A stretch of DNA of 64,000 nucleotides from Elusimicrobia bacterium GWA2_56_46 (lineage in GTDB: Bacteria; Elusimicrobiota; Elusimicrobia; Elusimicrobiales; UBA9959): positions 186,001 to 250,000 of the forward strand of contig MGTT01000011.1 of the NCBI GenBank assembly GCA_001799575.1, read 5' to 3'. Under the pieces are notes generated by a model. The model did no database searches, was not told the DNA's origin, and saw nothing but the letters and a program-made list of their open reading frames with translations. Numbering within the stretch: position 1 is the stretch's first letter; every line of letters starts with the position of its first letter. Shown here one piece after another: positions 1-64,000 of the stretch. The translations under genes and the position numbers were made by a program.

Positions 1-1620
1 TGTGGTTTGATCGGTGTCATTGCAGCCGGCGTTCAAGTTATCTACAATGAGGACATGAATCTTTCTTCTCTCCAGTTTTCAGCCGTTATCTCGGCCTCTG
101 TCGCCGCCGCCGCGCTGACAGCTTATTTTTCATTCAGAAAAGGTTCCGCCAGGGCACTCAAAAGCCTGGATCGGGTTTTTGACGCGATACCCGACCTGAT
201 GCTGGTGATAGACAACAACTACAATATCGTGAAAGTGAACCGCGCGACGCTTCAGGCACTGGGGCTGCCGAGGGAGGAAGTGGCGGGCCGCAAGTGTTAC
301 GCCGTCCTGCACAAAACGGAGGCGCCTCGCGCGAACTGTCCCTGCGCCATGGCCAGGCAGGACGGACGGCCCCGCGCGACTGAAATAGTGGACGATGTCC
401 TGGGTATGCTGGTGGAAGCCGCCTGCTTCCCCATCCTGGACGGACGGGGCGCGCCTGCCGGCGCGCTTCATATGATAAAGGATCTTTCCGGCCGGAAAGA
501 TCCCGAAGGCCGCCTGTCCCAGGCCGGCAAGATGGAAGCCCTGGGCCGGCTGGCAGGCGGACTGGCCCACGAGTTCAATAATATCCTGAGCATAATAAGT
601 TCCGCGTTCTATATGCTGAGAGGCCGCCTCGACGGCAGCGAAGCGGCTAACGAAGACGTGGCGGCCATTCAGAAAGCGGTGGTCTCCGCCTCCGAACTGA
701 CCCGCCATCTCCTGGCGCTCAGCCAAAGACAGGTCATGGACATGAAGCCGGCGGATCTCAACGCCATAATAAAAGAGTCCGCCCAGATGACGCGCAAGCT
801 CCTGGGCGAGGAAACGAGAATAGAAACCGTCCTTAAAAACGATCTCCCGCGCGTAAACCTGGATCCGGCGCAGTTCAATAAACTCCTGATGAATATCATC
901 GCCCGCGCGGAGCCTCCCAGCGGCGCGAAAAGATCGATAGAACTTAAGACGGAAAACCTGGTTTTGAACAACGTCTCCGCGCGCGCTCCCGGGGAGGCCG
1001 CGGCGGGAAATTTCGTCAGGATAATTCTCAGGGATACCGCTTACAGGATAAAACGCGAATTCATAAACCGCCTTTTCGAGCCCTATTTCGAGCCCAGGAG
1101 CATGAATCTGGCTATCGCCTACAACATCGCCCGCCAGCATAAAGGCTGGATAGACGCCGCAGGAGACGACGACGGCGTGACTTTTGAGATCTATCTGCCG
1201 GCCGCGCATGAAGCCGGAGCGGAAACGGCCGCGCAGACTCCGGCGCCGGACACCGGCTCCCGAAAGGCGCTGTGCATTCTCCTGGCCGAGGATGACGAGG
1301 ATCTGCGCATTCTGACGGCCAGGGCGCTGCGCAAGAACGGCCACGAGGTGTTCGAAGCCGGCTGCGCGGAAAAAGCCCTTGAGATCTTCGCTTCGCGGAG
1401 CGGGGCTTTCGACACGCTTATCTCGGACGTTGTGATGCCGGATAAAAGCGGCGTAAGCCTGGCCGACGAGATCCGGGAAATCAAGCCCCAGATAGACATC
1501 GTTCTCATGAGCGGCTACATCGACGACAAGGTGGACATAGATAAAATAGAGAAAAAAGGCTACAAATTCATTTACAAACCTTTTGACGTGGACGCGCTGC
1601 TGACCATGCTGCGCCTGTGA
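1..1620 (+). CDS. Hybrid histidine kinase with PAS and receiver domains, degenerate ATPase (5' end may lie outside window)
   Basis: The frame is open to the left edge; internal starts are TTG at 7 and ATG at 55 (521 aa), and neither has a convincing ribosome site, so the protein may begin upstream. Counted from ATG 55 there is one membrane segment (about 8-25), a PAS domain, an H-box with His172 (GLAHEFNNIL), an HATPase-like region and a C-terminal receiver with phospho-acceptor Asp458 (SDVVMP) and the conserved Lys (YKPF). The ATPase is badly eroded: the N-box reads LMNIIARAEPP, the G1 box DxGxG is replaced by DTAYRI, and the G2 box GTGLGLS is absent, while the F-box (RLFEPYF) survives. It probably cannot bind ATP normally. 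It sits 10 bp upstream of an intact paralogue with the same architecture, so it may act as a regulatory partner or phospho-relay acceptor. Confidence 0.85.
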   Translation, partial: CGLIGVIAAGVQVIYNEDMNLSSLQFSAVISASVAAAALTAYFSFRKGSARALKSLDRVFDAIPDLMLVIDNNYNIVKVNRATLQALGLPREEVAGRKCYAVLHKTEAPRANCPCAMARQDGRPRATEIVDDVLGMLVEAACFPILDGRGAPAGALHMIKDLSGRKDPEGRLSQAGKMEALGRLAGGLAHEFNNILSIISSAFYMLRGRLDGSEAANEDVAAIQKAVVSASELTRHLLALSQRQVMDMKPADLNAIIKESAQMTRKLLGEETRIETVLKNDLPRVNLDPAQFNKLLMNIIARAEPPSGAKRSIELKTENLVLNNVSARAPGEAAAGNFVRIILRDTAYRIKREFINRLFEPYFEPRSMNLAIAYNIARQHKGWIDAAGDDDGVTFEIYLPAAHEAGAETAAQTPAPDTGSRKALCILLAEDDEDLRILTARALRKNGHEVFEAGCAEKALEIFASRSGAFDTLISDVVMPDKSGVSLADEIREIKPQIDIVLMSGYIDDKVDIDKIEKKGYKFIYKPFDVDALLTMLRL

Positions 1621-1630
1621 CGCACATCCG

Positions 1631-3199
1631 ATGAAAGAAGAAAAAGAACTGGAAGAGGCCGCTCGCGCGCTGACTGAAAGCGAGGAACGATACCGGGACC
1701 TTTTTGAAAGGACTTCGGATCTCATCTTCACCGTTTCCCCGGAAGGCCGCGTGCTCTACGCCAATCTGGCCGTACGCCACACGCTGGGCTACGGACAGGA
1801 AGAACTTTTGGCAACGCCTTTTTTCGATCTGCTCTCCCTGTCCTGCAGGGAAGCCGCGATGGAATATTTCCGCCGCACCGCCGCCGGGGGAAAAAGCGGG
1901 GAGCAGGAACTCGTCTTCCGGACCAGGGGCGGCGGGGAAGTGATCACAGAAGGCTGCTGCCATCTTAAAGAAAAGGAGGGCAAGCCCCTCTATCTGCAGG
2001 GGATCTTCCGGGACGTGACAAAACACAGGGAGCTTGAGAAAAGGTTCTTCCAGGCCCAGAAGATGGAAGCCATAGGCCGGCTGGCCGGCGGCATAGCCCA
2101 CGATTTCAACAACATCCTCAGCGCCATAGAGGGCTACTCGACGCTGATACTCAAAAATATGCCGGAGACCGACCCGGCGCGGCCGGACATAGAAGAGATC
2201 CGCAAGGCCGAGCAGCGCGGCGCGGCGCTGACAAAACAGCTGATGACTTTCAGCCGCAGGACCACCAGCAATAAAAAAGCCGTGAACCTGAACGAACTGA
2301 CAAGGGATCTGGAAAAAATGGCAAAGCGGCTCCTCGGGGACAACGTGGCCCTTGAGGTGGCCGCCTCTCCGGATCTTAAGCCGGTTCAGGCCAATCCCGG
2401 CCAGCTGGAGCAGGTGCTTATGAATCTGCTGGTCAACGCCCGCGACGCCATGCCCGGGGGCGGACGGATAAAAGTGAATATCGCCAACGCTGATCTGACA
2501 AAAACCGCGCCCAGATGCCCGTCGCCGGCGGAACCGGGACAGGAATTCATACTGATCTCGGTCGCCGACAGCGGCTCCGGCATGAGCGCGGACACGCTGA
2601 ACCGTCTTTTCGAACCTTTTTTCACCACCAAACCCAAAGGCAAAGGCACCGGGCTGGGACTTTCCACCGTCTACAGCATCGTCAAACAGCACAACGGCTG
2701 GATAGACGTGCAAAGCGAAGAAGGCAAGGGCTCCGTCTTCAACATATATCTGCCCCGCGCGGCCGCCGAAGCGCCGGGCGTGACCAATCCTCCGGAGGCG
2801 GTCCGGAACCTGCGCGGCAACGGGGAAAAAGTCCTTGTGGTGGAAGATGACGAGGCGCTGAGAAAATTAACGGCGAGGATATTGAAAGAAAACGGCTATG
2901 CCCCGACGGAAGCCGGGACCGCGGCGGAAGCGTCCGGCATTTTTTCGGTCAAGGACTCCGGGTTCAGCGTCGTTTTCGCGGATATAATGCTGGGCGACAG
3001 GAACGGAACCGAACTGATCGACGAATTCAAAAAAACCGCCCCGAAAACGGCTTTTGTCTTCACCAGCGGTTTCCTGGACGACATGAACGAGCTGGAACTG
3101 ATCAAAACCCGCGGCTGCAGGTTCATCCAAAAACCTTACTCCATCGAAAGCGTGCTGAAAACTTTCAAAGAACTGCTTGCGCCCGAAAAAACATCCTGA
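1631..3199 (+). CDS. PAS-hybrid histidine kinase with receiver domain
   Basis: 522 aa, apparently soluble (no membrane segment). An N-terminal coiled segment leads into a PAS domain (about 15-130), then HisKA with His157 ([12 protein letters not shown]), an intact HATPase domain (N-box [11 protein letters not shown]1 DSGSGM, F-box FEPFFTT, G2 GTGLGLS) and a receiver with Asp451 (FADIML) and Lys in IQKPY. All catalytic motifs are present, in contrast to the upstream gene, to which it is clearly related. The 10-bp spacing suggests co-transcription and possibly hetero-dimerisation. No DNA-binding response regulator is adjacent, so the output is unknown. It converges on the tRNA nucleotidyltransferase-type gene with about 40 bp between stops. 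Confidence 0.92.
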
Positions 3200-3237
3200 A
3201 AAAACCCGCCGCGGCCGCCGTACCAGACGCCCGGCCG

Positions 3238-4128
3238 TCAGAGGTTTTTGCCGTAGGTTCCCGCGACTGTCCGCTTTATCGCCGCAATGGTCTTATTGGG
3301 AAGCCTGAGACTTTCCAGGAACGGCGCGCCGGCGCGGCCCATGGCCGCCGCTATGGCCGAAAGCCTCGGCAAAGCCCCGCTGAGTCCGGCCGCCCCGGCC
3401 GGCCATACAAACTCCTTGCTGAAGAACCTGTAGGCGTCCAGATTCCGCAGGATGGTGAAAGCCGCCGAAGGATCTTTCTCCTCAAGCAGTTTAAAAAGCT
3501 CGTTGCGCAGGCGCTCCCGCGACAACAGCGAAGGCAGGGCCTCTTTCACGCATTTACCGGCCAGTTCCCCGGTTTCGTCCTCAAACTGCCAGTCGAAACG
3601 TCCCGCGAACCGCGCGGCTCTGAACAACCGCGTGGGATCGTCGATAAAACTGGCCGCGTGCAGAACGCGCAGCCTGCCGGACTTTACAGCCTCCAGGCCG
3701 CCGAACGGATCCGTCACCGCGCCGAAGCTGTCCGGCAGAACGGCCACGGCCATGGCGTTGACGCTGAAATCGCGCCGGTTCAGATCTTCCCGAACCGAAC
3801 CCGCGGGCGAGACCTCCGGAAGGGCGGCCGGTTTCGGGTATATCTCTTTCCTGAAACGGGCCAGATCCACCCTGCGTCCCCCTTCGAGAAAAACCCGCGT
3901 AGTAAGGAACTTATCGAACCTGGTAAAAACTCCGCCGTATTCTTTCACCAGACCTTCGGCTACCGGCGCCGCGTCGCCGCTCAGCAGAAAATCGATATCC
4001 GCCGAGGCCCGGCCCATTGACCAGTCGCGCACACACCCCCCGACTGTATATATTTCCAGGCCGGACTCCGCGGCAAGCGCGCCCGTTTTTTTTATAAGCG
4101 GCAGATCATTCAGGGGAGTAATATTCAT
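3238..4128 (-). CDS. tRNA nucleotidyltransferase / poly(A) polymerase family protein (class II CCA-type)
   Basis: 296 aa. It carries the class II nucleotidyltransferase signature: GGCVRD (flexible-loop start), the metal-binding DxD in SADIDFLL, RRDFSVNAMA, and the neck motif DPTRLFRAARFA. The family adds CCA to tRNA 3' ends or A-tails to RNA. The protein is short (full CCA enzymes are usually 400 aa or more), with head, neck and a truncated body and no HD domain. It could therefore be an A-adding or CC-adding partial enzyme rather than a complete CCA enzyme. ATG at 4128 is used; a GTGATTA-type heptamer tract lies just upstream. Confidence 0.88.
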   Translation of the reverse strand: MNITPLNDLPLIKKTGALAAESGLEIYTVGGCVRDWSMGRASADIDFLLSGDAAPVAEGLVKEYGGVFTRFDKFLTTRVFLEGGRRVDLARFRKEIYPKPAALPEVSPAGSVREDLNRRDFSVNAMAVAVLPDSFGAVTDPFGGLEAVKSGRLRVLHAASFIDDPTRLFRAARFAGRFDWQFEDETGELAGKCVKEALPSLLSRERLRNELFKLLEEKDPSAAFTILRNLDAYRFFSKEFVWPAGAAGLSGALPRLSAIAAAMGRAGAPFLESLRLPNKTIAAIKRTVAGTYGKNL

Positions 4129-4135
4129 AACTAAA

Positions 4136-4160
4136 GTGATTAGTGGTTAGTGATCAGTGG
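4136..4160. repeat. Degenerate heptamer tract, GTGATTA family
   Basis: Three and a half 7-nt units (GTGATTA, GTGGTTA, GTGATCA, GTGG) between the nucleotidyltransferase start and the CpXC gene stop. The same family occurs in opposite orientation near 22.39 kb. Confidence 0.6.
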
Positions 4161-4163
4161 CGA

Positions 4164-4805
4164 TCACTTTTTAATAAACGGCAGCTCCTGCGTTTTCAGC
4201 TCTTCCAGGATCCCGACCAGATTTTTTACCCTGGCCAGAGCGTCGTTAGAGGCGGTGATGGCGCGCGCGGCCTCAAGCGCGTGATCCCTGCAGGGACAGC
4301 CGGCGTAGGGCAGGGAAAAAGGCAGATCGTGCAGACGCGCGAAGCCGGGGAGGATCTTCGCGTTCCTGAAGCCCCTTTCTCCGGCCATGAATTCCATTAC
4401 ATCCGTCTCCTCTTCCATATCCCGGTCGCGCAGAAGCAGCTCCGAAAGCATGCCGGCGCCGAAATAGTACAGCGGCTCCGAAGCCGTGAGACCTTCTTTC
4501 AGAAAAGAACCCTTTAGAGTTTCAAAATCCAGCCGCATCTTCTCCAGCCACTTTTCCCTTTCCTTGCCGTACTCAGCGGGCATTACGAAGACCAGCAGTT
4601 CTTTTTCCGGGGATGTATAGATGAAAGTTTCTTCGCAGGGGAAAAGCCCGGAGCAGCCGGGACACATCAGGAGATCGAATTCGCCGCTGATAATCGCCTC
4701 TTTAAGGGCCGGATCCTGGTCTCCGTGAACCACTGTCCAGAAATCGGCGTCGAACTTAAAGCCGCAGGACGGACACTCAGCCTTGGAGATACCTTTTATG
4801 GACAT
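4164..4805 (-). CDS. CpXC domain protein
   Basis: 213 aa. The N-terminal half matches the CpXC family: a first cysteine pair in ECPSCGF (residues about 10-13) and a second in MCPGCSGLFP, with the typical WTVVHGDQDPALKEAI stretch between them and an aromatic/acidic segment after. The cysteines probably bind zinc. The biochemical function of the family is unknown. The C-terminal 100 residues are not recognised. It is cytoplasmic (no signal peptide). It lies 16 bp downstream of the PLP-enzyme stop on the same strand, so the two are probably co-transcribed. Confidence 0.8.
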   Translation of the reverse strand: MSIKGISKAECPSCGFKFDADFWTVVHGDQDPALKEAIISGEFDLLMCPGCSGLFPCEETFIYTSPEKELLVFVMPAEYGKEREKWLEKMRLDFETLKGSFLKEGLTASEPLYYFGAGMLSELLLRDRDMEEETDVMEFMAGERGFRNAKILPGFARLHDLPFSLPYAGCPCRDHALEAARAITASNDALARVKNLVGILEELKTQELPFIKK

Positions 4806-4821
4806 AAGCAGCCTTAATTAT

Positions 4822-6273
4822 CTACACCAGCCCCACCAGCTTATTAAACTCTGTTATCAGTTTGTCCCACTCGGCGGCCTGGGCGAAAGTTTCGTCCCAA
4901 AACGCCGGTTCCCACAGCTCCCTGAGATCCTCGGAGGTGCGGCCCTGCTGTTCCACCCAGGTGAAATATTTGAGGTTGTGAACCGCTTTCCGGTCGTAAT
5001 AGTTCAGTTCGCGCATATCAGCGGTGGTTTCGCCGTGCAGGCGGCGTTCGAGATCCGCGATGGCGTTATCCCTGGTATAGGGGCCGCGCTCCTTACTGAG
5101 CTCTTCAAGCCTGGAACCGTACAGGTCCATGGAATCCGTAAAAACCGTGAAGAGAACGTCGTCCGGGCCCAATTCGTAATATCTGGCGGTCTTTATGGCG
5201 CTGAGCAGGTTGGAAACGCCCGAGATGCCCAGCAGCTCCAGCCGGTCGATGAGCTCTTTTTTCACCCCGTATTCGGCCAGAACTTTCTTGCCCGCCGGCT
5301 CGTTAAAAAGACGGACGATGCGCATACAGGCTTCGTCGTCGATGGCCGTGACGACGTCGGTGTTGCGGACGTTATGAACCCAGGGGATATGCTTGTCGCC
5401 TATCCCCTCTATGCGGTGCTCCCCGAAACCGTTCCTCAGGATAGTGGGACATTGCAGGGCCTCGGAGGCGGTTATCTTCATGCCCGGGAATTTTTTCTTC
5501 AGATAATCCCCGGCGGCAATGGTGCCGGCGGAACCCGTGGCCGAAATGAAGGCCGCGAGACGCGAGCCGGGCTTTTTTACGGCATTAAAAACCTCCTCTA
5601 TAGCGGAGGCGGTCACGTGGTAATGCCAGACGGGATTGCCGAACTCCTCGAACTGGTTGAAGACAACGCAGTCTTTGCGCGTCTTCTTTATCTCCCAGCA
5701 CTTATCGTAGATCTCTTTGACGTTGGATTCGGTGCCCGGCGTGGCTATCACCTCGGCGCCGATGGATTCAAGCCAGGCAAAGCGTTCTTTGGACATGCCT
5801 TCCGGAAGGATGGCGACGGCGGTGGCGCCGAGCAGCGCCGAGTCGAAAGCGCCGCCGCGGCAATAGTTGCCGGTGGAAGGCCATACGGCTTTCTGTTTGA
5901 CGGGGTCGAACTCCCCGGTCACCAGGCGCGGGACCAGACACCCGAATGCCGCGCCGACCTTGTGGGCGCCGGTGGGGAAGTATTTGCCCACGATGCCGAT
6001 AACCCGCGCTTTGATGCCGGTGACGGCCTCGGGCAGCTCCAGGTAATTAACCCCGCCGTAGAGGCCTGTTTTATGGTCGTTATGCCAGTTGATCCTGAAG
6101 AGGTTGAGGGGGTTGATGTCTTTGAGGGCGGTTTTCTTCAGGTCGTTCTTTATTTTAGCCGGGATCAGCGACGGATCTTTCATCTGCGCGAAAGTCGGTA
6201 TGACAATATTGCGCTTACGGCAGAGGGCCGCTGTTGTTTCGAGAACTTCCCGGTTGATTTTAAGTTTTTTCAT
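4822..6273 (-). CDS. Fold-type II PLP-dependent enzyme (cysteine/tryptophan synthase beta-like)
   Basis: 483 aa. The PLP-binding lysine lies in TGAHKVGAAFG, and a substrate-loop-like motif follows in WPSTGNYCRGGAFDSALLGA. The Gly/Ser-rich SATGSAGTIAAGDYLKKK segment is typical of phosphate or cofactor handling in the cysteine synthase/tryptophan synthase beta/threonine synthase superfamily. The protein is longer than O-acetylserine sulfhydrylase (about 310 aa) and has its own N-terminal (1-75) and C-terminal (380-483) extensions. The substrate cannot be read from sequence. Start ATG 6273 has GAGG six bases upstream; a TATAAT on the minus strand at 6313-6318 gives a leader of about 33 nt. Confidence 0.8.
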   Translation of the reverse strand: MKKLKINREVLETTAALCRKRNIVIPTFAQMKDPSLIPAKIKNDLKKTALKDINPLNLFRINWHNDHKTGLYGGVNYLELPEAVTGIKARVIGIVGKYFPTGAHKVGAAFGCLVPRLVTGEFDPVKQKAVWPSTGNYCRGGAFDSALLGATAVAILPEGMSKERFAWLESIGAEVIATPGTESNVKEIYDKCWEIKKTRKDCVVFNQFEEFGNPVWHYHVTASAIEEVFNAVKKPGSRLAAFISATGSAGTIAAGDYLKKKFPGMKITASEALQCPTILRNGFGEHRIEGIGDKHIPWVHNVRNTDVVTAIDDEACMRIVRLFNEPAGKKVLAEYGVKKELIDRLELLGISGVSNLLSAIKTARYYELGPDDVLFTVFTDSMDLYGSRLEELSKERGPYTRDNAIADLERRLHGETTADMRELNYYDRKAVHNLKYFTWVEQQGRTSEDLRELWEPAFWDETFAQAAEWDKLITEFNKLVGLV

Positions 6274-6312
6274 AAAAAACCTCGCAGGGTTTTAAGGAGA
6301 ATTTGTACAGTC

Positions 6313-6318
6313 ATTATA
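6313..6318 (-). promoter_or_regulatory. -10 element for the PLP-enzyme gene
   Basis: Minus-strand TATAAT preceded directly by TTG. The best -35 (TTGTCA at 6340-6345) is spaced 21 bp, which is too long, so only the -10 is convincing. Confidence 0.4.
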
Positions 6319-6377
6319 CAAATAAAAAAAGCGCCGGAATGACAAACCGTCCGGGATCTTTATGAAGCGGGTCTTTG

Positions 6378-6386
6378 TGCTATAAT
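6378..6386 (+). promoter_or_regulatory. Extended -10 promoter for the TonB receptor cluster
   Basis: TGC-TATAAT matches an extended -10 (TGnTATAAT) exactly; no good -35 is seen. It predicts a leader of about 62 nt before ATG 6456. The leader is GC-rich, contains short complementary stretches, and matches no riboswitch family I recognise. Confidence 0.5.
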
Positions 6387-6455
6387 GATACCCTGTAGGC
6401 CGGTCTAACGCGCCTGACGGCTAAATCCGGGGCATAGCTAACGGGGGAAATTTTA

Positions 6456-8417
6456 ATGAAACAGATACGGATCCTTGCACTCTTTTCACTGTTTGTGATC
6501 CCGCAGACCGCGGCGCCGGCCCTGGCGCAGGATCAGCGCTCGGATTACCTGCAATTCATGACCGAAGAGGCGCAAACCGTGACGGCGTCCAAGAAATCGG
6601 AGAGACTCAAAGACGCTCCCGGCGACGTGACGGTCGTGACCAAAGACGAACTGGAACGGTTCGGGGGCACCACGTTAAAAGACATCCTGGAACGAGTACC
6701 CGGGCTGATCGGCAGCAGCGTGTACATGAGCGATCGCAGCATGATCGCGGTACGCGGCGACCAGTTCAAACATTCCGGGAGCCATGTATTGCTGCTGATC
6801 AACGGCCGCCCGGTCCGCGAAACGCTGGAAGGCGGCGTCATAACCGAAATACTCGAGTCGTTCCCCGTCAACGTAATAGAGAGGATAGAGGTTGTCAGGG
6901 GACCGGGATCCGTTCTATACGGCTCAGGCGCCTTTTCAGGTGTCATCAACGTCATCACCGAAAAAGCGGAAAGAACCGGCGCGGCCATGATCGTATCGGG
7001 AGGAGAAGCTGGCGCGCACGACACCCTGGGAAAAACGGCGTACAAACATGACGCTCTGAGCGTCATAGCCGCGGGGCGCTACCTTAAGAAACCGAACTGG
7101 GGGACTACGATCGGCTACAAGAACATTGTTGGCGTTACCGGGGAAGAAAACGTGAATATTTCCAATAAAGGCCCCGGCGCCTATCTCGAAATGAACTACA
7201 AAAATTCGAGGATCATGTCGACATACGGCCAATGGCGGGGTTTTTATTTCGCGCCGGATTACATGGCCGTAACTTCCTTCCCTTCTTCCGGCAATGTCTA
7301 CTGGACTAAAAGCTTCACTAATTTTGGACAAAAGCTCAGGGTCGGCGAGAACTGGGATATGGATTTCAACATCGGCTACACCCGCTCCACACTGGCTGTC
7401 TCCTCATTTCCGAATATGGACAGGGATTCATACGAATTTATCGGTGAGTGGACTAATTTCATCAATCCGACGGATAAGCTCGGGGTCGTCGCGGGCGGGG
7501 CGTACACCTACGCCCACGGCAGGGAAACCACGGAAGCCAACGGCGGGAATATGCCCATAAACGACGATAAACGGAACAGTTTATCGGCGTACACCCAGGC
7601 GGATTATTGGCTGAAAGAGGACGCCATAAAAGTGTTCGGGGGCGCCCAGGCGAACAAAGTTGAAAATATTAAAATGGACGTAGTCCCCAGAGCGGGCCTC
7701 ATACTATATCCGGCCTCCGATGTCAGCGTCAAAGCGTCTTACAGCAGGGCATTCCGGGCCCCGTCCATAAATGAACTGGGCTTGGAGCATCCCGCGCTGA
7801 AAGGGAATCCGGATCTGAAGTCTGAAAAAGTGACCACCGCGGATATCGGGATAAATTACGGCAGGGAAAAGCTGCAGTGCGGCCTGAATTTTTTCCTGAG
7901 CAAGCAGACCAATATAATCTTTCAGGACATGTCGCGCGGCGTATATGATAACATCGGAGAGATTCGGCACCGGGGAATCAGCTTGGAAGGGAAATATTAC
8001 GCGAACAGAAATTTTCTCTTCCTTGGTTCCACGCTCTATCAGGAAAGCAAAGATAAAGACGGCAACACCCATGTGGCCCCGATCGCTAATTTCGGGGCAA
8101 AGGCGGGCATAAGCTACAGATCGGACAAGGGGACGACCGTAAGCCTGTTCGATATCTACCAGGGGAAGCTTGGCGGAGCCTATGATACGCTGGTCAATCC
8201 CTCTCCCGGAGCATACAACAGGCTGGATCTTAACAGCCGGTTCGATATAAACAAGCTCACCGGCTGGAATGCCGCCAGAGGCATCACCCTGCTATTCAGG
8301 GTGGACAATCTTTTTGACAAGGAGATCTGGCTGCCGAATTGGGGGATGATCCCGGGCGCCTCAATCCCCGTAAATCAGGGCAGAACAATCTACGTCGGGC
8401 TAGAAGCGGCCCTGTAA
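6456..8417 (+). CDS. TonB-dependent outer-membrane receptor
   Basis: 653 aa with a signal peptide (about 1-25, ending ALAQ). Residues about 40-170 form a plug domain: ERLKDAPGDVTVVTKDEL, LKDILERVPG, then VIERIEVVRGPGSVLYGSGAFSGVINVIT. The rest has alternating beta-strand character with the mid-barrel motif SVKASYSRAFRAPSINEL and a C-terminal strand ending GLEAAL, so it is a 22-strand barrel with a final Leu rather than the usual Phe. It imports a ligand with TonB/ExbBD energy; those genes are not in the window. It is followed by a periplasmic binding protein gene and a sensor kinase gene, suggesting joint recognition of one ligand. The ligand is unknown. Confidence 0.93.
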   Translation: MKQIRILALFSLFVIPQTAAPALAQDQRSDYLQFMTEEAQTVTASKKSERLKDAPGDVTVVTKDELERFGGTTLKDILERVPGLIGSSVYMSDRSMIAVRGDQFKHSGSHVLLLINGRPVRETLEGGVITEILESFPVNVIERIEVVRGPGSVLYGSGAFSGVINVITEKAERTGAAMIVSGGEAGAHDTLGKTAYKHDALSVIAAGRYLKKPNWGTTIGYKNIVGVTGEENVNISNKGPGAYLEMNYKNSRIMSTYGQWRGFYFAPDYMAVTSFPSSGNVYWTKSFTNFGQKLRVGENWDMDFNIGYTRSTLAVSSFPNMDRDSYEFIGEWTNFINPTDKLGVVAGGAYTYAHGRETTEANGGNMPINDDKRNSLSAYTQADYWLKEDAIKVFGGAQANKVENIKMDVVPRAGLILYPASDVSVKASYSRAFRAPSINELGLEHPALKGNPDLKSEKVTTADIGINYGREKLQCGLNFFLSKQTNIIFQDMSRGVYDNIGEIRHRGISLEGKYYANRNFLFLGSTLYQESKDKDGNTHVAPIANFGAKAGISYRSDKGTTVSLFDIYQGKLGGAYDTLVNPSPGAYNRLDLNSRFDINKLTGWNAARGITLLFRVDNLFDKEIWLPNWGMIPGASIPVNQGRTIYVGLEAAL

Positions 8418-8467
8418 CCCACACTCAACCCCGTTTGGCCGCGGAGTCCTATCAGCATACGAACACG

Positions 8468-9349
8468 ATGAGAAACAAACAGCCCTGGTTGACGGTGTTA
8501 TTCATCCTGTTGGCGAGCGCTCCCCGCCTCGCTTCCGGCGCGGAACCGGCGGAGCCTGCGATAGCGGCCGTTTTAAGTTCTGAAGCGGGGCCTTACCGCG
8601 AAGCTCTCGCGGGCCTGCAGGAGGAATTGGGCTTCTCTGTCCCGGTTTTCAGCTTATCCCGGGGGGAGCCCAAAATTCCGGATTCAGCGCGCATTGTGGT
8701 GGCTTTCGGTTCCAAAGCAGCTCTCCTCCGCCGTCAGGATCGACTGACCCTCGTCTACGCCATGTCTCCGGGCGTGGTTATAAAGGACAAAAACACATTT
8801 GAAGTACATATGGAGCCCGAGGCCTCCGTTCTGCTCTCCAGCCTCAAAAAAATTCAGCCGGGACTCAAAAAGCTTGGCATATTATGGCAATCCCCTAAAT
8901 TCGAGGCCTACCTCCTGCAGCTGCGTTCGGCGGCCGCGGAACTGGACATGAGCATCGAAGACTCCCGGCTGGAAAAGACCGCCGAGGTGCCCGGCCGGCT
9001 GCGGATCCTTTACGGCAAGATAGACGCCATATGGCTGCCGCCCGATCCGCTGCTCCTCAATGCCGACAACTTGACTATTTTTACGGAATTTTCACGTTCC
9101 AACAATATTCCCTTTTTCGTTCCGAGCGGCGGTCTCCTGGAGCAGGGGCTCGCCTCGGTAACCCCCACTTTCCGCGAGATCGGACGCCTGGCCGCGATCG
9201 CGGCCCGCAGCGCGCTGACCGGCCAGAACCAGAAAAAAATCATTTACCCCACCCGGGTGGAGTTAGGCATCAACAAAGCGGCCGCCGCGAAAATCGGACT
9301 AAAAATATCAGAAGAGACTCTGCGCCAGGCTGACAAGATTATCCCATGA
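8468..9349 (+). CDS. Periplasmic ABC-type substrate-binding protein (DUF534/PF04392-like), solitary
   Basis: 293 aa from ATG 8468, chosen because a clean signal peptide follows (MRNKQPWLTVLFILLASAP, cleavage near ASG-AEP); longer versions overlap the receptor gene. There is no lipobox cysteine, so it is a soluble periplasmic protein. The body fits the two-lobed uncharacterised ABC substrate-binding family: AVLSSEAGPYREALAGLQEEL, KKLGILW, AIWLPPDPLLLN, IPFFVPSGGLLEQGLASVTP and GINKAAAAKIGL near the end. No ABC permease or ATPase is encoded beside it. The stop overlaps the next kinase start by 4 nt (ATGA), so ligand presentation to that sensor is plausible. Confidence 0.82.
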   Translation: MRNKQPWLTVLFILLASAPRLASGAEPAEPAIAAVLSSEAGPYREALAGLQEELGFSVPVFSLSRGEPKIPDSARIVVAFGSKAALLRRQDRLTLVYAMSPGVVIKDKNTFEVHMEPEASVLLSSLKKIQPGLKKLGILWQSPKFEAYLLQLRSAAAELDMSIEDSRLEKTAEVPGRLRILYGKIDAIWLPPDPLLLNADNLTIFTEFSRSNNIPFFVPSGGLLEQGLASVTPTFREIGRLAAIAARSALTGQNQKKIIYPTRVELGINKAAAAKIGLKISEETLRQADKIIP

Positions 9350-11244
9350 AACTTCAAACCAAAGTGCTGTTGCTGCTATTCCCCTTAGCGATAACCGCCG
9401 GAGCTCTTATACTCATCCTCTCCAAAGGAGCCATTAACGACGTTCTCCTACGGGAAACGGCGGAACGGGGTTTTTTAGCGCTGACCGAAATTTCCCCCAA
9501 AGTCGACGCCGGCATGCGGACAGGGGAAGAGAAGACGCTGCTGCCTCTTCTTAACTCGGCGCATGTGCAGTTGCGGGCCTTGTATGTCGCGGCCTTAGCC
9601 CCCGACGGCACCGTACTCGCGCACACCAACGTCGTCGAAAAGGGCAGGATATATACCGACCCGGACACCCGGCAGATCCTGACCTATGAAAAACCGGGGT
9701 ATAAGGTGATCGATAGCAAGGGTCGCAAGGTGCTTGATATTGCCGCGCCCGTCTGGGCCAAAGACGAGGATTTTTTACTCTCCCATGAAAAAGGCGGAAA
9801 GACCTTTCTTGGGGTTCTGCGCATCGGCTTGAGCCTTGAAAATGTTTTGGCCACCAGGGCGATGATCCTCCGGCGCATAGCCCTGATCCTTATCGCCACC
9901 GGCGGGGCGATCCTGTTGGTCATCCTGTTGTTTTTACATAAGATCCTGTTTCCGATACGTTTGCTCTCCGACTCAACCCGGAAGATCGGAGAAGGACGCT
10001 ACGACGTGTCCGTTCCGGTGACTACCAGCGACGAGATCGGAGAATTGGCCGGGGCGTTCAACAAGATGGCCGACACTCTTGAAAAAACCACCGTTTCACG
10101 CAACAAACTGTCGGAAGAGGTTGTGGAACGAAAAAAAGCGGAGGAAAATCTGCTGCAATTGTTATCCCTGCATCACGCGACGCTGGAGTCAACCGCCGAC
10201 GGGATCCTTGTCATCGACACCGGCGGGAAAATTGTCACCAAAAACCGGAAATTCCTGCAGATGTGGCGTATTCCGGACGACATGGCCGCCTCTGAAGATG
10301 ACGGGAAGCTGCTCGCATATGTGCTGGAACAATTGACAAACCCGGGGGACTTTACGGCCAAAGTCACATGGCTCTATACTCATCCCGAGGAGGAATCGTT
10401 CGACGCCTTTACCTTCAAGGACGGCCGGATCTTTGAAAGATTTTCCCTCCCCCAGAGGATCGGGACCCGGATCGTGGGCCGCGTCTGGAACTTCCGGGAT
10501 GTCACTGAACGCAGGAAACTGGAGGGGATGCTGCTGCAATCCGAGAAACTGTCGGCGATCGGACAGCTTGCTGCGGGCGTGGCGCATGAGATAAACAATC
10601 CACTGGGAATTATTCTCGGCTTCGCTCAGAGCACGGTCAAACATCTTAAACCTGGGGATGAGGCGCTGGCTCTCCCGCTTAAGACCATCGAGCGGGAGGC
10701 GGTTCGCTGCAAGAATCTGGTTCAGAACCTGCTTGTTTTCTCAAGGATCTCGAAAAACGAGAGATTCCAGGAAATTAATTTAAACGACGCCATGGAAAGC
10801 GCCCTGTCCCTGATCTCGGCTCAAGCCAAGACGCGCAACGTGGAGCTGGTCAAAGAGCTGGGCGCCGGCTCGTCGCACATTCACGCCGACAAGACCCAGG
10901 TACAGCAGATCCTCATCAATCTGGCCAACAACGCCATTGACGCGATGCCAAAAGGCGGAACGCTCCTCTTCAAAACCTCGCTCTCCGCCAAGCGGCCGGG
11001 GTATGTGGAAATCCTGGTGCGCGACACCGGAGACGGAATTCCAAAAGCCATGCAAAAAAAGGTCTTCGAACCGTTCTTCACCACCAAGGAAGTCGGACAG
11101 GGCACCGGACTGGGGCTTTCCCTGGTATATGAGATAGTAGAAAAGCACGGCGGCTCCATTGAACTGGAAAGCGAAGAAGGAAAAGGAACGGAATTCTCCG
11201 TCCATCTGCCGATTCACCCCGCCGCGCCGCCCGCAAAGTGTTAA
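9346..11244 (+). CDS. Membrane sensor histidine kinase (periplasmic sensor-HAMP-PAS-HisKA-HATPase)
   Basis: 632 aa. Membrane segment 1 (about 7-27), a periplasmic sensor loop (about 28-175), membrane segment 2 (about 178-198), HAMP (about 200-252), coiled coil, PAS (about 275-385), HisKA with His414 (AAGVAHEINNPLGI) and an intact HATPase ([36 protein letters not shown]). There is no receiver domain, and no response regulator gene is adjacent. It is translationally coupled to the solitary binding protein (ATGA overlap), which suggests that protein, loaded by the TonB receptor, feeds the periplasmic domain. Confidence 0.92.
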   Translation: MKLQTKVLLLLFPLAITAGALILILSKGAINDVLLRETAERGFLALTEISPKVDAGMRTGEEKTLLPLLNSAHVQLRALYVAALAPDGTVLAHTNVVEKGRIYTDPDTRQILTYEKPGYKVIDSKGRKVLDIAAPVWAKDEDFLLSHEKGGKTFLGVLRIGLSLENVLATRAMILRRIALILIATGGAILLVILLFLHKILFPIRLLSDSTRKIGEGRYDVSVPVTTSDEIGELAGAFNKMADTLEKTTVSRNKLSEEVVERKKAEENLLQLLSLHHATLESTADGILVIDTGGKIVTKNRKFLQMWRIPDDMAASEDDGKLLAYVLEQLTNPGDFTAKVTWLYTHPEEESFDAFTFKDGRIFERFSLPQRIGTRIVGRVWNFRDVTERRKLEGMLLQSEKLSAIGQLAAGVAHEINNPLGIILGFAQSTVKHLKPGDEALALPLKTIEREAVRCKNLVQNLLVFSRISKNERFQEINLNDAMESALSLISAQAKTRNVELVKELGAGSSHIHADKTQVQQILINLANNAIDAMPKGGTLLFKTSLSAKRPGYVEILVRDTGDGIPKAMQKKVFEPFFTTKEVGQGTGLGLSLVYEIVEKHGGSIELESEEGKGTEFSVHLPIHPAAPPAKC

Positions 11245-11276
11245 CCTGAAAACTGCAACTGCAACTTTCAGGTTAA
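11241..11276. terminator. Perfect stem-loop between convergent genes
   Basis: 11-bp perfect inverted repeat (TTAACCTGAAA / TTTCAGGTTAA) with a 14-nt loop. It overlaps the kinase stop codon and lies 14 bp beyond the NUDIX stop. There is no strong U tract on either strand, so a bidirectional terminator is likely but not certain. Confidence 0.55.
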
Positions 11277-11290
11277 TTCAGAGAAGATAA

Positions 11291-11752
11291 TTACGATATC
11301 ACCGGCCATGTTTCCCGGCGAAACAAATAGGGAATGATCATCCGGTGAGTCGCCGCAATAGATAGATTTTGCAACTCATCCTGGGTGCAAAACCGGGCAT
11401 TCCGTGATTCGGCACTTAATCGGATGGCCCTTGTCGCGGCTTCTGCCGCGAAACAGATCGTTACGCTCTGCACCACTTCACCGTTAGCGAACTCAATAAT
11501 CCGGGAGGGATGTGAAAACAAGCCCAGTAGGTTGACCGAGCCCACGCTGAGCCCTGTCTCCTCCATAATCTCCCTACGAGCGCATTCCTCAAGAGATTCA
11601 CCAGGATCGAGTGCTCCACCGATAAGGCCCCATTCGCCGTCACGACGGTGGTCAAGCAGGACTCTGTCCTCATGGTAAATAGCCACGGTTGTGCCGATAT
11701 GAAGCCGCGTCGGGACAGGGGCCTTTGGATTCTTATAAAAATATTTGGACAT
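11291..11752 (-). CDS. NUDIX hydrolase
   Basis: 153 aa from ATG 11752, chosen over a start at 11791 because GAGGAA lies six bases upstream and the longer version begins inside a palindrome. The Nudix box fits GX5EX7REUXEEXGU: GGALDPGESLEECARREIMEETGL is split here as GGALDPGESLE followed by CARREIMEETGL. These enzymes hydrolyse nucleoside diphosphates linked to another moiety; the substrate is not predictable. Preceding residues (TVAIYHEDRVLLDHRRDGEWGL) are typical. By eye the gene is AT-richer than its neighbours, which may indicate acquisition together with the flanking palindrome. Confidence 0.9.
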   Translation of the reverse strand: MSKYFYKNPKAPVPTRLHIGTTVAIYHEDRVLLDHRRDGEWGLIGGALDPGESLEECARREIMEETGLSVGSVNLLGLFSHPSRIIEFANGEVVQSVTICFAAEAATRAIRLSAESRNARFCTQDELQNLSIAATHRMIIPYLFRRETWPVIS

Positions 11753-11783
11753 GTTATTCCTCAAAACGATGGATGGTCTCTTC

Positions 11784-11830
11784 GGTGACATAATACCTAT
11801 TAAATCCGCCGATATAGGTATTATGTCACC
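11784..11830. repeat. 17-bp perfect inverted repeat (47-bp palindromic element)
   Basis: Arms 11784-11800 (GGTGACATAATACCTAT) and 11814-11830 are exact reverse complements around a 13-nt loop. It lies between the NUDIX start and the stop of the 90-aa gene. It could be a terminator-like hairpin, an operator or a REP/RAYT-type mobile palindrome. No T-run follows on either strand. Confidence 0.75.
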
Positions 11831-11833
11831 CCA

Positions 11834-12106
11834 TCAGGCAACCTTTACGGATTTGCCTATCCAGATGAAAGCGGACGGCAGGATAAGACACTGGCAGTGA
11901 TCGCTGAGGATGGAAGTCGGCTCCGGGAGAATGGAGACTATCCCGTTAGTCCAGCTCACGTAGCGGATATGCTCCGCTTCAAGCCACTCGTATACCCGCG
12001 GCCCCACCCTCGGCATGATCGTCCAGACCACCGCCTTGTCCCACGGCACGTCTCCGGCGTCGGAGGAAAATTTAATTTCAGGAATTTTTTCAGCAAGCGA
12101 GTCCAT
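11834..12106 (-). CDS. Hypothetical 90-aa protein downstream of RNase P RNA
   Basis: 90 aa. ATG 12106 has a good ribosome site (GGGAGG, four bases away), which is the main support. The sequence is non-repetitive and protein-like (VPWDKAVVWTIMPRVG, YEWLEAEHIRYVSW), with no signal peptide and a mildly hydrophobic C-terminus ending IWIGKSVKVA. I do not recognise a family. It starts only about 20 nt after the RNase P RNA 3' end on the same strand, with no terminator between, so it may share that transcript. Confidence 0.5.
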   Translation of the reverse strand: MDSLAEKIPEIKFSSDAGDVPWDKAVVWTIMPRVGPRVYEWLEAEHIRYVSWTNGIVSILPEPTSILSDHCQCLILPSAFIWIGKSVKVA

Positions 12107-12125
12107 AAAACCTCCCGCTAAATTT

Positions 12126-12519
12126 TTTGATCGCGGACTGTACCCCGAATTCTGTCTTTATGCCTTGCGGCATAGAGAGGATCATTTATCTTGTGCGGCC
12201 CACTCTGCGCTTCCGCCCTTGCGGGCGGAGGACGGGCAGTCCGTAACGCATATTTGGCCTTGCTCCGGGCGGGGTTTGCAATGCTTTGCCGGTCGCCCGG
12301 CAAACGGTGCGCTCTTACCGCACCTTTTCACCCTTACCTGAAGCCTTGCGGCCTCCGGCGGTATACTTTCTGTTGCACTTTCCGTAAACCGGGGATCTGG
12401 CCCCGGCCTCCCGGCCTATGGCCGCTTAACGGCTTTGGACCGGCGCCTTGCCTTATGGAGTTCGGAAGTTCCTCTCCCCCCGCAAGCGGGAGAAGCGACC
12501 CTCCGTCCGCGATCAAATC
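12126..12519 (-). ncRNA. rnpB: RNase P RNA (bacterial type A-like)
   Basis: Read on the minus strand, it shows the conserved core of bacterial RNase P RNA: a CR-I-like GAGGAACTTCCGAACTCC, the ACAGAAAGTATACCGCC segment, GGTAAGGGTGAAAAGGTG followed by CGGTAAGAGCGCACC, then AAGATAAATGAT and GACAGAATTCGG near the 3' end (CR-V). The 5' and 3' ends pair through a 13-bp P1 helix (12505-12517 with 12126-12138). CR-I departs from the usual AAAGUCC, with ACTTCC instead. It processes tRNA 5' leaders with RnpA protein. Small ORFs in this interval are spurious. Ends are approximate. Confidence 0.93.
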
Positions 12520-12525
12520 GTAAGC

Positions 12526-12546
12526 AAAAGGTGCCTGGCACCTTTT
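12526..12546. terminator. Palindromic hairpin at the RNase HI 3' end (REP/terminator-like)
   Basis: AAAAGGTGCC-T-GGCACCTTTT, 10-bp arms, abutting the RNase HI stop and directly before RNase P RNA. On the minus strand it ends in a short T run, so it can act as an intrinsic terminator. The GGTGCC/GGCACC palindrome also resembles REP-type repeats dispersed by RAYT transposases in other bacteria. Confidence 0.6.
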
Positions 12547-13019
12547 TAAAACAGCTTCGGCTGGTGGGGATGCTGGGCTTTGGGCTCGGTTCCGGGGAGG
12601 TTGACTACCGCCCGGGGATCGTCCAGGATCTCGTTCACCAGCCTGTCGGCGTGACTATTGGCTTCCCTGCGCACATGGGAAACAGCCACCTCATTAAAAT
12701 GGGCAAGCTCCTTTTTGACGTCTCCCATGAGCGCCTGGAGCGTGGGATCTTTTATCCTGTACTCGCCTTTGAATTGTTTAACCAGCAGTTCCGAATCGGA
12801 AAAGATCTTCAGTTCCGAAACGCCAAGCTGCCGGGCCGTGGAAAGGGCCAGGATAAGGGCGTTGTATTCCGCGAAATTATTGGTACAGCGGCCGAGGTAC
12901 CGGCTTTCTTCCCGTACGAGGCCGCCTTTTTCGTCAAAAAAAGCCGCCGCGCAGGCCCCGCGCCCCGGATTGCCGCGCGAACCGCCGTCAATAAAAATAT
13001 TAAGTTTTTTGCCTTTCAT
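12546..13019 (-). CDS. Ribonuclease HI family protein
   Basis: 157 aa. The RNase H fold with its acidic residues is visible: Asp in FIDGGSRGNPG, Glu in NNFAEYNALI, Asp in IFSDSELLVKQ and the late Asp in NSHADRLVNE. It cleaves RNA in RNA-DNA hybrids. The FIDGGSRGNPG start and NNFAEYNAL core match the short RNase HI-like group. The last 15 residues are a His/Pro/Lys-rich tail. It lies directly upstream of RNase P RNA on the same strand with a hairpin at the junction. A 12-copy heptamer array lies 32 bp before its start. Confidence 0.9.
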   Translation of the reverse strand: MKGKKLNIFIDGGSRGNPGRGACAAAFFDEKGGLVREESRYLGRCTNNFAEYNALILALSTARQLGVSELKIFSDSELLVKQFKGEYRIKDPTLQALMGDVKKELAHFNEVAVSHVRREANSHADRLVNEILDDPRAVVNLPGTEPKAQHPHQPKLF

Positions 13020-13051
13020 ATTCCGATTCAGAATCAGGTATATAGGATGTA

Positions 13052-13135
13052 AGCCTTTAGCCTTTAGCCTTTAGCCTTTAGCCTTTAGCCTTTAGCCTTT
13101 AGCCTTTAGCCTTTAGCCTTTAGCCTTTAGCCTTT
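13052..13135. repeat. Perfect heptamer array, (AGCCTTT)x12
   Basis: 84 bp, exactly 12 uninterrupted AGCCTTT units on the plus strand (AAAGGCT in the sense of the flanking minus-strand genes), between the zinc-ribbon gene stop (13140) and the RNase HI start (13019). Both strands contain a stop in every frame. Perfect identity of 12 units implies recent expansion or active slippage. Confidence 0.97.
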
Positions 13136-13139
13136 CCCC

Positions 13140-13883
13140 CTACCCATACACCGTTTTATCCAGATAGATCATCCGCTGGCAATTGTCGCAGAACACCAGG
13201 GCATCATGCGTCTTGACGTCCACTATCTTCTGCGCCGTCAGCCCCATATTGCAGCCGCCGCACGAGATGTGACCGGTCTTATCTTCTTTTATATGCGCTA
13301 TCGCCAGACCCTTGCGCTGGGCCCTGATGAACTCGTATTTTTCCAGAACCGCTTCGCTTATTTTGGCGGCGGCCTCGGCGCGGGCGGCCCTGGCCGCTTC
13401 GAGCGCGGCTTCAAAATTAATTTTAGCGGCTTCAAGCTCTTTAACGCGCCGGTTCTTTTCTTCTTCCAGTTTTTTCACTTCCTGCTGGAGCTTCTTATCC
13501 TCTATCCCGGCCTTATCCACGTCGTCCATGAGGCCCAAAATCTCCGTCTCGATATCGTCCTTGGCTTTTTTAGCCGTTTCTATCTCGCTGAGAAGCGCCT
13601 TAAAAGCATTGTTTTCCTTTACCATGTTAAGATCGCGCTGATGCTTTCTTATTTCTTCGTCCTTCTCGGCTATGGCCAGTTCTTTGGATTTCTTTTCCAC
13701 CTGCAGCCTGACGAGAGTCTCTTTCGCCGCGTTCATGGAGTCTTTTTTTTCTTCAAAAGCGCGGTTGATCCCTCCGATCTCCTCCGGAACAGAGGCGATC
13801 TTTCCGGCCAGGTCGTCCACCGCCCTGTCTCTGGCCTGAAGCTCCACCAGCGCCCGTACTTCCGTGGTATGCATCAGTTTCAT
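13140..13883 (-). CDS. C4 zinc-ribbon coiled-coil protein (DUF164 / zf-RING_7 family)
   Basis: 247 aa. Residues about 15-190 are a long Lys/Glu/Ala-rich coiled-coil hairpin, followed by a C-terminal zinc ribbon with two CxxC knuckles (ISCGGCNMGL and VFCDNCQRMIYL). This is the arrangement of the bacterial DUF164 family, which is probably nucleic-acid associated but has no settled function. It is cytoplasmic. The start MKLMHTTEV at 13883 is preceded by a purine-rich AAGGAAG. It shares the minus strand with the downstream RNase HI and RNase P RNA genes, an association that hints at RNA metabolism. Confidence 0.85.
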   Translation of the reverse strand: MKLMHTTEVRALVELQARDRAVDDLAGKIASVPEEIGGINRAFEEKKDSMNAAKETLVRLQVEKKSKELAIAEKDEEIRKHQRDLNMVKENNAFKALLSEIETAKKAKDDIETEILGLMDDVDKAGIEDKKLQQEVKKLEEEKNRRVKELEAAKINFEAALEAARAARAEAAAKISEAVLEKYEFIRAQRKGLAIAHIKEDKTGHISCGGCNMGLTAQKIVDVKTHDALVFCDNCQRMIYLDKTVYG

Positions 13884-13947
13884 ATTTTCTTCCTTAAAAA
13901 AGATTACCGCAACAGAAAGAGCGGCAAAGATAAAAAGATTTTGTCCG

Positions 13948-13981
13948 CCTTTAGCCTTTATCCTTCAGCCCTAACCCTTTT
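13948..13981. repeat. Degenerate heptamer tract (CCTTTAG family)
   Basis: Units CCTTTAG, CCTTTAT, CCTTCAG, CCCTAAC, CCTTTTC. The aldolase stop codon (TAG at 13973-13971 on the minus strand) lies in the fourth unit. Confidence 0.8.
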
Positions 13982-14849
13982 CACCCAGCCTCTTCCTGAT
14001 CTCTTCCAGCTTTTTCACTTTGTCCGGAGGTATAAGCTTTCCGCCGCCCAGGTGCTCCGCGACCAGGGTGATCTTCGCGGCCTGTTCCACCGTCTCCATG
14101 CGCTGAAAAGCGGCCTCAAGGCTTGCGCCATAAGTCACTACTCCGTGATTGGCCAGCATTATAGCGTTGTGACTTTCCAGCAGCCCCGTTATCGAATCTG
14201 ATACCTCGCCGGTGCCCGGGGTGGCGTACGGGGCAAGCGGAACTTTTCCGAGTCCGATAACTATCTCGGACGTAAGGGGCTTGTCCAGCGCTATGCCGGC
14301 CGAAGCCAGTCCTGTGGCCACCGGAGGATGCGCGTGAACGACCGCCAGGACATCCGGCCTTTTCGCGTACACGCGCAAATGCAGAAGATACTCCGAGGAC
14401 GGTTTTCTGCCGCTTATAAACTTCCCGTCCATGGAGATCCTGGCCATATCGGCCGGCGCCAGTTTACCCTTGGAAACTCCAGAAGCGGTTATAAGAACCG
14501 AGCCGTCGGCCAACCTGACGCTGATGTTGCCGTCGGTGGCCGGCACAAAACCCAGCTCATAAAGTTTCCGCCCCGTTTCCACGATCCGTTCCCTCAACTC
14601 CTCTTCCTTAGGCTTTGCTCCGTTGCCGGTCCTCGGATCTTGTCCGTTGCCAACCCTCCAACGGATACAGTGGCCTGTGCCACGCTCTAACCCTCCAACC
14701 CTCTCCCTTTCGCCCCCGTAGTCCAGCCAGTCACGCGACAGCGGGCTGATAATGGCGTTTTCCGGGATACTTACGGCTTTCCCGCCGGGCGGATTCATCC
14801 GCCGCAGCTCCCAGTCGCTTATAAAAATCTTTTCTTTCTTGTCAGACAT
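13971..14849 (-). CDS. Class II aldolase/adducin family protein with a repeat-derived insertion
   Basis: 292 aa. Residues about 85-290 are a class II aldolase/adducin domain: GNISVRL, ITASGVSKGKL, the zinc-binding histidines in VVHAHPPVATGLA, PYATPGTGE, ANHGVVTYG for the third metal His, and a C-terminal helix. The family includes fuculose- and ribulose-phosphate aldolases and epimerases; the substrate is not assigned. The N-terminal 45 residues (ISDWELRRMNPPGGKAV onward) look like genuine protein. Residues about 47-80 are Gly/Arg-rich and encoded by palindromes and CCAACCCT-like repeats, an apparent in-frame insertion. The stop codon is within a heptamer tract. Confidence 0.85.
   Translation of the reverse strand: MSDKKEKIFISDWELRRMNPPGGKAVSIPENAIISPLSRDWLDYGGERERVGGLERGTGHCIRWRVGNGQDPRTGNGAKPKEEELRERIVETGRKLYELGFVPATDGNISVRLADGSVLITASGVSKGKLAPADMARISMDGKFISGRKPSSEYLLHLRVYAKRPDVLAVVHAHPPVATGLASAGIALDKPLTSEIVIGLGKVPLAPYATPGTGEVSDSITGLLESHNAIMLANHGVVTYGASLEAAFQRMETVEQAAKITLVAEHLGGGKLIPPDKVKKLEEIRKRLGEKG
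14622..14712. repeat. Palindrome-rich low-complexity insert inside the aldolase gene
   Basis: Contains CCGTTG...CAACGG and GTGGC-CTGT-GCCAC inverted repeats plus CTAACCCTCCAACCCTC runs. It encodes the Gly/Arg-rich linker between the N-terminal segment and the aldolase domain. Confidence 0.5.
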
Positions 14850-14873
14850 ATTTACAGGGAACCGGCTGTCCCG

Positions 14874-15728
14874 CTACCGGATATTCTTAAGTATCTCTTT
14901 GGTGGCTTTAGACCTGTTCAGCGTATAGAAGTGTATCCCGGGCGCGCCCCGCTTCAACAGCTCTTCGGCCTGCCGCGAGGCGTACTCCACGCTGAACTTC
15001 AAAAGCGACTCCTTATCGTCCGCGTATTTTTCCACGCCGTCCTTTATGACCCGCGGCAGGAACACGCTGAAAAGCTTGCTGAAATTCTGGAGCTGTTTAT
15101 AACTGGTGAGCGGCATCAGGCCGGGTATTATGGGCGCGGCCACGCCGGCTTTACGCGCTTTCTCCACGAACTCGAAATAGAACCTGTTCTCAAAAAACAA
15201 TTGGGTGATGATAAAGTCCGCGCCCGCTTCAGTCTTTGTTTTCAGCGCCTTTATGTCGGTTTCGAAATCCGCCGCTTCCGGATGTTTTTCAGGATAACCG
15301 GCGCCGCCGATGGAAAATCCGCCGAGGGCTTTGAGGTCCGCGGCCAGCTCGCTGGCGTAGCGGTACTCCCGCTTCGGCGGAATGCCTTCTATATTGTGGA
15401 TATCTCCGCGCAGGGCCAGGACATTCTCTATGCCAAGGATCTTCAGGCGTCCGGCGATGGCCTTTATCTCCTCCCGGCTGTGCCCTATGCAGGTAAGATG
15501 GGCCATTACCTCCAGGCCCAGTTTTTCCTTTATGACCCCGGACAGCGCCACGGTCCGGTAGGGCGCCGCGCCCGTGGAGGAATTTGTGATGGAGATGAAA
15601 TCCGGATCAAGGGCCTTCAGCTCTTTTACCGTCTCAAAAAGTTTTTCCGAGTCGGCTTCCGTCTTCGGCGGATAAAACTCGAAAGAAAACAGCTTCCCCG
15701 GTCGTTTCAGTCTTTCCGTAATTTTCAT
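14874..15728 (-). CDS. metF: Methylenetetrahydrofolate reductase
   Basis: 284 aa from ATG 15728 (MKITERLKRPGKLF); a longer frame would start inside an inverted-repeat element. It reduces 5,10-methylene-THF to 5-methyl-THF with FAD. Visible features are FSFEFYPPKTEADSEKLF with the catalytic Glu, SITNSSTGA, AHLTCIGHSREEI, NVLALRGDI with the conserved substrate-site Asp, FIITQLFFENRFYFEFVE, IIPGLMPLTSY and GIHFYTLNRSKAT near the end. It is full length for bacterial MetF. GAGAAG lies just upstream of the start. It supplies methyl groups for methionine synthesis. Confidence 0.95.
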   Translation of the reverse strand: MKITERLKRPGKLFSFEFYPPKTEADSEKLFETVKELKALDPDFISITNSSTGAAPYRTVALSGVIKEKLGLEVMAHLTCIGHSREEIKAIAGRLKILGIENVLALRGDIHNIEGIPPKREYRYASELAADLKALGGFSIGGAGYPEKHPEAADFETDIKALKTKTEAGADFIITQLFFENRFYFEFVEKARKAGVAAPIIPGLMPLTSYKQLQNFSKLFSVFLPRVIKDGVEKYADDKESLLKFSVEYASRQAEELLKRGAPGIHFYTLNRSKATKEILKNIR

Positions 15729-15753
15729 AATCTTCTCATAAAACTTTCCTCTA

Positions 15754-15901
15754 GGGCCGGGCGCGGGGTTGCCGACGGGTATCACTGGAGGGGTGACGGG
15801 TGTCGGGCTTTTTTGACCCCGCAGGTTGCCGAGGGAAGCAAAAAAGTCCGACCCCGGCAGGACCCCGAACTTGCAGCCGTCGGCAACCCCGCGCCCGGCC
15901 C
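15754..15901. mobile_element. 148-bp element with 25-bp perfect terminal inverted repeats (MITE-like)
   Basis: Ends 15754-15778 and 15877-15901 are exact 25-nt reverse complements (outer sequence GGGCCGGGCGCGGGG...). A nested 13-bp repeat with one mismatch (TCGGGCTTTTTTG / CAAAAAAGTCCGA) lies inside. It begins one base after the lepB stop and ends 26 bp before the metF start. It encodes no protein. It could be a non-autonomous transposable element or an elaborate hairpin terminator; I see no clear target-site duplication. Confidence 0.6.
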
Positions 15902-15902
15902 C

Positions 15903-16961
15903 CTACTGCGGCAGCCCCATCCTGGACAACGGCCAGTAGATAAACCACGCCCTTCCCTTTATGAGATAGGCCGGCACCGGGCCCCAATAGCGTGAATCGC
16001 ACGAACGATCCCGGTTATCGCCCATTACCATATAATGGCCTTTGGGCACCGTCACGGGGCCGAAGTTGTCCCTGACGAGTTCGGAGACCATCTTGGCCAG
16101 CATCCTGTTCTCCCAGAAAAGCTGGTAATCGACCGGAGGTATGCGGCTTGAGTGGGGCCGCGGGTAACGGCCGGGATCCAGATACTGCGTATAGGATTCG
16201 TCCGCCAGCTTGACCCCGTTGATAAACACCGCCCCGTCCTTAAGTTCGACCGTCTCTCCGGGCAGGCCGATGACGCGTTTTATAAAATCTTTGCCGTACT
16301 GGCGGCCGCCGCACTGCTCCTCGTCGGGATCAAAGGACGGGAACTGGAAAATCACGATATCCCCCCGGTTTATTTTTTTAAAATCCAGCACTTTCTTATG
16401 CGTGTAGGGGATCCTGAAACCGTAAATAAACTTGTTGACGAAGAGGTGATCCCCCTCCAGGAAAGTGCTCCTCATGGAACCCGAGGGGATCTTGAAAGCC
16501 TGGACGAAGAGATACATGACCACCGACGCCAGAACCACGGCGGAGAAGATGGTCTCCGACCACTCCATGTCTTCCTTTATCCCGGGCGGCAGGGCGGCCA
16601 GGTGGGCCGCGGCGGGTTTTCCGTCCTTGTGCGCCGGCTTATTCTCCGCCTGAGTTCTGGCGGAAGCGGATTTTTTCGCCCCGAACCTGAAATACGCCCA
16701 GAGCCCCCCCGCCAGACCGGCGAGAAGTCCGTAGATAACCTGTTTCCGGGAGAACAGAACGGCGGTCACCACTTCTCCCTTGCGGTTGTCCAGGCTCACC
16801 ATCAGGAGGAGCATACCCGCAAAACCCACGATCGCGATAAACACCGCGTGCCAGACGCGGGCGAATTCCTCGGACTTAAATCTGCCCTTTTCGCTGAAAT
16901 GATGGGAGAAGAATAAGTGAACGCCCACCAGAATACCGATCCAGAAAAGTTTTTCTTCCAC
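15903..16961 (-). CDS. lepB: Signal peptidase I with N-terminal membrane extension
   Basis: 352 aa from GTG 16961, chosen because AAGGAG lies seven bases upstream and the previous gene stops at 16976. Three hydrophobic segments (about 5-22, 38-58, 75-95) precede a charged linker and the anchor segment. The S26 boxes follow: catalytic Ser in KIPSGSMRSTF, catalytic Lys in GKDFIKRVIGLPGE, and box E in MGDNRDRSCDSRYWGPV. It cleaves signal peptides on the outer face of the inner membrane. The N-terminal three-segment region is longer than in typical LepB. It is the next gene after lepA, as in many bacteria. Confidence 0.94.
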   Translation of the reverse strand: MEEKLFWIGILVGVHLFFSHHFSEKGRFKSEEFARVWHAVFIAIVGFAGMLLLMVSLDNRKGEVVTAVLFSRKQVIYGLLAGLAGGLWAYFRFGAKKSASARTQAENKPAHKDGKPAAAHLAALPPGIKEDMEWSETIFSAVVLASVVMYLFVQAFKIPSGSMRSTFLEGDHLFVNKFIYGFRIPYTHKKVLDFKKINRGDIVIFQFPSFDPDEEQCGGRQYGKDFIKRVIGLPGETVELKDGAVFINGVKLADESYTQYLDPGRYPRPHSSRIPPVDYQLFWENRMLAKMVSELVRDNFGPVTVPKGHYMVMGDNRDRSCDSRYWGPVPAYLIKGRAWFIYWPLSRMGLPQ

Positions 16962-16975
16962 AATTATTCTCCTTG

Positions 16976-18790
16976 TTACTTGTTCTGACTGATCTTCAGC
17001 AGCGTCATGAAAGCTTCCTGTGGTATTTCCACGGAACCCAGCAGCTTCATCTTCCGCTTCCCTTCCTTCTGCGCCTCCAGGAGCTTGCGCTTGCGGGTGA
17101 TATCGCCGCCGTAGCACTTGGCCAGGACGTCCTTGCGTATGGCGCCGATGGTCTCCCTGGCGATGATCTTCCCACCCACCTGGGCCTGCACGGCTATCTC
17201 GAACATATGCCGGGGAATAAGGTCTTTCAGTTTCTCGCAGAGAAGCCTTGAGTTGTAAAGCGCCCGCGAACGGTGCACTATGAACGATAACGCGTCAACC
17301 GTTTCCCCGTGCAGGAGGATCTCTATCTTCACCATATCGGAAGAGCGGTAGTCATAAGGCTCGTAATCGAACGAAGCGTAACCCTTGGAGACGGATTTGA
17401 GTTTGTCGTAAAAGTCGATGATGATCTCGCTAAGGGGCAGATAATACTCCACAATGACCCGCGTGGTTGAGATGTACTCTATTCTGATGTGCTCGCCGCG
17501 TTTTTCTTTCAGCAGATTCATTATCCCTTCCATGTACGCCAGGGGAGCGATAATGGCGGCGCGCACATAAGGCTCCATGATGTCCAGAACGTCCCCGTAA
17601 TGCGGGAAATCCGCCGGGTTGGTCACCTCGATATACCTGCTTTCCTTTGAAGTGGAATGGGTCTTGGCCAGAACCTTATAGACGACGTTCGGGTTGGTGG
17701 CGATAAGCGGGATATCGAATTCCCTCTCGATGCGTTCCCGGATTATGTCCAGATGCAGCAGCCCCATGAAGCCGAGCCGGAAACCGAAGCCCAGGGCTTT
17801 GGAGGTTTCACCCTGGAAGTTAAACGACGAATCGGTGAGGTTAAGCTTTTCGATAGCGGTTTTCAGCGCGGTGTAATCCGTGGTGTTGACCGGATAAAAA
17901 CCGGCGAAGACCACGGGATTGACGTCCTTGTAACCGGGCAGCGGCTCGGCCACCGGACGCCCCTTTTCATACATCGTGTCGCCCATCTTGATCTCATGGA
18001 TATCCCGGATCCCGGCGATGATGTACCCCACCTCTCCGGCGTTGATGGAATCCGCTTTCACCAGCTTGGGCGTCAGATAGCCCACTTCCTCCACCTTGTA
18101 GCTCACGCCGCTGGAATAAAAAGAAATATATTTTCCGGCCGACACGGCCCCGTCCACTACCCTGGTAAAAATGATGACGCCCTTATACACGTCGTAAAAG
18201 GAATCGAAGACGAGCGCTTTAAGCGGCTCCGCGACGGCGCCCCGGGGCGCGGGGATCTCTTTGATGACGCGTTCCAGGACTTCGCGCGCGCCGCGGCCGT
18301 CCTTGGCGCTGATGCGCGAGGAATCCCTGGGATCTTTGAGCACTTCCCAGATCTGCTCCTCGGTGGCGTCGGGGTCGGCGTGCTCCAGGTCTATTTTATT
18401 TATTACCGGGATTATCGTCAGCCCCAGGGACTGCGCCAGATGTGCGTGGGCCAGCGTCTGGGCTTCCACGCCCTGGGAGGCGTCCACCAGGAGGATCGCT
18501 CCTTCGCAGGCCGCCATGGCGCGGGAAACCTCGTAGGAAAAGTCCACGTGGCCTGGAGTATCGATCAGGTTAAGAATATAGTCTTTCCCGTCCGCCTCCG
18601 ACCTGTAAAGCATCCGTACGGCCTTGGCTTTTATGGTTATGCCGCGCTCCCGCTCCAGCTCCATGCCGTCCAGGAACTGCTCTTTCATCTGCCGTTCCGG
18701 GATGGTATTGGTAAGCTGTATAAACCGGTCGGCCAGCGTGGATTTGCCGTGATCGATGTGCGCAATGATGGAGAAATTACGTATGTTCAT
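16976..18790 (-). CDS. lepA: Elongation factor 4 (LepA), translational GTPase
   Basis: 604 aa, the normal family length. The G domain shows AHIDHGKSTLADR (P-loop), RERGITI (switch I), DTPGHVDF (G3) and NKIDLEHADP (G4). EF-G-like domains II, III and V follow, then the LepA-specific C-terminal domain (GGKIIARETIGAIRKDVLAKCYGGDITRKRKLLEAQ, broken here as separate motifs GGKIIARETI and KCYGGDITRKRKLL). It back-translocates or remodels stalled ribosomes. It lies upstream of lepB, separated by 14 bp, so the two form a lepA-lepB pair. A heptamer tract separates it from ptsI upstream. Confidence 0.97.
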   Translation of the reverse strand: MNIRNFSIIAHIDHGKSTLADRFIQLTNTIPERQMKEQFLDGMELERERGITIKAKAVRMLYRSEADGKDYILNLIDTPGHVDFSYEVSRAMAACEGAILLVDASQGVEAQTLAHAHLAQSLGLTIIPVINKIDLEHADPDATEEQIWEVLKDPRDSSRISAKDGRGAREVLERVIKEIPAPRGAVAEPLKALVFDSFYDVYKGVIIFTRVVDGAVSAGKYISFYSSGVSYKVEEVGYLTPKLVKADSINAGEVGYIIAGIRDIHEIKMGDTMYEKGRPVAEPLPGYKDVNPVVFAGFYPVNTTDYTALKTAIEKLNLTDSSFNFQGETSKALGFGFRLGFMGLLHLDIIRERIEREFDIPLIATNPNVVYKVLAKTHSTSKESRYIEVTNPADFPHYGDVLDIMEPYVRAAIIAPLAYMEGIMNLLKEKRGEHIRIEYISTTRVIVEYYLPLSEIIIDFYDKLKSVSKGYASFDYEPYDYRSSDMVKIEILLHGETVDALSFIVHRSRALYNSRLLCEKLKDLIPRHMFEIAVQAQVGGKIIARETIGAIRKDVLAKCYGGDITRKRKLLEAQKEGKRKMKLLGSVEIPQEAFMTLLKISQNK

Positions 18791-18832
18791 GTTGTATTTG
18801 AAATCCGAGGTAAAATCAGTCTATTTTTAAAA

Positions 18833-18867
18833 CCTTTAGCCTTAAGCCTTTATCCCTTAGCCTTTTA
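18833..18867. repeat. Heptamer tract (CCTTTAG family), five units
   Basis: CCTTTAG, CCTTAAG, CCTTTAT, CCCTTAG, CCTTTTA between the ptsI stop (18869) and the lepA start. Purine-rich strand is in mRNA sense. Confidence 0.85.
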
Positions 18868-18868
18868 T

Positions 18869-20596
18869 TTATTTCACTTCCTCCTCTATCGTCCTTCTTA
18901 TCTCGGCCGCCGTGGCCAGCCCGAGCAGACGCTGCGAAAGCGCGGAAAACTTCTCAAAATTCATGGTGCGCACCGCGTACTTGGAACGCAGGTACATCTT
19001 GATGGGAACGGAAAGTATGTCCACGCCCAGCCCCACCAGCACGGGGATGGCGTAAGGATCGGAAGCCATCTCGCCGCAGACCGAGACCGGCTTGCCTTTC
19101 TTATGCGCGGTCTGGACCACCAGATTAATGAGCCGCAGGACCGCCGGGTGGAAAGGCTCGTAAAGTTCCGAGACATACTGGTTGATGCGGTCCACCGCCA
19201 GCGTATACTGGACCAGGTCGTTCGTGCCTATGGAAACGAAATCTATCTCGCCCAGCAGCGAGTCCAGAATGATGGCGGCGGCGGGGATCTCGATCATGAT
19301 CCCGAACTCCGGCTCGGTCTTCGCGGCGAAGCCCTCCTCCATCAGTTCGGTTCTGACATCCTGCGCTATCTTCTTGACCGTGATCAGTTCGTCCACGGAA
19401 GAAAGCATGGGGATCATGATCTTGATGTTCCCCTCGGTATTGGACTTGTAAATGGCCTTAAGCTGGGTCTTCAGCAGCTCCGGATATTTTATGAACAACC
19501 GGATGCCGCGGAAACCCATAAAGGGATTTCTCTCGTCTTTCAGGCCCTTGATGCCCAGCTGGGTGGCCCGGTCCCCGCCTATATCCGCCGTCCTGATGGT
19601 CACGGGAAAGTGGGGTACGGCTTTGGCCACGGCGGAATAGAACTTCACCTGTTCCTCTTCCGTCGGGACGGAGTCTCGGTTCATGTATAAAAACTCAGTC
19701 CGGAAAAGGCCCACGCCTTCCGACTTGATGTTTGCCAGCTCGCCGGAGTCGTCTGCGGAATCGACATTGCACAGTAGACTTATCTTGTGCCCGTCGCGCG
19801 TGGTGGCGGGCAGGCCCTTGAGCCGCAGGAAGAAATGCTCCTGCTTGTGCAGTTCCTCTTTGCGGATCTTGTATTTTTCTATGATCTCGGGCGTGGGGGA
19901 GATGATCACCATCCCCTGCTCCCCGTCCACGATTATGGTATCGCCGCTGACAAGCTGACGGCTGATATCCGAAAGCCCCACCACCGCGGGTATGCCCATG
20001 CTCTGCGCGAAAATAGCGGTGTGGCTGGATTTGGAGCCCAGATCCATACAGAAACCCAGCACCTTGTTGGACTCCCTGATATGCAGCGTGTCGGACGGGT
20101 AAAGGTTATGGGCGACGATGACCACCGGATCCTGGAGATCCTTGAGATCCACTTTCTCGCGGTTGACCAGGTTGGAGAGTATCTTCTTGCCGACGTCGAA
20201 GAGATCGTGTTTGCGCTCATGGAAGAATTCGTCGTCTATCTTTTCAAACTCCTCTTCCGCCTTGTCCAGGATCTCCGAAAGGGCGAACTCGGCGTTTATG
20301 CCCCGGGCGGCCACGAGTTTGGGAACCTCCTTGGTGATGAGGGGATCCTGCAGGATCATATGGTGCGCGTCTATCAGTTTGGCGTGCTGCCTGCCCAGGA
20401 CGTTCAGGACTTTGGCGCGGATGGAATCCAGATCCAGCCTGGTTTTATCCAGAGCCTCTTTAAAACGTTTTATCTCGGCCTTGATCTTGTCCTTGGAGAT
20501 CTCTTTCTGTTCGATGAGAATGTTCTCTTCCTTGACAATATGAACCTTGCCTATGGCTATACCCAGGCTGGCCGCGATACCTTTTTTTATCAGCAT
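18869..20596 (-). CDS. ptsI: PTS enzyme I (phosphoenolpyruvate-protein phosphotransferase)
   Basis: 575 aa, full length. It takes phosphate from PEP onto a His and passes it to HPr. The active-site His lies in GSKSSHTAIFAQSMGIPAVVG; the PEP-binding barrel has VGLFRTEFLYMNRD, GFRGIRLFI, IPMLSSVDEL, FGIMIEIPAA, GTNDLVQYTLAVDR, and CGEMASDP with the acid/base Cys. Start ATG 20596 has GAGGAA upstream and lies 3 bp after the HPr stop. It is the last PTS gene in the cluster, followed by a heptamer tract and lepA. Confidence 0.97.
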   Translation of the reverse strand: MLIKKGIAASLGIAIGKVHIVKEENILIEQKEISKDKIKAEIKRFKEALDKTRLDLDSIRAKVLNVLGRQHAKLIDAHHMILQDPLITKEVPKLVAARGINAEFALSEILDKAEEEFEKIDDEFFHERKHDLFDVGKKILSNLVNREKVDLKDLQDPVVIVAHNLYPSDTLHIRESNKVLGFCMDLGSKSSHTAIFAQSMGIPAVVGLSDISRQLVSGDTIIVDGEQGMVIISPTPEIIEKYKIRKEELHKQEHFFLRLKGLPATTRDGHKISLLCNVDSADDSGELANIKSEGVGLFRTEFLYMNRDSVPTEEEQVKFYSAVAKAVPHFPVTIRTADIGGDRATQLGIKGLKDERNPFMGFRGIRLFIKYPELLKTQLKAIYKSNTEGNIKIMIPMLSSVDELITVKKIAQDVRTELMEEGFAAKTEPEFGIMIEIPAAAIILDSLLGEIDFVSIGTNDLVQYTLAVDRINQYVSELYEPFHPAVLRLINLVVQTAHKKGKPVSVCGEMASDPYAIPVLVGLGVDILSVPIKMYLRSKYAVRTMNFEKFSALSQRLLGLATAAEIRRTIEEEVK

Positions 20597-20599
20597 AAA

Positions 20600-20866
20600 T
20601 TATTCCTCGTCGAACTTATCCCGGAACAATTTGGAAACGGCTTCCAGCGCCTGAACCTCGTCCGTACCGTGCGCGACGATGGTTATGACCGACCCTTTTC
20701 CGGCCGCCAGCGTCATAACGCCCATGATGCTTTTTGCGTTAACTTCCATTTTGTCCTTTATGAGCTTAAGATCGCAGACAAAACGCGCGGAGGTGTTGGC
20801 TATCATTCCCGCCGGCCGCGCATGGATGCCGAGCTCGTTGATTATTTTTATGTCCTTTTTTATCAT
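20600..20866 (-). CDS. ptsH: Phosphocarrier protein HPr
   Basis: 88 aa. It carries His15 (GIHARPA), which accepts phosphate from EI, and Ser46 (NAKSIMGVM), the regulatory site phosphorylated by HPr kinase; hprK is encoded in the same cluster, so both modes of control are present. LAAGKGS and a C-terminal amphipathic helix complete the fold. It overlaps the EIID stop by 4 nt (ATGA) and lies 3 bp before ptsI, so the three are co-translated. Confidence 0.97.
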   Translation of the reverse strand: MIKKDIKIINELGIHARPAGMIANTSARFVCDLKLIKDKMEVNAKSIMGVMTLAAGKGSVITIVAHGTDEVQALEAVSKLFRDKFDEE

Positions 20867-21708
20867 AGGTGTAAACCCGATCTTTCAAAGATGACAAGCG
20901 CCGCCGAAGCCGAGAGTATAAGCCCCATGGCGAAAAAGATGGAGCGGCCTGATTTCCTGACTATGCGCTGCAAAGCCATCACGCCCAGGGCGAGCGCCGC
21001 CCTCAGTATCAGGCCGCCTTTATGCGCCCCGTCCCAGTTCTGTTCCAGCAGCAGCCCGAAAGCTCCCGCCACGATCAAAAGAGAAAGCGCGAAGCCGGCC
21101 ACGCTGAGCCGCCTTATCAGCGCCGGCCAATTAACGGCGTCAAGCCCGCAGCTGGCCGTACCGCCGCAGGCATACCCCTTTTTCAATCCCTGCCACCGCA
21201 GATAGACGGCGCCGCCCGCGTAGAGCGCTATCCCGGCAAGCGGCCCCAAAAACAAGACCGGAAGCGGAACGCGGGAAACTGTATCGGTAAAAAGCCAGCC
21301 GTAAAAACCGGCCAGAGCCCAGATCACGATGCAGACCTGGGTGGTAAGAGGCTTCAGCCTGCCCCAGAAGATCCGGTCGCCGATGGCGGCGAACCCGGAA
21401 GACAGCGCGGCTTTGACCTCCAGTATTTTTTTTTCAAACGCGGCCGGCCCGGATTCCGCGCCCCCGGCCGGCATCAGGGCCAGTTTTTCCTCCATCCTTA
21501 CTATATTCCCGATCACAAAACCCGCCATGTACGGCTGGGTGTTGAAAAGGCCGAGGTGGCGCAGAACCGCGGCGGCAAGTTTTTCGCCAGGCGCGTATAT
21601 TTTTCTGAGCGCCGGCATGATGGCGAACGCGAACCCCAGGTTCTGCAGCCTTTCGTAGTTCCACCCGGCCTGGATGAAAAATGATCTTATGAATATTGAA
21701 AAGAACAT
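20863..21708 (-). CDS. PTS mannose-type EIID membrane component
   Basis: 281 aa. The N-terminal part matches mannose/fructose/sorbose EIID: FIRSFFIQAGWNYERLQNLGFAFAIMPAL, broken as FIQAGWNYERLQNLGF, then LGLFNTQPYMAGFVIGNIVRMEE. C-terminal hydrophobic helices (about 140-165, 190-215, 225-245, 255-275) anchor it. With EIIC it forms the sugar channel. It overlaps ptsH by 4 nt. Sugar specificity is not predictable. Confidence 0.93.
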   Translation of the reverse strand: MFFSIFIRSFFIQAGWNYERLQNLGFAFAIMPALRKIYAPGEKLAAAVLRHLGLFNTQPYMAGFVIGNIVRMEEKLALMPAGGAESGPAAFEKKILEVKAALSSGFAAIGDRIFWGRLKPLTTQVCIVIWALAGFYGWLFTDTVSRVPLPVLFLGPLAGIALYAGGAVYLRWQGLKKGYACGGTASCGLDAVNWPALIRRLSVAGFALSLLIVAGAFGLLLEQNWDGAHKGGLILRAALALGVMALQRIVRKSGRSIFFAMGLILSASAALVIFERSGLHL

Positions 21709-21733
21709 TTGAAATTATCGGATAACCGCTGAC

Positions 21734-21768
21734 CCTTTATCCTTTATCCTTAATCCTTCATCCTTTCT
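21734..21768. repeat. Heptamer tract (CCTTTAT family), five units
   Basis: CCTTTAT, CCTTTAT, CCTTAAT, CCTTCAT, CCTTTCT. The EIIC stop codon (TGA, 21760-21758) is inside the fourth unit. Confidence 0.85.
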
Positions 21769-22375
21769 TATACACCTGCGTCCTGAACCTGAAGTAAAGC
21801 CCGCTCAACCCCAGCCAGGGCATGAGAGAGTAGGCCAGGTCCGAGGCGCGGAACAGCGCTTCCGGCCCCGCTCTTAGAAGCGGCGCGGCCAGGAACGCGG
21901 CCAACCCTGAAAAAAAGAAAATATAGAGTCCGGAAATCGCGCTTTCCGCCAGCAGCGAACCCGCTAGATTGCGCTCCAGGAGGAGTGCCCCGTTCCTGGC
22001 GTCGGTTTCTATACCCTTTATCCACGAGGAGCGCGATACCCGCAGGCGGTATTCCACCTTCCCGTACATGAAGCCGGCCATGACGCCGAAAAAGAAAGCT
22101 GTGGACTCCGGCAGTCCCGCCCAGACGAGCGCGAGTACCGCGGCCGCGGCCGCCACAAGGCCGTTTGGCGGGACCACTCCGCCGACCGGTATAAAATCCA
22201 GATATATCAACTCGATAAGAATGCCCATCCTGGCGCCTTCAAACGGGCAGCCGTTCAGCCAGCCCAGCAGCGGCCCCGCGAAAGCCGGCCGGGAGATCAG
22301 GAACTGCCCGGCCTGCACGTTATCGAGTTCGAGCAGCCCGGCGAAAAGACTGGAGATAAGGGCTTTTAGGATCAT
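21758..22375 (-). CDS. PTS mannose-type EIIC membrane component
   Basis: 205 aa, shorter than the usual 250 or so. Matching features are the N-terminal DNVQAGQFLISRP, a multi-helix membrane body, and the family's GILIELIYLDFIPVGGVVPPNG. It forms the translocation channel with EIID. The C-terminus (FRFRTQVYKKG) runs directly into a heptamer array that supplies the stop, so the protein may have been shortened by array insertion. A GTGATTA-type tract lies just before its start, so the gene is bracketed by heptamers on both sides. Confidence 0.9.
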   Translation of the reverse strand: MILKALISSLFAGLLELDNVQAGQFLISRPAFAGPLLGWLNGCPFEGARMGILIELIYLDFIPVGGVVPPNGLVAAAAAVLALVWAGLPESTAFFFGVMAGFMYGKVEYRLRVSRSSWIKGIETDARNGALLLERNLAGSLLAESAISGLYIFFFSGLAAFLAAPLLRAGPEALFRASDLAYSLMPWLGLSGLYFRFRTQVYKKG

Positions 22376-22382
22376 AAATAAC

Positions 22383-22403
22383 CACTAATCACTATTCACT
22401 GGA
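22383..22403. repeat. Degenerate heptamer tract, GTGATTA family
   Basis: CACTAAT, CACTATT, CACTGGA on the plus strand, between the EIIC start and the GH57 gene end. The GH57 stop (TAG, 22387-22385) lies in the first unit. Confidence 0.65.
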
Positions 22404-24394
22404 TTTAGCGAAGCCTTAACGGTGAACTCAAAAAAACCGCCGGGCGCCAGCATCTTTTTGACGCTTGGCGCCAGAACGCCGCCCTGATAGGTTTTCTCTA
22501 TCCCTTCCTCGGAACGGGAAATGGTGTCCAGATCAAAAACCCACAGCAGGACGGGGTCTGAAAAATCCAGTTTCACCTCACCCCAGACCGGATCCTCCAG
22601 TCTCAACGCGGAAATACCACGCCTCTCGCCTTCCGGGCAGACCCCGGGATCGGAAAAAGAAAAAACCAGTTCCGGCGCGAACCAGAGGTCCGCCGCGTGC
22701 CGGCCGGTATTGGACACCTTATAGGAGGCTTCCCAGGAGCCTTCGGCTTTGAGGAGAACGTTTTTCTCCACCCGTATTTCGGCCCGCCTGTCGCCGGTCC
22801 AGACCGAACCGTCCCTGGCGAGCGATACCGTCAGACCGAGGGGCCCGCGGCCGGTCTTACAGGAGTATTCGCCCAGCACGAAATCTCCCTGTTCGCCGTA
22901 AGAAGCCTTCCTGAAATCCTCAAGCTTAGTGTCCGGGTGGAAAAAATGGTCCAGCAGGTTCATGCGGCGGTGCCAGTCGTAAAAAACGCTCTTTTTAAAA
23001 TCTTTTTTCAGGTGCCCGGCTTTCCCGGATCCGGTTATATTTTCCGCTCCGCTCTCCTCGTGATAGGCCTCGGGGTGGCGGGAGACGACGGCGCAGAAAT
23101 TCATCCCGCGAGGCAGATAGTCCCACTCCCAGAGCCCGCCGCCTTTACCGGGGGAAAAATAGAACGCCGCCTGTCTGGACTCCACCAGAAGTTCAGGCCG
23201 GCCGTCCGCGTCCCAGTCTTCCTCCGTAACATCAAAATGATCCCCGGCAGACCCGGCCGAAGCGGCCGCCGAAGCCGCCAGCAGATTGGCGTAAATGGCT
23301 TTCCGTATGTGCGGCAGGTAAATGCCGCCGAAAACTCCGTGCCAGTAGCCGCAATTACACTGGGCTTTCCAGAGACTTTCCCTGCCGGCGCCGCCCGCCG
23401 CCCGGGAGCGCGCGCTGACGCGCAGCATCCTGCGGTAAATGCTGTTGGATTCCGGATACTTGGAGAAAAAGTTCCTGAAATAGCCGCCGCGCAGATACGG
23501 CTGAAAATCCTCGGCGGCGTTCTTCCAGATCCCGGCCAGCCGGCCGGAAGCCGCGGGCGGCAGCGCCCATTGCGAAAGTTCGTGGTAAGAGGTGGTGGGC
23601 AGGTAGGCCAGCCCTTTGGAGCGCGTCCCGGACAGGCACTCGGAAAAAGAGGCGGTCTCAAGCCAGGAGGCGTTGCGCTCAAGCAAAGTAAAGAACCTGT
23701 CGAGCCAGCCTTTCTTATAGACCAGTTCATGGGTCTTCGGCCACAGACCGAATTTCTCCCCGTCGTCCGCCATGACCAGCACGGCGTCCCGCCCCTCGAA
23801 AGTGCGCAGGTAATCTATGGTCTTCTCCGGGTCGGCGAAAGGCATCAGGTAGCGCAGGCGGTGATTTATCGGAAACACCTGAAGATGCCTGCCCCCGAAC
23901 TCGGTGGTAAAATAGCCGGTGAGGTCTTTTTCGGCCAGGCCGGCGGAAAAGAAATGAATATCGTCCAGCACGGTGTAGTCCGCGCCCGCATCGCTCAGCG
24001 TACCCGCCAGCTGCGGCTCCCAGACCCGCTCGGCCAGCCAGACGCCCTTCGGAAAAACCCCGAAACGCTTATTTATATAGGCCTGCATTTTGGCCACCTG
24101 GCCGGCCTGGTCGTCTTCGGGCAGCACCGCCAGGATGGGTTCGTAATATCCGCCGCCGAGAAGCTCCGCCTGGCCGCGGTCGGAAAGCTCCCGCAGGGCG
24201 TCAAGATAGGCCGGCTCGTGACTCTCGAACCAGTCGAAAAGGATCCCGGAAAAATGCATGGAAACCTTCACCGCCGGATGCCGCCGCAGGACCTCGGTAA
24301 AAGGCAGATAGCTTTTGTCGAAAGCTTCTTTGACCACATGATCGAAGTTGCCGACGGGCTGGTGATTATGAACCGCGAAAATTAGTTTAACCAT
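22385..24394 (-). CDS. GH57 4-alpha-glucanotransferase / alpha-amylase
   Basis: 669 aa. GH57 motifs appear in order: HNHQP (9-13), GGGYYEP (80-86), nucleophile Glu122 in WLAERVWEP, acid/base Asp near 210-211 in MADDGEKFG, and HELSQW further on. Positions fit the archaeal 4-alpha-glucanotransferase (Glu123/Asp214). The C-terminal half (about 380-669) is the beta-sandwich region found in that family (DUF1925/1926-like). It has no signal peptide, so it acts on cytoplasmic glucans. The start overlaps the EIIB stop by 8 nt. Its insertion inside a PTS operon, between EIIB and EIIC, links sugar uptake regulation to storage glucan metabolism. Confidence 0.92.
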   Translation of the reverse strand: MVKLIFAVHNHQPVGNFDHVVKEAFDKSYLPFTEVLRRHPAVKVSMHFSGILFDWFESHEPAYLDALRELSDRGQAELLGGGYYEPILAVLPEDDQAGQVAKMQAYINKRFGVFPKGVWLAERVWEPQLAGTLSDAGADYTVLDDIHFFSAGLAEKDLTGYFTTEFGGRHLQVFPINHRLRYLMPFADPEKTIDYLRTFEGRDAVLVMADDGEKFGLWPKTHELVYKKGWLDRFFTLLERNASWLETASFSECLSGTRSKGLAYLPTTSYHELSQWALPPAASGRLAGIWKNAAEDFQPYLRGGYFRNFFSKYPESNSIYRRMLRVSARSRAAGGAGRESLWKAQCNCGYWHGVFGGIYLPHIRKAIYANLLAASAAASAGSAGDHFDVTEEDWDADGRPELLVESRQAAFYFSPGKGGGLWEWDYLPRGMNFCAVVSRHPEAYHEESGAENITGSGKAGHLKKDFKKSVFYDWHRRMNLLDHFFHPDTKLEDFRKASYGEQGDFVLGEYSCKTGRGPLGLTVSLARDGSVWTGDRRAEIRVEKNVLLKAEGSWEASYKVSNTGRHAADLWFAPELVFSFSDPGVCPEGERRGISALRLEDPVWGEVKLDFSDPVLLWVFDLDTISRSEEGIEKTYQGGVLAPSVKKMLAPGGFFEFTVKASLNPVNSD

Positions 24395-24872
24395 CCTGTT
24401 TTATCGCTTCCATCAGGTTTATCGGCTTATCCGTGGGAACTCCGCGGCCCTCCACCTCGATTCCGGCGCGGGAAATGAACTTAAGGTGGCCGCAGTCCTC
24501 TTCGCTCAAAAATATAGCCTTGCCGATAGACACGTTCTTCCCGGCTGAATAATGCATGCCTCCGATATTGAGGGAGCCTATCTTCAGACCCCGGGAAATC
24601 ATCTCCGCCGCTTCTTTCAGGCCAGGGAACAGCACCAGCGTATTCCCCGCGCCCGCGGCGCCGTTAAGATAATCCAGCGCGTCCGCGGAACCGAGGATGC
24701 GCAAACCCACGCCTTCGGGGGTAGAAAAACGCATAATGGTGCGCCGCACTTCGTCCGAGGCTATCTCATCCGAGACTACCACGATCTCGTCCGCCCTGAG
24801 ATGCGGCACCCAGGCCTCCACGACCTGGCCGTGAATAAGCCTGTCGTCTATTCTGAATAATGTAACGGGCAT
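24387..24872 (-). CDS. PTS mannose-type EIIB component
   Basis: 161 aa from ATG 24872 (a TTG three codons upstream would overlap EIIA). The phospho-acceptor His lies in FRIDDRLIHGQVVEAW. Other family marks are ADEIVVVSDEIA, NIGGMHYSAGK and LSEEDCGHLKFISRAG. It takes phosphate from EIIA and phosphorylates the sugar. It follows EIIA by 5 bp and overlaps the GH57 gene. Confidence 0.95.
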   Translation of the reverse strand: MPVTLFRIDDRLIHGQVVEAWVPHLRADEIVVVSDEIASDEVRRTIMRFSTPEGVGLRILGSADALDYLNGAAGAGNTLVLFPGLKEAAEMISRGLKIGSLNIGGMHYSAGKNVSIGKAIFLSEEDCGHLKFISRAGIEVEGRGVPTDKPINLMEAIKQDG

Positions 24873-24877
24873 AAGAT

Positions 24878-25294
24878 TCAAGATTTACTGTTCCCCAGCA
24901 GCAGGCTCTTGACTTCGCAGACGGCTTTCCGGCCGTCTTCCAGGATCTTGCCCACCAGCTTCTCAAAATCCAGGTTCCCTCTGTAGGCGAAAGCCGAAGT
25001 CAGCATATTTATATTGACGCCGCAGATCACGGCGCTTCTGGCGATATCCTTGGCAAGCGGCAGAACCACGTTCATGGGCGTGCCTCCCGGCATATCTATC
25101 AGGAAGATCAGGCCGTCCTCCGAGCGCATCCCCGTGATGGCGTTCTCTACGGCGCTTCGCACATTTTCCAGCGACATCCGCTGCGAGATGGAGACATTCT
25201 TAAGCCCCTCGTGCTGGACGCCGACGATCCCCTCGGCCGCCTCTATGAGGTAGGCCCCGAACTCCCCGTGGGTGATCACGATTATATTGATCAT
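24878..25294 (-). CDS. PTS mannose-type EIIA component
   Basis: 138 aa. The active His9 lies in IIVITHGEFGAYLIEAAEGIVG; FLIDMPGGTPMNVVLPLA is the second family motif. It receives phosphate from HPr and passes it to EIIB. The start overlaps the rapZ stop by 4 nt, tying it to the regulatory genes upstream. In several Gram-negative lineages a single mannose-type EIIA follows hprK and rapZ in a regulatory PTS; here all sugar-transport subunits are present as well. Confidence 0.95.
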   Translation of the reverse strand: MINIIVITHGEFGAYLIEAAEGIVGVQHEGLKNVSISQRMSLENVRSAVENAITGMRSEDGLIFLIDMPGGTPMNVVLPLAKDIARSAVICGVNINMLTSAFAYRGNLDFEKLVGKILEDGRKAVCEVKSLLLGNSKS

Positions 25295-26151
25295 TTCCTG
25301 ATGTCCCTGTGATATTCCGAAACCGAGAAGCCGACCTTGGCGAGTTTTTCGGCTATCTGGCGCGCTATAAAAACGCTCCGGTGCCTCCCGCCCGTGCAGC
25401 CTATGGCTATCGTCAGATAGGATTTCCCCTCCTTGATATAAAGCGGGAGGAGGTGCTTGATCTGTCCGGCATAACTCGCGATAAAAGTCCTGAACCCGGG
25501 CCGGCTCCTGATATAATCGCCCACCGGTTTATCCAGTCCGGTCTTATGCTTCAGCCGCGGAATATAATTGGGATTAGGCAGGAACCGCACGTCCATGACC
25601 AGATCGGCGTCCAGCGGAATGCCGTACTTATACCCGAAAGAGAGTACCGTGAGTTTCATCTCGGTGGAACGCTTGAGCTCCAGCGCCCCCGCGAGGATTT
25701 CCTTTAATTCGCCCAGGGTCAGGCTGGAGGTGTCTATGACCTTATTGGCCCGTTCTTTCAGCTCGAAGAGGATCTTCCGCTCTTCCCTGACAGCCTGGGA
25801 GATATTCTTGCCGAGCGGATGGCGATGGCGCGTTTCGGAAAAGCGCTGAAGGATCACTGGGTCGGAAGCGTCCAGGAAAATGACCTTATAATCCAGCCCG
25901 AGCTTGCGCAAAGTGTCCAGGGATCTGACAAAACCCTTAAAAAACCGCCCCTCCCTGATGTCTATGCCAAGAGCGACGTTCCTGAAATGCCTGTTCGTCT
26001 TGACCAGTTCGGAAAAAGCCGGGATCAGCGCGACGGGCAGGTTGTCTATGCAATAGAATCCCAGATCCTCGAAACACTTGAGCGCCTGGCTCTTTCCGGC
26101 GCCCGACATACCGGTGATGATAAAGATTTTGCCTTCGGTTTTGCGCGACAT
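25291..26151 (-). CDS. rapZ: RapZ-family nucleotide-binding protein (RNase adapter)
   Basis: 286 aa, full length. The P-loop is TGMSGAGKSQALKCFEDLGF followed by CIDNLP; conserved RHRHPL and the C-terminal IGCTGGRHRSVFIA motif are present. RapZ/YvcJ proteins bind nucleotides and, in Escherichia coli, control GlmS via small RNAs; the role here is inferred to be metabolic signalling linked to the PTS. It lies 26 bp after hprK and overlaps EIIA by 4 nt. Confidence 0.95.
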   Translation of the reverse strand: MSRKTEGKIFIITGMSGAGKSQALKCFEDLGFYCIDNLPVALIPAFSELVKTNRHFRNVALGIDIREGRFFKGFVRSLDTLRKLGLDYKVIFLDASDPVILQRFSETRHRHPLGKNISQAVREERKILFELKERANKVIDTSSLTLGELKEILAGALELKRSTEMKLTVLSFGYKYGIPLDADLVMDVRFLPNPNYIPRLKHKTGLDKPVGDYIRSRPGFRTFIASYAGQIKHLLPLYIKEGKSYLTIAIGCTGGRHRSVFIARQIAEKLAKVGFSVSEYHRDIRK

Positions 26152-26177
26152 ATCTCTCCGCCATGCCTCATCAGGAT

Positions 26178-27191
26178 TTAACGGCCTGTTTCCACGGTTT
26201 TTACTTTTTGATCCTTGATCTTTAATTTATCCTTTCCCATTTCCCGGATAAGATTTTCGTTGAATTTCTTGGCCGTGAAATATCCCTGGTTTTTCAAACG
26301 CTGATTGAGCGAAGCGACCTCTATGAGCACCGCGAGGTTCCGGCCCGGGGTAACCGGCAGGCGCAGCGAAGGAACCGGCACGTCCAGGATGGCAACTTCG
26401 CTTGTCTGCAGCCCCGTGCGGTCGTAAGCGGAGAGATTGGCCCCGCCGGCCACGCTTTCCAGATTCACGTGCATCTCTATCAGCGACTGATCGAGTATCG
26501 AGCCGACGCCGAAAAGAAGCTCCACGTCTATAATGCCCAGACCGCGGACCTCCATGTAATGTTTGATGTTCTTAGGAGAGTTACCCATCAGCATATAGCC
26601 GATCCGGCGTTTTATCTCCACGATATCGTCGGCGATAAGGATATGTCCGCGTTTGAGCAGCTCCAGCGCGCATTCCGACTTCCCCACCCCGGAATCGCCC
26701 TGGATAAGCACGCCCAGGCCGTACACGCTGACCAGTACGCCGTGCGCGTACGTAATGGCGGCCAGCTTGTCATCCAGAAAAATGGTGAGCTCGCGGATGA
26801 AAGAGGAGGTGTCAAAACTGGTGACCAGCAGAGGGATCTTCGCTTTACGGCAGGCTTCCTTGATGACGGGCAGAGGCTTCAGACCGCCGGTTACGATCAT
26901 GCAGGGAATGTCGGCGAACGAAGTCATTTTATGAAGGTTGGTTTTGACTTTTTTGCCGTCTTCCTTTACGCAGTAGGCGTATTCACCCTGGCCTATGATC
27001 TGAATGCGCTCCGAGCGGAACTGTTCCAGATGTCCGGCGATGGCCAGGCCAGGGCGGTTTATCTCGCTGACCGTGATCTTGCCCAGGAGGTTCCTGGCCC
27101 CGACCGCCACCTTGAGCCCCAGGATCTTGCCCCGGGACCTGAGGAGCTCCCTTACCGTTATCGATTTGGCGCTGGTATGCGTTTCCGGCAT
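26178..27191 (-). CDS. hprK: HPr kinase/phosphorylase
   Basis: 337 aa. It phosphorylates and dephosphorylates Ser46 of HPr. An N-terminal domain is followed by the catalytic domain with HGVLVSVYGLGVLI, Walker A GDSGVGKSECALELL, and the HprK signature MEVRGLGIIDV, then GGANLSAYDRTGLQ. The start overlaps the hpf stop by 1 nt (TAATG). The last 20 residues (Lys-rich, KDKLKIKDQKVK) are encoded by a degenerate seven-base periodicity, suggesting a C-terminal tail added by heptamer drift. Confidence 0.96.
   Translation of the reverse strand: MPETHTSAKSITVRELLRSRGKILGLKVAVGARNLLGKITVSEINRPGLAIAGHLEQFRSERIQIIGQGEYAYCVKEDGKKVKTNLHKMTSFADIPCMIVTGGLKPLPVIKEACRKAKIPLLVTSFDTSSFIRELTIFLDDKLAAITYAHGVLVSVYGLGVLIQGDSGVGKSECALELLKRGHILIADDIVEIKRRIGYMLMGNSPKNIKHYMEVRGLGIIDVELLFGVGSILDQSLIEMHVNLESVAGGANLSAYDRTGLQTSEVAILDVPVPSLRLPVTPGRNLAVLIEVASLNQRLKNQGYFTAKKFNENLIREMGKDKLKIKDQKVKTVETGR
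26196..26230. repeat. Very degenerate heptamer periodicity at the hprK 3' end
   Basis: Minus-strand units of the type AAATTAA, AGATCAA, GGATCAA, AAAGTAA at the extreme C-terminus of hprK. Weak; it may be chance in a Lys-rich tail. Confidence 0.3.
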
Positions 27192-27712
27192 TATTTCTTC
27201 ACTGGCAGCAGCAGCCCGTAGGTGCTGTCCAGGCGTTTAAAGACCACCTGCACCTGTTTGGCGTCCTTCTCCAGGAACATCCAGAAGTTGTAGCCCATTT
27301 TTTCCATCTCTTTAACGGCTTCTTCCCTGTTCATAGGCTTTATCGGGACATCCTTAACCACGGAAAAAACGGCCTGCGGGCCCATAAGGGTGGAGAACTC
27401 GCTCATTTCAAAGCCGGAGAGGCCGCGGTGTTCCGAGAATTTTTCCTTGTATTTTTTGACCTGGGACTCCATCTTGGTCATGGCCTTGTCTATGGCGGGG
27501 TACAATTCGTCGGACTCCGCCGCGGCTTTCATGGTCTGATGGCCGGCGTGCGCGATGACTTCGGCGCTGTATATTTTCTTTTCGACGCTGACGATGACCT
27601 GCGCCCAGACGATATTGTCCACGAACTCCGTCAGTTTGGTCAGCCTGGCTTCTATAAAATCCTTGATCGGCTGATTAAGCTTGATCTTCCTGGCCACTAA
27701 GTGTATTTTCAT
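27191..27712 (-). CDS. hpf: Long-form ribosome hibernation promoting factor
   Basis: 173 aa from ATG 27712, with GGAGG five bases upstream; the longer frame is unsupported. The N-terminal domain (about 1-100: MKIHLVARKIKLNQPIKDFIE and SVEKKIYSAEVIAHAGHQTM) is the ribosome-binding S30AE fold, and the C-terminal domain (about 115-173: EEAVKEMEKMGYNFWMFLEKD) drives 70S dimerisation in long HPFs. It heads the PTS regulatory operon, an arrangement like the rpoN-hpf-PTS loci of other bacteria, although rpoN is not here. Confidence 0.93.
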   Translation of the reverse strand: MKIHLVARKIKLNQPIKDFIEARLTKLTEFVDNIVWAQVIVSVEKKIYSAEVIAHAGHQTMKAAAESDELYPAIDKAMTKMESQVKKYKEKFSEHRGLSGFEMSEFSTLMGPQAVFSVVKDVPIKPMNREEAVKEMEKMGYNFWMFLEKDAKQVQVVFKRLDSTYGLLLPVKK

Positions 27713-27815
27713 TTTTTCCTCCGGAAACTTTGCCGCGCCGGCCCCTGCGCAACACGGCAAAAAACAGCCTTGAACGGCTGGCGCCTTTTAAAACGCCGGA
27801 GCCGGGCCTTTATTT

Positions 27816-27850
27816 ATATATATTTAATCACTTTACACCGGCCTTTTCAA
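27816..27850 (-). promoter_or_regulatory. Candidate promoter for the hpf-PTS operon
   Basis: Minus-strand TTGAAA (27850-27845) followed after about 17-21 bp by an AT run (TTAAAT/TATATA, 27827-27816). It lies in the divergent gap before hpf. Spacing is ambiguous. Confidence 0.35.
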
Positions 27851-27890
27851 TCTAAAAAAATAGTATTATCATAATCGGAACCGCCCCCTT

Positions 27891-28574
27891 ATGCTGATAG
27901 AAGCTTTTAACCTTGGAAAAATATATCCCTCCTCCGGCTGGCTTTCACCGTTCGGAAAAGACGGATCGGGAACCCCCGCCCTGTCCGGCGTGGATCTCAG
28001 ACTGTCTCCCGGAACCATAACGGGCCTTACCGGACCGAACGGGGCCGGTAAAAGCACGCTTTTACGCATCCTGTCGGGGCGCCTCACGCCCGATACCGGA
28101 ACCATAGCGCTGGACGGCAGGGAAGCGGACGATGCCGCCCTCAGATCCGCGGCCGCTCTGGCGGAAACCGGGACCAGAAACTTCTACCCGCGCCTCAGCG
28201 CCGTGGACAATCTGTATTTTTTCGGCGCGCTCCACGGTCTTTCCCGCGCGGAGGTCCGGGAACGCACGGACACGCTCAGGGAACCGCTGGGTATCGGGAG
28301 GGACGACCTGGAAAAGCGCGTTGACGCGCTGAGCGAAGGGGCGGCGCAGAAATTATCCCTCGCGCGCGCCCTCCTGCGCCGGGCATCGGCGCTTCTCCTG
28401 GACGAACCCGCCAGGAACCTGGATCTGCGGTCTGCGGCCGGTTTCTCGGCTTTGATACAAGAGCTGGCGGCCAAAGAGGGCCTGGCCGTGCTCTATGCCG
28501 CCCACAATCCGGAAGAACTGGCGAAAGTGTGCCGCCGGGTGGTGGTGATAGAGAATGGAAAAATTAAAGGGTGA
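27891..28574 (+). CDS. ABC transporter ATP-binding protein
   Basis: 227 aa. Walker A GPNGAGKSTLLRIL, a Q-loop region around ALAETGTRNFYPRLS (consensus Gln replaced), a signature-like LSEGAAQKLSLARALL (LSEGA in place of LSGGQ), Walker B ALLLDEPARNLD and H-loop YAAHNPEEL. Divergence at the Q-loop and signature is moderate and common in ABC-2 exporters. It pairs with the permease at 28709, but an inverted-repeat element separates the two genes. Substrate unknown. Confidence 0.9.
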   Translation: MLIEAFNLGKIYPSSGWLSPFGKDGSGTPALSGVDLRLSPGTITGLTGPNGAGKSTLLRILSGRLTPDTGTIALDGREADDAALRSAAALAETGTRNFYPRLSAVDNLYFFGALHGLSRAEVRERTDTLREPLGIGRDDLEKRVDALSEGAAQKLSLARALLRRASALLLDEPARNLDLRSAAGFSALIQELAAKEGLAVLYAAHNPEELAKVCRRVVVIENGKIKG

Positions 28575-28582
28575 CGGGTATG

Positions 28583-28687
28583 TATTCAGTAAACCCGTCA
28601 TCCCGGCGATCTGTTGGCCGGGATCCATTGAATAAAGATTTATGGATTCCCGCTAAAAGCACGCGGGAATGACGGGTTTACTGAATA
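28583..28687. mobile_element. 105-bp palindromic element with 19-bp terminal inverted repeats
   Basis: Ends 28583-28601 and 28669-28687 are perfect reverse complements (TATTCAGTAAACCCGTCAT). Inside are three shorter hairpins (CCCGGC/GCCGGG, GGATCCAT/ATGGATTCC, CCCGC/GCGGG). The CCCGTCATTCCCG-type sequence resembles dispersed intergenic repeats in many bacteria. It sits between the ABC ATPase and permease genes. Confidence 0.7.
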
Positions 28688-28708
28688 TCTACGGTAAAGA
28701 GAGATCCA

Positions 28709-29515
28709 ATGATACTGCAAATTCTGGCTTTCCTGCGGAAAGATTTTCTGATCGAGAAAAGTTACAAGCTCTCGTTCGTCCTGGGCGCCGCGTCAACTTT
28801 CACCGGAATGGCCGTTTTCTTTTTCATAGACAAGCTTTTCGGCCGCGTTATGACCCCCTATCTGGCCGAATACGGAACCGGCTATTTCCCCTACGTGTTC
28901 ACGGCGGCGGCTTTTTTCGGTTATATCGGCACGGGAGCGGGCTCTTACGCCGAGCGGCTGCGCGCCGAGCAGCTGCAAGGAACCCTGGAAGCGTCGCTGG
29001 CCGCGCCGGTTTCGCCGGCCGTTTTCCTTACGGCGCTCACGGCCTGGAATTTTATTTTCGCCACTTTTGAGCTGGCCGTTTACGCGCTGGCCGGCATCTT
29101 CATTTTCAAACTGGATCTCTCCAACGCCAATGTCCCGGCTCTTGCGGCGGTTTTTTTCCTCTCAGCCCTTTCTTTCGCGTCCCTCGGGATCTTTTCCTCC
29201 TGTTTTATCCTGCTGTTCAAGCGCGGCAATCCGGCGGCCTGGGTGCTTAATAATTTCGAGGGGCTGCTGGGAGGGGTGTATTTTCCGGTCGCGGTTCTGC
29301 CCCTGTGGCTCCAATGGTTCTCAAAGCTGCTGCCGGTCACATATTCCATCCGGGCGCTGCAACTGGCGCTGCATAAAGGCGCGGGCTTCGCGGAATTGAA
29401 AGTGGAATTAATAGCTCTGGCCCTGTTCGCCCTGACGCTGGCCCCGCTGAGCGCAGCGGCTTTCGGCGCCGCTCTGAAAAAATCCAGAAAAGACGGCACG
29501 CTGGGACAGTATTAG
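28709..29515 (+). CDS. ABC-2 type transporter permease
   Basis: 268 aa with six predicted membrane segments (about 20-45, 60-80, 108-130, 142-168, 175-200, 232-255). The sequence AYGTGYFPYVFTAAAFFGYIG-like stretch (from 62), ERLRAEQLQGTLEASLAAP and GGVYFPVAVLPLWLQWFSKLLPVTY (read as PVAVLPLWLQWFS) match ABC-2 permeases. It lies 134 bp downstream of the ATPase gene. The pair is an exporter of unknown substrate. Confidence 0.88.
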   Translation: MILQILAFLRKDFLIEKSYKLSFVLGAASTFTGMAVFFFIDKLFGRVMTPYLAEYGTGYFPYVFTAAAFFGYIGTGAGSYAERLRAEQLQGTLEASLAAPVSPAVFLTALTAWNFIFATFELAVYALAGIFIFKLDLSNANVPALAAVFFLSALSFASLGIFSSCFILLFKRGNPAAWVLNNFEGLLGGVYFPVAVLPLWLQWFSKLLPVTYSIRALQLALHKGAGFAELKVELIALALFALTLAPLSAAAFGAALKKSRKDGTLGQY

Positions 29516-29541
29516 CCTTAAATCCCATAGGGATTTAAGGC
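29515..29541. terminator. 12-bp perfect hairpin after the ABC permease
   Basis: GCCTTAAATCCC-ATA-GGGATTTAAGGC, beginning at the last base of the permease stop. The arms are built of heptamer-like units facing each other. No T run follows, so termination strength is uncertain. Confidence 0.6.
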
Positions 29542-29576
29542 AAGGATAAAGGCTAAAGGATTAAGGATGAAGGGCT
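29542..29576. repeat. Heptamer tract (AAGGATA family), five units, plus-strand sense
   Basis: AAGGATA, AAGGCTA, AAGGATT, AAGGATG, AAGGGCT downstream of the plus-strand permease. The purine-rich strand is again in the sense of the gene whose 3' end it follows. Confidence 0.85.
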
Positions 29577-29608
29577 GCAAAAATCCAACAACGAGCATTC
29601 CCTATCTG

Positions 29609-29629
29609 CCTTTAGCCTTAGTCCTTTGC
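29609..29629. repeat. Heptamer tract (CCTTTAG family) at the PorV gene end
   Basis: CCTTTAG, CCTTAGT, CCTTTGC; the PorV-like gene's TAA stop lies in the second unit (29620-29618). Oriented opposite to the tract at 29542, mirroring the convergent genes. Confidence 0.75.
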
Positions 29630-31174
29630 GGTCAGGACATAGTACGCGCTTAACGGGGCGGCGGCGGAGAAGTAAATGTTTTCCGCGTCTTCACGGATCT
29701 TCGACGGGACTATCTCCCTCCAGCCTTTTCCGTCCAGATAGAGGAACGAATAAGTCTTTCCTTCCGCGCCGCTCTTCTTCACCTTGAACTCGAACGCGAT
29801 GTTTCCCTGGATCTCGCCGGGACCCGGAGGGAACTGCCAGGCTTTCAGCGGCCTGGCGCCCGCGGGCAGACTGGACGCCAATGCCGGCGGAAGCTCGCCT
29901 CCGGTCAGGGAGAGGCTGACTGCGGCCTGGCCGCGGACGAGAGTTCTGAATGAAAAAGCGTAAAGATCCGAACCAGCGGAAACAGCCTTTATCCCGTATT
30001 GCACGCCGCGCTGGGAAATCATCAGCGCTTTTGAGGAAACGTCGTAGGAAATCACGCCCGCATTGCGCATTTCCATGACCGGGGCCACCGCGCCTTTAAC
30101 GGCCCTGGCCGGTGCCGCGCCGCCCCCGAACCTGACATTCAGGGAAAACCTGTGGGAATTCCCCAGATCCCCGAAGGGACTGAAAGCGTAATCGAAAGAG
30201 AAGCGGCTGAAAGAGATCCCCGCCCCGGCCGAGAAACCAGACCAGGGCCCCAGTTCGTTGCCGTAAAGCCGGTATTTATATCCCGTCCTCAGCGCCAGCA
30301 TACTGGTCAGGGGATATTCCGCGCCCAGGATAAAGGAAGGATAATTGTCTATCGGCTTGTCGGCCTCCAACGCTATAAGCGCCCCCGAATCCGGCAGACG
30401 GCGGCTTACCCCGGCCTTGAAGATCAGCGGAAGATCATAGCGCTTGGAAATAAACTTCACCCCCGGGCCGATGTTCTGGACCGAGAAACCTCCTGTCCAG
30501 AGATCTCCCCGCCAGGTAAAATCCTTCAGAACGCCGAGATCCAGGGCGAACGAACTGCCGGACTTGTCGTCTATGCTCTGGCGTATCACTTTCAGCGCTC
30601 CGCCGAGACTCAGATCCCTCCCGGTTTTCCAGCCGTAACCGGCCGAAAAAGCGAGATCGTAAGCCCCGAACTTCCCCTCCACCGGCGAGATGGGCGCGAG
30701 CGGATCGCTTTCGTTCAGCCCGCTCCTTCGCTCCAGGTCTTTCGGCACGTAAAAATAATCTAGGCCCAGGCCCCAGACCCCGGAACGGAGTTCGCGCGAC
30801 TTCAGGAATTTTATACCCTCGGCCGGAGAAGTGTAAAACAGAAATTCCTGACCCAGGCCCTGAAAATAATCGTTATGGAACAAGCCCAGGTTTCGTTCCC
30901 CCCCCAGGGCCGCGAGCCCGGCCGGATTCCAGTAAATGGCGTAAGGATCGCGCGCGACCCCCGTAAACGCCCCGCCCATGGCCACGGCGCGGGCGCCCAC
31001 GCCCAGCTTAAGGAACGTGGCCGAAGTGGTGCCGGCGGAAGGGTAGATCTTCGCAGCGTAGACAAGGGATGAGGGATGAGGGATGAGGGCAAAGATCAGG
31101 AAAATAAAGAGCCGCGACCCGAAAATTTTTTTTGGGTTTCGCCCGCATTTTTTTAACCAAAAAATATTCCTCAT
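29618..31174 (-). CDS. PorV/PorQ-family outer-membrane beta-barrel protein with C-terminal extension
   Basis: 518 aa from ATG 31174; a purine tract (GAGGGAG) derived from the upstream heptamer array lies eight bases before it. The signal peptide is long (about 1-47) and includes a heptamer-encoded IPHPSS stretch before VYA-AKIYPSAG. The barrel (about 50-370) starts with the hallmark TTSATFLKLGVGARAVAMGGAF, continues through DPYAIYWNPAGLA and ends near HRFSLNVRFGG. In Bacteroidota PorV shuttles type IX substrates at the outer membrane. Residues about 375-518 form an extra beta-rich domain not found in PorV. The gene upstream encodes a type IX-like tail, a functional hint. Confidence 0.82.
   Translation of the reverse strand: MRNIFWLKKCGRNPKKIFGSRLFIFLIFALIPHPSSLVYAAKIYPSAGTTSATFLKLGVGARAVAMGGAFTGVARDPYAIYWNPAGLAALGGERNLGLFHNDYFQGLGQEFLFYTSPAEGIKFLKSRELRSGVWGLGLDYFYVPKDLERRSGLNESDPLAPISPVEGKFGAYDLAFSAGYGWKTGRDLSLGGALKVIRQSIDDKSGSSFALDLGVLKDFTWRGDLWTGGFSVQNIGPGVKFISKRYDLPLIFKAGVSRRLPDSGALIALEADKPIDNYPSFILGAEYPLTSMLALRTGYKYRLYGNELGPWSGFSAGAGISFSRFSFDYAFSPFGDLGNSHRFSLNVRFGGGAAPARAVKGAVAPVMEMRNAGVISYDVSSKALMISQRGVQYGIKAVSAGSDLYAFSFRTLVRGQAAVSLSLTGGELPPALASSLPAGARPLKAWQFPPGPGEIQGNIAFEFKVKKSGAEGKTYSFLYLDGKGWREIVPSKIREDAENIYFSAAAPLSAYYVLTAKD
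31066..31086. repeat. In-frame heptamer array inside the PorV signal peptide, three units
   Basis: (GGGATGA)x3 on the plus strand, so TCATCCC in mRNA sense; encodes LIPHPSS within the signal peptide. Confidence 0.9.
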
Positions 31175-31184
31175 AACATTATCT

Positions 31185-31324
31185 CCCTCATCCCTCATCC
31201 CTCATCCCTCATCCCTCATCCCTCATCCCTCATCCCTCATCCCTCATCCCTCATCCCTCATCCCTCATCCCTCATCCCTCATCCCTCATCCCTCATCCCT
31301 CATCCCTCATCCCTCATCCCTCAT
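31185..31324. repeat. Perfect heptamer array, (CCCTCAT)x20
   Basis: 140 bp, exactly 20 uninterrupted units (GGGATGA in mRNA sense), filling the gap between the PQQ-propeller gene stop (31332) and the PorV-like start. In mRNA sense each unit carries an ATGA start/stop overlap and an AGGG purine core; the last units supply the ribosome-binding purines of the PorV gene. Confidence 0.98.
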
Positions 31325-31331
31325 CCCTTCC

Positions 31332-34300
31332 TCAATGTATTATCGCCAGCTTCTTGATGACTGTTTTTGAGCCGGAGGCGCTCTCGGCGGTTACCTTGTA
31401 AATGTACACCCCGCTGGCGATATTTGCGATATTCCAGGCGATCTCGGACGTGTCGCCGGCCGCGCAATTTATTTTTTCGAACTCGGCTACTTTTTCCGCA
31501 GCCACATTATAGACATCCACTGTTACGCGGGCCTTTTCCGAGACCCTGAATTTGAAAGTCAGAATGCCGCCTTTGGCGGGATTCGGATAAGTATAAACTT
31601 CATTCCCATTGAGAAGTTCTCCCGACGGCACATACTCCATGATGGCGGCGGTGGAAAAGCGGAGCACCTCCGCGCTCACTTTTTTGGCCTCCAGATCCGG
31701 CTTCGATCTGTCTACCATCCGCCAGGCCCCGTCGTTCAGCATATAGATCCTCAGATTCTCCTGAACCATGCCGGCCACGGCGTCGTCGTTATACGGCAGG
31801 GTGATTACGGCGGGATTGGAAAGTTTGGTGGTATCAAGCTTCAGACGGACACCGTAGATCAGCCCGCTGGCGTTGGCCTGGGTGTTGGCTTTAACCCTGA
31901 GAAGCGGCCGATAGGTGCCGGGCTCAAGTCTGGAGAACAGCAGATGGTCGTTCTGCGAAGCGGCATGAGGAGGAATATCGACCCTGGCCCCGTCCGGCAG
32001 CCTGACGGACGCGCCCTGCGAAGCGTCAAAGAACCGCCAGTTGTCCGCCGAGATGCCGTACACCTCGTTTGAAAGAGGCGAATTATTGCTGCTGTCGAAA
32101 GCGGCCGCCGAATAATAGAACCTGATATTGGTCACGGCGGCGTTATCGATGTAACTTCTTACGCCCCTGGCAACCTCGGCATAGGGCGCGGTTGAAACAT
32201 AAGCTGAATTCTGGAGACGCCGGTAAATTTTATACCCGTAAACGTCATCGGCCCCGGCGCCGTCGTCCGGAGAGAGCGTCCAGTTAAGCGTGAGACTGCC
32301 GCCGGCGTCGCCAAGAGTATCCGTCACCGACAATCCCTCCGGCGGCAGCGGCGGGACAGAATCTATCGTGGCCCAGGTCATCGTCGCATTGGACACCTGG
32401 CTGAGATTCGACGCGAAATCGGCCGTTTTTACCGCGAAATAATAGGTGACTCCGCCGAAAAGACCGTCGATCTCTTCGGTATGATAATCTCCGGCCGGGC
32501 CGTCCACCGCCCGTGTGCTGGCGCGCAGTTCGGCCCCGTTAAAATTATTCCAGTCATAACCCGGAACGGACGTGTATTTCACCACATAGTACGAAGCCGT
32601 GCCCACATCACCATCGTTACCAGGCGCGGTCCAGGAAAGCAGCGCCGTCCCGGCGTCGAACCCCGGCTCCGCGGCCAGGTCGCTTATCGCGGCCGGCGGA
32701 GTGTTGTCCCCCGTATCATTTACGGCGCAAGCCTGGGCAAGATTCGAATTTTCGGACTCCCGGTAACCGTCAAAAGCCCGCACCGCATAAGTGACCGTTG
32801 TGCCGGTGACGGCCGAGGCATCGACGCAGGTCGCCGCGCTGGAGCTGACCGAGAGAACCTCCACAAATCCCGCGCCCGCGTCCCTGTAGATCCTGTACCC
32901 GGTTATGCCGGCGGATCCGGACGCCGTCCAGTTCAGCCTTACATTATTGCCGGAATCGTTCGGGACATCCGCCGCCGTAAGCCCCGATGGGGCGGAGGGG
33001 GCCGCATTTATCCTGACGGTTAAAAGCGCCGTATTGTCGGAGCCGGAAACAGGGTTTTCAAGCGCGGTAAGCCTCAAAGTGTAGATCCCGTTTGAAAGCT
33101 CCGCTGTGTCCCAGTCAGCCAGCACCGCGTTTTCAACGGCCTGGGCCGAGCTGCTTGAAACCACGTTGTGCCACACGGCGGGTTCCTCCCCGCTGCCGTA
33201 TTCAAGGGCGTAGCCGGTCAAGTTCGGGTTTACGACATAACCTTTGACGGAAACAGTGCCGCTCACGATTCCGTACGCCGGCGGACTTGAAATGGAAACC
33301 GTCTTGGCCGTCTTATAGGCCATGAGCTTTCCGCCGGCCGTGGCGACAACCACCAGGCCGTTGGAGATGCCGGGGGAGGAATAGACCGGGCTTGAAAAAG
33401 CCACGTTCGCAATAAGATCGACCGAAACCGCGGAGGACGTGAAAGCGACAAGGCTGCCGTCAATAGTGCCGGCGTATATTATCTCGTTGGCCATAGCCGG
33501 CGAGGACAGGATGCCGAGAGCGGAAACGGCGCCCAGGGTTGGCGAGCTGGGCCAGACATACGGAGGCGCCTGACCGGTCTGTCCGCTGTCCAGCGCAGCG
33601 GTATCCAGCGCGTAAAATCTGTTTACCGTCGCTCCCGCCGAAAAATACAGCCGTCCTTTCGCCGCCACCGGCGAGCCCGTCTGCTCCCAGGAAGCGTCCT
33701 CGTCAAAGGGCCCGACATTGGAATTGAGCAGCGCTCCGTTACCGGCGTTGAAAGCCAGGGGCTTTTTCTCGTCATGGCCCGGCAGCGCGTATACTATTCC
33801 GCTTGAAACCGCCAAGGCGTTCATGCCGTAGCTTCCGCCCATGGTCTGATAAGACCACGGCAGGGAAAAAGTATTCTTATTGAGCGCGTAGATCCTGCCG
33901 TCATTGGCCCCGAAATAAACCAGCGCCCCGTCCGTGGAGGGCGCGGAGTCCACCGGCTGGTCCGCCGGCTGTTCAAATAGCAGCTCTCCCGTGGAAACTC
34001 TGAAAACCTTTAATTTCTTTTCCGGGGAACCAACACCCACAAAAACTTTCCCGTCCAGCACCAGCGGCGAAGAGACGGAAGAGGCGCCCAGACCGGCCCG
34101 CCACAGAAACTCTCCGGTCGTCCGGTTTAAAGCGTAAAGATAACCGTCCAGGGACGGTACAAAAAGCGCGTCCCCCGCCGCGGACGGCGCGGCGTCCACC
34201 CAGCCACCGGTCGGATACCGCCACAACAACGCGCCGGTTCTGGCGTTAAGGGCGTAAACATTCTTGTCCCTGGCACCGAAGTAAACGATATCCTCAAAGA

Positions 34301-34850
34301 TCACCGGGCTGGAGACGATCTCGCCCCCGGCCTGGAAAGGCGTCCACGCCTCGGTAAGCGGCGGATAGGCCTGCTCGGAGGCATAGCCGGTGCGCGCCGC
34401 ATTCCCCCTGAACATAGGCCAGTCCGCCGCGGACAGGAGGGATGAGGGATGAGGGATGAGGGATGAAAGGAAGAGAAAAAGCGTAAGCGTTTTCTTCGCC
34501 AAACCTGTTTGCTGTTTTTTTACCACTGTTGTCAGAATTCTGACTATTTCATCACATTCCTTAAGCAACTGATCAATACCCTCTTTTCCGGAAGCCGGGA
34601 AACTTTCAGATATTATCCTGAGCCAATAATGGGACTCGCGCGCCTCTTTTCGTGCGATATTGGCGCTATGTGTAAAATCTGATTTGGACAAGCCGGCCAC
34701 CGCTTCCTCCCAATTGGCCCCGACAGAAGTCGCGGAACGCATTAACTGTCGTAAAACATCCACAGCAAGACGATCTGAACTCATCCTGCGCGACAAGCCG
34801 ATAATATCCACGGCAAACTTAAAGAATCTTTCCGCAAGTTCCTCTCTCAT
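31332..34850 (-). CDS. Four-helix-bundle (IVP-like) domain fused to PQQ beta-propeller / FN3 / T9SS-type C-terminal tail
   Basis: 1,172 aa from ATG 34850 (GAGAGG upstream). Residues 1-115 are a four-helix-bundle protein of the 23S rRNA intervening-sequence type (FFKFAVDIIGLSRRM, LMRSATSVGANWEEA, KEARESHYWLRII). This runs without a stop into a signal-peptide-like stretch (LAKKTLTLFLFLSS, heptamer-encoded IPHPSSL, then LSAADWPMF), a PQQ-type propeller (about 145-500), three FN3-like modules, and a tail with VYTYPNPAKGG and GVYIYKVTAES as in type IX sorting domains. A TTG at 34502 could start a separate secreted protein beginning MAKKTLTLFLF; a run of seven A's lies just upstream. The fusion could be real, overlapping genes, or an indel. 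Confidence 0.7.
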   Translation of the reverse strand: MREELAERFFKFAVDIIGLSRRMSSDRLAVDVLRQLMRSATSVGANWEEAVAGLSKSDFTHSANIARKEARESHYWLRIISESFPASGKEGIDQLLKECDEIVRILTTVVKKQQTGLAKKTLTLFLFLSSLIPHPSSLLSAADWPMFRGNAARTGYASEQAYPPLTEAWTPFQAGGEIVSSPVIFEDIVYFGARDKNVYALNARTGALLWRYPTGGWVDAAPSAAGDALFVPSLDGYLYALNRTTGEFLWRAGLGASSVSSPLVLDGKVFVGVGSPEKKLKVFRVSTGELLFEQPADQPVDSAPSTDGALVYFGANDGRIYALNKNTFSLPWSYQTMGGSYGMNALAVSSGIVYALPGHDEKKPLAFNAGNGALLNSNVGPFDEDASWEQTGSPVAAKGRLYFSAGATVNRFYALDTAALDSGQTGQAPPYVWPSSPTLGAVSALGILSSPAMANEIIYAGTIDGSLVAFTSSAVSVDLIANVAFSSPVYSSPGISNGLVVVATAGGKLMAYKTAKTVSISSPPAYGIVSGTVSVKGYVVNPNLTGYALEYGSGEEPAVWHNVVSSSSAQAVENAVLADWDTAELSNGIYTLRLTALENPVSGSDNTALLTVRINAAPSAPSGLTAADVPNDSGNNVRLNWTASGSAGITGYRIYRDAGAGFVEVLSVSSSAATCVDASAVTGTTVTYAVRAFDGYRESENSNLAQACAVNDTGDNTPPAAISDLAAEPGFDAGTALLSWTAPGNDGDVGTASYYVVKYTSVPGYDWNNFNGAELRASTRAVDGPAGDYHTEEIDGLFGGVTYYFAVKTADFASNLSQVSNATMTWATIDSVPPLPPEGLSVTDTLGDAGGSLTLNWTLSPDDGAGADDVYGYKIYRRLQNSAYVSTAPYAEVARGVRSYIDNAAVTNIRFYYSAAAFDSSNNSPLSNEVYGISADNWRFFDASQGASVRLPDGARVDIPPHAASQNDHLLFSRLEPGTYRPLLRVKANTQANASGLIYGVRLKLDTTKLSNPAVITLPYNDDAVAGMVQENLRIYMLNDGAWRMVDRSKPDLEAKKVSAEVLRFSTAAIMEYVPSGELLNGNEVYTYPNPAKGGILTFKFRVSEKARVTVDVYNVAAEKVAEFEKINCAAGDTSEIAWNIANIASGVYIYKVTAESASGSKTVIKKLAIIH
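34439..34466. repeat. In-frame heptamer array in a signal-peptide-like region, four units
   Basis: (GGGATGA)x4 on plus (TCATCCC in mRNA sense), encoding SSLIPHPSSL just before the propeller domain. Confidence 0.92.
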
Positions 34851-34860
34851 AATAGCCTCT

Positions 34861-34888
34861 CCCTCATCCCTCATCCCTCATCCCTCAT
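34861..34888. repeat. Heptamer array (CCCTCAT)x4 between giant protein and fusion gene
   Basis: GGGATGA in mRNA sense. It spans from just after the giant gene's stop (34898) to the ribosome site of the downstream gene. Confidence 0.95.
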
Positions 34889-34897
34889 CCCTTCTTC

Positions 34898-37800
34898 CTA
34901 CGGTCCTATCTTCAGCACGTAGGTCTTTCCGTCGGTGGAACCTACCACCAGGGTCATATTGGCCGTGTCTATAACGATGTCGGCCCTCACGGGCCCTCCG
35001 GTGGCCACCGGCCAGCCTGGCCTCAAAACGCCGGTATTGGCGTTAACGGCGTAGATATAACCGTCGTCGCAGCCGAAATAGACATAATCCGCCCCGCCCT
35101 GTGGCGTATAAACAGTGTCAGGCAGCCAATTAGGGAAAGACCTGATGGCTCCTCCCGCCTGGAAAGGCCAGCCGGCGGCGCTCAAGCCGGTAGCCGCATT
35201 AACTTTATGAAGTCTGCCGGCATCGTCTCCGAAGAATATATACTTTGTCTCCTCCCAGGTCACAAAAGGCGAAGTGTAGATCGGCGCGCCGGCATGATAA
35301 TCCTTCTCCGGCTCCGTCGCCCCCGCCGGCCAGCCGGCGGGAACATTGCTCAGGTTGGAGGAAATCCTGGCATAGAGCTTCCCGTCCGTGGAAGTAAAAT
35401 ACAGGACATTGTTTGGATCCGCCACGCGCGCGTCCAGGTATGGGGATGATTTTATGGCCGCGCCGGTCTGATAGCTTGTAGGCGAAGTGCCGTCGCCTGT
35501 TTTCAGCGCCACCATTTTCCCGTCCTCCAGGCCTATCCATGCGGTATTGACGGTAGCCCTGTTATCTATGGCCATCATCCCGGAGATGGGCGCCGTTATG
35601 GCCGAGGCATAGGTCCAGCCGCTGCACGGGGTCCCATCGGCTTTATTCAGGCAGCGGACCGTATTATCGCCGGCGCCAAAATAAAACACGTCCCCGCTGC
35701 AACTTACATCGGAACACATAAGGTTGGATCTTATGGGCGCGCCTATGGACTTTTTCCAGGACAGCCCCGCTGAGGAATCATTGTCCCGGATCTTATATAC
35801 GTCACCGTTGTCATCCGCAAAATACAGGTACAATCCGCCGGCTTCCACCACCGGCATCGGACTTGTCCTTATCGGCGAGAGCGTGTCGGTCGGATAGGCC
35901 CATTTAATGGTTCCGTCTTTTTTAACCGCCCTTAAATATCCGTCGGTCGACGTCATATAGACGGCTGAACTTACCGTGGGGCTGGTGTCGCCGTCATAGG
36001 TGTAATACCCAGCCATGGCCTCCACTACCGTATTTGTCGGCGGCGCGTACGGCCAGGTTGTGCCCTCCGGCGGCAGGGCGGGGGCGATTATGGTGATCGA
36101 CGAGGTCTCCACCTGAGCGGAAGGAGTAAACTCCTCCGGCTGGTCGCTGGGGCCGTCCCTTACGGTCAGGGTCGGAAGGGAATTGAAACTCACCCTGAAC
36201 ACGTTGTCGGGGAACCGCGCGGAAGCGTTCTGGGTGCTCTCAAATACCACATAGAATGTGCGGGTTGAGGCGGCGGGGATGGATGCGGAAAGCAGATCGG
36301 GAGCAAGCACGGTCAGCGTGGACACACCATTCACATCCAATGAAATTAACGACATGGGAATATAAGCGATAGTGCTGACATCTATACCCGATTCGTAGCG
36401 GCCGTATATACCGGTGCTGGTGGAGTCCCTTACCAGCATAATGGCGTTGAAAAGGTTCTTCGCCATGACCGTGTCGAGGGGAGCCGACACGGAATTCAGC
36501 ACCTTGAATGTAACAGTCGTTATTTCCAGGCTGTTGAAACCGGCCGGGCTGTTGTTGGAGATCTCCAGCTTGACGGCGCTGTCGCGTGAGGCGTTGTTCA
36601 TCCACAGCGGCGCGGAGGTGCTTGCGGTGACCGAATGCACGCTGGCGTCGTAGGTGACCGTCCCCAGGATTATCTGCGGCGCCGCTTTTGTACCGGTATC
36701 GGTGTTAAAAGTCACCCGGTATGTGGCGCCGGCCGCCAGCGGATAACCGTCCTGGTCGTTAAACGACAAACCTGTCTGTACCGTAGTCTGCTGGGCAAGG
36801 GAAGCCAGGTTGAAGCCGATGTCGGCCAGCCGATAAGTGTGCGGAGAGCGCGTGTCCGGGTTTCCGCCGGTTCGCCCGAAGATAATACTGTTCGCGGTGC
36901 CGGTACTTGAATCAGACCCTATAGTCATGCTGATAGGGAATTTTCTGGCCAGGAACTGCGGAACTCCCGTGTTAAGCGGATAGGCAAGAGTATTGGCCGG
37001 CGCCGGGACGGGATTATTGTTCCTGGAGCCCAGGGTGGCCGCGGCCGACGCCGCGAAGTCGGCCGAATTGCTGTCCGTATCGGCCCCCTCGCCGGGCTGC
37101 CTGATTATAGAGTTAACGGCGCCGGCCGGAGCATAGTTCCCTACGGAGGTCGTTTCTCCGATGTAATTGTATCTGGAATAACTGGCGCCGGACTGCCAGG
37201 TGACCTCGTCTTCCACCGATCCGGCCGGATCTTCCAGCGTCAGGAAATCCCCGGCGCCGTTCAGGCCGGCCGGGCCGAAAACGTAAGCGAAAGACAGGCC
37301 GTCATCGCTTACTGACGAGAAATCCAGCAAAGCGTAATTCCGGGGATAGATCTTTTTTGTGAATCTGAACCTGAGACCATTGGCCGAAGCGTATGAATTT
37401 CTGAGAGCGTAGCCGGTCAGGGTCCGCGTGGAAGTAAGCGAGGTGTTATAGAGCTCTATGAACTGCCCGTTCAGCGCGCCGTAGGACACCTCGTTTATTT
37501 TAAACGTGTCCGTAGCGCGGTAATTGACGTAGTTTTTTGTCGGCGTCGGGTCTATCTCAAGGAAAGCCGGGTTCCCGTCGGTGATCCTGGCGAAAGACTG
37601 GCCCTCCGAGAGAACTCCCGGCCCCGGCCACTGAACCTGGTCCACCAGGCGGCCTCCGGCGTCCAGCAGCTCGACATGGTAACTCTCGCCGCCGTTCAGA
37701 TCCACCGGCAGATTGACGATAGTGAAAGTGGATCCCGCGTTTATCACGTCGCCGGCGCCGCCGGTCCAGACGGTAATGGGCGCGCCGCCCAGGGCGATGC

Positions 37801-40800
37801 TGCTCTCGACGTAATTCAATTTCCAGCCGAGGAGCGGGGAAGTGCTGGTGGTGTTATTGTAAAGTTCGACCCAGTCGTCGGCCGCGGACGGCCCTGAAGG
37901 ATATACTTCATTGACATACACAAGCGCCGGCAGAATGAGCTCCGGGTAAACCTCATAGGAGTTCAGCAGCAAGCCGTCGCCTTTGACGAGACGGAGGCAG
38001 TAAACGCTCCCGGGGAAGACCCCGTTGTCTTTCAGCGCGAAATCCCATTTTCCGTCCTGGTTCCGCTGGATGCCCGCCACGCTGTTGGTGGAATTATTCA
38101 ATTCCTCGTAGGTCTGGTTGACTACGGTATGAGCTCCGTGCTGGGGATCTTCGGCGTTGGCGGTCAAAGCGGTGTTATCCGCGGGGGCGTTGTCTTTGAA
38201 AGCGATGACGGTAGCGCTGGTAACATCCGTATAATCGGCGGGCACGCCCCCGCTGGGCGCATCGCAGGTTCCGTCTCCTTTGCCGGCGACCTGGAGCCTA
38301 AAGTCCTGGGCGTCGACGGGGAGATCCACCTGGTTAGTGTGCAGCAGCGCCCTGAGCCTGAATGCCGCGCCCGCGGAGGGGAGGGGAGCCAGCGTGTCCT
38401 GCGCGGCCAGCGGAACCCCCACATCCGTCGTGTCGGTATTATTAAAGAACCGGTAGGCGGACTGGGAGAATGTGGTGGAGGGCGCGGCCGCCCAGAAAGC
38501 GAATGAAAAACCGCCCACGGTAGTTGAAGCCAGGCTGGTATCAAGCGCCGCGCCGCCGTCGGCATTCGACCAGGTAAAAGCCGGCACGGAGGTCATCAGC
38601 AGACGCTTGGCAAACAGGCGGCCGGTTCCGGAGGCGCCGTCGGCCACTGTAAATATAAGCCGATCCTTGTTAACCGGATCCTGCTGAATATCATACCTTA
38701 CCTGCGGGTTGGCAAAAAGCGGCGTCGGAGTCCCGTCGGGATTTCCAAGCGTGGGAGCGCCGGTAGTGCCGTAATACCAGCCTATATTGGTGGCGGACGC
38801 GTCGTTATAAGTCACCAGCCAGCGCGTAGTCACGCCTGACGTAAGCCAGCCCGCCGCCACCAGCTTGCTTCCCGCGACCGGGAGCGCGCAGGTGGCGTCA
38901 ACGTCGTTGTTATTGCTCCAGGCAGAACCCGACCAGTAACCGATCTGCATATCGTTGCTGGTGCCGCCGGCGGCATTGCCGATGGACGCAAAGATCATTT
39001 CATTGCTGTTCGGGTTGGCCGCGAGATCCAGATTGGTGGCGTCATTGTCGAAAGTGGGCGGAGAGTAGCGCGTACCCCAGGCGTGCAACGGTGTCCCGCC
39101 GGTCCAGGCCGCGGTCGCAACTCTTACGCCGTTGGTACCGTTATTCCCGGCCGAGTTCGCCCAGACCACCATCAGATCCCCGGAGAGGGATTCGAACTCC
39201 ACGTCAAAGTCGTCCACATCCTGCGCGACGGCCACCACCTCAAGCGAAGTTTCAAGCGCCGCCGAGGGCTCATTCTCCCAGGCGGTTCCGTTCCAGACCA
39301 TCGCGGACAGATCCGAAGCGTCGTCAGCCCAGATGGCCGCGATGGTACCCGAAGAAGCCCGGCGGTCGGAGGCCATCTTCACCCACTGCACCACCCCGGA
39401 GGTTCTGACCGGATCCAGGTTGTTGTTGGCTGACCAATTCCCGGAACCGCAATCCGCGCTTCCGGGTTTGATCCGGTAGCCGAGTTCATCGGTATTGGCG
39501 GCGTCCCGAGAATACAGCACCATAACATCCCCGGTATTGGTCTCGTAAGCGATGTCGAAACGCCGCGTAAGTTCGGAGCCGCCCACCGTTTGCGTCCACT
39601 CTTCGCTCCAGTTAGCCCCGTCGGTGCACAGCATATGCAGCGTTCCGTCCTTGACATAACCGGCCACAGCCTCCTGTTTGTCGGAAAGAGGATTGGTCTT
39701 GATCACGAACAGGGATCCCGCCGCCCCCGAAACGGTATTCTGCACGGCGCTGAAATTGTTGCCGGCGCTGTAGTAATTGCGGAACTGCGGCATGGTATTG
39801 CCCGCCTGGCCGTAGAAGATCACGCCGTCCCCCCCGGAGTGCACCACGGGCAGCGCTTTGGTTTTTACAAACCCCAGGTTCACCCAGTCGGTAAAACCGC
39901 CGTTATTGTGCTGCGCCCGCACCCGGAAGTAATAATAGGTGTCGATGTTCAGGCTGCTGAACGTGGCGCCGGGGCCGGAAGCCGGTGCTGTTGTGAAAGT
40001 CACCTGGTCGGAAGCGCCGACATTAAAGTCATAGGCCGTGGAGACCTGCACGGTGTAGAGAGTGGCGCCAAGCGGGTTAGAGTTATTGTCCCAACTGACT
40101 GAAAAACCGTTATCCGCCACCGCGCTGAAAGTGGAGACGGATGACCGCGGCAAATTGGCCAGCGTTGAGGCGGCTGGATAGGCTGACCAGGAACTTGAGT
40201 TGGCATTGCCGTTGGCCCGCACGAAAAGATAATAGGTCGTATTCGGGGCCAGAGCGGGATCGAAGACGGAGGCGCTGACGGCAAATTTTCCGAACGTCGT
40301 GCTGGACGCATAAATCGGAGAAGGCGGGTTAGACGGATTGACGGAGGCGGCAAGAATATACCCCGTAGCTTCGTTAACCAGCTGCCAGCTTGCGGAGATA
40401 GAGTTTGTATCGGCGCCGGTTATGGATTCTATTACCGGCGCGGGCATTGTCAGCGTCCTCGTGGAGCCCAGAGCGGCGTAGTCCGTGTAAATGCCGTTAT
40501 GGTTTACGGCCCGGACCTGGAAATAATAGACCGTATTGATGCTTAGATTTGTGAAAGCGTATGCCGGGCCCGAAGCCGGGGCCGTTGAAGCCGTAACCTG
40601 GTCGGCCGCCCCGGAGTTGAAGTCCTGGGCGGTGGAAACCTGCACCGTATATGTTGTTCCGGGCAAAGGATTTGAATTCCCGCTCCAGGCGGCCGTAAAG
40701 CCCGTCGCGGACGCGGCGCTGAAAGTGGAAACGGCGGTCAGCGGGATGTTGGCCCAGGTGGCTGTTCCCTGAACCGTTGTGTAGGCGGTGGGAACGCCAT

Positions 40801-43800
40801 TGTTGTTAAGACCGGAGACCTGGAAATATACGGTGGTGTTGGGATTCAGTCCCGAGGAACTGAGCGCCAGGTTATATGTGTCCGACGCGGTCACCACCGC
40901 CCCGGCGGGACTTGAAGGATCCGGCGCCGTTGAGGCCAGAACGCGGTATAGCGTGGTATTCAGCGGATTGCCGTTTTCCAGCCAGTTGAATTGTATGGCG
41001 CCTGCGCCGACGCCGGTGAAATTATTGAAAACCGGCGGCCTGGTCAAAGTCGAGGTTCCCTGAGCCACGGTATAGCCGGTGAGAATATTGTTCCTGTTGA
41101 GCGCGGCTATCCGGAAATAGTAGGTGGCGTTGACGTCAAGCCCCGCCGAGCTCAGATAAACATTGTAGGTGTCCGAACTTGTCACCGCCGCCCCGGCCGG
41201 CGCGGAGGGATCCGGCGCGGTCGAGGCCAGAACGCGGTAAAGCGTGGTTGCCGCCGGATTGCCGTTCGGCGACCAGTTCGCCTGCATGGAACCGGAACTT
41301 ATATCGGTGAAACCGGTAAAAGACGGGACGGCGGCCCAGGTCGAGGTTCCCTGGGCGACGGTATAGGCGGTCGGGACAGCGTTATTATTTAGCCCGGCAA
41401 CGCGGAAATAACAGGTGGTGTTCGCGTTAAGCCCGGAGGAACTTAGGGCCAGGCTATACGTGTCCGACGTCGTCACCACCGCGCCGCCTGGGTTTGAGGG
41501 ATCCAGCGCGGTCGAAGCCAGCACGCGGTAAAGCGTGGTATTCAGCGGATTGCCGTTATTTGACCAGTTGAACTGGATGGCCCCGGCCGCGACATTGGTG
41601 AAGTTGGTGAAGACCGGCGCATTGGCCAGCAGAGTCGAGGTTCCTGGATAGGCGGACCATTCGCTTACCGACCCCGGACCATTGGCGCGCACAAAAAGAT
41701 AATACGTGGCGTTCGCGCTCAAAGCCGGATTAAAGACCGAAGCGCTGAGATTTCCCACCGTCGTGCTGGAAGCGTCTATAGAAGAAGGCGGGTTAGCCGG
41801 ATTGGCGGAGGCGGCCAAAGTATAGCCGGTGGCTCCGGTCACCAGCGACCAGTTAGCCGTCATAGAGGTCACATAAACGCCGGTTATGGAACCGATTATC
41901 GGAGCCCCGATCCCTCCTATGGGCAGGGTCGTTTCAGTATCCGGCGGGGAAGTATAAGAGGTTATGACGCCATTGTTGTTTACGGCCGCCGCCTGAAAAT
42001 AGTAGGCCTTATTGGCGGCAAGGCCTGAGGAACTCAGATAGACATTGTAAGTGACGGAAGCGGTGACCACGGCGCCGGCCGGCGCGGAGGGATCGGGCGC
42101 CGTGGAAGCCAGCACGCTATAGCGTGTCCCAGAAGCATTGCCCGTCGCTGACCAGTTGTAGATTATCGCGGCGGGCGTTATCCCGGTGAAATACCGGCCC
42201 GTCGGCATATTGGCCAGAGTGGAAGTTCCCCGCGCCGCGGTATAGCTTGTAGGAACATAATTCCTGTTAAGTCCGGCGACGCGGAAGTAGTAAGTCGTGT
42301 TGGCGTTCAGCCCGGAAGAGATCAAAGCCAGGTTATACGTGTCCGAAGCGGTAACCACCGCGCCGCCCGGGTTTGACGGATCCGGCGCGGTCGAAGCCAG
42401 AACGCGGTAAAGCGTCGTATCCAGCGGATTGCCGTTATTCGACCAGTTTAATTGCATTGCGTCCGCGGTTAAGCCGGTGAAGTTGATGAAAACAGGAGCA
42501 TTGGCCAGCAAAGTAGCCGTGCCCTGGATCACGGTATAGCCGCTCGGGACGCTGTTTCTGTTAACCGCGGCGGCCTGGAAATAGTAAGTGGTGTTTGCGC
42601 TCAGGCCCGAGGAACTGAGCGCCAGGTTATACGTATCCGACGTAGTCACCACCGCGCCGCCCGGGCTTGACGGATCCGGCGCGGTCGAAGCCAGAACGCG
42701 GTAGAGCGTCGTATCCGGCGGATTGCCGTTGTTCGACCAGTTGAACTGGATGACCCCGGCGGCGACATTTGTGAAGTTGGAGAATACCGGCGTATTGGCC
42801 CAGGTTGAGGTTCCCTGGACCGCTGTATAGCCGGTTAGCACGCTATTGCTGTTCATAGCTGCGGCCCGGAAATAGTAAGTGGTGTTCGCGCTCAACCCGG
42901 AAGAACTTAAGGCCAGATTATATGTGTCCGACGTAGTGACAACAGCCCCGCCAGGGTTTGAGGGATCCGGCGCGGTAGAAGCCAGAATGCGGTAGAGCGT
43001 CGTATCCGGCGGATTGCCGTTATTCGACCAGTTGAACTGTATGGCTCCGGCGGCAACGTTGGTGAAATTAGTGAAAACAGGCGCATTAGCCCAGGTTGAG
43101 GTGCCCTGGGCGGTTGTATAACCTGTGGCAATGCCATTTTTGTTTATACCCGCGGCCTGGAAATAGTAAGTGGCGTTCGCGTTCAGCCCGGAGGAACTTA
43201 AGGCCAGATTATACGTGTCCGACGCCGTCACCACCGCGCCGCCCGGATTTGACGGATCAGGAGCGGTTGAAGCCAGAACGCGGTAAAGCGTCGTGTTCAG
43301 CGGATTGCCGTTATTCGACCAGTTGAACTGGATAGTATTCGCGCTCACATTGGTGAAGTTGGCGAACACCGGCGCGAAAGCCACCAGAGTCGCCGTCCCC
43401 TGGGCCGCGGTATAGGCCGTGGGGACGCTGTTATTGTTAAGTCCGGCCACGCGGAAATAATACGTGGTATCTGCATTAAGCCCGGCGGAACTGAAATAAA
43501 CATTGTAGGTGTTCGAGGTGGTCACCACCGCGCCGGCCGGATCCAGGGGATCGGGCGCCGTAGAAACGGCAACGCGGTAGAGTGTGCCCGGATAAGGATT
43601 GCCGTTGGCCGACCAGTTGAACTGTATAGCCCCGGCCCCCACATCGGTAAAATTGGTGAATACGGGCGCGTTCTCCAGCAGAGTGGAAGTCCCCGGATAC
43701 GCCGACCAGGAGCTGGACGCTTTGGAATCATGGCTCCGCACGAAAAGATAATAGGTGGTGTTCGCGTCCAAAGCCGGCGTATCCAGGGTGGCGCCTGGAT

Positions 43801-46800
43801 TTTCCGTCGTGCTTGAAGCGTAGACCGGATTGGGCGGATTATCCGGATTTATAGAGGCGGCCAAAGTATAAGCTGTGGCCCCGTCGACCAGAGACCAGGC
43901 CGCCGTCAACTGGCGCGCCGCCACGTTGGTGAAAGCGGAGATGACCGGCCGCGCCGGCGCCAGGCTCTCCGTCACCTGAACCCAGGAATCCCCGCTGACT
44001 CCGGCCGTGGCTCCGCCCAGGGTAGCGGTCACATTCCTGCCGCTGCCCATGGTAACACCGTTGCCGTCGTCGATATAGGCCCTCACCGCCAGCCTGTCTC
44101 CGTTGGAAAGCACGGTAAAGACGGGGAATTTAGCCCAGTTTTGCGCGGCCAGCGTGGTGGTAAGCTCCGCGCGCGGAATAAGAACCGAGGCGATCACGGA
44201 CTGGAGCGCGCCGGAAGCGTCCGCGCGCAAAAGCTCGGCGGTTATGGTGGCGTTTGCCTGAACAGCGCTCTCCCTGGCCCAGATATTAAAGGTGACATTG
44301 CCCGCGATGGTGACCGCGTCCAGGGGATCGGAATACCAGATGACATTCGTTCCCGCCGCGACCCTGGTGAATTGCGTCTCGGCGGTCGGAGGGGTAACTG
44401 TCCCCGCCAGGGTATTCTTGGTGTAGGTCGCCACCGCGGCCCCCATGGTTCTTGTCAGATAGCGCTCATCGTCGGCGCCCGGATCGATGGAAGAGACGGT
44501 ATCCTGAAAATACAGCTTTGTAGCGATCGCCGGCAGCGTAGCGGTCGATTGGGCCGCGCTGTAAGCGGTGAGAATCCCGTTATTATTCAACCCGGCGGCG
44601 CGGAAGTAATAAGTGGTCCTGGAAGCCAGGCCGCTTAAGATCAAACTTACGTCGTAGGTCTCCGACATGACAACCAGCGCGCCGGCGGGATTCAAGGGGT
44701 CGGACGCCGTCGATGACGCCACGCGGTACAAGGTGCCGGGGTAAGGATTGCCGTTGGCTGACCAGTTGAATTGCATATCGTCCGCGCTCACATTTGTAAA
44801 TTCGGTAAACACCGGCGGATTGGCCCAGGTTGAGGTTGACTGAACCGGTGTATTAGCGGTGGGGACGCCGTTATTATTAAGTCCGGCCGCGGTGAAGTAA
44901 TAAGTCGTATTCGCGTTAAGTCCGGAGGAACTCAAGGCCAGATTGTAGGTATCGGAGGCCGTCACCACGGCCCCGCCCGGATTTGAGGGATCCGGCGCGG
45001 TCGAAACCAGAACGCGGTACAGCGTGGTATCCAGCGGATTGCCGTTATTCGACCAGTTAAACTGGATGGCCGAGGAGTCGACACCGCTGAAATTGGCGAA
45101 CACGGGCGCAAAAGCCAGGAGAGTCGAAGTCGCCTCGGCCGCCGCATAATTTGTGGCTATGCCGTTATTGTTAAAGCCGGCTGCGCGGAAATAGTAGGTG
45201 GTATTGGCGTTGAGCCCCGAAGAAGTTAAATAAACGTTATAGGTACTGGAAGCGGTGACCACGGCCCCGCCCGGGTTTGAGGGATCCGGCGCGGTCGACG
45301 TCAGGACGCGGTACAGCGTGCCCGGATAAGGATTCCCTCCTGCCGACCAGTTGAACCGGATGGCGCCCGCGCCAATATCGGTAAAGCCGGAGAATACCGG
45401 TATCCCGGCCAGGCTTGAGGTTGACTGGGCCGCCGTATAGCTGGTGGAAACACCGTTGTTATTAATACCCGCCACCCTGAAATAGTAAGTAGTGTTCGCA
45501 TTCAGCCCGGAGGAGCTTAAAGCCAGGTTATAGGTATCCGAGGTGGTAACTATCGCGGCGCCGGGATCTAATGGATCCTGCGCGGTGGAAGTAAACACCC
45601 GGTAAAGCGTGGTGTTCAGCGCATTGCCGTTGTTAGACCAGTTGAACTGGATGGCGCCCTCCCCCACCCCTGTGAAGCCGGTGAATACGGGCGGAAAGGC
45701 CAGCAGGGTAGAGACGCCGGGATAAGCGGCCCATACGCTTGCCGCCCCCGGCCCATTGGCCCGGACGAAAAGGTAATAGGTGGTGTTAGCCGCCAAAGCG
45801 GGCTCAAAGACGGAAGCGCTGATACTCTGGTTCCCGACCGTGGTGCTGGAAGCGTCTATCGAAGGCGGGGTGGCGGAATTTACGGAGGCGGCCAAAGTGT
45901 AGCCGGTGGCCCCGTCTACCAGCGACCAGTTCGCCGTGATCGAAGTCACATAAACGCCGGTGATCGAACCAATGAGAGGAGCGCCGATCCCGCCCTGGGG
46001 AAGCGTCCTGGCCGCGGCCGGCGCGGTGTAAGAAGTGAGAATGCCGTTATTATTTACGGCCGCCGCCCGGAAATAATAATCGGTATCGGAATTCAGGCCG
46101 GAAGAACTCAGGTAGACATTGTAGGTGTCCGAGGCCGTCACCACCGCGCCGTCCGGAGAAGAGGGATCCGGGGCCGTGGAGACCAGCACCCTGTAAACTG
46201 TTCCCGGAGTATTACCCGCCGAAGACCAGTTAAATTGGATCCTATCCTCCCATACCCCGGTAAAATTCAAGCCCGCGGGCTGGACGGCTAAAGTCGAAGT
46301 GCCCCGGACCGCCGTATAAGCGGTGGAAACGCCGTTGTTGTTAAGTCCGGCCGCGATGAAATAGTAAGAAGCATTCGCGTTAAGCCCGGAGGAAATTAAA
46401 GCCAGGTTATAGGTGTCCGACGCGGTCACCACCGCGCCGCCGGGGTTCAGCGGGTCGGACGCCGTTGAGGTTAAGACGCGGAACAGCGTACCGGGATAAG
46501 GGTTGCCGTTGGCCGACCAGTTAAACTGTATGGCCCCGGCATCCACATCAGTGAAATTAACGAACGCGGGAGCGAAGGCCAGCAGAGTTGAGGTCGATCG
46601 CGCGCCCGTATAACTTGTGGCGGCGCCGTTGTTGTTGATGCCCGCCACGCTGAAGTAATAAGTCGTGTTCGCGTTCAGCCCCGAAGAACTTAAAGCAAGC
46701 TCATAAGTGTCCGACGCGGTCACCACCGCCCCGACCGGATTTGAGGGATCCGGCGCCGTTGAGGTTAAAACACGGTAAAGCGTGATATCCGGCGGATTGC

Positions 46801-49800
46801 CGTTATTCGACCAGTTGAACTGTATAACGTTCGCTCCCACATTCGTGAAATTCGTGAACAATGGCGCATTGGCAAGGGTGGACGTTGACTGGGCCGGCGT
46901 ATAACTTGTGGCTGTGCCGTTGTTATTGATGCCCGCCACACTGAAGTAATAAGTCGTGTTCGCGTTCAGCCCCGAGGAACTTAAGCCAAGATTGTAAGTG
47001 TCCGACGTGGTAACCACCGCCCCCCCCGGGTTAAGCGGATCCGGCGCGGTGGAAGAAACTACGCGGTAAAGCGTGGTGTTCAGCGGGTTGCCGTTGTTAG
47101 ACCAGTTGAATTGGATAACATTCGCTCCCACATTCGTGAAATTCGTGAATACCGGCGCATTGACCCCGGTTGGCGCGCCCTCGACCTCCGTATAGCCTGT
47201 GTCAATGCCGATATTGTTAAATCCAGCCACGCGGAAATAGTAAGTGGTGTTGGCCTTGAGGCCGGCGGAGGTAAAGTAGAGATTATATGTGTCGGACGTT
47301 GTAAACACCTCGCCATCGGGATTCAGGGGGTCGGGCGCCGTGGAAACCTCCACGCGGTACCGTGTGCCGGGGTAAGCATTGCCGTTGGCCGACCAGTTGA
47401 ACCGGATAGCCTCGGCGGAAACATCGGTGAAGTTAGTGAACACCGGCATCTTGGCCAGGGTCGAAATCGGCTGGGCCGGCGTGTAACCTGTGAGGATACC
47501 GTTATTATTGAGCCCGGCCGCCCGGAAATAGTAAGTGGTATTAGCGTTGAGGCCCGAGGAACTTAAAGACATCTTGTATGTGTCGGACGCGGTCACCACG
47601 GCCCCGTCCGGATTTAAAGGATCCGGCGCGGTGGAAGTCAGAACGCGGTAAAGCGTGATATTCAATGGGTTGCCGTTATTCGACCAGTTAAACTGGATAA
47701 CATTCGCTCCCACATTCGTGAAATTAGTGAACACCGGCGCATTGGCCCAGGTTGAAGTTGACTGGGCTGATATATAGCCGCTGGGAACGCTGTTATTATT
47801 GAGTCCGGCTACGCTGAAATAATAAGTCGTATTTGCGTTCAGCCCCGAAGAACTTAGGGCCAGATTGTAGGTGTTGGACGCAGTCACAACCGCCCCGCCG
47901 GGATTTGAGGGATCCGGCGCCGTTGAGGTTAAAACACGGTAAAGCGTGGTGTTCAATGGATTGCCGTTGTTCGACCAGTTAAACTGGATAATATTCGCTC
48001 CCACATTCGTGAAATTCGTGAACACCGGCACATTGACCCGGGTCGAGGTTGACTGGGCCGACGTATAACTGGTAAGAACAGCGTTATTATTAACCCCCGC
48101 CACGCTGAAATAATAAGTGGTATTCGCGTTCAGCCCCGAGGAACTTAGGGCCAGATTGTAGGTGCTGGACGTAGTCACTACCGCCCCGCCGGGATTTGAA
48201 GGATCCGGCGCCGTTGAAGTCAGAACGCGGTAAAGCGTGGTGTTCAATGGATTGCCGTTGTTCGACCAGTTAAACTGGATAGCATTCGCTCCCACATTCG
48301 TGAAATTCGTAAACACCGGCGCATTGGCCCAGGTGGACGTTGACTGGGCTGACGTATAACTGGTAAGAACAGCGTTATTATTAACCCCCGCCACCCGGAA
48401 GTAATAAGTCGTATTCGCGTTCAGCCCCGAGGAACTTAGGGCCAGATTGTAAGTGTTGGACGTAGTCACCACCGCGCTGCCGGGGTTAAGCGGGTCGGGC
48501 GCCGTTGACACCAGAACGCGGTAAAGCGTGGTATTCAGGGGATTGCTGTTGTTCGACCAGTTGAACTGGATGGCTCCGGCGGCAACATTAGTGAAGTTGG
48601 TAAATACCGGCGCATTGGCCCAGGTCGAGGTTGACTGCGCCGCCGTGTAACTGGTTGCGACACCGTTGTTATTAATACCTGCCACCCTGAAGTAATAAGT
48701 CGCATTCGCGTTCAGCCCGGAAGAACTTAAGGCCAGATTGTAGGTGTTAGACGTAGTCACCACCGCCCCGCCGGGATTTGAGGGATCCGGAGCGGTTGAC
48801 GTCAGGACGCGGTACAGCGTGCCCGGATAAGGATTCCCTCCTGCCGACCAGTTGAACCGGATGTCGCCCGCGCCAATATCGGTAAAGCCGGAGAATACCG
48901 GTATCCCGGCCAGGCTTGAGGTTGACTGGGCCGCCGTATAACTGGTGGGAACACCATTGTTATTAATACCCGCCACCCTGAAATAGTAAGTGGTGTTCGC
49001 ATTCAGCCCGGAGGAGCTTAAAGCCAGGTTATAGGTGTCCGAGGTGGTAACTATCGCGGCGCCGGGATCTAATGGATCCTGCGCGGTGGAAGTAAACACC
49101 CGGTAAAGAGTGGTGTTCAGCGCATTGCCGTTGTTAGACCAGTTGAACCGGATGGCCGCGGCGCCCACATTGGTAAAGTTGGCAAACACGGGCGAAAAGG
49201 CCAGCAAAGTTGAAGTTGACTGGGCCGATGTGTAACTTGTGAGGACGGCGTTATTATTAACCCCGGCCACCCTGAAGTAATAAGTCGTGTTCGCGTTCAG
49301 CCCGGAAGAACTTAAGGACAGATTGTAGGTGTTGGACGTCGTCACCACGGCTCCGCCGGGATTTGCGGGATCGGGCGCGGTGGAAGTCAGAACGCGGTAA
49401 AGCGTGGTATTCAGAGGATTTGCGTTGTTCGACCAGTTGAACTGGATGGCGCCGGCGCCCACATTCGTGAAATCAGCGAACACCGGTATATTGGCCCAGG
49501 TCGAGGTTGACTGCGCCGCGGTATAACTGGTGGAGATACCGTTATTGTTAACGCCAGCCACCCGAAAATAGTAAGTGGTGTTGCCGTTTAGCCCGGAAGA
49601 ACTTAAGAACAGATTATAAGTGTCGGATGAAGTTACCACCGCAAGGCCGGGATTAAGCGGATCCGGCGCGGTGGAAGTAAACACCCGGTAAAGCGTGGTA
49701 TTCAGCGCATTGCCGTTGTTAGACCAGTTGAACCGGATGGCCCCGGCGCCCACATTGGTAAAGTTGGTAAACACGGGCGAAAAGGCCAGCAAAGTTGAAG

Positions 49801-51724
49801 TTGACTGGGCCGACGTATAACTGGTGGGAACAGCGTTGTTGTTAATCCCGGCCACCCTGAAGTAATAAGTCGTATTCGCAGTCAATCCGGAAGAGCTTAA
49901 GGACAGATTGTATGTGTTGGACGTCGTCACCACGGCTCCGCCTGGGTTTGAGGGATCCGGCGCGGTGGAAGTCAGAACGCGGTAAAGAGTGGTATTCAGG
50001 GGATTTGCGTTGTTCGACCAGTTGAACTGGATGGCTGAAGAACCGACACCTGTGAAATTGGTGAATACAGGCATATTGGCCCAGGTCGAGGTTGACTGGG
50101 CTGACGTATAACTGGTTGTAATACCGTTATTATTGATGCCCGCCACCCTGAAATAATAAGTCGTGTTCGCGTTCAGACCCGAGGAGCTCAAGTAAATGTT
50201 GTATGTGTTCGACGTGGTCACCACCGCTCCGCCCGGGTTTGAGGGATCCGGCGCCGTAGAAGTCAACACCCGGTAAAGAGTGGCGTTAAGCGGGTTGCCG
50301 TTGTTCGACCAGTTGAACTGGATGACCGAAGAACCGACGCCGGTGAAATTGGCGAACACCGGCGGATTGGCCCAGGTTGAAGTTGACCGGGCCGCGGTAT
50401 AACCGGTGGCGACAGCGTTGTTGTTAACCCCGGCCACCCGGAAGTAATAAGTCGTATTCGCGTTCAGCCCGGAGGAACTCAGATAAAGATTGTAAGTGTT
50501 GGAAGTGGTGACTACCGCATTGCCGGGATTCAGCGGGTCCGGCGCGGTGGACGTCAGCACCCGGTAAAGCGTGGTATTAAGCGGATTGCCGTTGTTTGAC
50601 CAGTTGAACTGGATGACGGACGTGCCTACGCCGGTAAAATTGGCAAATACCGGTATATTTGCCAGAGTCGAGGTGCCCGGATACGCGGCCCAGGGGCTTG
50701 AATTATTGGGGCCGTTGGCGCGCGCAAAAAGGTAATAGGTGGTATTAGGAGCCAAGGCCGGCGTATAAATAACGGCCTCCACGTCTCCGCTAAGCGTGGT
50801 ACTGGAGGCATAAATCGGGGAAGGCGGGTTGGCGGGATTCACGGAGGCCGCCAAAGTGTAGCCGGTCGCCCCGGCGATAAGCGACCAGCCCGCTGTTACG
50901 GAGGTGACACCGACATCGGTAAGGGGAACGGTGATGGCCGGGGAGGAGATGATCATCAGCGCGATCTTCATAAAAGCGTTTATGCTGGAAGTGACGGTGG
51001 CGGTGGTATTGCCTGTCGCCCCGGCCGCCGTTTTGGCAGCGGTTATGACCGCCAGGCCTCCGCCTACGCCTGAGGTGGTTCCGGCATCGGACCATTCCGT
51101 GATGCCGGTCAGGTTCGCGTTGCTCCAGGCAGAAGCGAACGCGGCGGCCGAATCCAGATCGCGCGTCACACCCGCCACCACCAGAGTGTCGTCAACCGTT
51201 GTGGTAATGCCGGTCACATTGACCGAAACCGAAGCGGAGGCTTTCACGCCTCCGCCGGTGATATTCCACGGATCCCCGCCGGGGGTCACGCCCCGGAAAG
51301 TGAGGATCTGGGCGTAAACATGGTTGCCTGAATCCGCGACTCTTGGTGTAGCCATTGCCGAAGACGTGGCCCGGCACCAGTAAACGGCGATGCGCGTTCC
51401 GGCGGTGCCGAGGCCGGTCGCCTGCGGAGAATTCGCGACCTCAACGAATCCGGCGGGGGTAGTCAGGGAGATCGTCTGGCCGCCGGAAGACTCCACGAAC
51501 AACAGAGCGACGTCATTGATCTGATGCGCCGGCCAGGCCGGGTTCACGGAGCTGACGCCGCTGACAGCCGTTCCGGCGGCCTGGAAACGCGGCACTTCGG
51601 CGTGGACGGCAGGGGACACCGCGAAGAAAAAGGCGGACAAAGTGAGGAAAGCGGTAAAAAGCCGCCCGGAACGGAATAAACCGCTCCTGAGCCGCGCCGT
51701 TTTTTTACCCCACAGTTCTCTCAT
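34898..51724 (-). CDS. Giant secreted multi-FN3 protein with lamin-tail and PQQ-propeller domains
   Basis: 5,608 aa from ATG 51724 (a TTG at 51733 is the alternative). A signal peptide ends near residue 42 (SPAVHA-EVP). Residues about 43-260 are a unique domain. About 36 FN3-like modules of roughly 97 residues follow (about 261-3955), with cores such as IQFNWSNNGNPLNTTLYRVL, SSGLNANTTYYFRVAG and NNNGV; four to five are a second type (GATGYTLAASVNPANPPSP). A domain of about 190 residues interrupts the array (43.95-44.53 kb). After it come a sialidase-like propeller region (near 38.2-39.8 kb), two lamin-tail domains (VNEVYPSG...DDWVELYN and INEVSYG...QFIELYN) and a C-terminal PQQ-type propeller. 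It is probably a surface adhesin or polymer-binding protein. It is the second gene after the Rrf2 promoter. Confidence 0.93.
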   Translation of the reverse strand: MRELWGKKTARLRSGLFRSGRLFTAFLTLSAFFFAVSPAVHAEVPRFQAAGTAVSGVSSVNPAWPAHQINDVALLFVESSGGQTISLTTPAGFVEVANSPQATGLGTAGTRIAVYWCRATSSAMATPRVADSGNHVYAQILTFRGVTPGGDPWNITGGGVKASASVSVNVTGITTTVDDTLVVAGVTRDLDSAAAFASAWSNANLTGITEWSDAGTTSGVGGGLAVITAAKTAAGATGNTTATVTSSINAFMKIALMIISSPAITVPLTDVGVTSVTAGWSLIAGATGYTLAASVNPANPPSPIYASSTTLSGDVEAVIYTPALAPNTTYYLFARANGPNNSSPWAAYPGTSTLANIPVFANFTGVGTSVIQFNWSNNGNPLNTTLYRVLTSTAPDPLNPGNAVVTTSNTYNLYLSSSGLNANTTYYFRVAGVNNNAVATGYTAARSTSTWANPPVFANFTGVGSSVIQFNWSNNGNPLNATLYRVLTSTAPDPSNPGGAVVTTSNTYNIYLSSSGLNANTTYYFRVAGINNNGITTSYTSAQSTSTWANMPVFTNFTGVGSSAIQFNWSNNANPLNTTLYRVLTSTAPDPSNPGGAVVTTSNTYNLSLSSSGLTANTTYYFRVAGINNNAVPTSYTSAQSTSTLLAFSPVFTNFTNVGAGAIRFNWSNNGNALNTTLYRVFTSTAPDPLNPGLAVVTSSDTYNLFLSSSGLNGNTTYYFRVAGVNNNGISTSYTAAQSTSTWANIPVFADFTNVGAGAIQFNWSNNANPLNTTLYRVLTSTAPDPANPGGAVVTTSNTYNLSLSSSGLNANTTYYFRVAGVNNNAVLTSYTSAQSTSTLLAFSPVFANFTNVGAAAIRFNWSNNGNALNTTLYRVFTSTAQDPLDPGAAIVTTSDTYNLALSSSGLNANTTYYFRVAGINNNGVPTSYTAAQSTSSLAGIPVFSGFTDIGAGDIRFNWSAGGNPYPGTLYRVLTSTAPDPSNPGGAVVTTSNTYNLALSSSGLNANATYYFRVAGINNNGVATSYTAAQSTSTWANAPVFTNFTNVAAGAIQFNWSNNSNPLNTTLYRVLVSTAPDPLNPGSAVVTTSNTYNLALSSSGLNANTTYYFRVAGVNNNAVLTSYTSAQSTSTWANAPVFTNFTNVGANAIQFNWSNNGNPLNTTLYRVLTSTAPDPSNPGGAVVTTSSTYNLALSSSGLNANTTYYFSVAGVNNNAVLTSYTSAQSTSTRVNVPVFTNFTNVGANIIQFNWSNNGNPLNTTLYRVLTSTAPDPSNPGGAVVTASNTYNLALSSSGLNANTTYYFSVAGLNNNSVPSGYISAQSTSTWANAPVFTNFTNVGANVIQFNWSNNGNPLNITLYRVLTSTAPDPLNPDGAVVTASDTYKMSLSSSGLNANTTYYFRAAGLNNNGILTGYTPAQPISTLAKMPVFTNFTDVSAEAIRFNWSANGNAYPGTRYRVEVSTAPDPLNPDGEVFTTSDTYNLYFTSAGLKANTTYYFRVAGFNNIGIDTGYTEVEGAPTGVNAPVFTNFTNVGANVIQFNWSNNGNPLNTTLYRVVSSTAPDPLNPGGAVVTTSDTYNLGLSSSGLNANTTYYFSVAGINNNGTATSYTPAQSTSTLANAPLFTNFTNVGANVIQFNWSNNGNPPDITLYRVLTSTAPDPSNPVGAVVTASDTYELALSSSGLNANTTYYFSVAGINNNGAATSYTGARSTSTLLAFAPAFVNFTDVDAGAIQFNWSANGNPYPGTLFRVLTSTASDPLNPGGAVVTASDTYNLALISSGLNANASYYFIAAGLNNNGVSTAYTAVRGTSTLAVQPAGLNFTGVWEDRIQFNWSSAGNTPGTVYRVLVSTAPDPSSPDGAVVTASDTYNVYLSSSGLNSDTDYYFRAAAVNNNGILTSYTAPAAARTLPQGGIGAPLIGSITGVYVTSITANWSLVDGATGYTLAASVNSATPPSIDASSTTVGNQSISASVFEPALAANTTYYLFVRANGPGAASVWAAYPGVSTLLAFPPVFTGFTGVGEGAIQFNWSNNGNALNTTLYRVFTSTAQDPLDPGAAIVTTSDTYNLALSSSGLNANTTYYFRVAGINNNGVSTSYTAAQSTSSLAGIPVFSGFTDIGAGAIRFNWSAGGNPYPGTLYRVLTSTAPDPSNPGGAVVTASSTYNVYLTSSGLNANTTYYFRAAGFNNNGIATNYAAAEATSTLLAFAPVFANFSGVDSSAIQFNWSNNGNPLDTTLYRVLVSTAPDPSNPGGAVVTASDTYNLALSSSGLNANTTYYFTAAGLNNNGVPTANTPVQSTSTWANPPVFTEFTNVSADDMQFNWSANGNPYPGTLYRVASSTASDPLNPAGALVVMSETYDVSLILSGLASRTTYYFRAAGLNNNGILTAYSAAQSTATLPAIATKLYFQDTVSSIDPGADDERYLTRTMGAAVATYTKNTLAGTVTPPTAETQFTRVAAGTNVIWYSDPLDAVTIAGNVTFNIWARESAVQANATITAELLRADASGALQSVIASVLIPRAELTTTLAAQNWAKFPVFTVLSNGDRLAVRAYIDDGNGVTMGSGRNVTATLGGATAGVSGDSWVQVTESLAPARPVISAFTNVAARQLTAAWSLVDGATAYTLAASINPDNPPNPVYASSTTENPGATLDTPALDANTTYYLFVRSHDSKASSSWSAYPGTSTLLENAPVFTNFTDVGAGAIQFNWSANGNPYPGTLYRVAVSTAPDPLDPAGAVVTTSNTYNVYFSSAGLNADTTYYFRVAGLNNNSVPTAYTAAQGTATLVAFAPVFANFTNVSANTIQFNWSNNGNPLNTTLYRVLASTAPDPSNPGGAVVTASDTYNLALSSSGLNANATYYFQAAGINKNGIATGYTTAQGTSTWANAPVFTNFTNVAAGAIQFNWSNNGNPPDTTLYRILASTAPDPSNPGGAVVTTSDTYNLALSSSGLSANTTYYFRAAAMNSNSVLTGYTAVQGTSTWANTPVFSNFTNVAAGVIQFNWSNNGNPPDTTLYRVLASTAPDPSSPGGAVVTTSDTYNLALSSSGLSANTTYYFQAAAVNRNSVPSGYTVIQGTATLLANAPVFINFTGLTADAMQLNWSNNGNPLDTTLYRVLASTAPDPSNPGGAVVTASDTYNLALISSGLNANTTYYFRVAGLNRNYVPTSYTAARGTSTLANMPTGRYFTGITPAAIIYNWSATGNASGTRYSVLASTAPDPSAPAGAVVTASVTYNVYLSSSGLAANKAYYFQAAAVNNNGVITSYTSPPDTETTLPIGGIGAPIIGSITGVYVTSMTANWSLVTGATGYTLAASANPANPPSSIDASSTTVGNLSASVFNPALSANATYYLFVRANGPGSVSEWSAYPGTSTLLANAPVFTNFTNVAAGAIQFNWSNNGNPLNTTLYRVLASTALDPSNPGGAVVTTSDTYSLALSSSGLNANTTCYFRVAGLNNNAVPTAYTVAQGTSTWAAVPSFTGFTDISSGSMQANWSPNGNPAATTLYRVLASTAPDPSAPAGAAVTSSDTYNVYLSSAGLDVNATYYFRIAALNRNNILTGYTVAQGTSTLTRPPVFNNFTGVGAGAIQFNWLENGNPLNTTLYRVLASTAPDPSSPAGAVVTASDTYNLALSSSGLNPNTTVYFQVSGLNNNGVPTAYTTVQGTATWANIPLTAVSTFSAASATGFTAAWSGNSNPLPGTTYTVQVSTAQDFNSGAADQVTASTAPASGPAYAFTNLSINTVYYFQVRAVNHNGIYTDYAALGSTRTLTMPAPVIESITGADTNSISASWQLVNEATGYILAASVNPSNPPSPIYASSTTFGKFAVSASVFDPALAPNTTYYLFVRANGNANSSSWSAYPAASTLANLPRSSVSTFSAVADNGFSVSWDNNSNPLGATLYTVQVSTAYDFNVGASDQVTFTTAPASGPGATFSSLNIDTYYYFRVRAQHNNGGFTDWVNLGFVKTKALPVVHSGGDGVIFYGQAGNTMPQFRNYYSAGNNFSAVQNTVSGAAGSLFVIKTNPLSDKQEAVAGYVKDGTLHMLCTDGANWSEEWTQTVGGSELTRRFDIAYETNTGDVMVLYSRDAANTDELGYRIKPGSADCGSGNWSANNNLDPVRTSGVVQWVKMASDRRASSGTIAAIWADDASDLSAMVWNGTAWENEPSAALETSLEVVAVAQDVDDFDVEFESLSGDLMVVWANSAGNNGTNGVRVATAAWTGGTPLHAWGTRYSPPTFDNDATNLDLAANPNSNEMIFASIGNAAGGTSNDMQIGYWSGSAWSNNNDVDATCALPVAGSKLVAAGWLTSGVTTRWLVTYNDASATNIGWYYGTTGAPTLGNPDGTPTPLFANPQVRYDIQQDPVNKDRLIFTVADGASGTGRLFAKRLLMTSVPAFTWSNADGGAALDTSLASTTVGGFSFAFWAAAPSTTFSQSAYRFFNNTDTTDVGVPLAAQDTLAPLPSAGAAFRLRALLHTNQVDLPVDAQDFRLQVAGKGDGTCDAPSGGVPADYTDVTSATVIAFKDNAPADNTALTANAEDPQHGAHTVVNQTYEELNNSTNSVAGIQRNQDGKWDFALKDNGVFPGSVYCLRLVKGDGLLLNSYEVYPELILPALVYVNEVYPSGPSAADDWVELYNNTTSTSPLLGWKLNYVESSIALGGAPITVWTGGAGDVINAGSTFTIVNLPVDLNGGESYHVELLDAGGRLVDQVQWPGPGVLSEGQSFARITDGNPAFLEIDPTPTKNYVNYRATDTFKINEVSYGALNGQFIELYNTSLTSTRTLTGYALRNSYASANGLRFRFTKKIYPRNYALLDFSSVSDDGLSFAYVFGPAGLNGAGDFLTLEDPAGSVEDEVTWQSGASYSRYNYIGETTSVGNYAPAGAVNSIIRQPGEGADTDSNSADFAASAAATLGSRNNNPVPAPANTLAYPLNTGVPQFLARKFPISMTIGSDSSTGTANSIIFGRTGGNPDTRSPHTYRLADIGFNLASLAQQTTVQTGLSFNDQDGYPLAAGATYRVTFNTDTGTKAAPQIILGTVTYDASVHSVTASTSAPLWMNNASRDSAVKLEISNNSPAGFNSLEITTVTFKVLNSVSAPLDTVMAKNLFNAIMLVRDSTSTGIYGRYESGIDVSTIAYIPMSLISLDVNGVSTLTVLAPDLLSASIPAASTRTFYVVFESTQNASARFPDNVFRVSFNSLPTLTVRDGPSDQPEEFTPSAQVETSSITIIAPALPPEGTTWPYAPPTNTVVEAMAGYYTYDGDTSPTVSSAVYMTSTDGYLRAVKKDGTIKWAYPTDTLSPIRTSPMPVVEAGGLYLYFADDNGDVYKIRDNDSSAGLSWKKSIGAPIRSNLMCSDVSCSGDVFYFGAGDNTVRCLNKADGTPCSGWTYASAITAPISGMMAIDNRATVNTAWIGLEDGKMVALKTGDGTSPTSYQTGAAIKSSPYLDARVADPNNVLYFTSTDGKLYARISSNLSNVPAGWPAGATEPEKDYHAGAPIYTSPFVTWEETKYIFFGDDAGRLHKVNAATGLSAAGWPFQAGGAIRSFPNWLPDTVYTPQGGADYVYFGCDDGYIYAVNANTGVLRPGWPVATGGPVRADIVIDTANMTLVVGSTDGKTYVLKIGP
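45298..45650. repeat. Near-identical copy A within the FN3 array
   Basis: By eye about eight mismatches over 353 bp against 48799-49151, at an offset of 3,501 bp (1,167 codons, 12 modules), far closer than other modules are to one another. Indicates recent gene conversion or segmental duplication. Confidence 0.75.
48799..49151. repeat. Near-identical copy B within the FN3 array
   Basis: Partner of 45298-45650; the offset keeps frame exactly. Confidence 0.75.
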
Positions 51725-51746
51725 AAAAATCAAGTTCTCTCTTCTG

Positions 51747-51774
51747 CCTTTAGCCTTTAGCCTTCAGCCTTTCC
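51747..51774. repeat. Heptamer tract (CCTTTAG family) at the Rrf2 gene end, four units
   Basis: CCTTTAG, CCTTTAG, CCTTCAG, CCTTTCC. The Rrf2 stop (TAA, 51759-51757) and its last four codons are in the tract. Confidence 0.85.
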
Positions 51775-52155
51775 CTTGTCGTTTTCATTCATCATTTCTA
51801 TGATATCCTGCACGGTCAGGCCTACAAGCCAGTGATTAACCTCGTCGCGCAGGGTCTCATACAGCTTAATGGACAGCTCTTTCTTTTCCGTACCGGGCGC
51901 GCCGTTAAAAGTGAAAGCTTCCATCAGCTCCCAGACGCTTATATTGTCCAGATCCTTGCGCAGCCGGTAACCCCTGCCTTTCTGCGATTCCACGAAACCG
52001 GCGTGAACCAGCGCCTGCAAAACCTTATTGCAGTAAGGCGCGGGCAGGCCCTGAAAACGCGAGATGTCGGCCACCTGGTTCCACTGTCCGCCATTGTTCC
52101 GGCCGAGATAATGCAGACAGGCAAGTCCATAAGCGAGAGTCTTGTTCATTTTCAT
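51757..52155 (-). CDS. Rrf2-family transcriptional regulator
   Basis: 132 aa from ATG 52155 (GAGAAG five bases upstream). It has the Rrf2 winged-helix layout: LAYGLACLHYLGRNNGGQW, the recognition-helix part ADISRFQGLPAPYCNKVLQALVHAGFVES, and the wing KGRGYRLRKD. The three clustered cysteines that bind Fe-S in IscR-type proteins are absent, so it probably senses something else. It is followed after 32 bp by the giant FN3 gene. Its own promoter overlaps a perfect palindrome, so autoregulation and control of the giant gene are likely. Confidence 0.88.
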   Translation of the reverse strand: MKMNKTLAYGLACLHYLGRNNGGQWNQVADISRFQGLPAPYCNKVLQALVHAGFVESQKGRGYRLRKDLDNISVWELMEAFTFNGAPGTEKKELSIKLYETLRDEVNHWLVGLTVQDIIEMMNENDKGKAEG

Positions 52156-52185
52156 AAGTCTTCTCATGTCAGTGGTTCTTGGGTG

Positions 52186-52210
52186 TCATCGGATAATTCT
52201 TATCCGATGA
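52186..52210. promoter_or_regulatory. Hairpin/palindrome in the Rrf2 leader
   Basis: TCATCGGATAA-TTC-TTATCCGATGA, 11-bp perfect arms, about 30 bp before the Rrf2 start. Could be an operator or a leader hairpin. Confidence 0.65.
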
Positions 52211-52216
52211 TAGGGC

Positions 52217-52241
52217 AAAAAATAAACAGCCGACGGCTGTT
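52217..52241 (-). terminator. Intrinsic terminator (or attenuator) before Rrf2
   Basis: Minus strand: AACAGCCG-T-CGGCTGTT followed by TATTTTTT. It lies 52 bp after the radical SAM stop but downstream of the Rrf2 promoter, so it can end the upstream operon and attenuate the Rrf2-giant transcript. Confidence 0.75.
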
Positions 52242-52248
52242 CCGTTGT

Positions 52249-52262
52249 TATAGATATCTATA
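52249..52262. promoter_or_regulatory. Palindromic operator candidate TATAGATATCTATA
   Basis: Perfect 14-nt palindrome starting at the last base of the -10 and covering the predicted transcription start. A position typical for repressor binding. Confidence 0.6.
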
Positions 52263-52289
52263 GTATACCAGATGGGCTGGCGTTGTCAA
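52262..52289 (-). promoter_or_regulatory. Strong sigma-70-type promoter for Rrf2-giant operon
   Basis: Minus strand: TTGACA (52289-52284), 16-bp spacer ending TGG, then TATACT (52267-52262). A consensus -35 and an extended -10, starting 4 bp after the radical SAM stop. Confidence 0.8.
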
Positions 52290-52293
52290 GGGG

Positions 52294-53382
52294 TTAGGGG
52301 CTTGACTTTTGATACAAAGCATTAGCCATGGCGCAGGCGGGCTTGTTGGGGGCGAAAACGTCGCCTTCCTCAATAAGACTTACGCCAGGGCAGCGGCTGC
52401 AAAAATCGATATGCGGACAGGAAGCGCATTTGCCCATTTCTTTCACGCCGACCGAACGCCATTTTTTAAGCCAGCGGGAGTTCTTCCACAGGCCGGCAAA
52501 GCGTTCGCGCTTAAGATTACCCAGTTTCACCGGCAATTGCAGGCAGGGATAAAGCTCCCCCCCGGGATCCACGGCGCAGACATTCCGGCCGGCGCCGCAG
52601 GGAAAGCCAAAGGCTGAAGGATGAAGGCTAAAGGATAAAGGGACGGAAGGGGGTGAGGGAGGCGAGGGAAGGGATGAGGGATGAGGGATGAGGGATGAAG
52701 AAAGGGAGAGGAGATTAACGGCTTTTGCGAGCTGGCGGCTGGAGAGGCGGAATTTAAGGGCGGCGTCGTCGCCGTCACTGGCCGCGGTTATTACCGGGTC
52801 GAATGAGATCCCGAAACCCTCGCGCTTCGCCAGGGCCTTCAGCCAGCCGATCTGCGGCAGGTTTGTCTTCATCAGCGGGATCTTCATCCTCACTTTTATG
52901 CCGGCTTTTTTCAGCAGGCGGGAGGCCGAAAGACTGCCCTCAAAAGACCCTTTCAGACCGGTAATAGCGTCATGAATCTGCGCGCGGCCGTAAAAACTGA
53001 TCTCAAAACCGGAAACCCCCGCTTTTTTCAACTTCAGCGCCAGCGCTCCGTCCATCCCCAGGCCGGTTGAAAAGATCCGCACGTCGAATTTAAGTTTTTT
53101 GGCGCGGGCACACAGCTCCGCCAGGTCCGGCCTGAGCAGCGGTTCCCCCCCGGTAAACACCAGGTAAAGCGCTCCGGCCTCCGCCAGTTGCGCCAGGATC
53201 TTCCCCCATTGCGCGGCCGGCAGCTCGGAACCGGGCGCGGCGCGGCCGCGCGTTTCGGGCAGGTAGCAATGCCGGCAGCTGAGCGGGCAGCGCCGGGTGA
53301 GCTCGATGGTGACCGAGACCGGAATATTGCGCTCAAGAGTGAGCGTATTAAGTTTCGCCGCCGGGGATTGTTCAGGCTGCAT
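52294..53382 (-). CDS. Radical SAM/SPASM peptide-modifying enzyme with heptamer insertion
   Basis: 362 aa. The 4Fe-4S radical SAM motif is C32-PLS-C36-RH-C39-Y; FTGGEPLLRPDL follows as the GGEP motif. A C-terminal SPASM domain has cysteines in FPCGAGRNVC, LYPCLQLP, GKCASCPHIDFCSRC and KPAC, enough for auxiliary clusters. Such enzymes form thioether or other bonds in ribosomal peptides, or act in heme/cofactor pathways. Between barrel and SPASM (about residues 225-260) a Ser/Pro-rich segment is encoded by about 13 mixed heptamers. It has no fused leader-binding domain, but a stand-alone PqqD-like protein and a small Cys peptide are encoded just upstream. It overlaps the S26 peptidase gene by 11 nt. 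Confidence 0.9.
   Translation of the reverse strand: MQPEQSPAAKLNTLTLERNIPVSVTIELTRRCPLSCRHCYLPETRGRAAPGSELPAAQWGKILAQLAEAGALYLVFTGGEPLLRPDLAELCARAKKLKFDVRIFSTGLGMDGALALKLKKAGVSGFEISFYGRAQIHDAITGLKGSFEGSLSASRLLKKAGIKVRMKIPLMKTNLPQIGWLKALAKREGFGISFDPVITAASDGDDAALKFRLSSRQLAKAVNLLSLSSSLIPHPSSLPSPPSPPSVPLSFSLHPSAFGFPCGAGRNVCAVDPGGELYPCLQLPVKLGNLKRERFAGLWKNSRWLKKWRSVGVKEMGKCASCPHIDFCSRCPGVSLIEEGDVFAPNKPACAMANALYQKSSP
52610..52699. repeat. In-frame mixed heptamer array in the radical SAM gene
   Basis: Starts AAGGCTG, AAGGATG, AAGGCTA, AAGGATA and passes into GATGAGG-type units (plus strand). mRNA sense is pyrimidine-rich and open, giving a Ser/Pro/Leu/His-rich linker. Confidence 0.9.
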
Positions 53383-53767
53383 GCGGATATTTATACGGGG
53401 ACAGACGGCGCCGGATGGCGGAATAAATACGGCCGCAGATCCCGCCGGCGAACGGATTGCGGCTCAACACCCTGCCCCGGATCCGCTCCAGGAGAACAAA
53501 ATGCGGCGCCAGCCGACCGGCGTCGTCCGCGAGCCAGACGCCATCGGACGCGGTTTTTATTACGCGGTGGAGCAGCGTGGTCCCATTGTAAGAATAGACG
53601 GCGCAATCGCCTGAAGAAAGGATGAGGGATGGGGGGATGGGGAGGGATGAGGGATGAGGGATGAGGGATGAGGATTGAGAACTGAGGGAAGAGACAAGCA
53701 CGACTTCGCCGGATTTGAATACCGGGGACATGCTGGAACCTTCAAGGCGGAAAGCCGAAGCGGCCAT
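53372..53767 (-). CDS. S24/S26-type signal peptidase-like protease
   Basis: 131 aa from ATG 53767, 5 bp after the stop of the small peptide gene. The nucleophile Ser lies in FRLEGSSMSPVFKSGEVVLV; GDCAVYSYNG and LLHRVI follow, giving His in the place where LepB has Lys, as in ER/archaeal-type S26B signal peptidases. No membrane anchor is obvious. A heptamer-encoded loop (SLIPHPSSLPIPPS) separates the Ser motif from the GD motif. It is a plausible leader peptidase for the adjacent 45-aa peptide. Confidence 0.82.
   Translation of the reverse strand: MAASAFRLEGSSMSPVFKSGEVVLVSSLSSQSSSLIPHPSSLPIPPSLILSSGDCAVYSYNGTTLLHRVIKTASDGVWLADDAGRLAPHFVLLERIRGRVLSRNPFAGGICGRIYSAIRRRLSPYKYPHAA
53617..53690. 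repeat. In-frame heptamer array in the S26 peptidase gene
   Basis: Degenerate GGATGAG/GGGATGG units around a core of four GGGATGA copies (plus strand), TCATCCC in mRNA sense. Confidence 0.88.
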
Positions 53768-53772
53768 GATTG

Positions 53773-53910
53773 TCAGGAAAACTTTTTGAGGCTTCTGCAG
53801 GCCAGCTGGTTTATGGGACCGGTAATACACTTACCGCAGGCCAGGGCCGCCGTCTCAAACACTTTTTCGGTTTTCAGTTTCGGCTTTTCGTACGGTTTTT
53901 TCTTTTTCAT
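53773..53910 (-). CDS. 45-aa Cys-containing precursor peptide (RiPP-like)
   Basis: Too short for ordinary ORF calling. The start ATG (53910-53908) overlaps the PqqD-like stop as ATGA, and the TGA stop is 5 bp before the S26 peptidase. The N-terminal half is a Lys-rich leader (MKKKKPYEKPKLKTEKVFET) and the C-terminal half (AALACGKCITGPINQLAC, then RSLKKFS) has three cysteines: C25, C28, C38. A leader with YxKPxLxxEKVFExxALACGK fits small peptides found next to PqqD/radical SAM pairs. Proposed as the substrate of the neighbouring radical SAM enzyme, with PqqD as leader binder and the S26 protease as leader peptidase. The order and coupling are seen; the product is inferred. Confidence 0.8.
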   Translation of the reverse strand: MKKKKPYEKPKLKTEKVFETAALACGKCITGPINQLACRSLKKFS

Positions 53911-54161
53911 AAAATCAGTCCGGATTTTGAAAGTTCGCCGAGAAACTCCCGCAGATCCGAGCGGGCTTCTTTTTCGCTTACTTCGAATTCGGCGAGGAGC
54001 TCCGAAATAATGCGCGGCTCGCTTTTACCGGCGGCCAGTCCCTCCCAGATGAGCGCGGCCGGGCCGTTCAGTTCGTGCAGGCGGGAGGCGGCCGCGTCCA
54101 CTATGAACAATTCTCCCGCCACGCGCCGGAAAGCCAGATTTTCCCTTATCTTTGGAGCCAT
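53907..54161 (-). CDS. PqqD-like RiPP recognition element
   Basis: 84 aa, the full PqqD length. Winged-helix pattern: LAFRRVAGELFIVDAAASRL, the hallmark HELNGPAALIWEGLA, ISELLAEFEVSEKEARSDLREFL and a terminal LSKSGLIL. PqqD-type proteins bind RiPP leader peptides and present them to radical SAM partners. It overlaps the 45-aa peptide start by 4 nt and follows the HprK-like kinase by 7 bp. No heptamer insertion. Confidence 0.9.
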   Translation of the reverse strand: MAPKIRENLAFRRVAGELFIVDAAASRLHELNGPAALIWEGLAAGKSEPRIISELLAEFEVSEKEARSDLREFLGELSKSGLIL

Positions 54162-54168
54162 AGACAGA

Positions 54169-54999
54169 TTATATAAGATTTAAAAATCCGGCGTCCTTGT
54201 TTGTGAATTCAAGCCGCGCAAACTCCGCCCCGGCCAGCAGCGCCGCCGCATTATCCAGCGCCGCGGCGGAAGTTTCCGTGCTTTTGGAAAAATTCATCAG
54301 GCATCTGAGCAGCAGCCGGAGGGCCTCCCCGGGAACCGCGGCTGAAATCTTATTCCGCTTCGCCTTTTTCAGGATAAACACCTTCGCCAGGGGCCAGACT
54401 CCCTGGCGGCCTTCGTTGCGCATCTCACCCCAGAATGGCGAGCCGTAAACCACGAACCGGCCCTTTTCAAAACGCACAAGGTTCAGCTCGTCGCTGATAA
54501 CTTCAGCCCCGGGGGAGGGATGAGGGATGAGGGATGAGGGATGAGGAACAAAAGCCGCGAGCTTGGAGAGCGTGGATTTGCCTGCGCCCGATTTTCCCAG
54601 GAACAGACACGCTTTTCCGCCTTTCAGCAGCCCCGCGCTATGCAGGAGCATCCCTCCCTCGCGCAAAAGAGCCCAACTGTAAAAAGAACGCAGAAAAGAA
54701 TCAAAAGTCTGTACGCGCAGCGCTGCCTTGAGAACGCCAGAACCCGTCTTCAAATCCAAAACACAGTCAAAGTCCCCCCGCTTCAGACGCAGGATCCCGC
54801 GCTCCTCCCTTACAGCGGGCCTGAACGGCGCCTGGGAACCGGGGATGGAAAGCGCAGAAAAGCGGTAAAAGGGCGCTGCTGCGGCCGGAAATTTTTCATA
54901 GCGCCGCGCCACAAGCCCGCGGAAAGCGGCCTCCGGAAAGTCAAAAGCGGCCGCCAGGCCCGCGGTTTCAAAGAACACCGGAGCCGGCCGCGCCGTCAC
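54169..54999 (-). CDS. HprK-like kinase of a PqqD/radical SAM cluster
   Basis: 276 aa from GTG 54999 (GTGA overlap with the pilin-like gene's stop). The C-terminal half resembles the HPr kinase catalytic domain: MLLHSAGLLKGGKACLFLGK, Walker A LGKSGAGKST, then ISDELNLV as the second metal-binding motif, FVVYGSPFWGEM and LAKVFILKKA. It has no HPr-binding N-terminal domain. HprK-related kinases with PqqD proteins are known from several peptide-modification loci; the target is unknown. Residues between Walker A and ISDE include a heptamer-encoded FVPHPSSLIPHPSPG. Confidence 0.82.
   Translation of the reverse strand: MTARPAPVFFETAGLAAAFDFPEAAFRGLVARRYEKFPAAAAPFYRFSALSIPGSQAPFRPAVREERGILRLKRGDFDCVLDLKTGSGVLKAALRVQTFDSFLRSFYSWALLREGGMLLHSAGLLKGGKACLFLGKSGAGKSTLSKLAAFVPHPSSLIPHPSPGAEVISDELNLVRFEKGRFVVYGSPFWGEMRNEGRQGVWPLAKVFILKKAKRNKISAAVPGEALRLLLRCLMNFSKSTETSAAALDNAAALLAGAEFARLEFTNKDAGFLNLI
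54517..54544. repeat. In-frame heptamer array in the HprK-like kinase, four units
   Basis: (GGGATGA)x4 on plus, TCATCCC in mRNA sense, right after the Walker A helix. Confidence 0.95.
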
Positions 55000-56252
55000 G
55001 GAAGCGCGGCAGGCCACGGGGTAAGGGTATCCTGCCAGGACTGGCGCACGAGGTTAATGTTGGTGGTTATGATGCCGGCAGCGATGTCGGGGTCATAATA
55101 CACTCTGCAATGAGAATTGGAATTTATGTCCGCGGTGCCGTTAACGACTATGGCTCCGTGCAGCAGGTCATCGCTGCCGCCGCCGTTGGGGAGCTTCAGA
55201 TCGCCGCCCACATATACTAAGCCGTGTATGGCTGGATTGATGGATTTAACAAGATTTGGCCGGTAGCTGGTATTAATATTTCCGAAGCAGGCCGGAGTCG
55301 CGACCGGCAGAGTCGGATCGAAATTGGTCCGGTAGTAGGCCCAGTCATTGCAGTACTGCTTCCAGGCTTCCGGCGGAACCGTCGCGTTATAGGCTCCCAC
55401 CGTGGGCTGGCTCCCGTTCGAAAAAGTAAGATTGCCTATGACGATAATATTGCCTTTGATCGCGCTTCTGAAATCGGTCCAGTTGCCCTCGATATAATAA
55501 GTCTTCCCGTTAAGCGAGTCGCAGTTGGTACTCCAGTTGCCAGGCTGGTAGTAAGCGTGCCCGCAGGGATCGTTGCCGGCGGCGATGGCGGAACTCTTAT
55601 AGTCGGAAAAACTTATCGACGGCATGGGCGGGAGCGCGGCGTAGTAGGAATGCCACCACCAGCAGTTGGGGGAGTCGCAGTTATTCCCTCCCGGGCCGTC
55701 GGTATCCTTGTCTATTCCCGCGGCGCTCCAGTAGGAGGGATGCAGCTTGCCTAAAATTGAGATCGCCCGGGGGCTGGAAACGGAGCCCCACTCCACCTCT
55801 ATATTATTCCCGTTCATCGTGACGCCCTTGGCCGCCGCTATGCTGACGTCGCTCATGAGGGAGTTGGCGTAAACGGCTTTCAGCGCGCGCGTCTCCCCGT
55901 TCTTTTTATCGCGCCCCACCCCTATAATGGTCACCTCCCCTAAATTCGGGCCGCTGGTCACGGAAACAGCGTAAGAGCCGCCGGCCAGATCGGTAAACGA
56001 AAAGTTAAAGGCCATTCCGGGAAGGGCCTGGCCCGCCTGCACGGCCGCCCACGTCTGCGTAGACTCTATCACTTTCTGATAGCCGCGCTCCAGCGCCCCC
56101 TCCGCAAGCTGGAAAGCGTTGGTGTTCTGCCCCTGCTTCACGCTCCATTTGGTCTCATTCTGCACGTACATTACCAGGATCGGCAGGATTATGGCCAGCA
56201 CCGCCACCAGCAGAATAGCCCCCGCTAAAAGCTGCCCCTCGCGTGTTTTCAT
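54996..56252 (-). CDS. PilX-like pilus assembly protein
   Basis: 418 aa. An N-terminal membrane helix (about 8-29, LLAGAILLVAVLAIILPILVM) without the Gly-Phe/Tyr-xxx-Glu prepilin site, then a helical stretch and FQLAEGALERGYQKV as in PilX N-domains. A C-terminal Cys- and Trp-containing domain (about 160-410) has no match I recognise; it carries CDSPNCWWWHSYYAA and several NGT/NNxx stretches. It overlaps the upstream prepilin gene by 1 nt and the downstream HprK-like gene by 4 nt. Confidence 0.78.
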   Translation of the reverse strand: MKTREGQLLAGAILLVAVLAIILPILVMYVQNETKWSVKQGQNTNAFQLAEGALERGYQKVIESTQTWAAVQAGQALPGMAFNFSFTDLAGGSYAVSVTSGPNLGEVTIIGVGRDKKNGETRALKAVYANSLMSDVSIAAAKGVTMNGNNIEVEWGSVSSPRAISILGKLHPSYWSAAGIDKDTDGPGGNNCDSPNCWWWHSYYAALPPMPSISFSDYKSSAIAAGNDPCGHAYYQPGNWSTNCDSLNGKTYYIEGNWTDFRSAIKGNIIVIGNLTFSNGSQPTVGAYNATVPPEAWKQYCNDWAYYRTNFDPTLPVATPACFGNINTSYRPNLVKSINPAIHGLVYVGGDLKLPNGGGSDDLLHGAIVVNGTADINSNSHCRVYYDPDIAAGIITTNINLVRQSWQDTLTPWPAALP

Positions 56253-56746
56253 CAGTTCATTATCCTCACTTTCTGGATCGAAAGCTGCAACGCCTTTTTC
56301 CCGCCGCGATAAGTCGCCGACTGCGCCGTTATAGCCACGGAAAGCAGCGTTATATCGTCGCTGCGCGGGTAAATGAAAGAGATGTAGGCGAGATTTTCCG
56401 TCAGCATCGTAACCTTGCCGGACATGCTCATATACAGTTTATTCCCGCTCTGGTAAAACGAAACTACCGGCCCCTGCACGCTGGTGAAAGTCACGCGCGA
56501 GGCCGGCGGCTGACCCGGCTCCGCGTCGATCACCACGGTGGAACTTTTGGCCTGCCTGGCGAAGCGGTTTATTATATCCAGGCTGCCGCGCACGTCGCGC
56601 TGGATAGCGTTCCTGGCCGTGGTCTGCCGCCAGAAATTGGTCATCTGCATCAGCAGCGGCACGGCCATGCCGCCCACCACCCCCAGGATGGCTACGGTCA
56701 TCATCACCTCAACAAGCGTGTACCCCTTTTTAGGTTTCATGGCCAT
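56252..56746 (-). CDS. PilW-like type IV prepilin
   Basis: 164 aa. The prepilin cleavage site is KKG|YTLVEVMMTVAILGVVGG, with Glu at +5 and a short leader. GGGAAG lies eight bases before ATG 56746; an ATG two codons later forms an ATGA overlap with the previous stop. The C-terminal pseudopilin domain is short and mainly beta. It is coupled to the genes on both sides. Confidence 0.87.
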   Translation of the reverse strand: MAMKPKKGYTLVEVMMTVAILGVVGGMAVPLLMQMTNFWRQTTARNAIQRDVRGSLDIINRFARQAKSSTVVIDAEPGQPPASRVTFTSVQGPVVSFYQSGNKLYMSMSGKVTMLTENLAYISFIYPRSDDITLLSVAITAQSATYRGGKKALQLSIQKVRIMN

Positions 56747-59481
56747 GAAAAATTCTTCCCTGTCACCTCCGCGCCGGCGCCCACTGAAATGGTGGAGGAA
56801 CTTTTGCTGGTATAGCTTACGGAGCCGGTCTTAACGTCCACCACGGGGTAAAAAGCCCGCACATAATAGGTGGAGGTGGTGCTTGAGCGCACCTCCAGGC
56901 TGTAAGTACCGTCCGACTTGCTGGAAACGGAATATAAAATAGCCTGGGCCGGCGCCGAAGAAGCGTAAATGGTGTTTAACGGGCTGGGAACCGCGGCCGT
57001 GCTGGCCACCACCAGAACGCCGGTGGTGATGGGCGCGCCGTCATAACTGACGCTGCCGCTGATGGTGCCCAGCGCGCCGATAACGGTTATGGTTCCGGCG
57101 AAAACGGTGGCCCCGGCGGTGGTGACGCTGGAAACCAGCGGGTAAGAGGGGACGGAAGTGTAGCCCTGGAGGGGGTCAAGCTCCGGGGTCACGGTGTAGG
57201 CCACGGAAGAGGTGGCGGCGAAAATGTAGAAATATCCGGTGCTGTCCGTGGTGTCCTCGTAAACCGGCCCGCCGTTGGAAGCCCGCACCGGAATATTCGG
57301 GATCGCGCCGGTTCCCGAAGTAACATAGCCTTTCAGGTATCCGCCTTTTGCCAGGTGAAAATCCGGGATATTGGAGACGACCCCCTGCAGAATCGTGGCG
57401 ACATTATCGCTGGTGGTGTAATTCCCGTCGTTCGAATTGTAGTTCGCGGTGATCACCGCTGTGCCGGTAGATACCGGGAGGAAGTACCAGCCCTGCGAAT
57501 CGGTAGTGGTATAATTCCCATCCGAAGAACCCACCCTTTTTCCGCCAAGCCGGGTCCAGTAATCCGGGCCGGCGCCATATACATATCCGGAAGCCAGGCC
57601 GCCGGTATACGTAGAGGATAAAAGCATATAACTGAAGCCGGAAACCGGCCAGGAAGACACGGTTATACCGTTGGGCACGCTTGTGCTGACGTTCTGGAGC
57701 ACAGTGACGCTTGAGATGGTGGCCAGATAATCGCCGTATATAGCCGTCACTTTCCAGACGCCGGTGGACACCCCCACGATGGTGAACGACGAGTACGGGC
57801 AGGTCTGCCCCTGCGGGCCCGTGACGTAACCGCTGGACGACCGCACCGCGTAGGAATTACCGTCGTCGGCGAAAACATAAGCCGACAAAGCGGGTACGCC
57901 GGAAAGGACGGCCTGTTTCGGACTGGCCGAACTGAAAGGCCTGTAATTTATCCCGACCGCGACACCGGTGTTGTAATAAAAATTATTCAGATTGTCCCCG
58001 CTGTCGTAGGCCCTGCCGTAGCTCGTCCCGACCGCACAGGGGGTTGAGAACCTTACCAACTGGTCGTTCCGGTTTAAACCGCCGGGCAAAGAAATGCAGC
58101 CTGTCTCGCATTGGCCCGGAATGCTGGCGGCGCTATTGTTGGTCCAGCCGACCGCGTCAAGCGTGGAGCCGGAACTGTCCGTAAGCCATACCGTACCGCT
58201 GCGGTTATACATCAGAATCGGCTTCTCGTAAGGTAAAAGCCAGAGATAGCCGGGGACGCTGGTGTTTGAGCAGGCGGTGTTTGCGGTGTCGGTATAGTAG
58301 GCATCCGCCGTAATAGCTAAGCCGTTCACCGTAAAGCCGCTGGTATTAGCAATGAGGTAATACCCGCCCGAGACCGCAAAAGTTGAAACATAAGTAAGAG
58401 GTATGTCAGTGCACACCTGGTCGGGGCTCGGATATTTGCTGGTAAAGTTAAGATTTATCGAGTGCGAAACCGCATCCCCTATGTTTATGGGCGCCGGGGT
58501 CGGATTGAACAGTTCTATGTACTGAACGTCTACGCCGCTCACCTGCACTGTAGAGGCCACGACCTGGCTGATGACCAGGCTGGGGTTTATAGCGTAAAGA
58601 CTGTCGGAGCCCACCGTGCCGGAAGCTATGCGGACAATGGAAAAATCCTTGGGCGTATAGTTGCCGTCGGAAACAAAAAGACTGGTGCTTGTGGTCTGGG
58701 GAAAAAATCCGGCCGAGGAACAGACAAGCGTATATGACCCCGGGGCCACCTGGAAACTATAGTTGCCGCCGGAGTCGGAATAGCCGCGCCATTTCGGAAC
58801 GCCAGCCACCTGGACAAGGACGCCGCCGGCCGGAGAACCGCCCTCCCTTATCACGCCGCGGAAGCCTGCGCTTAGGGTGGCCGCGCTGGGATTCTGGTAA
58901 TAGCTGTCCAGTTGGACTTTTCTATTTTCGCCCCGATCCGTCCAGAAAACATACACCGTGATCTTTTTCATCCCGGGATCGGAGTAGCTGTACGGGACGG
59001 TGGAAATATTGCTGCCGGACACCGAAGCATAATCGACATTTACGGCGCGCGTCAAAGCGGGCATCCCCCACAACGTTATGGTTTCCGGGGGATAATTGTT
59101 GGAATCGTAAACAAAGTTCGTGGTGAAACCGGAGCTCACCACGGGGGCGGTGGTAACCATAAGCTGAAAATAGGACTTATTTTTCAGCACCTCCATTTTT
59201 TCCTGGGCCAGATTCGTGGCTATGCTCTTAAGCCGGGACTGCGCCAGTGCCACGTTTATGTATTTAAAACTGCCCATGGCCGCCACCACGCCTATGGTAA
59301 TTACGGCCATGGCGATCATAAGTTCGGCCAGCGAAAATCCGCCGCGGGCCGGCAAGGGATGAGGGATGAGGGATGAGGGATGAGGGACAACGGGGGAGGG
59401 GAGATTTTTACACGGTTCGTAGCCGCTGCCCCCGTAGGATATCCGGCGCGGATTAAAATGTTCTTTCAGTAGGCGAATCAT
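56737..59481 (-). CDS. Large prepilin-type protein with carboxypeptidase-like, lamin-tail and Cys domains
   Basis: 914 aa from ATG 59481 (an ATG in the heptamer array at 59490 is the alternative). The prepilin site ARGG|FSLAELMIAMAVITIG is preceded by an unusual leader of about 45 residues, partly heptamer-encoded (VVPHPSSLIPHPLP). After the pilin helix (to about 85) come a pilin-like part, a carboxypeptidase-regulatory-like repeat (GVIREGGSPAGGVLVQVAG), a lamin-tail-like domain (VDVQYIELFNPTPAPINIG) and further beta-sandwich modules (SGSVSYDGAPITTG). Such a long tail makes it a candidate pilus-tip adhesin. It opens an operon that runs into the RiPP-like genes. Confidence 0.85.
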   Translation of the reverse strand: MIRLLKEHFNPRRISYGGSGYEPCKNLPSPVVPHPSSLIPHPLPARGGFSLAELMIAMAVITIGVVAAMGSFKYINVALAQSRLKSIATNLAQEKMEVLKNKSYFQLMVTTAPVVSSGFTTNFVYDSNNYPPETITLWGMPALTRAVNVDYASVSGSNISTVPYSYSDPGMKKITVYVFWTDRGENRKVQLDSYYQNPSAATLSAGFRGVIREGGSPAGGVLVQVAGVPKWRGYSDSGGNYSFQVAPGSYTLVCSSAGFFPQTTSTSLFVSDGNYTPKDFSIVRIASGTVGSDSLYAINPSLVISQVVASTVQVSGVDVQYIELFNPTPAPINIGDAVSHSINLNFTSKYPSPDQVCTDIPLTYVSTFAVSGGYYLIANTSGFTVNGLAITADAYYTDTANTACSNTSVPGYLWLLPYEKPILMYNRSGTVWLTDSSGSTLDAVGWTNNSAASIPGQCETGCISLPGGLNRNDQLVRFSTPCAVGTSYGRAYDSGDNLNNFYYNTGVAVGINYRPFSSASPKQAVLSGVPALSAYVFADDGNSYAVRSSSGYVTGPQGQTCPYSSFTIVGVSTGVWKVTAIYGDYLATISSVTVLQNVSTSVPNGITVSSWPVSGFSYMLLSSTYTGGLASGYVYGAGPDYWTRLGGKRVGSSDGNYTTTDSQGWYFLPVSTGTAVITANYNSNDGNYTTSDNVATILQGVVSNIPDFHLAKGGYLKGYVTSGTGAIPNIPVRASNGGPVYEDTTDSTGYFYIFAATSSVAYTVTPELDPLQGYTSVPSYPLVSSVTTAGATVFAGTITVIGALGTISGSVSYDGAPITTGVLVVASTAAVPSPLNTIYASSAPAQAILYSVSSKSDGTYSLEVRSSTTSTYYVRAFYPVVDVKTGSVSYTSKSSSTISVGAGAEVTGKNFSWP
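59356..59383. repeat. In-frame heptamer array in the prepilin leader, four units
   Basis: (GGGATGA)x4 on plus, TCATCCC in mRNA sense, encoding PHPSSLIPHP just before the prepilin cleavage site. Confidence 0.95.
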
Positions 59482-59483
59482 AT

Positions 59484-59553
59484 CCCTCATCCCTCATCCC
59501 TCATCCCTCATCCCTCATCCCTCATCCCTCATCCCTCATCCCTCATCCCTCAT
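59484..59553. repeat. Perfect heptamer array, (CCCTCAT)x10
   Basis: 70 bp between the Spy-like stop (59556) and the prepilin start (59481). GGGATGA in mRNA sense; it supplies the purine tract before the prepilin start. Confidence 0.97.
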
Positions 59554-59555
59554 CC

Positions 59556-60317
59556 CTATGGGTACGTCCCCGCGGCTTCGTCCGTTTCCGGGGCCGGGGA
59601 TTCCTTGCCGGCGGAAGCGGCTTTTTTCCTCAAGCCCCTTCTTTTTTTGGGAGCGGAGGGCGCGACGGCCGGCTGCTCGTTATCCACCATCATCAGACCC
59701 GGTTCCTCCTCCGGCGGCGCGGCGGCGGCGGGGAGGGCCGGCGCGGCCGGGGCGGCCGCTTCGGATCCGGGAACCGCGTTGGAGGAGCGGGGCAGCTTCC
59801 TCCGCCTTACCGGCCGTTTCTTCCTGGCGGGTTTGGGCTCTTCGGCGAACCCTGGCGCCGCCTGCGGCTCGTCTTTTTTTATTTCCGGCTGGGCCGGCTT
59901 ATTCCCGGCCGCGAGCATGGCATCATAGGTCTGGCGCTGGTCGTCATCGAGAAAATCCCTGATAAGATCCGGCATCTCCTTGCTTATCCTGGCCATTTCG
60001 TATTTCAGTTCATTGCCTTTGTACCGCCATTTTTTCTCTTCGGCGGAAACCTGGTCGTATTCCTTGAGCAGTTTGTCGAAATCCCTGCTTTTCTTGTCCA
60101 TGGCGGCGGTAATGCGCTCCTCCTGCTTGGCGCTCAGGCGCAGCTCCGCGCTCAGTTCAGCCAGCGCCCTCTGCGCGTCGGGCCGCTGGGTCCGAACTTC
60201 CCCGGCCTCCGCGGCCGGGTTCTCCTGCATACCGGGCAGACCGGGCAGCAGCAGATCGTCGGCTTTTACCGGGGACGCCGGCAAAAGCAGCGCCGCTAAA
60301 ATAAGCATTGTTTTCAT
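59556..60317 (-). CDS. Spy/CpxP-like periplasmic protein with low-complexity tail
   Basis: 253 aa from ATG 60317 (GGAGG six bases before). A signal peptide (MKTMLILAALLLPASPVKA) is followed by an all-helical segment (about 40-140) with the LTxxQ-like pattern: LRLSAKQEERITAAMDKK and LIRDFLDDDQRQTYDAML. The rest is Pro/Ala/Lys-rich with basic clusters (ARKKRPVRRRK, KKRRGLRKK), which may bind envelope polymers. The stop codon is in a degenerate last heptamer. It could chaperone the envelope proteins encoded downstream. Confidence 0.72.
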   Translation of the reverse strand: MKTMLILAALLLPASPVKADDLLLPGLPGMQENPAAEAGEVRTQRPDAQRALAELSAELRLSAKQEERITAAMDKKSRDFDKLLKEYDQVSAEEKKWRYKGNELKYEMARISKEMPDLIRDFLDDDQRQTYDAMLAAGNKPAQPEIKKDEPQAAPGFAEEPKPARKKRPVRRRKLPRSSNAVPGSEAAAPAAPALPAAAAPPEEEPGLMMVDNEQPAVAPSAPKKRRGLRKKAASAGKESPAPETDEAAGTYP

Positions 60318-60400
60318 GGTTCCTCCGTATATTTTGCAAGTAGGAATCACAATCCTTGCTTCCTTGCGTCATTGCCTCTTTACTTCTTCGTCACTGAGAC

Positions 60401-61687
60401 CTACTCCGCCAGATCCGAGATCGCCACCTGGCTTATATGATCGGTGCGGCCCCAATCCGGCCGGCTCCGGAAAACACCGGCCAAAAAAACCGGGACGCGC
60501 AGAAAACCAAGCGCCGGCTGCAGGAAATAGGCGGCGAACAACTCGGGGCCGGCTTTTTCAACCAGCAGGGCGGCGGCCGGATAGAGCGCCAGCGGCAGGA
60601 GCGTCGTCATTTTTACCGCAAGTTCCGCGCCGGGAAGCTGATGGTACGCCCAGATGAAAATATTGAACGAATCTCTTGTCAACCAGATCAGCGCGCCGGT
60701 AAGAACCGCCGCGCCAAGCCTGTAGACCTGCGCGCAGTAAACGGCACCCTCGAACGCCCTGGGATCCGGGCCGGCGAACGCGCGGCGCAGCAACCCGCCC
60801 AGGTGCCGCCGGGCGGTATCCAGCGAACCGCGGGTCCAACGTACGTTCCTGATCACGTAAGCCCTGAGATTTTCCGGCTCCTCATCGTAAACTATGGCAT
60901 CCTCGGCCCAGGTTATGCGCACCCCGCCGCGGATAAGACGCATCTGCATCTCAAGATCCTCGGTAAGACAGGTCTCGTCCCATTGATAGCGCCGCGCGAT
61001 CCCGCGCGAAAAGCACATCCCCTTCCCGTGCAGCGTGGCGGAAAGGCCGAGCGCGTACTTCGAGCGCTGGAAAAACCTGTTGGAAATGATATGGCCCGCG
61101 GCCAGGATCCGGGCCAGCCAGCAGCCTGTGTTCTTCGCGAGCTGCCGCCCCTGCACCGCTTCCTCCCCGGCCGCCAGGCGGTCGTTCATGACCCTGAGAA
61201 AACGCGGGTGGGCCAGGGAATCGGCGTCGAAATAACAGAATGCGTCATAGCCGCCCTCATCCGTCCCGGCGCTTCCGGCCGGAGCCCCGGAGGGGCGCGC
61301 CAGGATCCGCTCCGTGGCCCATTTAAGCGCGCGGCCCTTGCCCGGCTTGAGGCCGGGGCCGGAATAATCCAGCACTTTGGCCCCCAGACCGGCGGCTATG
61401 GCGGCCGTTGCGTCGGTGCAGTGATCCGCCGCCAGGAAAACATCGAATTTATCGGCCGGATAATCCAGTTTATTCAAGCTTTCCACAGCGAACCGTATAA
61501 CTTCCGCTTCGTTATACGCGGGCAAAAGGATAGCGAACCTGCGCAGCCGGGCGTCCCGCGCGGGGCGCCGGCTCTTAAAAAACCCCCGCGCGCTCAGCAG
61601 CAGATAAAAAATACCCGTCAAAAAGAGAAGCGCCTGCGCCAGATTTGTGAAAATCACCACGGATACTTTTAAAATTTGGTAGACCAT
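60401..61687 (-). CDS. Membrane GT2-family glycosyltransferase
   Basis: 428 aa from ATG 61687 (GGCGG seven bases before). An N-terminal membrane helix, then a GT-A domain: AILLPAYNEAEVI, AADHCTD, DxD in CYFDADSLAHPRFL, acceptor motif TEDLEMQMRL and a QxxRW-like VRWTRGS. Three or four C-terminal membrane helices follow. This layout is shared with processive synthases of beta-linked polysaccharides and with simple transferases; product unknown. It is divergent from the gene at 61854. Confidence 0.88.
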   Translation of the reverse strand: MVYQILKVSVVIFTNLAQALLFLTGIFYLLLSARGFFKSRRPARDARLRRFAILLPAYNEAEVIRFAVESLNKLDYPADKFDVFLAADHCTDATAAIAAGLGAKVLDYSGPGLKPGKGRALKWATERILARPSGAPAGSAGTDEGGYDAFCYFDADSLAHPRFLRVMNDRLAAGEEAVQGRQLAKNTGCWLARILAAGHIISNRFFQRSKYALGLSATLHGKGMCFSRGIARRYQWDETCLTEDLEMQMRLIRGGVRITWAEDAIVYDEEPENLRAYVIRNVRWTRGSLDTARRHLGGLLRRAFAGPDPRAFEGAVYCAQVYRLGAAVLTGALIWLTRDSFNIFIWAYHQLPGAELAVKMTTLLPLALYPAAALLVEKAGPELFAAYFLQPALGFLRVPVFLAGVFRSRPDWGRTDHISQVAISDLAE

Positions 61688-61705
61688 GTAAAAACCGCCA
61701 TAAGC

Positions 61706-61716
61706 CATACACTTTA
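61706..61716. promoter_or_regulatory. Left copy of an 11-bp inverted repeat (CATACACTTTA)
   Basis: Exact reverse complement of 61804-61814. One copy sits near each divergent gene start, 87 bp apart. Confidence 0.45.
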
Positions 61717-61803
61717 GGCCAGACGCAAAACGACCACCAAAGAATCTCCCTGAAAAATTTATGGCAGCCGTGTCAATGACGCCCCGTGAACGGTATTGTA
61801 GCA

Positions 61804-61814
61804 TAAAGTGTATG
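61804..61814. promoter_or_regulatory. Right copy of an 11-bp inverted repeat (TAAAGTGTATG)
   Basis: Four bases upstream of the -35 of the following promoter; a possible shared regulator site. Confidence 0.45.
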
Positions 61815-61817
61815 ACA

Positions 61818-61846
61818 TTGACATTGGGGAGAGACCTTGTTATATT
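61818..61846 (+). promoter_or_regulatory. Consensus promoter TTGACA-N17-TATATT giving a leaderless mRNA
   Basis: -35 at 61818-61823, -10 at 61841-61846. The predicted start of transcription (about 61852-61854) coincides with the ATG at 61854. Confidence 0.75.
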
Positions 61847-61853
61847 ATTACTT

Positions 61854-62741
61854 ATGGAAGAAGGAACCCCAGGGAAAAAACCCGTATTTTGGCTCTATCT
61901 GATTCCCCTGTTCGTCCTGGCCGCGTGGCCCGCGGTCAAATGGATGAAAAAAGCCAATTCCGGCGACCTCAACCTTTCCAGGGACGAATACGCGGCTTTC
62001 AACTCCGAAGAAGGAGAGTTACGCGAGACGCGGCCCTCCGGACTCGGACGCCCCGAATTCGATGACGGCATCATGGGTGTGCGCTACAAGTCAAAGGCCA
62101 GGGAAGCCGCCGATGAAAAGACCGCGGCCGAAGAACTGGCCGCAAGCCGGAAAGAAGCGGCGGAGAAGCGGGCCGCGGCGGCCGGGGCCGGGACAAGTGA
62201 CGCGGCCCGATCCCCGCAAACCGCGTCCCGCGAAAACACGGGCCAGGGCGCCGCGAATCCGTTAAGAGCGCGGGAACAACAGTCTCTGGGTTTCGTCAAA
62301 GGAATGATGAGCGGCGCGGTGGAACGGGCCATGAACAACCCGAAAGCCGTGGGCGCTATTTTCAACAATAAATTCGTGGTAAGCGGTTTCATGTCCAGGG
62401 GAACGGTCAAGGCCGCCACGTCCAGCCCGGAAGGGCTGGCCAATTATCTTAAGAGCGGCGCGGCGGTCAATTTTATCAACAGCCCGCTGGTAAGGGCCGC
62501 GCTGAACAACCCCGCGATAGTGAGCGCGGTGGCCACCAGCGGCCTTGTCAGCGCCATGCTGGAGACCCCGGCGGCGAAAGCCCTGATGAACGACCCCAAG
62601 GCCCTGGGAGATCTTATCACCTCAAATCCCCAGCTTGTGTCCATAGCCATGTCCAATCCCGCCACCATGAATATGCTTCTGACCAACCCAGACGTCTCGG
62701 GAGTAGTGAACAAATTCGACACTAGTGGAATCAGGAAATAG
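61854..62741 (+). CDS. Single-pass membrane protein with NP-repeat C-terminal domain
   Basis: 295 aa from ATG 61854, the first ATG before the membrane helix (about 12-29, FWLYLIPLFVLAAWPAV). No ribosome site is present, but the promoter places the transcript start at this ATG. Residues about 60-130 are Ala/Glu/Lys-rich and probably coiled coil. The C-terminal half has helices separated by recurring Asn-Pro turns every 10-12 residues (MNDPKALGDLITS, NPQLVSIAMS, NPATMNMLLT, NPDVSGVV), an unusual repeat that I cannot assign. It precedes the subtilisin-like gene by 68 bp. Confidence 0.75.
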   Translation: MEEGTPGKKPVFWLYLIPLFVLAAWPAVKWMKKANSGDLNLSRDEYAAFNSEEGELRETRPSGLGRPEFDDGIMGVRYKSKAREAADEKTAAEELAASRKEAAEKRAAAAGAGTSDAARSPQTASRENTGQGAANPLRAREQQSLGFVKGMMSGAVERAMNNPKAVGAIFNNKFVVSGFMSRGTVKAATSSPEGLANYLKSGAAVNFINSPLVRAALNNPAIVSAVATSGLVSAMLETPAAKALMNDPKALGDLITSNPQLVSIAMSNPATMNMLLTNPDVSGVVNKFDTSGIRK

Positions 62742-62771
62742 TTGACACTCGTCAACCAAAAGTCCTAGTAT
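62741..62771 (+). promoter_or_regulatory. Candidate promoter with palindrome for the S8 peptidase gene
   Basis: TTGACA (62742-62747), 18-bp spacer, TAGTAT (62766-62771). GTTGAC-actc-GTCAAC (62741-62756) overlaps the -35 as a possible operator. Confidence 0.5.
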
Positions 62772-62809
62772 TGACTTGTAAGTTTAACATCCGCAGGAGG
62801 TCGTTTAAA

Positions 62810-64000
62810 ATGAACCTAGCAAAAATATCAGGTTTGGCGCTGGCGTGTCTGCTCGCAGCGGCGTCTTACGCTTCGGCCGGCGCGAAGATCATCACCTTTG
62901 AGCCCTCGTCCAGGCTCGCCGACAGGATCAGCGCCGTGGAAAGTGCCGGCGGCACTGTCACCAAAGATCTGCATATCATCAACGCGGTGGCGGCCGTCTT
63001 CCCCGACAACGTAAAGGACTCCAGCATCCATTCCCGTAGAGGCGTCAGACTAGTGGAAGAGGATCTTTACCTGAAATGGATCGAAGAGGCCCCGGAAGCG
63101 CTTCCCCTATCCTACGCGGCCGACGGCATCGGCAGGCTCAGGGACACAACGGAAACGGCGGAACTTCTCCCGGTTCCGGCAAAACCGGTCGTATCGCCCG
63201 AAGAAAAAGAGATCCCCTGGGGCGTTATGAGAGTGAACGCGCCCGGCGTCTGGAACGCGACCATGGGTGAAAATGTTAAAGTGGCCGTCATAGACACCGG
63301 TGTAGATTATACCCACCCGGACCTGGCCAGGAATTACGCCGGAGGGTACAACGCCGTAAAACCGGGGACACCCCCTCTTGACGACCACGGACACGGCACC
63401 CATGTATCAGGCACGATCGGGGCGGTGCGGGACAGGCAGGGCGTGGCTGGCGTGGCTCCCAATGTCAAACTTTACGGGGTAAAAGTTCTGGATGCCAACG
63501 GCTCCGGCTCCTACTCCAACATCGTGGCCGGCATACAGTGGGCCGCCGACAACGGAATGCAGGTGATCAACATGAGCCTCGGCGGCGGCTCGGGCACGCC
63601 GGCGCTCGCCGCCGTTATGACGGCGGCCTACAAGGCCGGAGTCACCATAGTCTGCGCCGCCGGCAATGATTCAGGGCCGGTCAATTTCCCGGCCAAATAT
63701 CCGGAAGCGATAGCGGTCTCAGCCTCCGATTCCTCCAACCGGATAGCCTCGTTCTCCTCAAGGGGAGCTGAAATAGCTTTCATAGCCCCCGGGGTCGATG
63801 TCTATTCCACTTATAAAGGCGGAAGCTATAAAAAATTGTCAGGCACTTCGATGGCTTCCCCCCACGTAGCGGGACTGGCGGCCCTGGCGGCCGCTTCCGG
63901 CGCCGGCGCCCCCGCGGAAGTCAGGGCGGCCCTCAAGAAAGCCGCCTCCTCCATAGACCTTAAACCGACCGAAGAGGGCGCGGGCATGATAAACGCGGCC
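62810..64000 (+). CDS. Subtilisin-like S8 peptidase (3' end beyond window)
   Basis: The frame is open from ATG 62810 to the window end, 397 residues visible. GGAGG lies nine bases before the start. A signal peptide (about 1-22, ending SYASAG) and a pro-region (I9-type, AKIITFEPSSRLADRIS onward) precede the catalytic domain: Asp162 in VAVIDTGVDYTHPDL, His195 in DDHGHGTHVSGTIGA, the oxyanion-hole Asn in CAAGNDSGP, and Ser347 in SGTSMASPHVAGLAAL. All three catalytic residues are present, so it is an active secreted protease in principle. The C-terminal part is cut off by the window. Confidence 0.95.
   Translation, partial: MNLAKISGLALACLLAAASYASAGAKIITFEPSSRLADRISAVESAGGTVTKDLHIINAVAAVFPDNVKDSSIHSRRGVRLVEEDLYLKWIEEAPEALPLSYAADGIGRLRDTTETAELLPVPAKPVVSPEEKEIPWGVMRVNAPGVWNATMGENVKVAVIDTGVDYTHPDLARNYAGGYNAVKPGTPPLDDHGHGTHVSGTIGAVRDRQGVAGVAPNVKLYGVKVLDANGSGSYSNIVAGIQWAADNGMQVINMSLGGGSGTPALAAVMTAAYKAGVTIVCAAGNDSGPVNFPAKYPEAIAVSASDSSNRIASFSSRGAEIAFIAPGVDVYSTYKGGSYKKLSGTSMASPHVAGLAALAAASGAGAPAEVRAALKKAASSIDLKPTEEGAGMINAA

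Follow-up and report, generated by a model that had tools for sequence, protein, structure and literature searches.

A perfect palindrome between lepB and metF as a probable copy of a dispersed, nested hairpin family of Elusimicrobiota

What does a long perfect palindrome between two adjoining genes mark, a mobile element with terminal inverted repeats or a strong hairpin kept at its site? The question is raised by a 148-bp palindrome between lepB and metF in the genome of Elusimicrobia bacterium GWA2_56_46 (2.66 Mb in 30 contigs, 98.84% complete, Elusimicrobiota), found within a window of 64,000 nucleotides, by which the whole stretch of DNA analysed is meant. A first-pass annotation had proposed either a MITE-like insertion or selection for a very strong hairpin. 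The reading favoured here, with moderate confidence, is that the palindrome is a dispersed copy of a nested, REPIN/REP-like, non-autonomous hairpin family of the Elusimicrobiota, in which the folded single strand is what is preserved.

Structure of the lepB-metF palindrome

The gene assignments of the first-pass annotation are confirmed, both genes lying on the minus strand (Table 1), and its limits for the element are exact: the inverted arms, 15754-15778 and 15877-15901, are 25 nt long, 100% complementary and separated by 98 nt. The palindrome had been placed directly after lepB and indeed begins one base past the stop codon (15903-15905); its far end is 25 bases from the metF ATG at 15728. 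A second, nested repeat, also noticed at first, is present inside the palindrome as the arm pair 15824-15841/15871-15888 (83% complementary), and the T and A runs are real, T6 and A6 pairing with one another within the stem. At up to 3 mismatches the 25-nt arm finds this pair alone within the window, with 0 matches in 100 shuffles.

Predicted folding of the palindrome is strong as RNA and as DNA. The RNA fold of 173 nt of the minus strand has an energy of -108.3 kcal/mol, where shuffles average -71.4 (sd 4.3); z is -8.6, and 0/200 shuffles are as good. The plus strand of the palindrome folds as DNA with z -9.9, again with 0/200 shuffles as good. The T run directly after a G+C-rich hairpin that would make an intrinsic terminator is absent, the T runs sitting in the stem. 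A terminator scan around the palindrome gave 1 site within 501 bases, with a shuffle mean of 0.9, and no promoter-like site was found in these 501 bases.

At gathering score, Rfam gives nothing for the palindrome, and in the loci of seven relatives it gives two tRNAs alone, outside the hairpins; the four weaker matches for the hairpin at E <= 1 are to microRNA models, far below their thresholds. The one Rfam family found at gathering score in the window is bacterial RNase P RNA class A (RF00010, 224.9 bits), at 12125-12514 on the minus strand.

Table 1. Features of the lepB-metF junction, in window positions
Feature	Position	Strand	Remarks
metF, methylenetetrahydrofolate reductase	14874..15728	-	stop included; TIGR00676, 313.4 bits, cut-off 293.7
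Whole palindrome, 148 bp	15754..15901		between lepB and metF, read on the minus strand
Left arm, outer 15 nt	15754..15768	+	perfect complement of 15887-15901
Family 'type A' flank, left, TTGCCGACGGGTATCACTGG	15769..15788	+	resembles flanks of other type-A copies, own and G002
Core hairpin of the family, 79 nt, model R1	15789..15867	+	
Hairpin foot, left, GGGGTGACG	15790..15798	+	mismatch A at 15796
Covarying stem, left strand, ending CTTTTTTG	15799..15815	+	pairs with 15839-15854
Apical loop region, ACCCCGCAGGTTGCCGAGGGAAG	15816..15838	+	other copies carry other apices
Covarying stem, right strand, beginning CAAAAAAG	15839..15854	+	
Hairpin foot, right, CGGCAGGACCCC	15855..15866	+	mismatch partner G at 15857; bulge GGA 15860-15862
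Family 'type A' flank, right, AACTTGCAGCCGTCGGCAA	15868..15886	+	with foot gives pattern GNCAGGNCCCCGAACTNGCAGCC
Right arm, outer 15 nt	15887..15901	+	perfect complement of 15754-15768
lepB, signal peptidase I	15903..16961	-	stop included; TIGR02227, 151.5 bits, cut-off 47

Copies in the genome and the parts they share

A BLAST search of the own genome with window positions 15745-15910 (the element and 9 bases on each side) gave 45 matches, self included. These mainly cover positions ~33-134 of the query or part thereof, i.e. the inside of the palindrome and not its outer arms. An alignment of the core, A2, comprising 39 copies (29 own, 5 from G001 and 5 from G002, both of the same genus), is the basis of model R1. 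A search of the own genome with R1 at E <= 0.01 gave 88 matches, reduced to 47 distinct places by manual removal of other-strand duplicates, a lower bound with 150 of the 2613 first-look candidates scored. Together with one place found by BLAST only (C22:74843) these form a set of 48 copies, mainly intergenic, 2 of which fall inside an ORF called by a codon-score gene caller. The pattern GNCAGGNCCCCGAACTNGCAGCC, consisting of the right half of the foot and the type A flank, occurs, with up to 3 mismatches allowed, at 51 own places, against 0 for the reversed pattern; 21 of these overlap the 48 copies and 30 are further ones, and the union amounts to at least 78 hairpin places in the genome. 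To the left of 16 of the 48 copies, ~60-145 bp away, stands the motif GGGNGGG-(18-34 nt)-GGNGGG with an A+T-rich stretch after it; the GGGNGGG...GGNGGG pattern occurs 3 times as well when the left flanks are reversed.

On the inside the copies share a covarying apical stem and, below it, a foot, GGGGTGNCG...CGNCAGGNCCCC, made asymmetric by an A.G/G.A mismatch and a bulge of the form GGN. The mismatch, preserved in A2 between GGGGTG and CAGGNCCCC, is A.G in 17 copies, G.A in 14, C.G in 7 and G.G in 1. In a count of 91 distinct feet, of which 44 belong to own R1 copies, 30 to the loci of relatives and 17 to own hairpins with another apex, A.G (39) and G.A (32) account for 71; C.G (13) and G.G (3) follow, and T.G, G.C, G.T and T.A occur once each. 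The T.G is the window copy itself, which is A.G in A2 and owes its entry to a register slip of the automatic reading. Two changes are required to turn A.G into G.A, and mere correction of one arm by the other would abolish the mismatch, which is therefore read as selected. The foot may be the recognition site of the family.

Between foot and apex the stem covaries. RNAalifold predicts 28 pairs on A2, with both sides changed in 14, and in helix 2 double changes are seen in 12 of 20 pairs. On this structure 98.6% of 1092 cells are paired, and 0 of 500 shuffles reach any of five measures. When the partner is slid by 1-3 columns pairing falls to 37.0-62.3%, a comparison that favours the true register, A2 having been aligned by sequence and the structure derived from A2. 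Since the two arms change in step, it is the folded shape that evolution appears to preserve. The non-Watson-Crick cells of the plus-oriented strand comprise 23 G.T, 7 A.C and 8 others (G.T and A.C making 13 and 6 distinct pair types), and the plus orientation folds more stably in 35/48 copies (Wilcoxon p 0.002). This excess of G.T over A.C, together with the greater stability, is a mild sign that folding takes place on the plus-oriented strand, the one antisense to the gene usually found upstream.

Matched arms could also arise by mutation alone, if intergenic palindromes were perfected by template switching or hairpin repair and folded without selection. Such an artefact would account for the perfect outer arms and the matched arm changes, and one stretch of the arm has an exact 19-nt match elsewhere in the genome, in an unrelated ORF on contig C6. 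We regard it as very improbable: correction of the arms should erase both the mismatch kept as A.G or G.A in most feet and the GGN bulge, would not be expected to raise G.T above A.C on one strand, and leaves the 78 related places unexplained.

A perfect inverted repeat read alone can mislead, for in this element the copies have least in common just where the repeat is perfect. Compared with the 47 other own copies, the left outer 15 nt reach a best local score of 8, equal to the 99% point of shuffles and with none beyond chance, and the right outer 15 nt a best score of 7, equal to the 95% point. The ends of a MITE are expected to be the best-conserved part of the element, but for the outer 15 nt 0 of these 47 copies score higher than the best shuffle. 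The first-pass annotation had looked to a genome-wide search for copies with shared ends; the element is multi-copy, but its ends are not common to the own copies and the shared part is the inside. The two natures then proposed both stand: the element is dispersed and of the insertion type, and its hairpin is very strong. The arms as shared MITE-type ends are either unsupported or mistaken.

The 25-bp arm of the window copy consists of 10 bp resembling the family flank (here TTGCCGACGG, and TTGCCGGCGG for a G002 copy) and the outer 15 bp. On contigs of relatives, two copies, L062 (G002) and L106 (whose contig is probably misbinned), can be aligned in register with the left outer 15 nt, agreeing at 11 and 10 of 15 positions by manual count, and the outer arm may therefore be the fast-changing, matched stem of a subfamily. 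As the core of the window copy is 91% identical to a G002 copy and 85% to the nearest own copy in A2, sequence comparison would fit a subfamily that predates most of the own copies.

A classical MITE, with the 25-bp perfect arms as terminal inverted repeats for a DDE transposase, is considered quite unlikely. The element is multi-copy, intergenic and palindromic, as a MITE would be, and L062 and L106 do align through the left outer arm. Moreover, these hairpins are contained in a separate composite repeat of ~570-720 bp that is bounded by TIR-like ends CCAAATCCTCCGATAAGCGG and carries two oppositely oriented hairpins, e.g. L127 1960-2570 (own contig C18) and six more copies. The end CCAAATCCTCCGATAAGCGG occurs at 14 places in the own genome (reversed control 0), but is absent at the window copy, 0 of the 14 places being on its contig C11, and the outer 15 nt of the window copy are matched beyond the 99% point of shuffles in none of the other own copies.

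Presence in relatives and position beside genes

lepB was found in nine of the ten genomes searched (not in G003), and metF adjoins it in all nine loci. Of these loci R1 matches the own locus alone, the hairpin being absent in 8/8 relatives. Since it is multi-copy and absent at the junction in all eight relatives, the element is a dispersed one and not the single-copy terminator conserved in place that the first-pass annotation had given as the contrary outcome; a conserved terminator is rejected on this absence and on the background level of the terminator scan. At the sites of two further copies, C18:5591 and C18:13114, R1 likewise gave no match in G001, G002 and G016, the gene order at the latter site differing in G002. 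The window copy is flanked by TAG on both sides on the minus strand. The spacers of the relatives are too diverged for an exact empty site or a target duplication to be read, so that we infer transposition rather than read it from the junction.

BLAST with the window copy as query gave matches in 9/61 genomes, and R1 in 10/13 chosen genomes, the own genome included in both counts; distant genomes are matched weakly by R1. A collection of 84,980 species was scanned for one exact pattern, that of the type-A foot, which occurs in 9 stretches from 4 Elusimicrobiota assemblies and in no other phylum, in a collection that may omit the own genome and near ones and with one of the nine stretches probably belonging to contig C278. 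The foot recurs in relatives with different apices. A strong R1 match in G034 (L052) lies on C278, on which LysA is 86% identical to that of G002 and 61-62% identical to those of three genomes of G034's own genus. C278 is probably a misbinned contig in G034, and for this reason horizontal transfer to G034 is not counted as spread across genera.

The lepB-metF junction looks as if it were a spot tolerant of insertion. By eye, the spacer in G005, G016 and G034 (L072, L071 and L075) bears other, unrelated repeats or inverted repeats.

Copies have a preferred placement beside genes. In the canonical minus-strand orientation a stop codon lies within 250 nt upstream of 29/48 copies, against 8 on the other side, some copies being counted in both. 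The gene caller, a home-made codon score trained on the window, was used at three settings; the other two gave 26:5 and 33:13, with binomial p of 0.0002-0.005 from a test that treats related copies as independent. The window copy obeys this downstream-of-stop rule. Neighbouring copies less than 2.5 kb apart form eight pairs, 6 of them (-,+). Some pairs enclose low-GC genes, and on C27 three same-orientation copies lie near lower-GC genes. Paired copies as the ends of gene cassettes were dropped as a general rule, several other pairs enclosing genes whose codon use is host-like.

A functional structured RNA, be it a 3'-UTR stabiliser, an attenuator or a dispersed small RNA, selected at each site and spreading by duplication, would likewise be compatible with the covariation and the downstream placement. 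The strength of the covariation (14/28 pairs, 0/500 shuffles), the preference for G.T over A.C and the more stable folding of the plus-oriented strand, and the bias downstream of stop codons all argue for such an RNA. It is nevertheless unlikely, given that the element is absent at orthologous sites, that no promoter-like site occurs in the 501 bases and that no Rfam family is reached for the element at gathering score; the strand favoured by G.T is, besides, the antisense of the upstream gene's transcript, which is awkward for a role in the 3'-UTR.

Variable apices, known hairpin systems and possible modes of spread

Apices vary between copies and can be grouped by type. The CCTTTTCG apex is that of the window copy and of most R1 copies. 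A GGATCGGGCC-type apex is found in most of the 29 further type-A stretches examined (L194-L222, 29 of 30 places). Larger apices stand on the same foot in the relatives G003/G005/G016, G013, G024 and G034, some of them multibranched in the predicted fold, and L216, L220 and L221 are feet without, or nearly without, an apex. In seven aligned copies of the composite repeat, the same hairpin position bears a second apex in six and the CCTTTTCG apex in one (C15:176503/176892). Because the apex differs in one of the seven at the same position, apices may, on this alignment, be exchanged between copies, with the exchange bounded by the foot; two separate insertions would be the alternative account of the 6:1 difference.

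Integron attC sites have a constant foot, bulged bases and a variable terminal structure, and are oriented relative to the upstream gene; their core-site motif is GTTRRRY/RYYYAAC. The hairpins resemble them in having a constant foot with extrahelical bases, a variable tip and a folding strand antisense to the upstream gene, and the three same-orientation copies on C27 could likewise suggest a folded recombination site of an integron-like system. Such a system is nonetheless hardly credible here. Matches to the integron integrase model TIGR02249 were over the cut-off in 0/8 genomes and are at the level of general tyrosine recombinases, as also seen in 14/14 controls. No GTTRRRY/RYYYAAC core sites were seen by eye, the foot being unlike this motif, and several pairs of copies enclose genes of host-like codon use.

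Closer parallels are offered by REP sequences. REPINs, as outlined in PMC3116915, are hairpins with conserved ends in which compensatory changes are common, and the present family resembles these REP doublets as small, non-autonomous intergenic hairpins with conserved ends, compensatory changes and many copies per genome. It differs from REPINs as there described in its asymmetric foot with a mismatch and a 3-nt bulge, an apex varying between genomes and copies, nesting in composites and the lack of RAYT association. By the account in PMC3733652, REPs lie mostly downstream of coding regions, and the GTAG- and CGTC-tagged ones are 20-40 bp long and end on one side in an unpaired GTAG or CGTC tag. 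The hairpins share with these the position mainly downstream of coding regions and the opposite orientation of neighbours, whereas they measure 80-150 bp, and inspection by eye showed neither tag at the foot in alignments A1 and A2 or in the flanks of copies. By analogy, the family would seem to work like REPs, though neither a RAYT link nor a GTAG/CGTC tag identifies it as one.

With MITEs, as also defined in PMC3116915, the family has in common that it is non-autonomous, dispersed and palindromic; it differs in that the terminal repeats are not common to the copies of the own genome, and no target duplication could be read. Repeated intergenic stem-loop families sharing a secondary structure are catalogued for 40 bacterial genomes in PMC2267715. 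The likeness to these, in the features compared, is that of repeated intergenic elements of shared secondary structure; the string 'Elusimicrob' is absent from the main text of that catalogue. In the open literature searched no description of a hairpin repeat family in Elusimicrobiota was found, and the best reading is that the family is new.

A RAYT as the mover is unsupported. At 13 RAYT loci in three genomes, examined up to ~1.5 kb on either side, no core was found (best 13.6 bits, E 0.66). G002, with 17 R1 matches before removal of strand duplicates, gave no match to a Y1 transposase (RAYT) at E <= 1e-5 in a genome that is ~90% complete. The RAYT on own contig C6 has palindromes of its own, different from the hairpins.

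For a dispersed, REP-like hairpin family the following mode of spread may be envisaged. The near-constant asymmetric foot and the apex of the hairpin would fold as one strand, and the folded form would probably be recognised by a protein acting on single-stranded hairpin DNA, and so be copied or moved; a protein acting on RNA instead is less likely. Transposition in trans would be the means by which the copies spread. The window hairpin, being very stable, may now serve the lepB-metF operon as a passive 3' mRNA stabiliser or attenuator. A bolder, and rather unlikely, extension is that of hairpin cassettes, in which the constant single-strand foot would be the site of recombination or transposition and the tips would be exchanged, one enzyme serving many nested, unrelated palindromes across a bacterial family. 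The natural variation separates the likely recognition determinants (foot mismatch and bulge) from the tolerated part (the apex), so that the spread of short palindromes without a linked transposase becomes testable.

Further repeats unlike the hairpin family were noted in the course of the analysis. The REP-associated tyrosine transposase gene on C6 is flanked by its own short palindromes, AAAAGGTGCCTGGCACCTTTT (L080 1166-1232 and 1888-1908). In the window, inverted arrays of a 7-bp AGGGATG-type unit surround unique spacers at 31064-31329 and 59355-59557, and a long imperfect inverted repeat lies at 28578-28692, its arms being 51 nt long, 80% complementary and 13 nt apart.

Follow-up and report, generated by a model that had tools for sequence, protein, structure and literature searches.

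What does an intrinsic terminator do between the promoter and the start codon of an Rrf2-family regulator gene, and at which of two neighbouring palindromes would that regulator bind? Both questions are raised by a leader in Elusimicrobia bacterium GWA2_56_46 (genome of 2.66 Mb), which is closely related to other Elusimicrobia MAGs that in many cases come from groundwater. Within the window, as we call the whole 64-kb stretch of DNA that was analysed, the minus strand carries, in this order, a promoter, TATAGATATCTATA, a hairpin with T6, a 7-nt spacer, the CATCGGATAAGAATTATCCGATG palindrome, the Rrf2-family gene and a giant ORF, at the following positions:

52284–52289, minus strand: -35 hexamer TTGACA, read in the window; TTGAC[AT] is conserved in orthologous leaders.
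52262–52267, minus strand: -10 hexamer TATACT with TGG ahead of it, read in the window; TGCTATACTAT is conserved in leaders.
52249–52262, no strand: first palindrome, TATAGATATCTATA, not conserved and probably not an operator.
52224–52242, minus strand: terminator hairpin, GAACAGCC-GTC-GGCTGTTT, its structure kept by covariation in orthologues.
52217–52222, minus strand: T6 run of the terminator, read in the window, with one A between stem and T6.
52210–52216, minus strand: 7-nt spacer from T-run to operator, conserved in length, not in sequence.
52187–52209, no strand: probable Rrf2 operator, CATCGGATAAGAATTATCCGATG; consensus CATYGGAYA-N5-TRTCCRATG across leaders.
51757–52155, minus strand: Rrf2-family regulator gene, 132 aa, from ATG 52155; alternative start at ATG 52167.
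34898–51733, minus strand: giant gene, 5611 aa from TTG 51733, with an in-frame ATG at 51721; FN3 repeats, lamin-tail domains and a beta-propeller.

The promoter, TTGACA-N16-TATACT at 52289–52262 with TGG before the -10, gives 11 of 12 matches. An earlier, sequence-only reading of this DNA had described it as a promoter with an extended -10, and it is indeed found in the window and conserved ahead of orthologous rrf2 genes. Transcription is predicted to start near 52255, about 7 nt past the -10. The 14-bp TATAGATATCTATA (52249–52262) is located directly at the -10/start region and had been taken for the operator in that reading. We rejected this candidate: its length is unremarkable and expected by chance, since the window holds 14 inverted repeats with 7-bp arms and no spacer, and it is not conserved among leaders, its GATATC core being present in 6 of 34, mostly as ATTGATATCAA(T). 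The downstream palindrome, in contrast, is conserved and co-occurs with the regulator. A GATATC-centred inverted repeat just past the -10 was observed in leaders L068, L076, L078, L079 and L081 as well as at 52249–52262 in the window; the recurring repeat could be part of an initial transcribed sequence passed on by descent, or else a lineage-specific element of weak effect.

The product of the regulator gene matched the Rrf2 family profile PF02082 at 65.8 bits (cut-off 30) and NCBIfam TIGR00738 at 68.6 bits, slightly below the 73.3 cut-off of that model, and its matches in the PDB are RsrR, CymR and IscR type proteins. The start at ATG 52155 is supported by orthologues. C13 (invariant) and C42 are the only conserved cysteines in the alignment of these proteins (A1); the three C-terminal cysteines of Fe-S sensing regulators of the IscR/NsrR type are missing, none being conserved after C42. 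Just one other Rrf2 gene in the genome scores over the cut-off (L002, G000:C18:24491-24847). Its product carries the three cysteines of the Fe-S type, and the next gene looks like one for a hybrid-cluster protein, which is the pattern to be expected of an NsrR-type nitric oxide regulator.

Orthologues of the regulator (54–89% identity) were found in 21 other genomes among 36 family relatives, with a more distant copy in one, and 40 homologous loci were drawn from GTDB genomes. The same order of elements recurs in about 40 leaders: a TTGAC[AT] / TGCTATACTAT promoter, a hairpin with a T-run, CATYGGAYA-N5-TRTCCRATG and rrf2. The sequence-only reading had reported a second perfect palindrome at 52186–52210, before the Rrf2 start; it is present as TCATCGGATAA-GAA-TTATCCGATGA with 11-bp arms, CATCGGATAAGAATTATCCGATG being one base shorter on each side, and it is conserved in the leaders. 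Arms of at least 11 bp at spacers of 0–8 occur at just two other loci in the window. Of the 23 family genomes with a copy of the gene, 22 contain the operator at no more than one mismatch, and all 14 genomes lacking the gene are without it (the lone exception, G017, has only a diverged regulator copy, which is without this leader). These data point to the second palindrome as the likely operator of the Rrf2 regulator. The gene behind an Fe-S type Rrf2 paralogue has near-identical palindromes 5' of its -35 and across its -10, a finding in favour of an Rrf2 protein as the ligand. The operator might also serve some protein other than this Rrf2.

The operator occurs about once per genome; genomes with a duplicated gene, such as G005, have two. 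Given this number, and with other matches (2–3 mismatches) near the control level, we rejected a wider regulon. Downstream of the Fe-S type paralogue at L031, L032 and L143 we observed two GGAC-N7-GTCC palindromes, one just past the paralogue's terminator (5–9 nt from the T-run) and the other over the -10 of the next gene; they are likely a classical Rrf2 operator pair with nearly the same half-site.

The minus-strand terminator extends from 52242 to 52217, comprising the stem (52242–52224), an A and a T6 that ends at 52217. A terminator scan of the region alone gave chance level (5 found vs 5.7 expected), and the case for this terminator lies in its conservation in the leaders, not in the scan. 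In 37 of 40 leaders the hairpin, directly followed by the T-run, is stabler than its dinucleotide-shuffled versions (z < -1); the T-run, searched up to 16 nt from the palindrome, is present in 40 of 41, L098 being the sole leader without one. Since AT, GC, CG and TA pairs replace one another between species along the stem, with many pair types at each position, it is the structure rather than the sequence of the hairpin that is kept by covariation, consistent with an intrinsic terminator, as the sequence-only reading had called it. That reading had also raised attenuation. Regulated premature termination stands as the most likely function, but attenuation of the RNA type is unlikely: no competing antiterminator is visible in the leader, where just about 20 nt of non-conserved sequence precede the hairpin, the stem sequences are not conserved, an Rfam search of the leader returned no family match, and no conserved sensing or antiterminator structure of an RNA attenuator or riboswitch was found.

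We propose that the leader is an operator-gated intrinsic terminator by which Rrf2 would repress itself and the giant FN3-repeat gene about 40 nt into the transcript, a reading to which we assign a probability of roughly 0.55. The arrangement suggests that the bound regulator decides whether RNA polymerase stops at the terminator or continues. A transcript beginning near 52255 would meet the hairpin and T-run within about 40 nt. A dimer of the Rrf2 protein encoded downstream would bind the 23-bp palindrome that starts 7 bp past the T-run and act as a roadblock, halting the polymerase while its active site is within the T-run; the hairpin would then release the halted polymerase, silencing both the regulator and the giant gene (autorepression). 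Were a signal to take the regulator off the DNA, some or most polymerases would read through, and rrf2 and the giant surface-type gene would be transcribed.

Counted from the predicted start, the operator spans roughly +46 to +68, inside the transcribed region and too far downstream for simple promoter occlusion. With EcoRI E111Q, a tight roadblock, the active site of RNA polymerase stalls 12–13 nt before the site (PMC3913778). The position 12–13 nt back from 52209 is 52221–52222, the first two T of the T-run, so that, if the EcoRI geometry applies, a bound Rrf2 dimer would hold the polymerase approximately at the release point of the terminator. A hard roadblock might, alternatively, stop the polymerase a little early, before the hairpin can be completed. 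In several species the start codon comes just 11–14 nt after the operator. A further promoter would not fit in between, so that transcription of rrf2 has to cross the terminator. The broader view, that this is a composite part in which a repressor placed exactly 7 bp past the T-run sets terminator efficiency, conserved in several families of the phylum and serving to control a giant secreted protein, has in our judgement about even odds. In the open-access papers searched, no relevant report was found on a terminator-operator composite, on Rrf2 with a roadblock or on Rrf2 in Elusimicrobia, and as far as that literature goes the composite has not been described before.

The proposal turns on the spacing between terminator and operator, a coupling that the sequence-only reading had missed. 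The last T and the palindrome are separated by 7 nt in 33 of 40 leaders, by 9 nt in four, by 8 nt in two and by 6 nt in one, although the leaders share ancestry and these counts are not independent trials. The stronger argument, in our view, is the internal contrast with neighbouring distances: that from the -10 to the operator varies from 38 to 77 nt in leaders with a terminator and that from the operator to the start codon from 11 to 372 nt, the sequence of the 7-nt spacer is not conserved across genera, and the hairpin drifts in both sequence and length. Four leaders from other families of the class (L136, L138, L139 and L140; about 35–40% protein identity) have T8, exactly 7 nt and altered palindromes, and the diverged paralogous group L105–L107 has T8, exactly 7 nt and then its own palindrome variant. 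Among the 242 runs of at least five T in the window, this one and one other are followed after 3–12 nt by an inverted repeat with arms of at least 8 bp, and no second clear terminator-operator case was seen in the 64 kb. Across 340 genomes of the phylum, a search for a T-run, 7 nt and a relaxed palindrome returned mainly rrf2 leaders, the remainder being near the control level. In L068, L072, L087, L096 and L098, 200–370 nt of partly repetitive sequence separate the operator from the rrf2 start codon; the terminator-operator unit is intact upstream of these stretches in all but L098.

Alternatively, control could be independent and additive, with the terminator as a constitutive damper, an ordinary roadblock or promoter-proximal Rrf2 repressor beside it, and the spacing an old arrangement rather than a sign of coupling. 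We consider this possible but doubtful. An operator about 6 nt after the start is in the usual position for a repressor. L098 (G008:C112), whose operator is sited about 6 nt past the presumed start and is without a terminator, agrees with repression on that ground and fits additive control, as do L134 (G169:C55) and L135 (G167:C198), from two other families, which have tandem operators 5' of the promoter and lack a terminator. Since these two leaders carry their operators there, the terminator-operator device is one variant found in the phylum rather than a universal feature of it, and the regulator can, judging from such layouts, work without a terminator. Terminators of the GraL type, equally near the start, end about two thirds of transcripts (PMC6829880), which also favours a simple damper. 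Additive control does not, however, account well for 7 nt being kept while spacer sequence, hairpin length and the other distances drift, even at 35–40% protein identity.

A fixed distance would also be obtained if the T-run belonged to an extended DNA-binding site, as an A-tract that the regulator touches or bends; contact would then set the 7 nt, and the hairpin would be secondary. L134, where a T6 lies exactly 7 nt from the operator on the other strand, is consistent with such a site. We regard it as improbable nonetheless, because the operators of L135 and L098 have no such T-run, those of the Fe-S paralogue stand at distances of 5–9 nt, and a covarying hairpin in the sense direction directly ahead of the T-run would be left unexplained.

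The window palindrome can fold into an 11-bp hairpin just ahead of the gene, raising the possibility that it is an RNA element, be it a second hairpin in RNA attenuation, a determinant of mRNA stability or a ribosome site. At the two variable positions of the palindrome, C.A combinations (22) exceed U.G (10), whereas an RNA hairpin would prefer U.G; the palindrome thus looks like a DNA operator, kept in sequence and under no constraint to pair as RNA. Together with a start-codon distance that ranges over 11–372 nt and the lack of an Rfam match, this makes an RNA element very unlikely. That the terminator simply ends the upstream operon while the promoter fires through it, as the sequence-only reading had offered, is scarcely plausible: a radical SAM/SPASM gene does finish just upstream in many genomes, but the promoter lies 5' of the terminator in every leader in which both are recognisable, and the leader stays with rrf2 under a different upstream gene in L088, L090, L092 and L102.

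Roadblocks and intrinsic terminators are normally treated separately. The operator-gated terminator proposed here would resemble the roadblocks of LacI, PurR, GalR, CcpA and CodY in having its operator in the transcribed leader, where the bound repressor is expected to stop the elongating polymerase; there, Mfd is a main remover of the stalled polymerase, possibly with Rho (PMC4132739, PMC10310618 for the roadblocks and Mfd), whereas here an intrinsic terminator stands at a fixed distance before the operator. Like GraL in the greA leader of E. coli, a promoter-proximal terminator with feedback (PMC6829880), it lies about 20–40 nt from the start and ahead of a gene whose product would feed back on termination, but GreA acts on RNA polymerase and no operator takes part. 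As in the TRAP-controlled attenuation of trp in Bacillus subtilis (PMC3913778), a regulatory protein is proposed to raise termination in the leader; unlike TRAP, which binds RNA in a system with a competing antiterminator, the site here behaves as DNA and no antiterminator was seen in the leader. A probable palindromic operator before the regulator's own gene is shared with the autoregulated Rrf2 regulators IscR, NsrR and CymR. In the IscR and NsrR systems the operators are at the promoter, whereas here a terminator precedes the operator, which spans roughly +46 to +68, and the regulator lacks the Fe-S cysteines.

The giant ORF starts 23 bp after the end of the Rrf2 gene at 51757, at TTG 51733 or ATG 51721, and is presumably co-transcribed with it. 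Its product contains FN3 repeats, lamin-tail domains and a C-terminal beta-propeller, and in most loci, distant families included, the gene after rrf2 encodes a large protein of the secreted type. Upstream, many genomes encode pilin-like, HprK-like, PqqD-like, signal-peptidase-like and radical SAM/SPASM proteins. In the window, a conserved cluster at 52294–56746 that encodes all these types, the HprK-like one being HprK/ScmC-like, adjoins the regulator and the giant gene; its content suggests peptide modification linked to secretion. Short repeats of the CATCCCT type (SSLIPHPSSL when translated) were observed at 52668–52694 and in the ORFs 52294–53382, 53372–53830, 54169–55017 and 56737–59490. 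Several unrelated proteins thus carry them in frame, which looks like the insertion of a mobile or expanding repeat that left the coding sequence unbroken.

The open-access literature searched held nothing on the regulation of the giant FN3-repeat proteins of Elusimicrobia. If the operator-gated terminator is real, such a natural part would show that bacteria join roadblock and terminator, at a fixed spacing, into one switch that both stops and releases RNA polymerase, perhaps without Mfd or Rho, and it would provide a simple design rule for repressible terminators. For the organisms themselves, the element that controls these giant proteins would be identified.

Follow-up and report, generated by a model that had tools for sequence, protein, structure and literature searches.

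A predicted RiPP cassette of Elusimicrobiota that combines an HprK-like kinase, a PqqD-like protein, a radical SAM/SPASM enzyme and an S26B-type peptidase with a three-cysteine peptide

What is made by a compact run of five genes in Elusimicrobia bacterium GWA2_56_46 is the question raised by the window, the whole stretch of 64,000 nucleotides analysed here (contig MGTT01000011.1, positions 186,001 to 250,000), in which an initial annotation had seen an uncharacterised RiPP-like system. All five ORFs that it described are present on the minus strand at 52294-55017, and the overlaps or gaps of at most 7 bp claimed between them were measured, from the kinase gene onwards, as a 7 bp gap, a 4-bp overlap, a 5 bp gap and an 11-bp overlap. 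The span had been given as 52294-54999, of which the start is correct but the end slightly short, since the kinase ORF opens at the GTG at 55017. The cassette comprises:

54169..55017, minus strand: HprK/PEPCK-fold kinase, predicted peptide Ser kinase, 282 aa from GTG (the GTG is the opening of the ORF; the true start is not certain)
53907..54161, minus strand: PqqD-like RiPP recognition element (RRE), 84 aa (PF05402, E=2.6e-14)
53773..53910, minus strand: precursor peptide, 45 aa, MKKKKPYEKPKLKTEKVFETAALA/CGKCITGPINQLACRSLKKFS (slash, proposed cut), 45 homologues
53372..53767, minus strand: soluble S26B-type (Ser-His-Asp) peptidase, predicted leader peptidase, 131 aa, ATG at 53767
52294..53382, minus strand: radical SAM/SPASM enzyme, predicted core modifier, 362 aa (PF04055, 3.8e-21; PF13186, 8e-8)

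The enzyme families named in the initial annotation are borne out, for the PqqD and radical SAM/SPASM proteins by the domain matches listed above. The HprK-like assignment of the kinase is confirmed by its AlphaFold model (AF2, pLDDT 91.9), with which Foldseek retrieves PEPCK (E=1.7e-9) and L. casei HprK/P (7e-5); a kinase-profile search of PDB sequences returned chiefly P-loop matches, and it was the fold comparison that settled the identity. His126, the P-loop G141-x4-GK(S/T) and Asp176-Glu177 are invariant among the homologues. The protease, called S26B-type (His-type), indeed has a LexA/signal peptidase fold and a Ser-His-Asp triad that is invariant or near-invariant among homologues, and its nearest solved relatives by sequence are SEC11A and SEC11C (5e-6 against the SEC11A profile).

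At E<=1e-5, ~55 of the 341 genomes available for the phylum carry a homologue of the peptide (60 at E<=0.1), and these span 28 of its 100 genera, which dispels the concern that the ORF might not be conserved in homologous loci. Substitutions in the gene fall predominantly at third codon positions (0.49 per site, versus 0.15 and 0.16 at first and second positions), and this pattern, together with the conservation, rules out a chance ORF. The peptide has a mean identity to the window of 71% and is better conserved than anything else in the cassette, the kinase standing at 41%, the PqqD-like protein at 44%, the S26 protease at 43% and the radical SAM enzyme at 49%. In each of 45 homologues, Y-x-x-P-x-[ILMVF] is located exactly 18 residues ahead of a C-x-K-C core, the core is 21–23 residues long with exactly three cysteines, an A-x-A-like site (Ala, Ser or Thr at -3, Ala or Gly at -1) lies just before it, and the last residue is Ser, preceded by a variable penultimate residue. 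The leader is Lys-rich and the core cationic, and the peptide is single-copy in the window's genome. Conservation of the YxxP motif and of the Ser could partly reflect common descent. A short, conserved precursor that divides into leader and core thus stands beside predicted modifying enzymes, and an RRE (PF05402) beside a leader motif that it is predicted to bind, so that the cassette is almost certainly of RiPP type, in line with the original proposal.

Each chemical step of the pathway set out here we infer from the genes, folds, active-site residues, conservation and linkage. The PqqD-like protein very likely binds the Lys-rich leader via Y-x-x-P-x-[hydrophobic] and would present the peptide to the enzymes; YxxP is a known recognition sequence in the RRE group to which it belongs, with FusE, McjB, PqqD and StsC (PMC12710340). 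The radical SAM/SPASM enzyme, whose CxxxCxxC motif and SPASM cysteines are conserved in 51 homologues, is likely to act on the C-x-K-C...C core, where it would install a cross-link. The kinase would probably phosphorylate the invariant C-terminal Ser, an analogy drawn from work on lasso peptides (PMC8498205, PMC10368454): the HprK-like kinases characterised from lasso pathways add phosphate to a Ser at the C-terminus (PMC8498205), and lasso HprK homologues, which are assisted by B1, share the conserved His, P-loop and Asp (PMC10368454). The cassette kinase likewise joins an HprK fold bearing His, P-loop GKS/T and Asp to a precursor ending in Ser. Against this analogy, one HprK-like lasso kinase, BsfK, phosphorylates Ser3 rather than the C-terminus (PMC10368454). 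Because all 45 homologues end in Ser and lasso kinases target such a residue, a shift of +80 Da would be expected in addition to the loss due to cross-linking.

Somewhat more tentatively, the S26 peptidase may well cut after A-L-A (ALA/CGKC), and the released product would be the 21–23 residue core, CGKC...C....S(P). At most loci the protease carries only ~8 residues ahead of the catalytic Ser and has neither an N-terminal anchor nor a clear TM segment, and it therefore lacks the anchor of a membrane type I signal peptidase except where it is fused to a secreted protein; because of this architecture, it would be expected to face the cytoplasm and not to act on exported substrates. Similar to the S26B signal peptidases SEC11 and SipW, it has Ser-His-Asp, the S26/LexA fold and an A-x-A-like site in its presumed substrate, but the missing anchor distinguishes it as a presumed cytosolic leader peptidase.

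The initial annotation placed the combination outside the standard RiPP classes. This holds insofar as the cassette fails the NCBIfam cut-offs and has no lasso B2 peptidase, but the pairing of an HprK-like with a PqqD protein does have precedents. The SynChlorMet system of NCBIfam also comprises an HprK-like protein (ScmC, the best NCBIfam match of our kinase), a PqqD-like protein (ScmD) and SPASM enzymes, albeit two (ScmE and ScmF) rather than one; membership is rejected by scores far below the cut-offs (23/125 bits for ScmC, 15/100 for ScmD, 88/400 for ScmE and 56/400 for ScmF). The same pairing of an HprK-related kinase (HprK_rel_A) with a PqqD chaperone (PqqD_rel_X) defines HPr-rel-A, which is likewise rejected (TIGR04352, 20/200; TIGR04353, 29/35 bits), as is GeoRSP (TIGR04303, 108/400; TIGR04302, 25/100 bits).

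Among lasso peptide systems, those that have an HprK-like kinase (PadeK of paeninodin; ThcoK, SyanK; BsfK) share a discrete PqqD-type RRE, the same kinase catalytic residues and a Ser-ending precursor, and the YxxPx[L] leader motif, at -17 to -12 in the lasso precursor BsfA, would lie at -18 to -13 here if the cut is at ALA/C. The PqqD-type B1 and YxxPxL leader of lasso systems are thus both present, but the top lasso PqqD match, NF033530 (6e-10), does not reach its cut-off, and YxxP also occurs outside lasso systems. A B2 peptidase (Transglut_core3, PF13471) was found in 0 of 11 genomes, no Asn-synthetase-like cyclase is encoded in the cassette, and the only PF00733 match of the genome is on another contig (C26); a lasso peptide is therefore ruled out. 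Instead, the cassette has the radical SAM/SPASM and S26 enzymes and three core cysteines. A SPASM enzyme with a Cys-containing core is also seen for the sacti- and ranthipeptide maturases PapB, StsB and AlbA, and the PapB model aligns over its full length, but the cassette enzyme is far below the cut-offs (PapB 63/340, StsB 55/625), and we know of no kinase in such systems.

A scan of 84,980 species yielded 40 loci, 38 of them under Elusimicrobia, Endomicrobia and related names and the other two probably from the phylum as well, and no homologue outside Elusimicrobiota was found with the pattern used, which relatives with a different core motif would escape. Searches of viral contigs and of plasmids gave no relative, arguing against spread by either. 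Taken as a whole, an Elusimicrobiota-specific RiPP cassette with all of the enzyme steps assigned above is the reading that we consider probable.

A core that hardly varies within the phylum probably has a physiological role, and, since the gene is also single-copy, the product is fairly likely to be an endogenous factor with a surface, signalling or cofactor function, rather than an antibiotic. A clue to its site of action comes from the neighbouring genes:

34898..51733, minus strand: giant secreted protein with FN3-like repeats, 5611 aa, neighbour associated with the cassette but outside the core
51757..52167, minus strand: Rrf2-family regulator, possible regulator outside the core (PF02082, 5.6e-18; synteny)
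54996-56252, minus strand: PilX-like pilin-like gene, upstream neighbour (synteny in the family)
56252-56746, minus strand: N_methyl pilin-like gene, upstream (PF07963; synteny)
56737-59490, minus strand: N_methyl/CarboxypepD_reg pilin-like gene, upstream (PF07963, PF13620; synteny)

A same-strand ORF of >=1100 aa occurs within 4 kb downstream at 29 of 38 loci and upstream at 0 of 38, the upstream side being the sole control for the background frequency of giant ORFs. The product may thus serve the cell surface. The modified peptide could also belong to the giant protein itself, as a structural subunit, as an anchor or as a factor in its maturation, much as an enzyme complex may have a small cross-linked subunit, and would then not be a free small molecule. 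We consider this rather unlikely: the downstream placement, the near-invariant core, the upstream pilin-like genes and the fusion of the S26 domain to the N-terminus of the giant protein at four loci (L061, L062, L065, L070) point towards it, but the domains of the giant proteins vary from locus to locus, and three loci (L069, L093, L117) have none despite available room. More specifically, we offer as a speculation that a cross-linked, C-terminally phosphorylated peptide is made in the cytosol, released by the soluble S26B peptidase and acts throughout the phylum not as a toxin but as a dedicated surface factor that matures, displays or controls the adjoining giant protein.

The four fusions, and the existence of dedicated S26 proteases for surface fibres such as Bacillus SipW, could also mean that the S26 protease and the kinase serve other substrates (the giant protein, pilins or HPr), leaving only the PqqD and radical SAM proteins to act on the peptide. 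We regard this as improbable, given that the short, apparently TM-free S26 protein should be cytoplasmic and that the A-x-A-like site and terminal Ser of the peptide suit both enzymes. Still less probably, the peptide would be consumed in making a small redox cofactor akin to PQQ or mycofactocin, as a scaffold whose residues are cross-linked by the SPASM enzyme and then excised: PqqD, SPASM enzyme and peptidase accompany a single-copy, highly conserved core as would be expected, but a two-residue cofactor would require neither the conserved terminal Ser, the entire core nor the kinase, the SPASM scores are far under the PqqE and mycofactocin cut-offs, and no additional cofactor-processing enzyme is present. 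An antimicrobial sacti- or ranthipeptide-like product, of which a cationic three-Cys core and a SPASM enzyme are typical, is very unlikely for a single-copy gene whose core hardly varies across the phylum where antimicrobials usually diversify, in cassettes where no ABC exporter or immunity gene was seen.

For the endogenous phosphopeptide that we favour, the invariant last Ser and the adjoining kinase point to a type of phosphorylated and cross-linked peptide that would be new, and to a candidate RiPP class whose core is near-invariant in a poorly studied and largely uncultured phylum. If correct, this would be, to our knowledge, the first RiPP class in which radical SAM chemistry is combined with phosphorylation of a C-terminal Ser. 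Our search of the open literature found no description of the cassette and no precedent in which a SPASM enzyme occurs together with a Ser kinase and a soluble leader peptidase of the S26B type. Since three other precursors adjoining HprK-like kinases in the same phylum also end in Ser, a C-terminal Ser may come to serve as a general guide to the substrates of kinases in peptide pathways.

The five genes stay clustered across many families in two gene orders, and kinase homologues occur in 63 of the 341 genomes, mostly the same ones as the peptide. Parts are retained when unlinked, with the kinase (G107) or the radical SAM gene (G133) on a separate contig; in one genome the cassette is split across two contigs (G239). 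Three observations count against the proposed pathway: the cassette encodes no transporter, one genome (G143) has the kinase and PqqD genes with no adjoining peptide, and a related cassette of the phylum (L089) has the kinase but a precursor that ends in Leu. The Rrf2-family regulator is linked downstream in 21 loci.

The five cassette genes of the initial annotation were recovered by ORF calling as described, all on the minus strand:

54169-55017 (-), kinase
53907-54161 (-), PqqD (Pfam PqqD, 2.6e-14)
53773-53910 (-), precursor peptide
53372-53767 (-), S26 protease, from its ATG
52294-53382 (-), radical SAM/SPASM enzyme (Pfam Radical_SAM, 3.8e-21; SPASM, 8e-8)

From kinase to radical SAM, the ORFs are spaced by 7 bp, -4, 5 bp and -11. 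There is no need to invoke the longer version of the protease ORF that starts at 53830 and would overlap the peptide.

The peptide proved to be conserved in homologous loci, as proposed, with matches in 60 of the 341 Elusimicrobiota genomes at E<=0.1 (28 of 100 genera, all matches counted) and in approximately 55 at E<=1e-5. The kinase is found in 63 of the 341, largely the same genomes. When 84,980 species with named records were scanned, 40 loci emerged, of which 38 are titled Elusimicrobia, Endomicrobia or similar, and the remaining two, titled 'bacterium', probably also belong to this phylum; no relatives of the cassette were found in IMG/VR or in plasmids. Among ungapped relatives, differences in the peptide gene accumulate at the third codon position (0.49 versus 0.15 and 0.16), an excess that argues for a real, translated gene. 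No other part of the cassette is as well conserved as the peptide, which has a mean identity to the window across 44 loci of 71%, compared with 41% for the kinase, 44% for PqqD, 43% for S26 and 49% for radical SAM. In all 45 peptides, the Tyr of Y-x-x-P-x-[ILMVF] lies exactly 18 residues ahead of C-x-K-C, residue -1 (counted back from the proposed cut ALA|CGKC) is Ala or Gly and residue -3 is Ala, Ser or Thr, the core following the cut comprises 21-23 residues with exactly three Cys, and Ser is last. The penultimate position takes ten different identities, and the third-from-last is Lys or Arg in 42 of 45.

Gene order is kinase-PqqD-peptide-S26-radical SAM in the window's own family and kinase-PqqD-radical SAM-peptide-S26 in distant families. 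The parts are kept even when unlinked: the kinase lies elsewhere in the genome in G107 and G329, as does the radical SAM gene in G133, while in G239 the genes are split between two contigs, one with peptide and S26, the other with kinase-PqqD-radical SAM. In two peptide-positive genomes with no kinase match (G111 and G114), the peptide is close to a contig end; G143 alone departs from the pattern, as no peptide adjoins its kinase and PqqD. In most distant families an HD-domain (HD_5) or related protein lies directly upstream of the kinase (L064:4717-5838 and relatives, cluster c8), where the window's family has its pilin genes instead. An Rrf2-family regulator, which by inspection lacks the IscR-type three-Cys cluster (51757-52167, minus strand, in the window), follows the cassette in 21 loci.

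PqqD would act first, binding the leader through the YxxP motif. YxxP/L is the recognition sequence of a group of RiPP recognition elements that includes those of the lasso proteins FusE and McjB, PqqD and the sactipeptide StsC (PMC12710340), and the Y-x-x-P-x-[ILMVF] motif of the peptide would occupy positions -18 to -13, versus -17 to -12 for YxxPxL in BsfA (PMC10368454). The SPASM enzyme, whose Cys ligands are conserved, would then modify the core; the candidates are a thioether involving the three Cys and a linkage to the Lys that is invariant in CxKC. In a third step, the kinase would phosphorylate the C-terminal Ser. Its profile scores against ScmC, HprK_rel_A and PEPCK are weak, and its AlphaFold model (pLDDT 91.9) matches ATP-dependent PEPCK (E=1.7e-9) and HprK/P (7e-5), which supports the earlier description as HprK-like and, by predicted structure, places it in the superfamily of HprK-type Ser kinases. 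The His, P-loop and Asp that are invariant among its relatives correspond to residues that BsfK requires for activity (PMC10368454). In lasso pathways, HprK homologues act on the linear precursor, phosphorylating its C-terminal Ser and making few demands on the remaining sequence (PMC8498205). Such a rule appears to hold in part for precursors beside other HprK-like kinases of the phylum, those of L085, L087/L162 and L090 ending in Ser and that of L089 in Leu, and it is not universal, since BsfK targets Ser3 (PMC10368454).

Finally, the S26 protein would remove the leader at A-L-A|C, a signal-peptidase-like site. Its model (pLDDT 94) adopts a LexA/signal-peptidase fold (Foldseek prob 1.00, E weak at about 1e-3), its best profile match is SEC11A/C (5e-6), and the Ser, His and Asp are kept among relatives, so the 'His-type S26' call was right. 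As no clear membrane segment was seen in the loci examined, and in most of them only approximately eight residues precede the catalytic Ser, its sequence is best read as that of a cytosolic leader peptidase.

By logic the cassette is nearest to phosphorylated lasso peptides, but the lasso B2 peptidase is absent from all 11 genomes tested and the sole Asn-synthase match in the window's genome is on another contig, so that a lasso peptide is rejected. SynChlorMet is nearest by parts list, but the scores for it, HPr-rel-A and GeoRSP fall below the curated cut-offs in every case. The cassette thus very probably represents a RiPP system whose enzyme combination we found undescribed in the open-licence literature, with description elsewhere possible. 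Other HprK-like/PqqD/radical SAM cassettes with different Cys-containing precursors occur in the phylum (L085:9501-9686, L090:11161-11376, L087 (L162) and L089:3027-3167), those of L087 and L090 with three radical SAM genes each.

An antibiotic role is argued against by the invariant core, the single copy of the peptide in the window's genome and the lack of an evident exporter in the cassettes. Of the 38 loci with room, 29 have a large ORF (at least 1100 aa) on the strand of the cassette no more than 4 kb downstream, and on the upstream side none of the 38 has one. This ORF encodes a secreted Ig/FN3-like or related giant protein, whose domains at this position vary across the phylum; that of the window (34898-51733, minus strand) has 5611 aa with many near-identical FN3-like repeats. 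In four genomes from three families, the S26 domain and the giant share a single reading frame, with S26 at the N-terminal end:

L061:1-3540, S26-giant fusion
L062:1-3369, S26-giant fusion
L065:8170-15999, S26-giant fusion
L070:8857-11568, S26-giant fusion

Together with the pilin-like genes upstream of the cassette in the window's family, the downstream giant and these fusions make a surface-related role of the product plausible but unproven.

The window also contains tandem GGATGAG heptamers (31066-31327, 34439-34891, 52670-52698, 53620-53673, 54515-54546, 59355-59387 and 59482-59557), with 46 exact 15-mers in the window and 178 in the genome, and none for a reversed-pattern control. The arrays are often in frame within genes, encoding LIPHPSS repeats in the kinase, S26 and radical SAM proteins that most relatives lack; elsewhere the heptamers form facing arrays.
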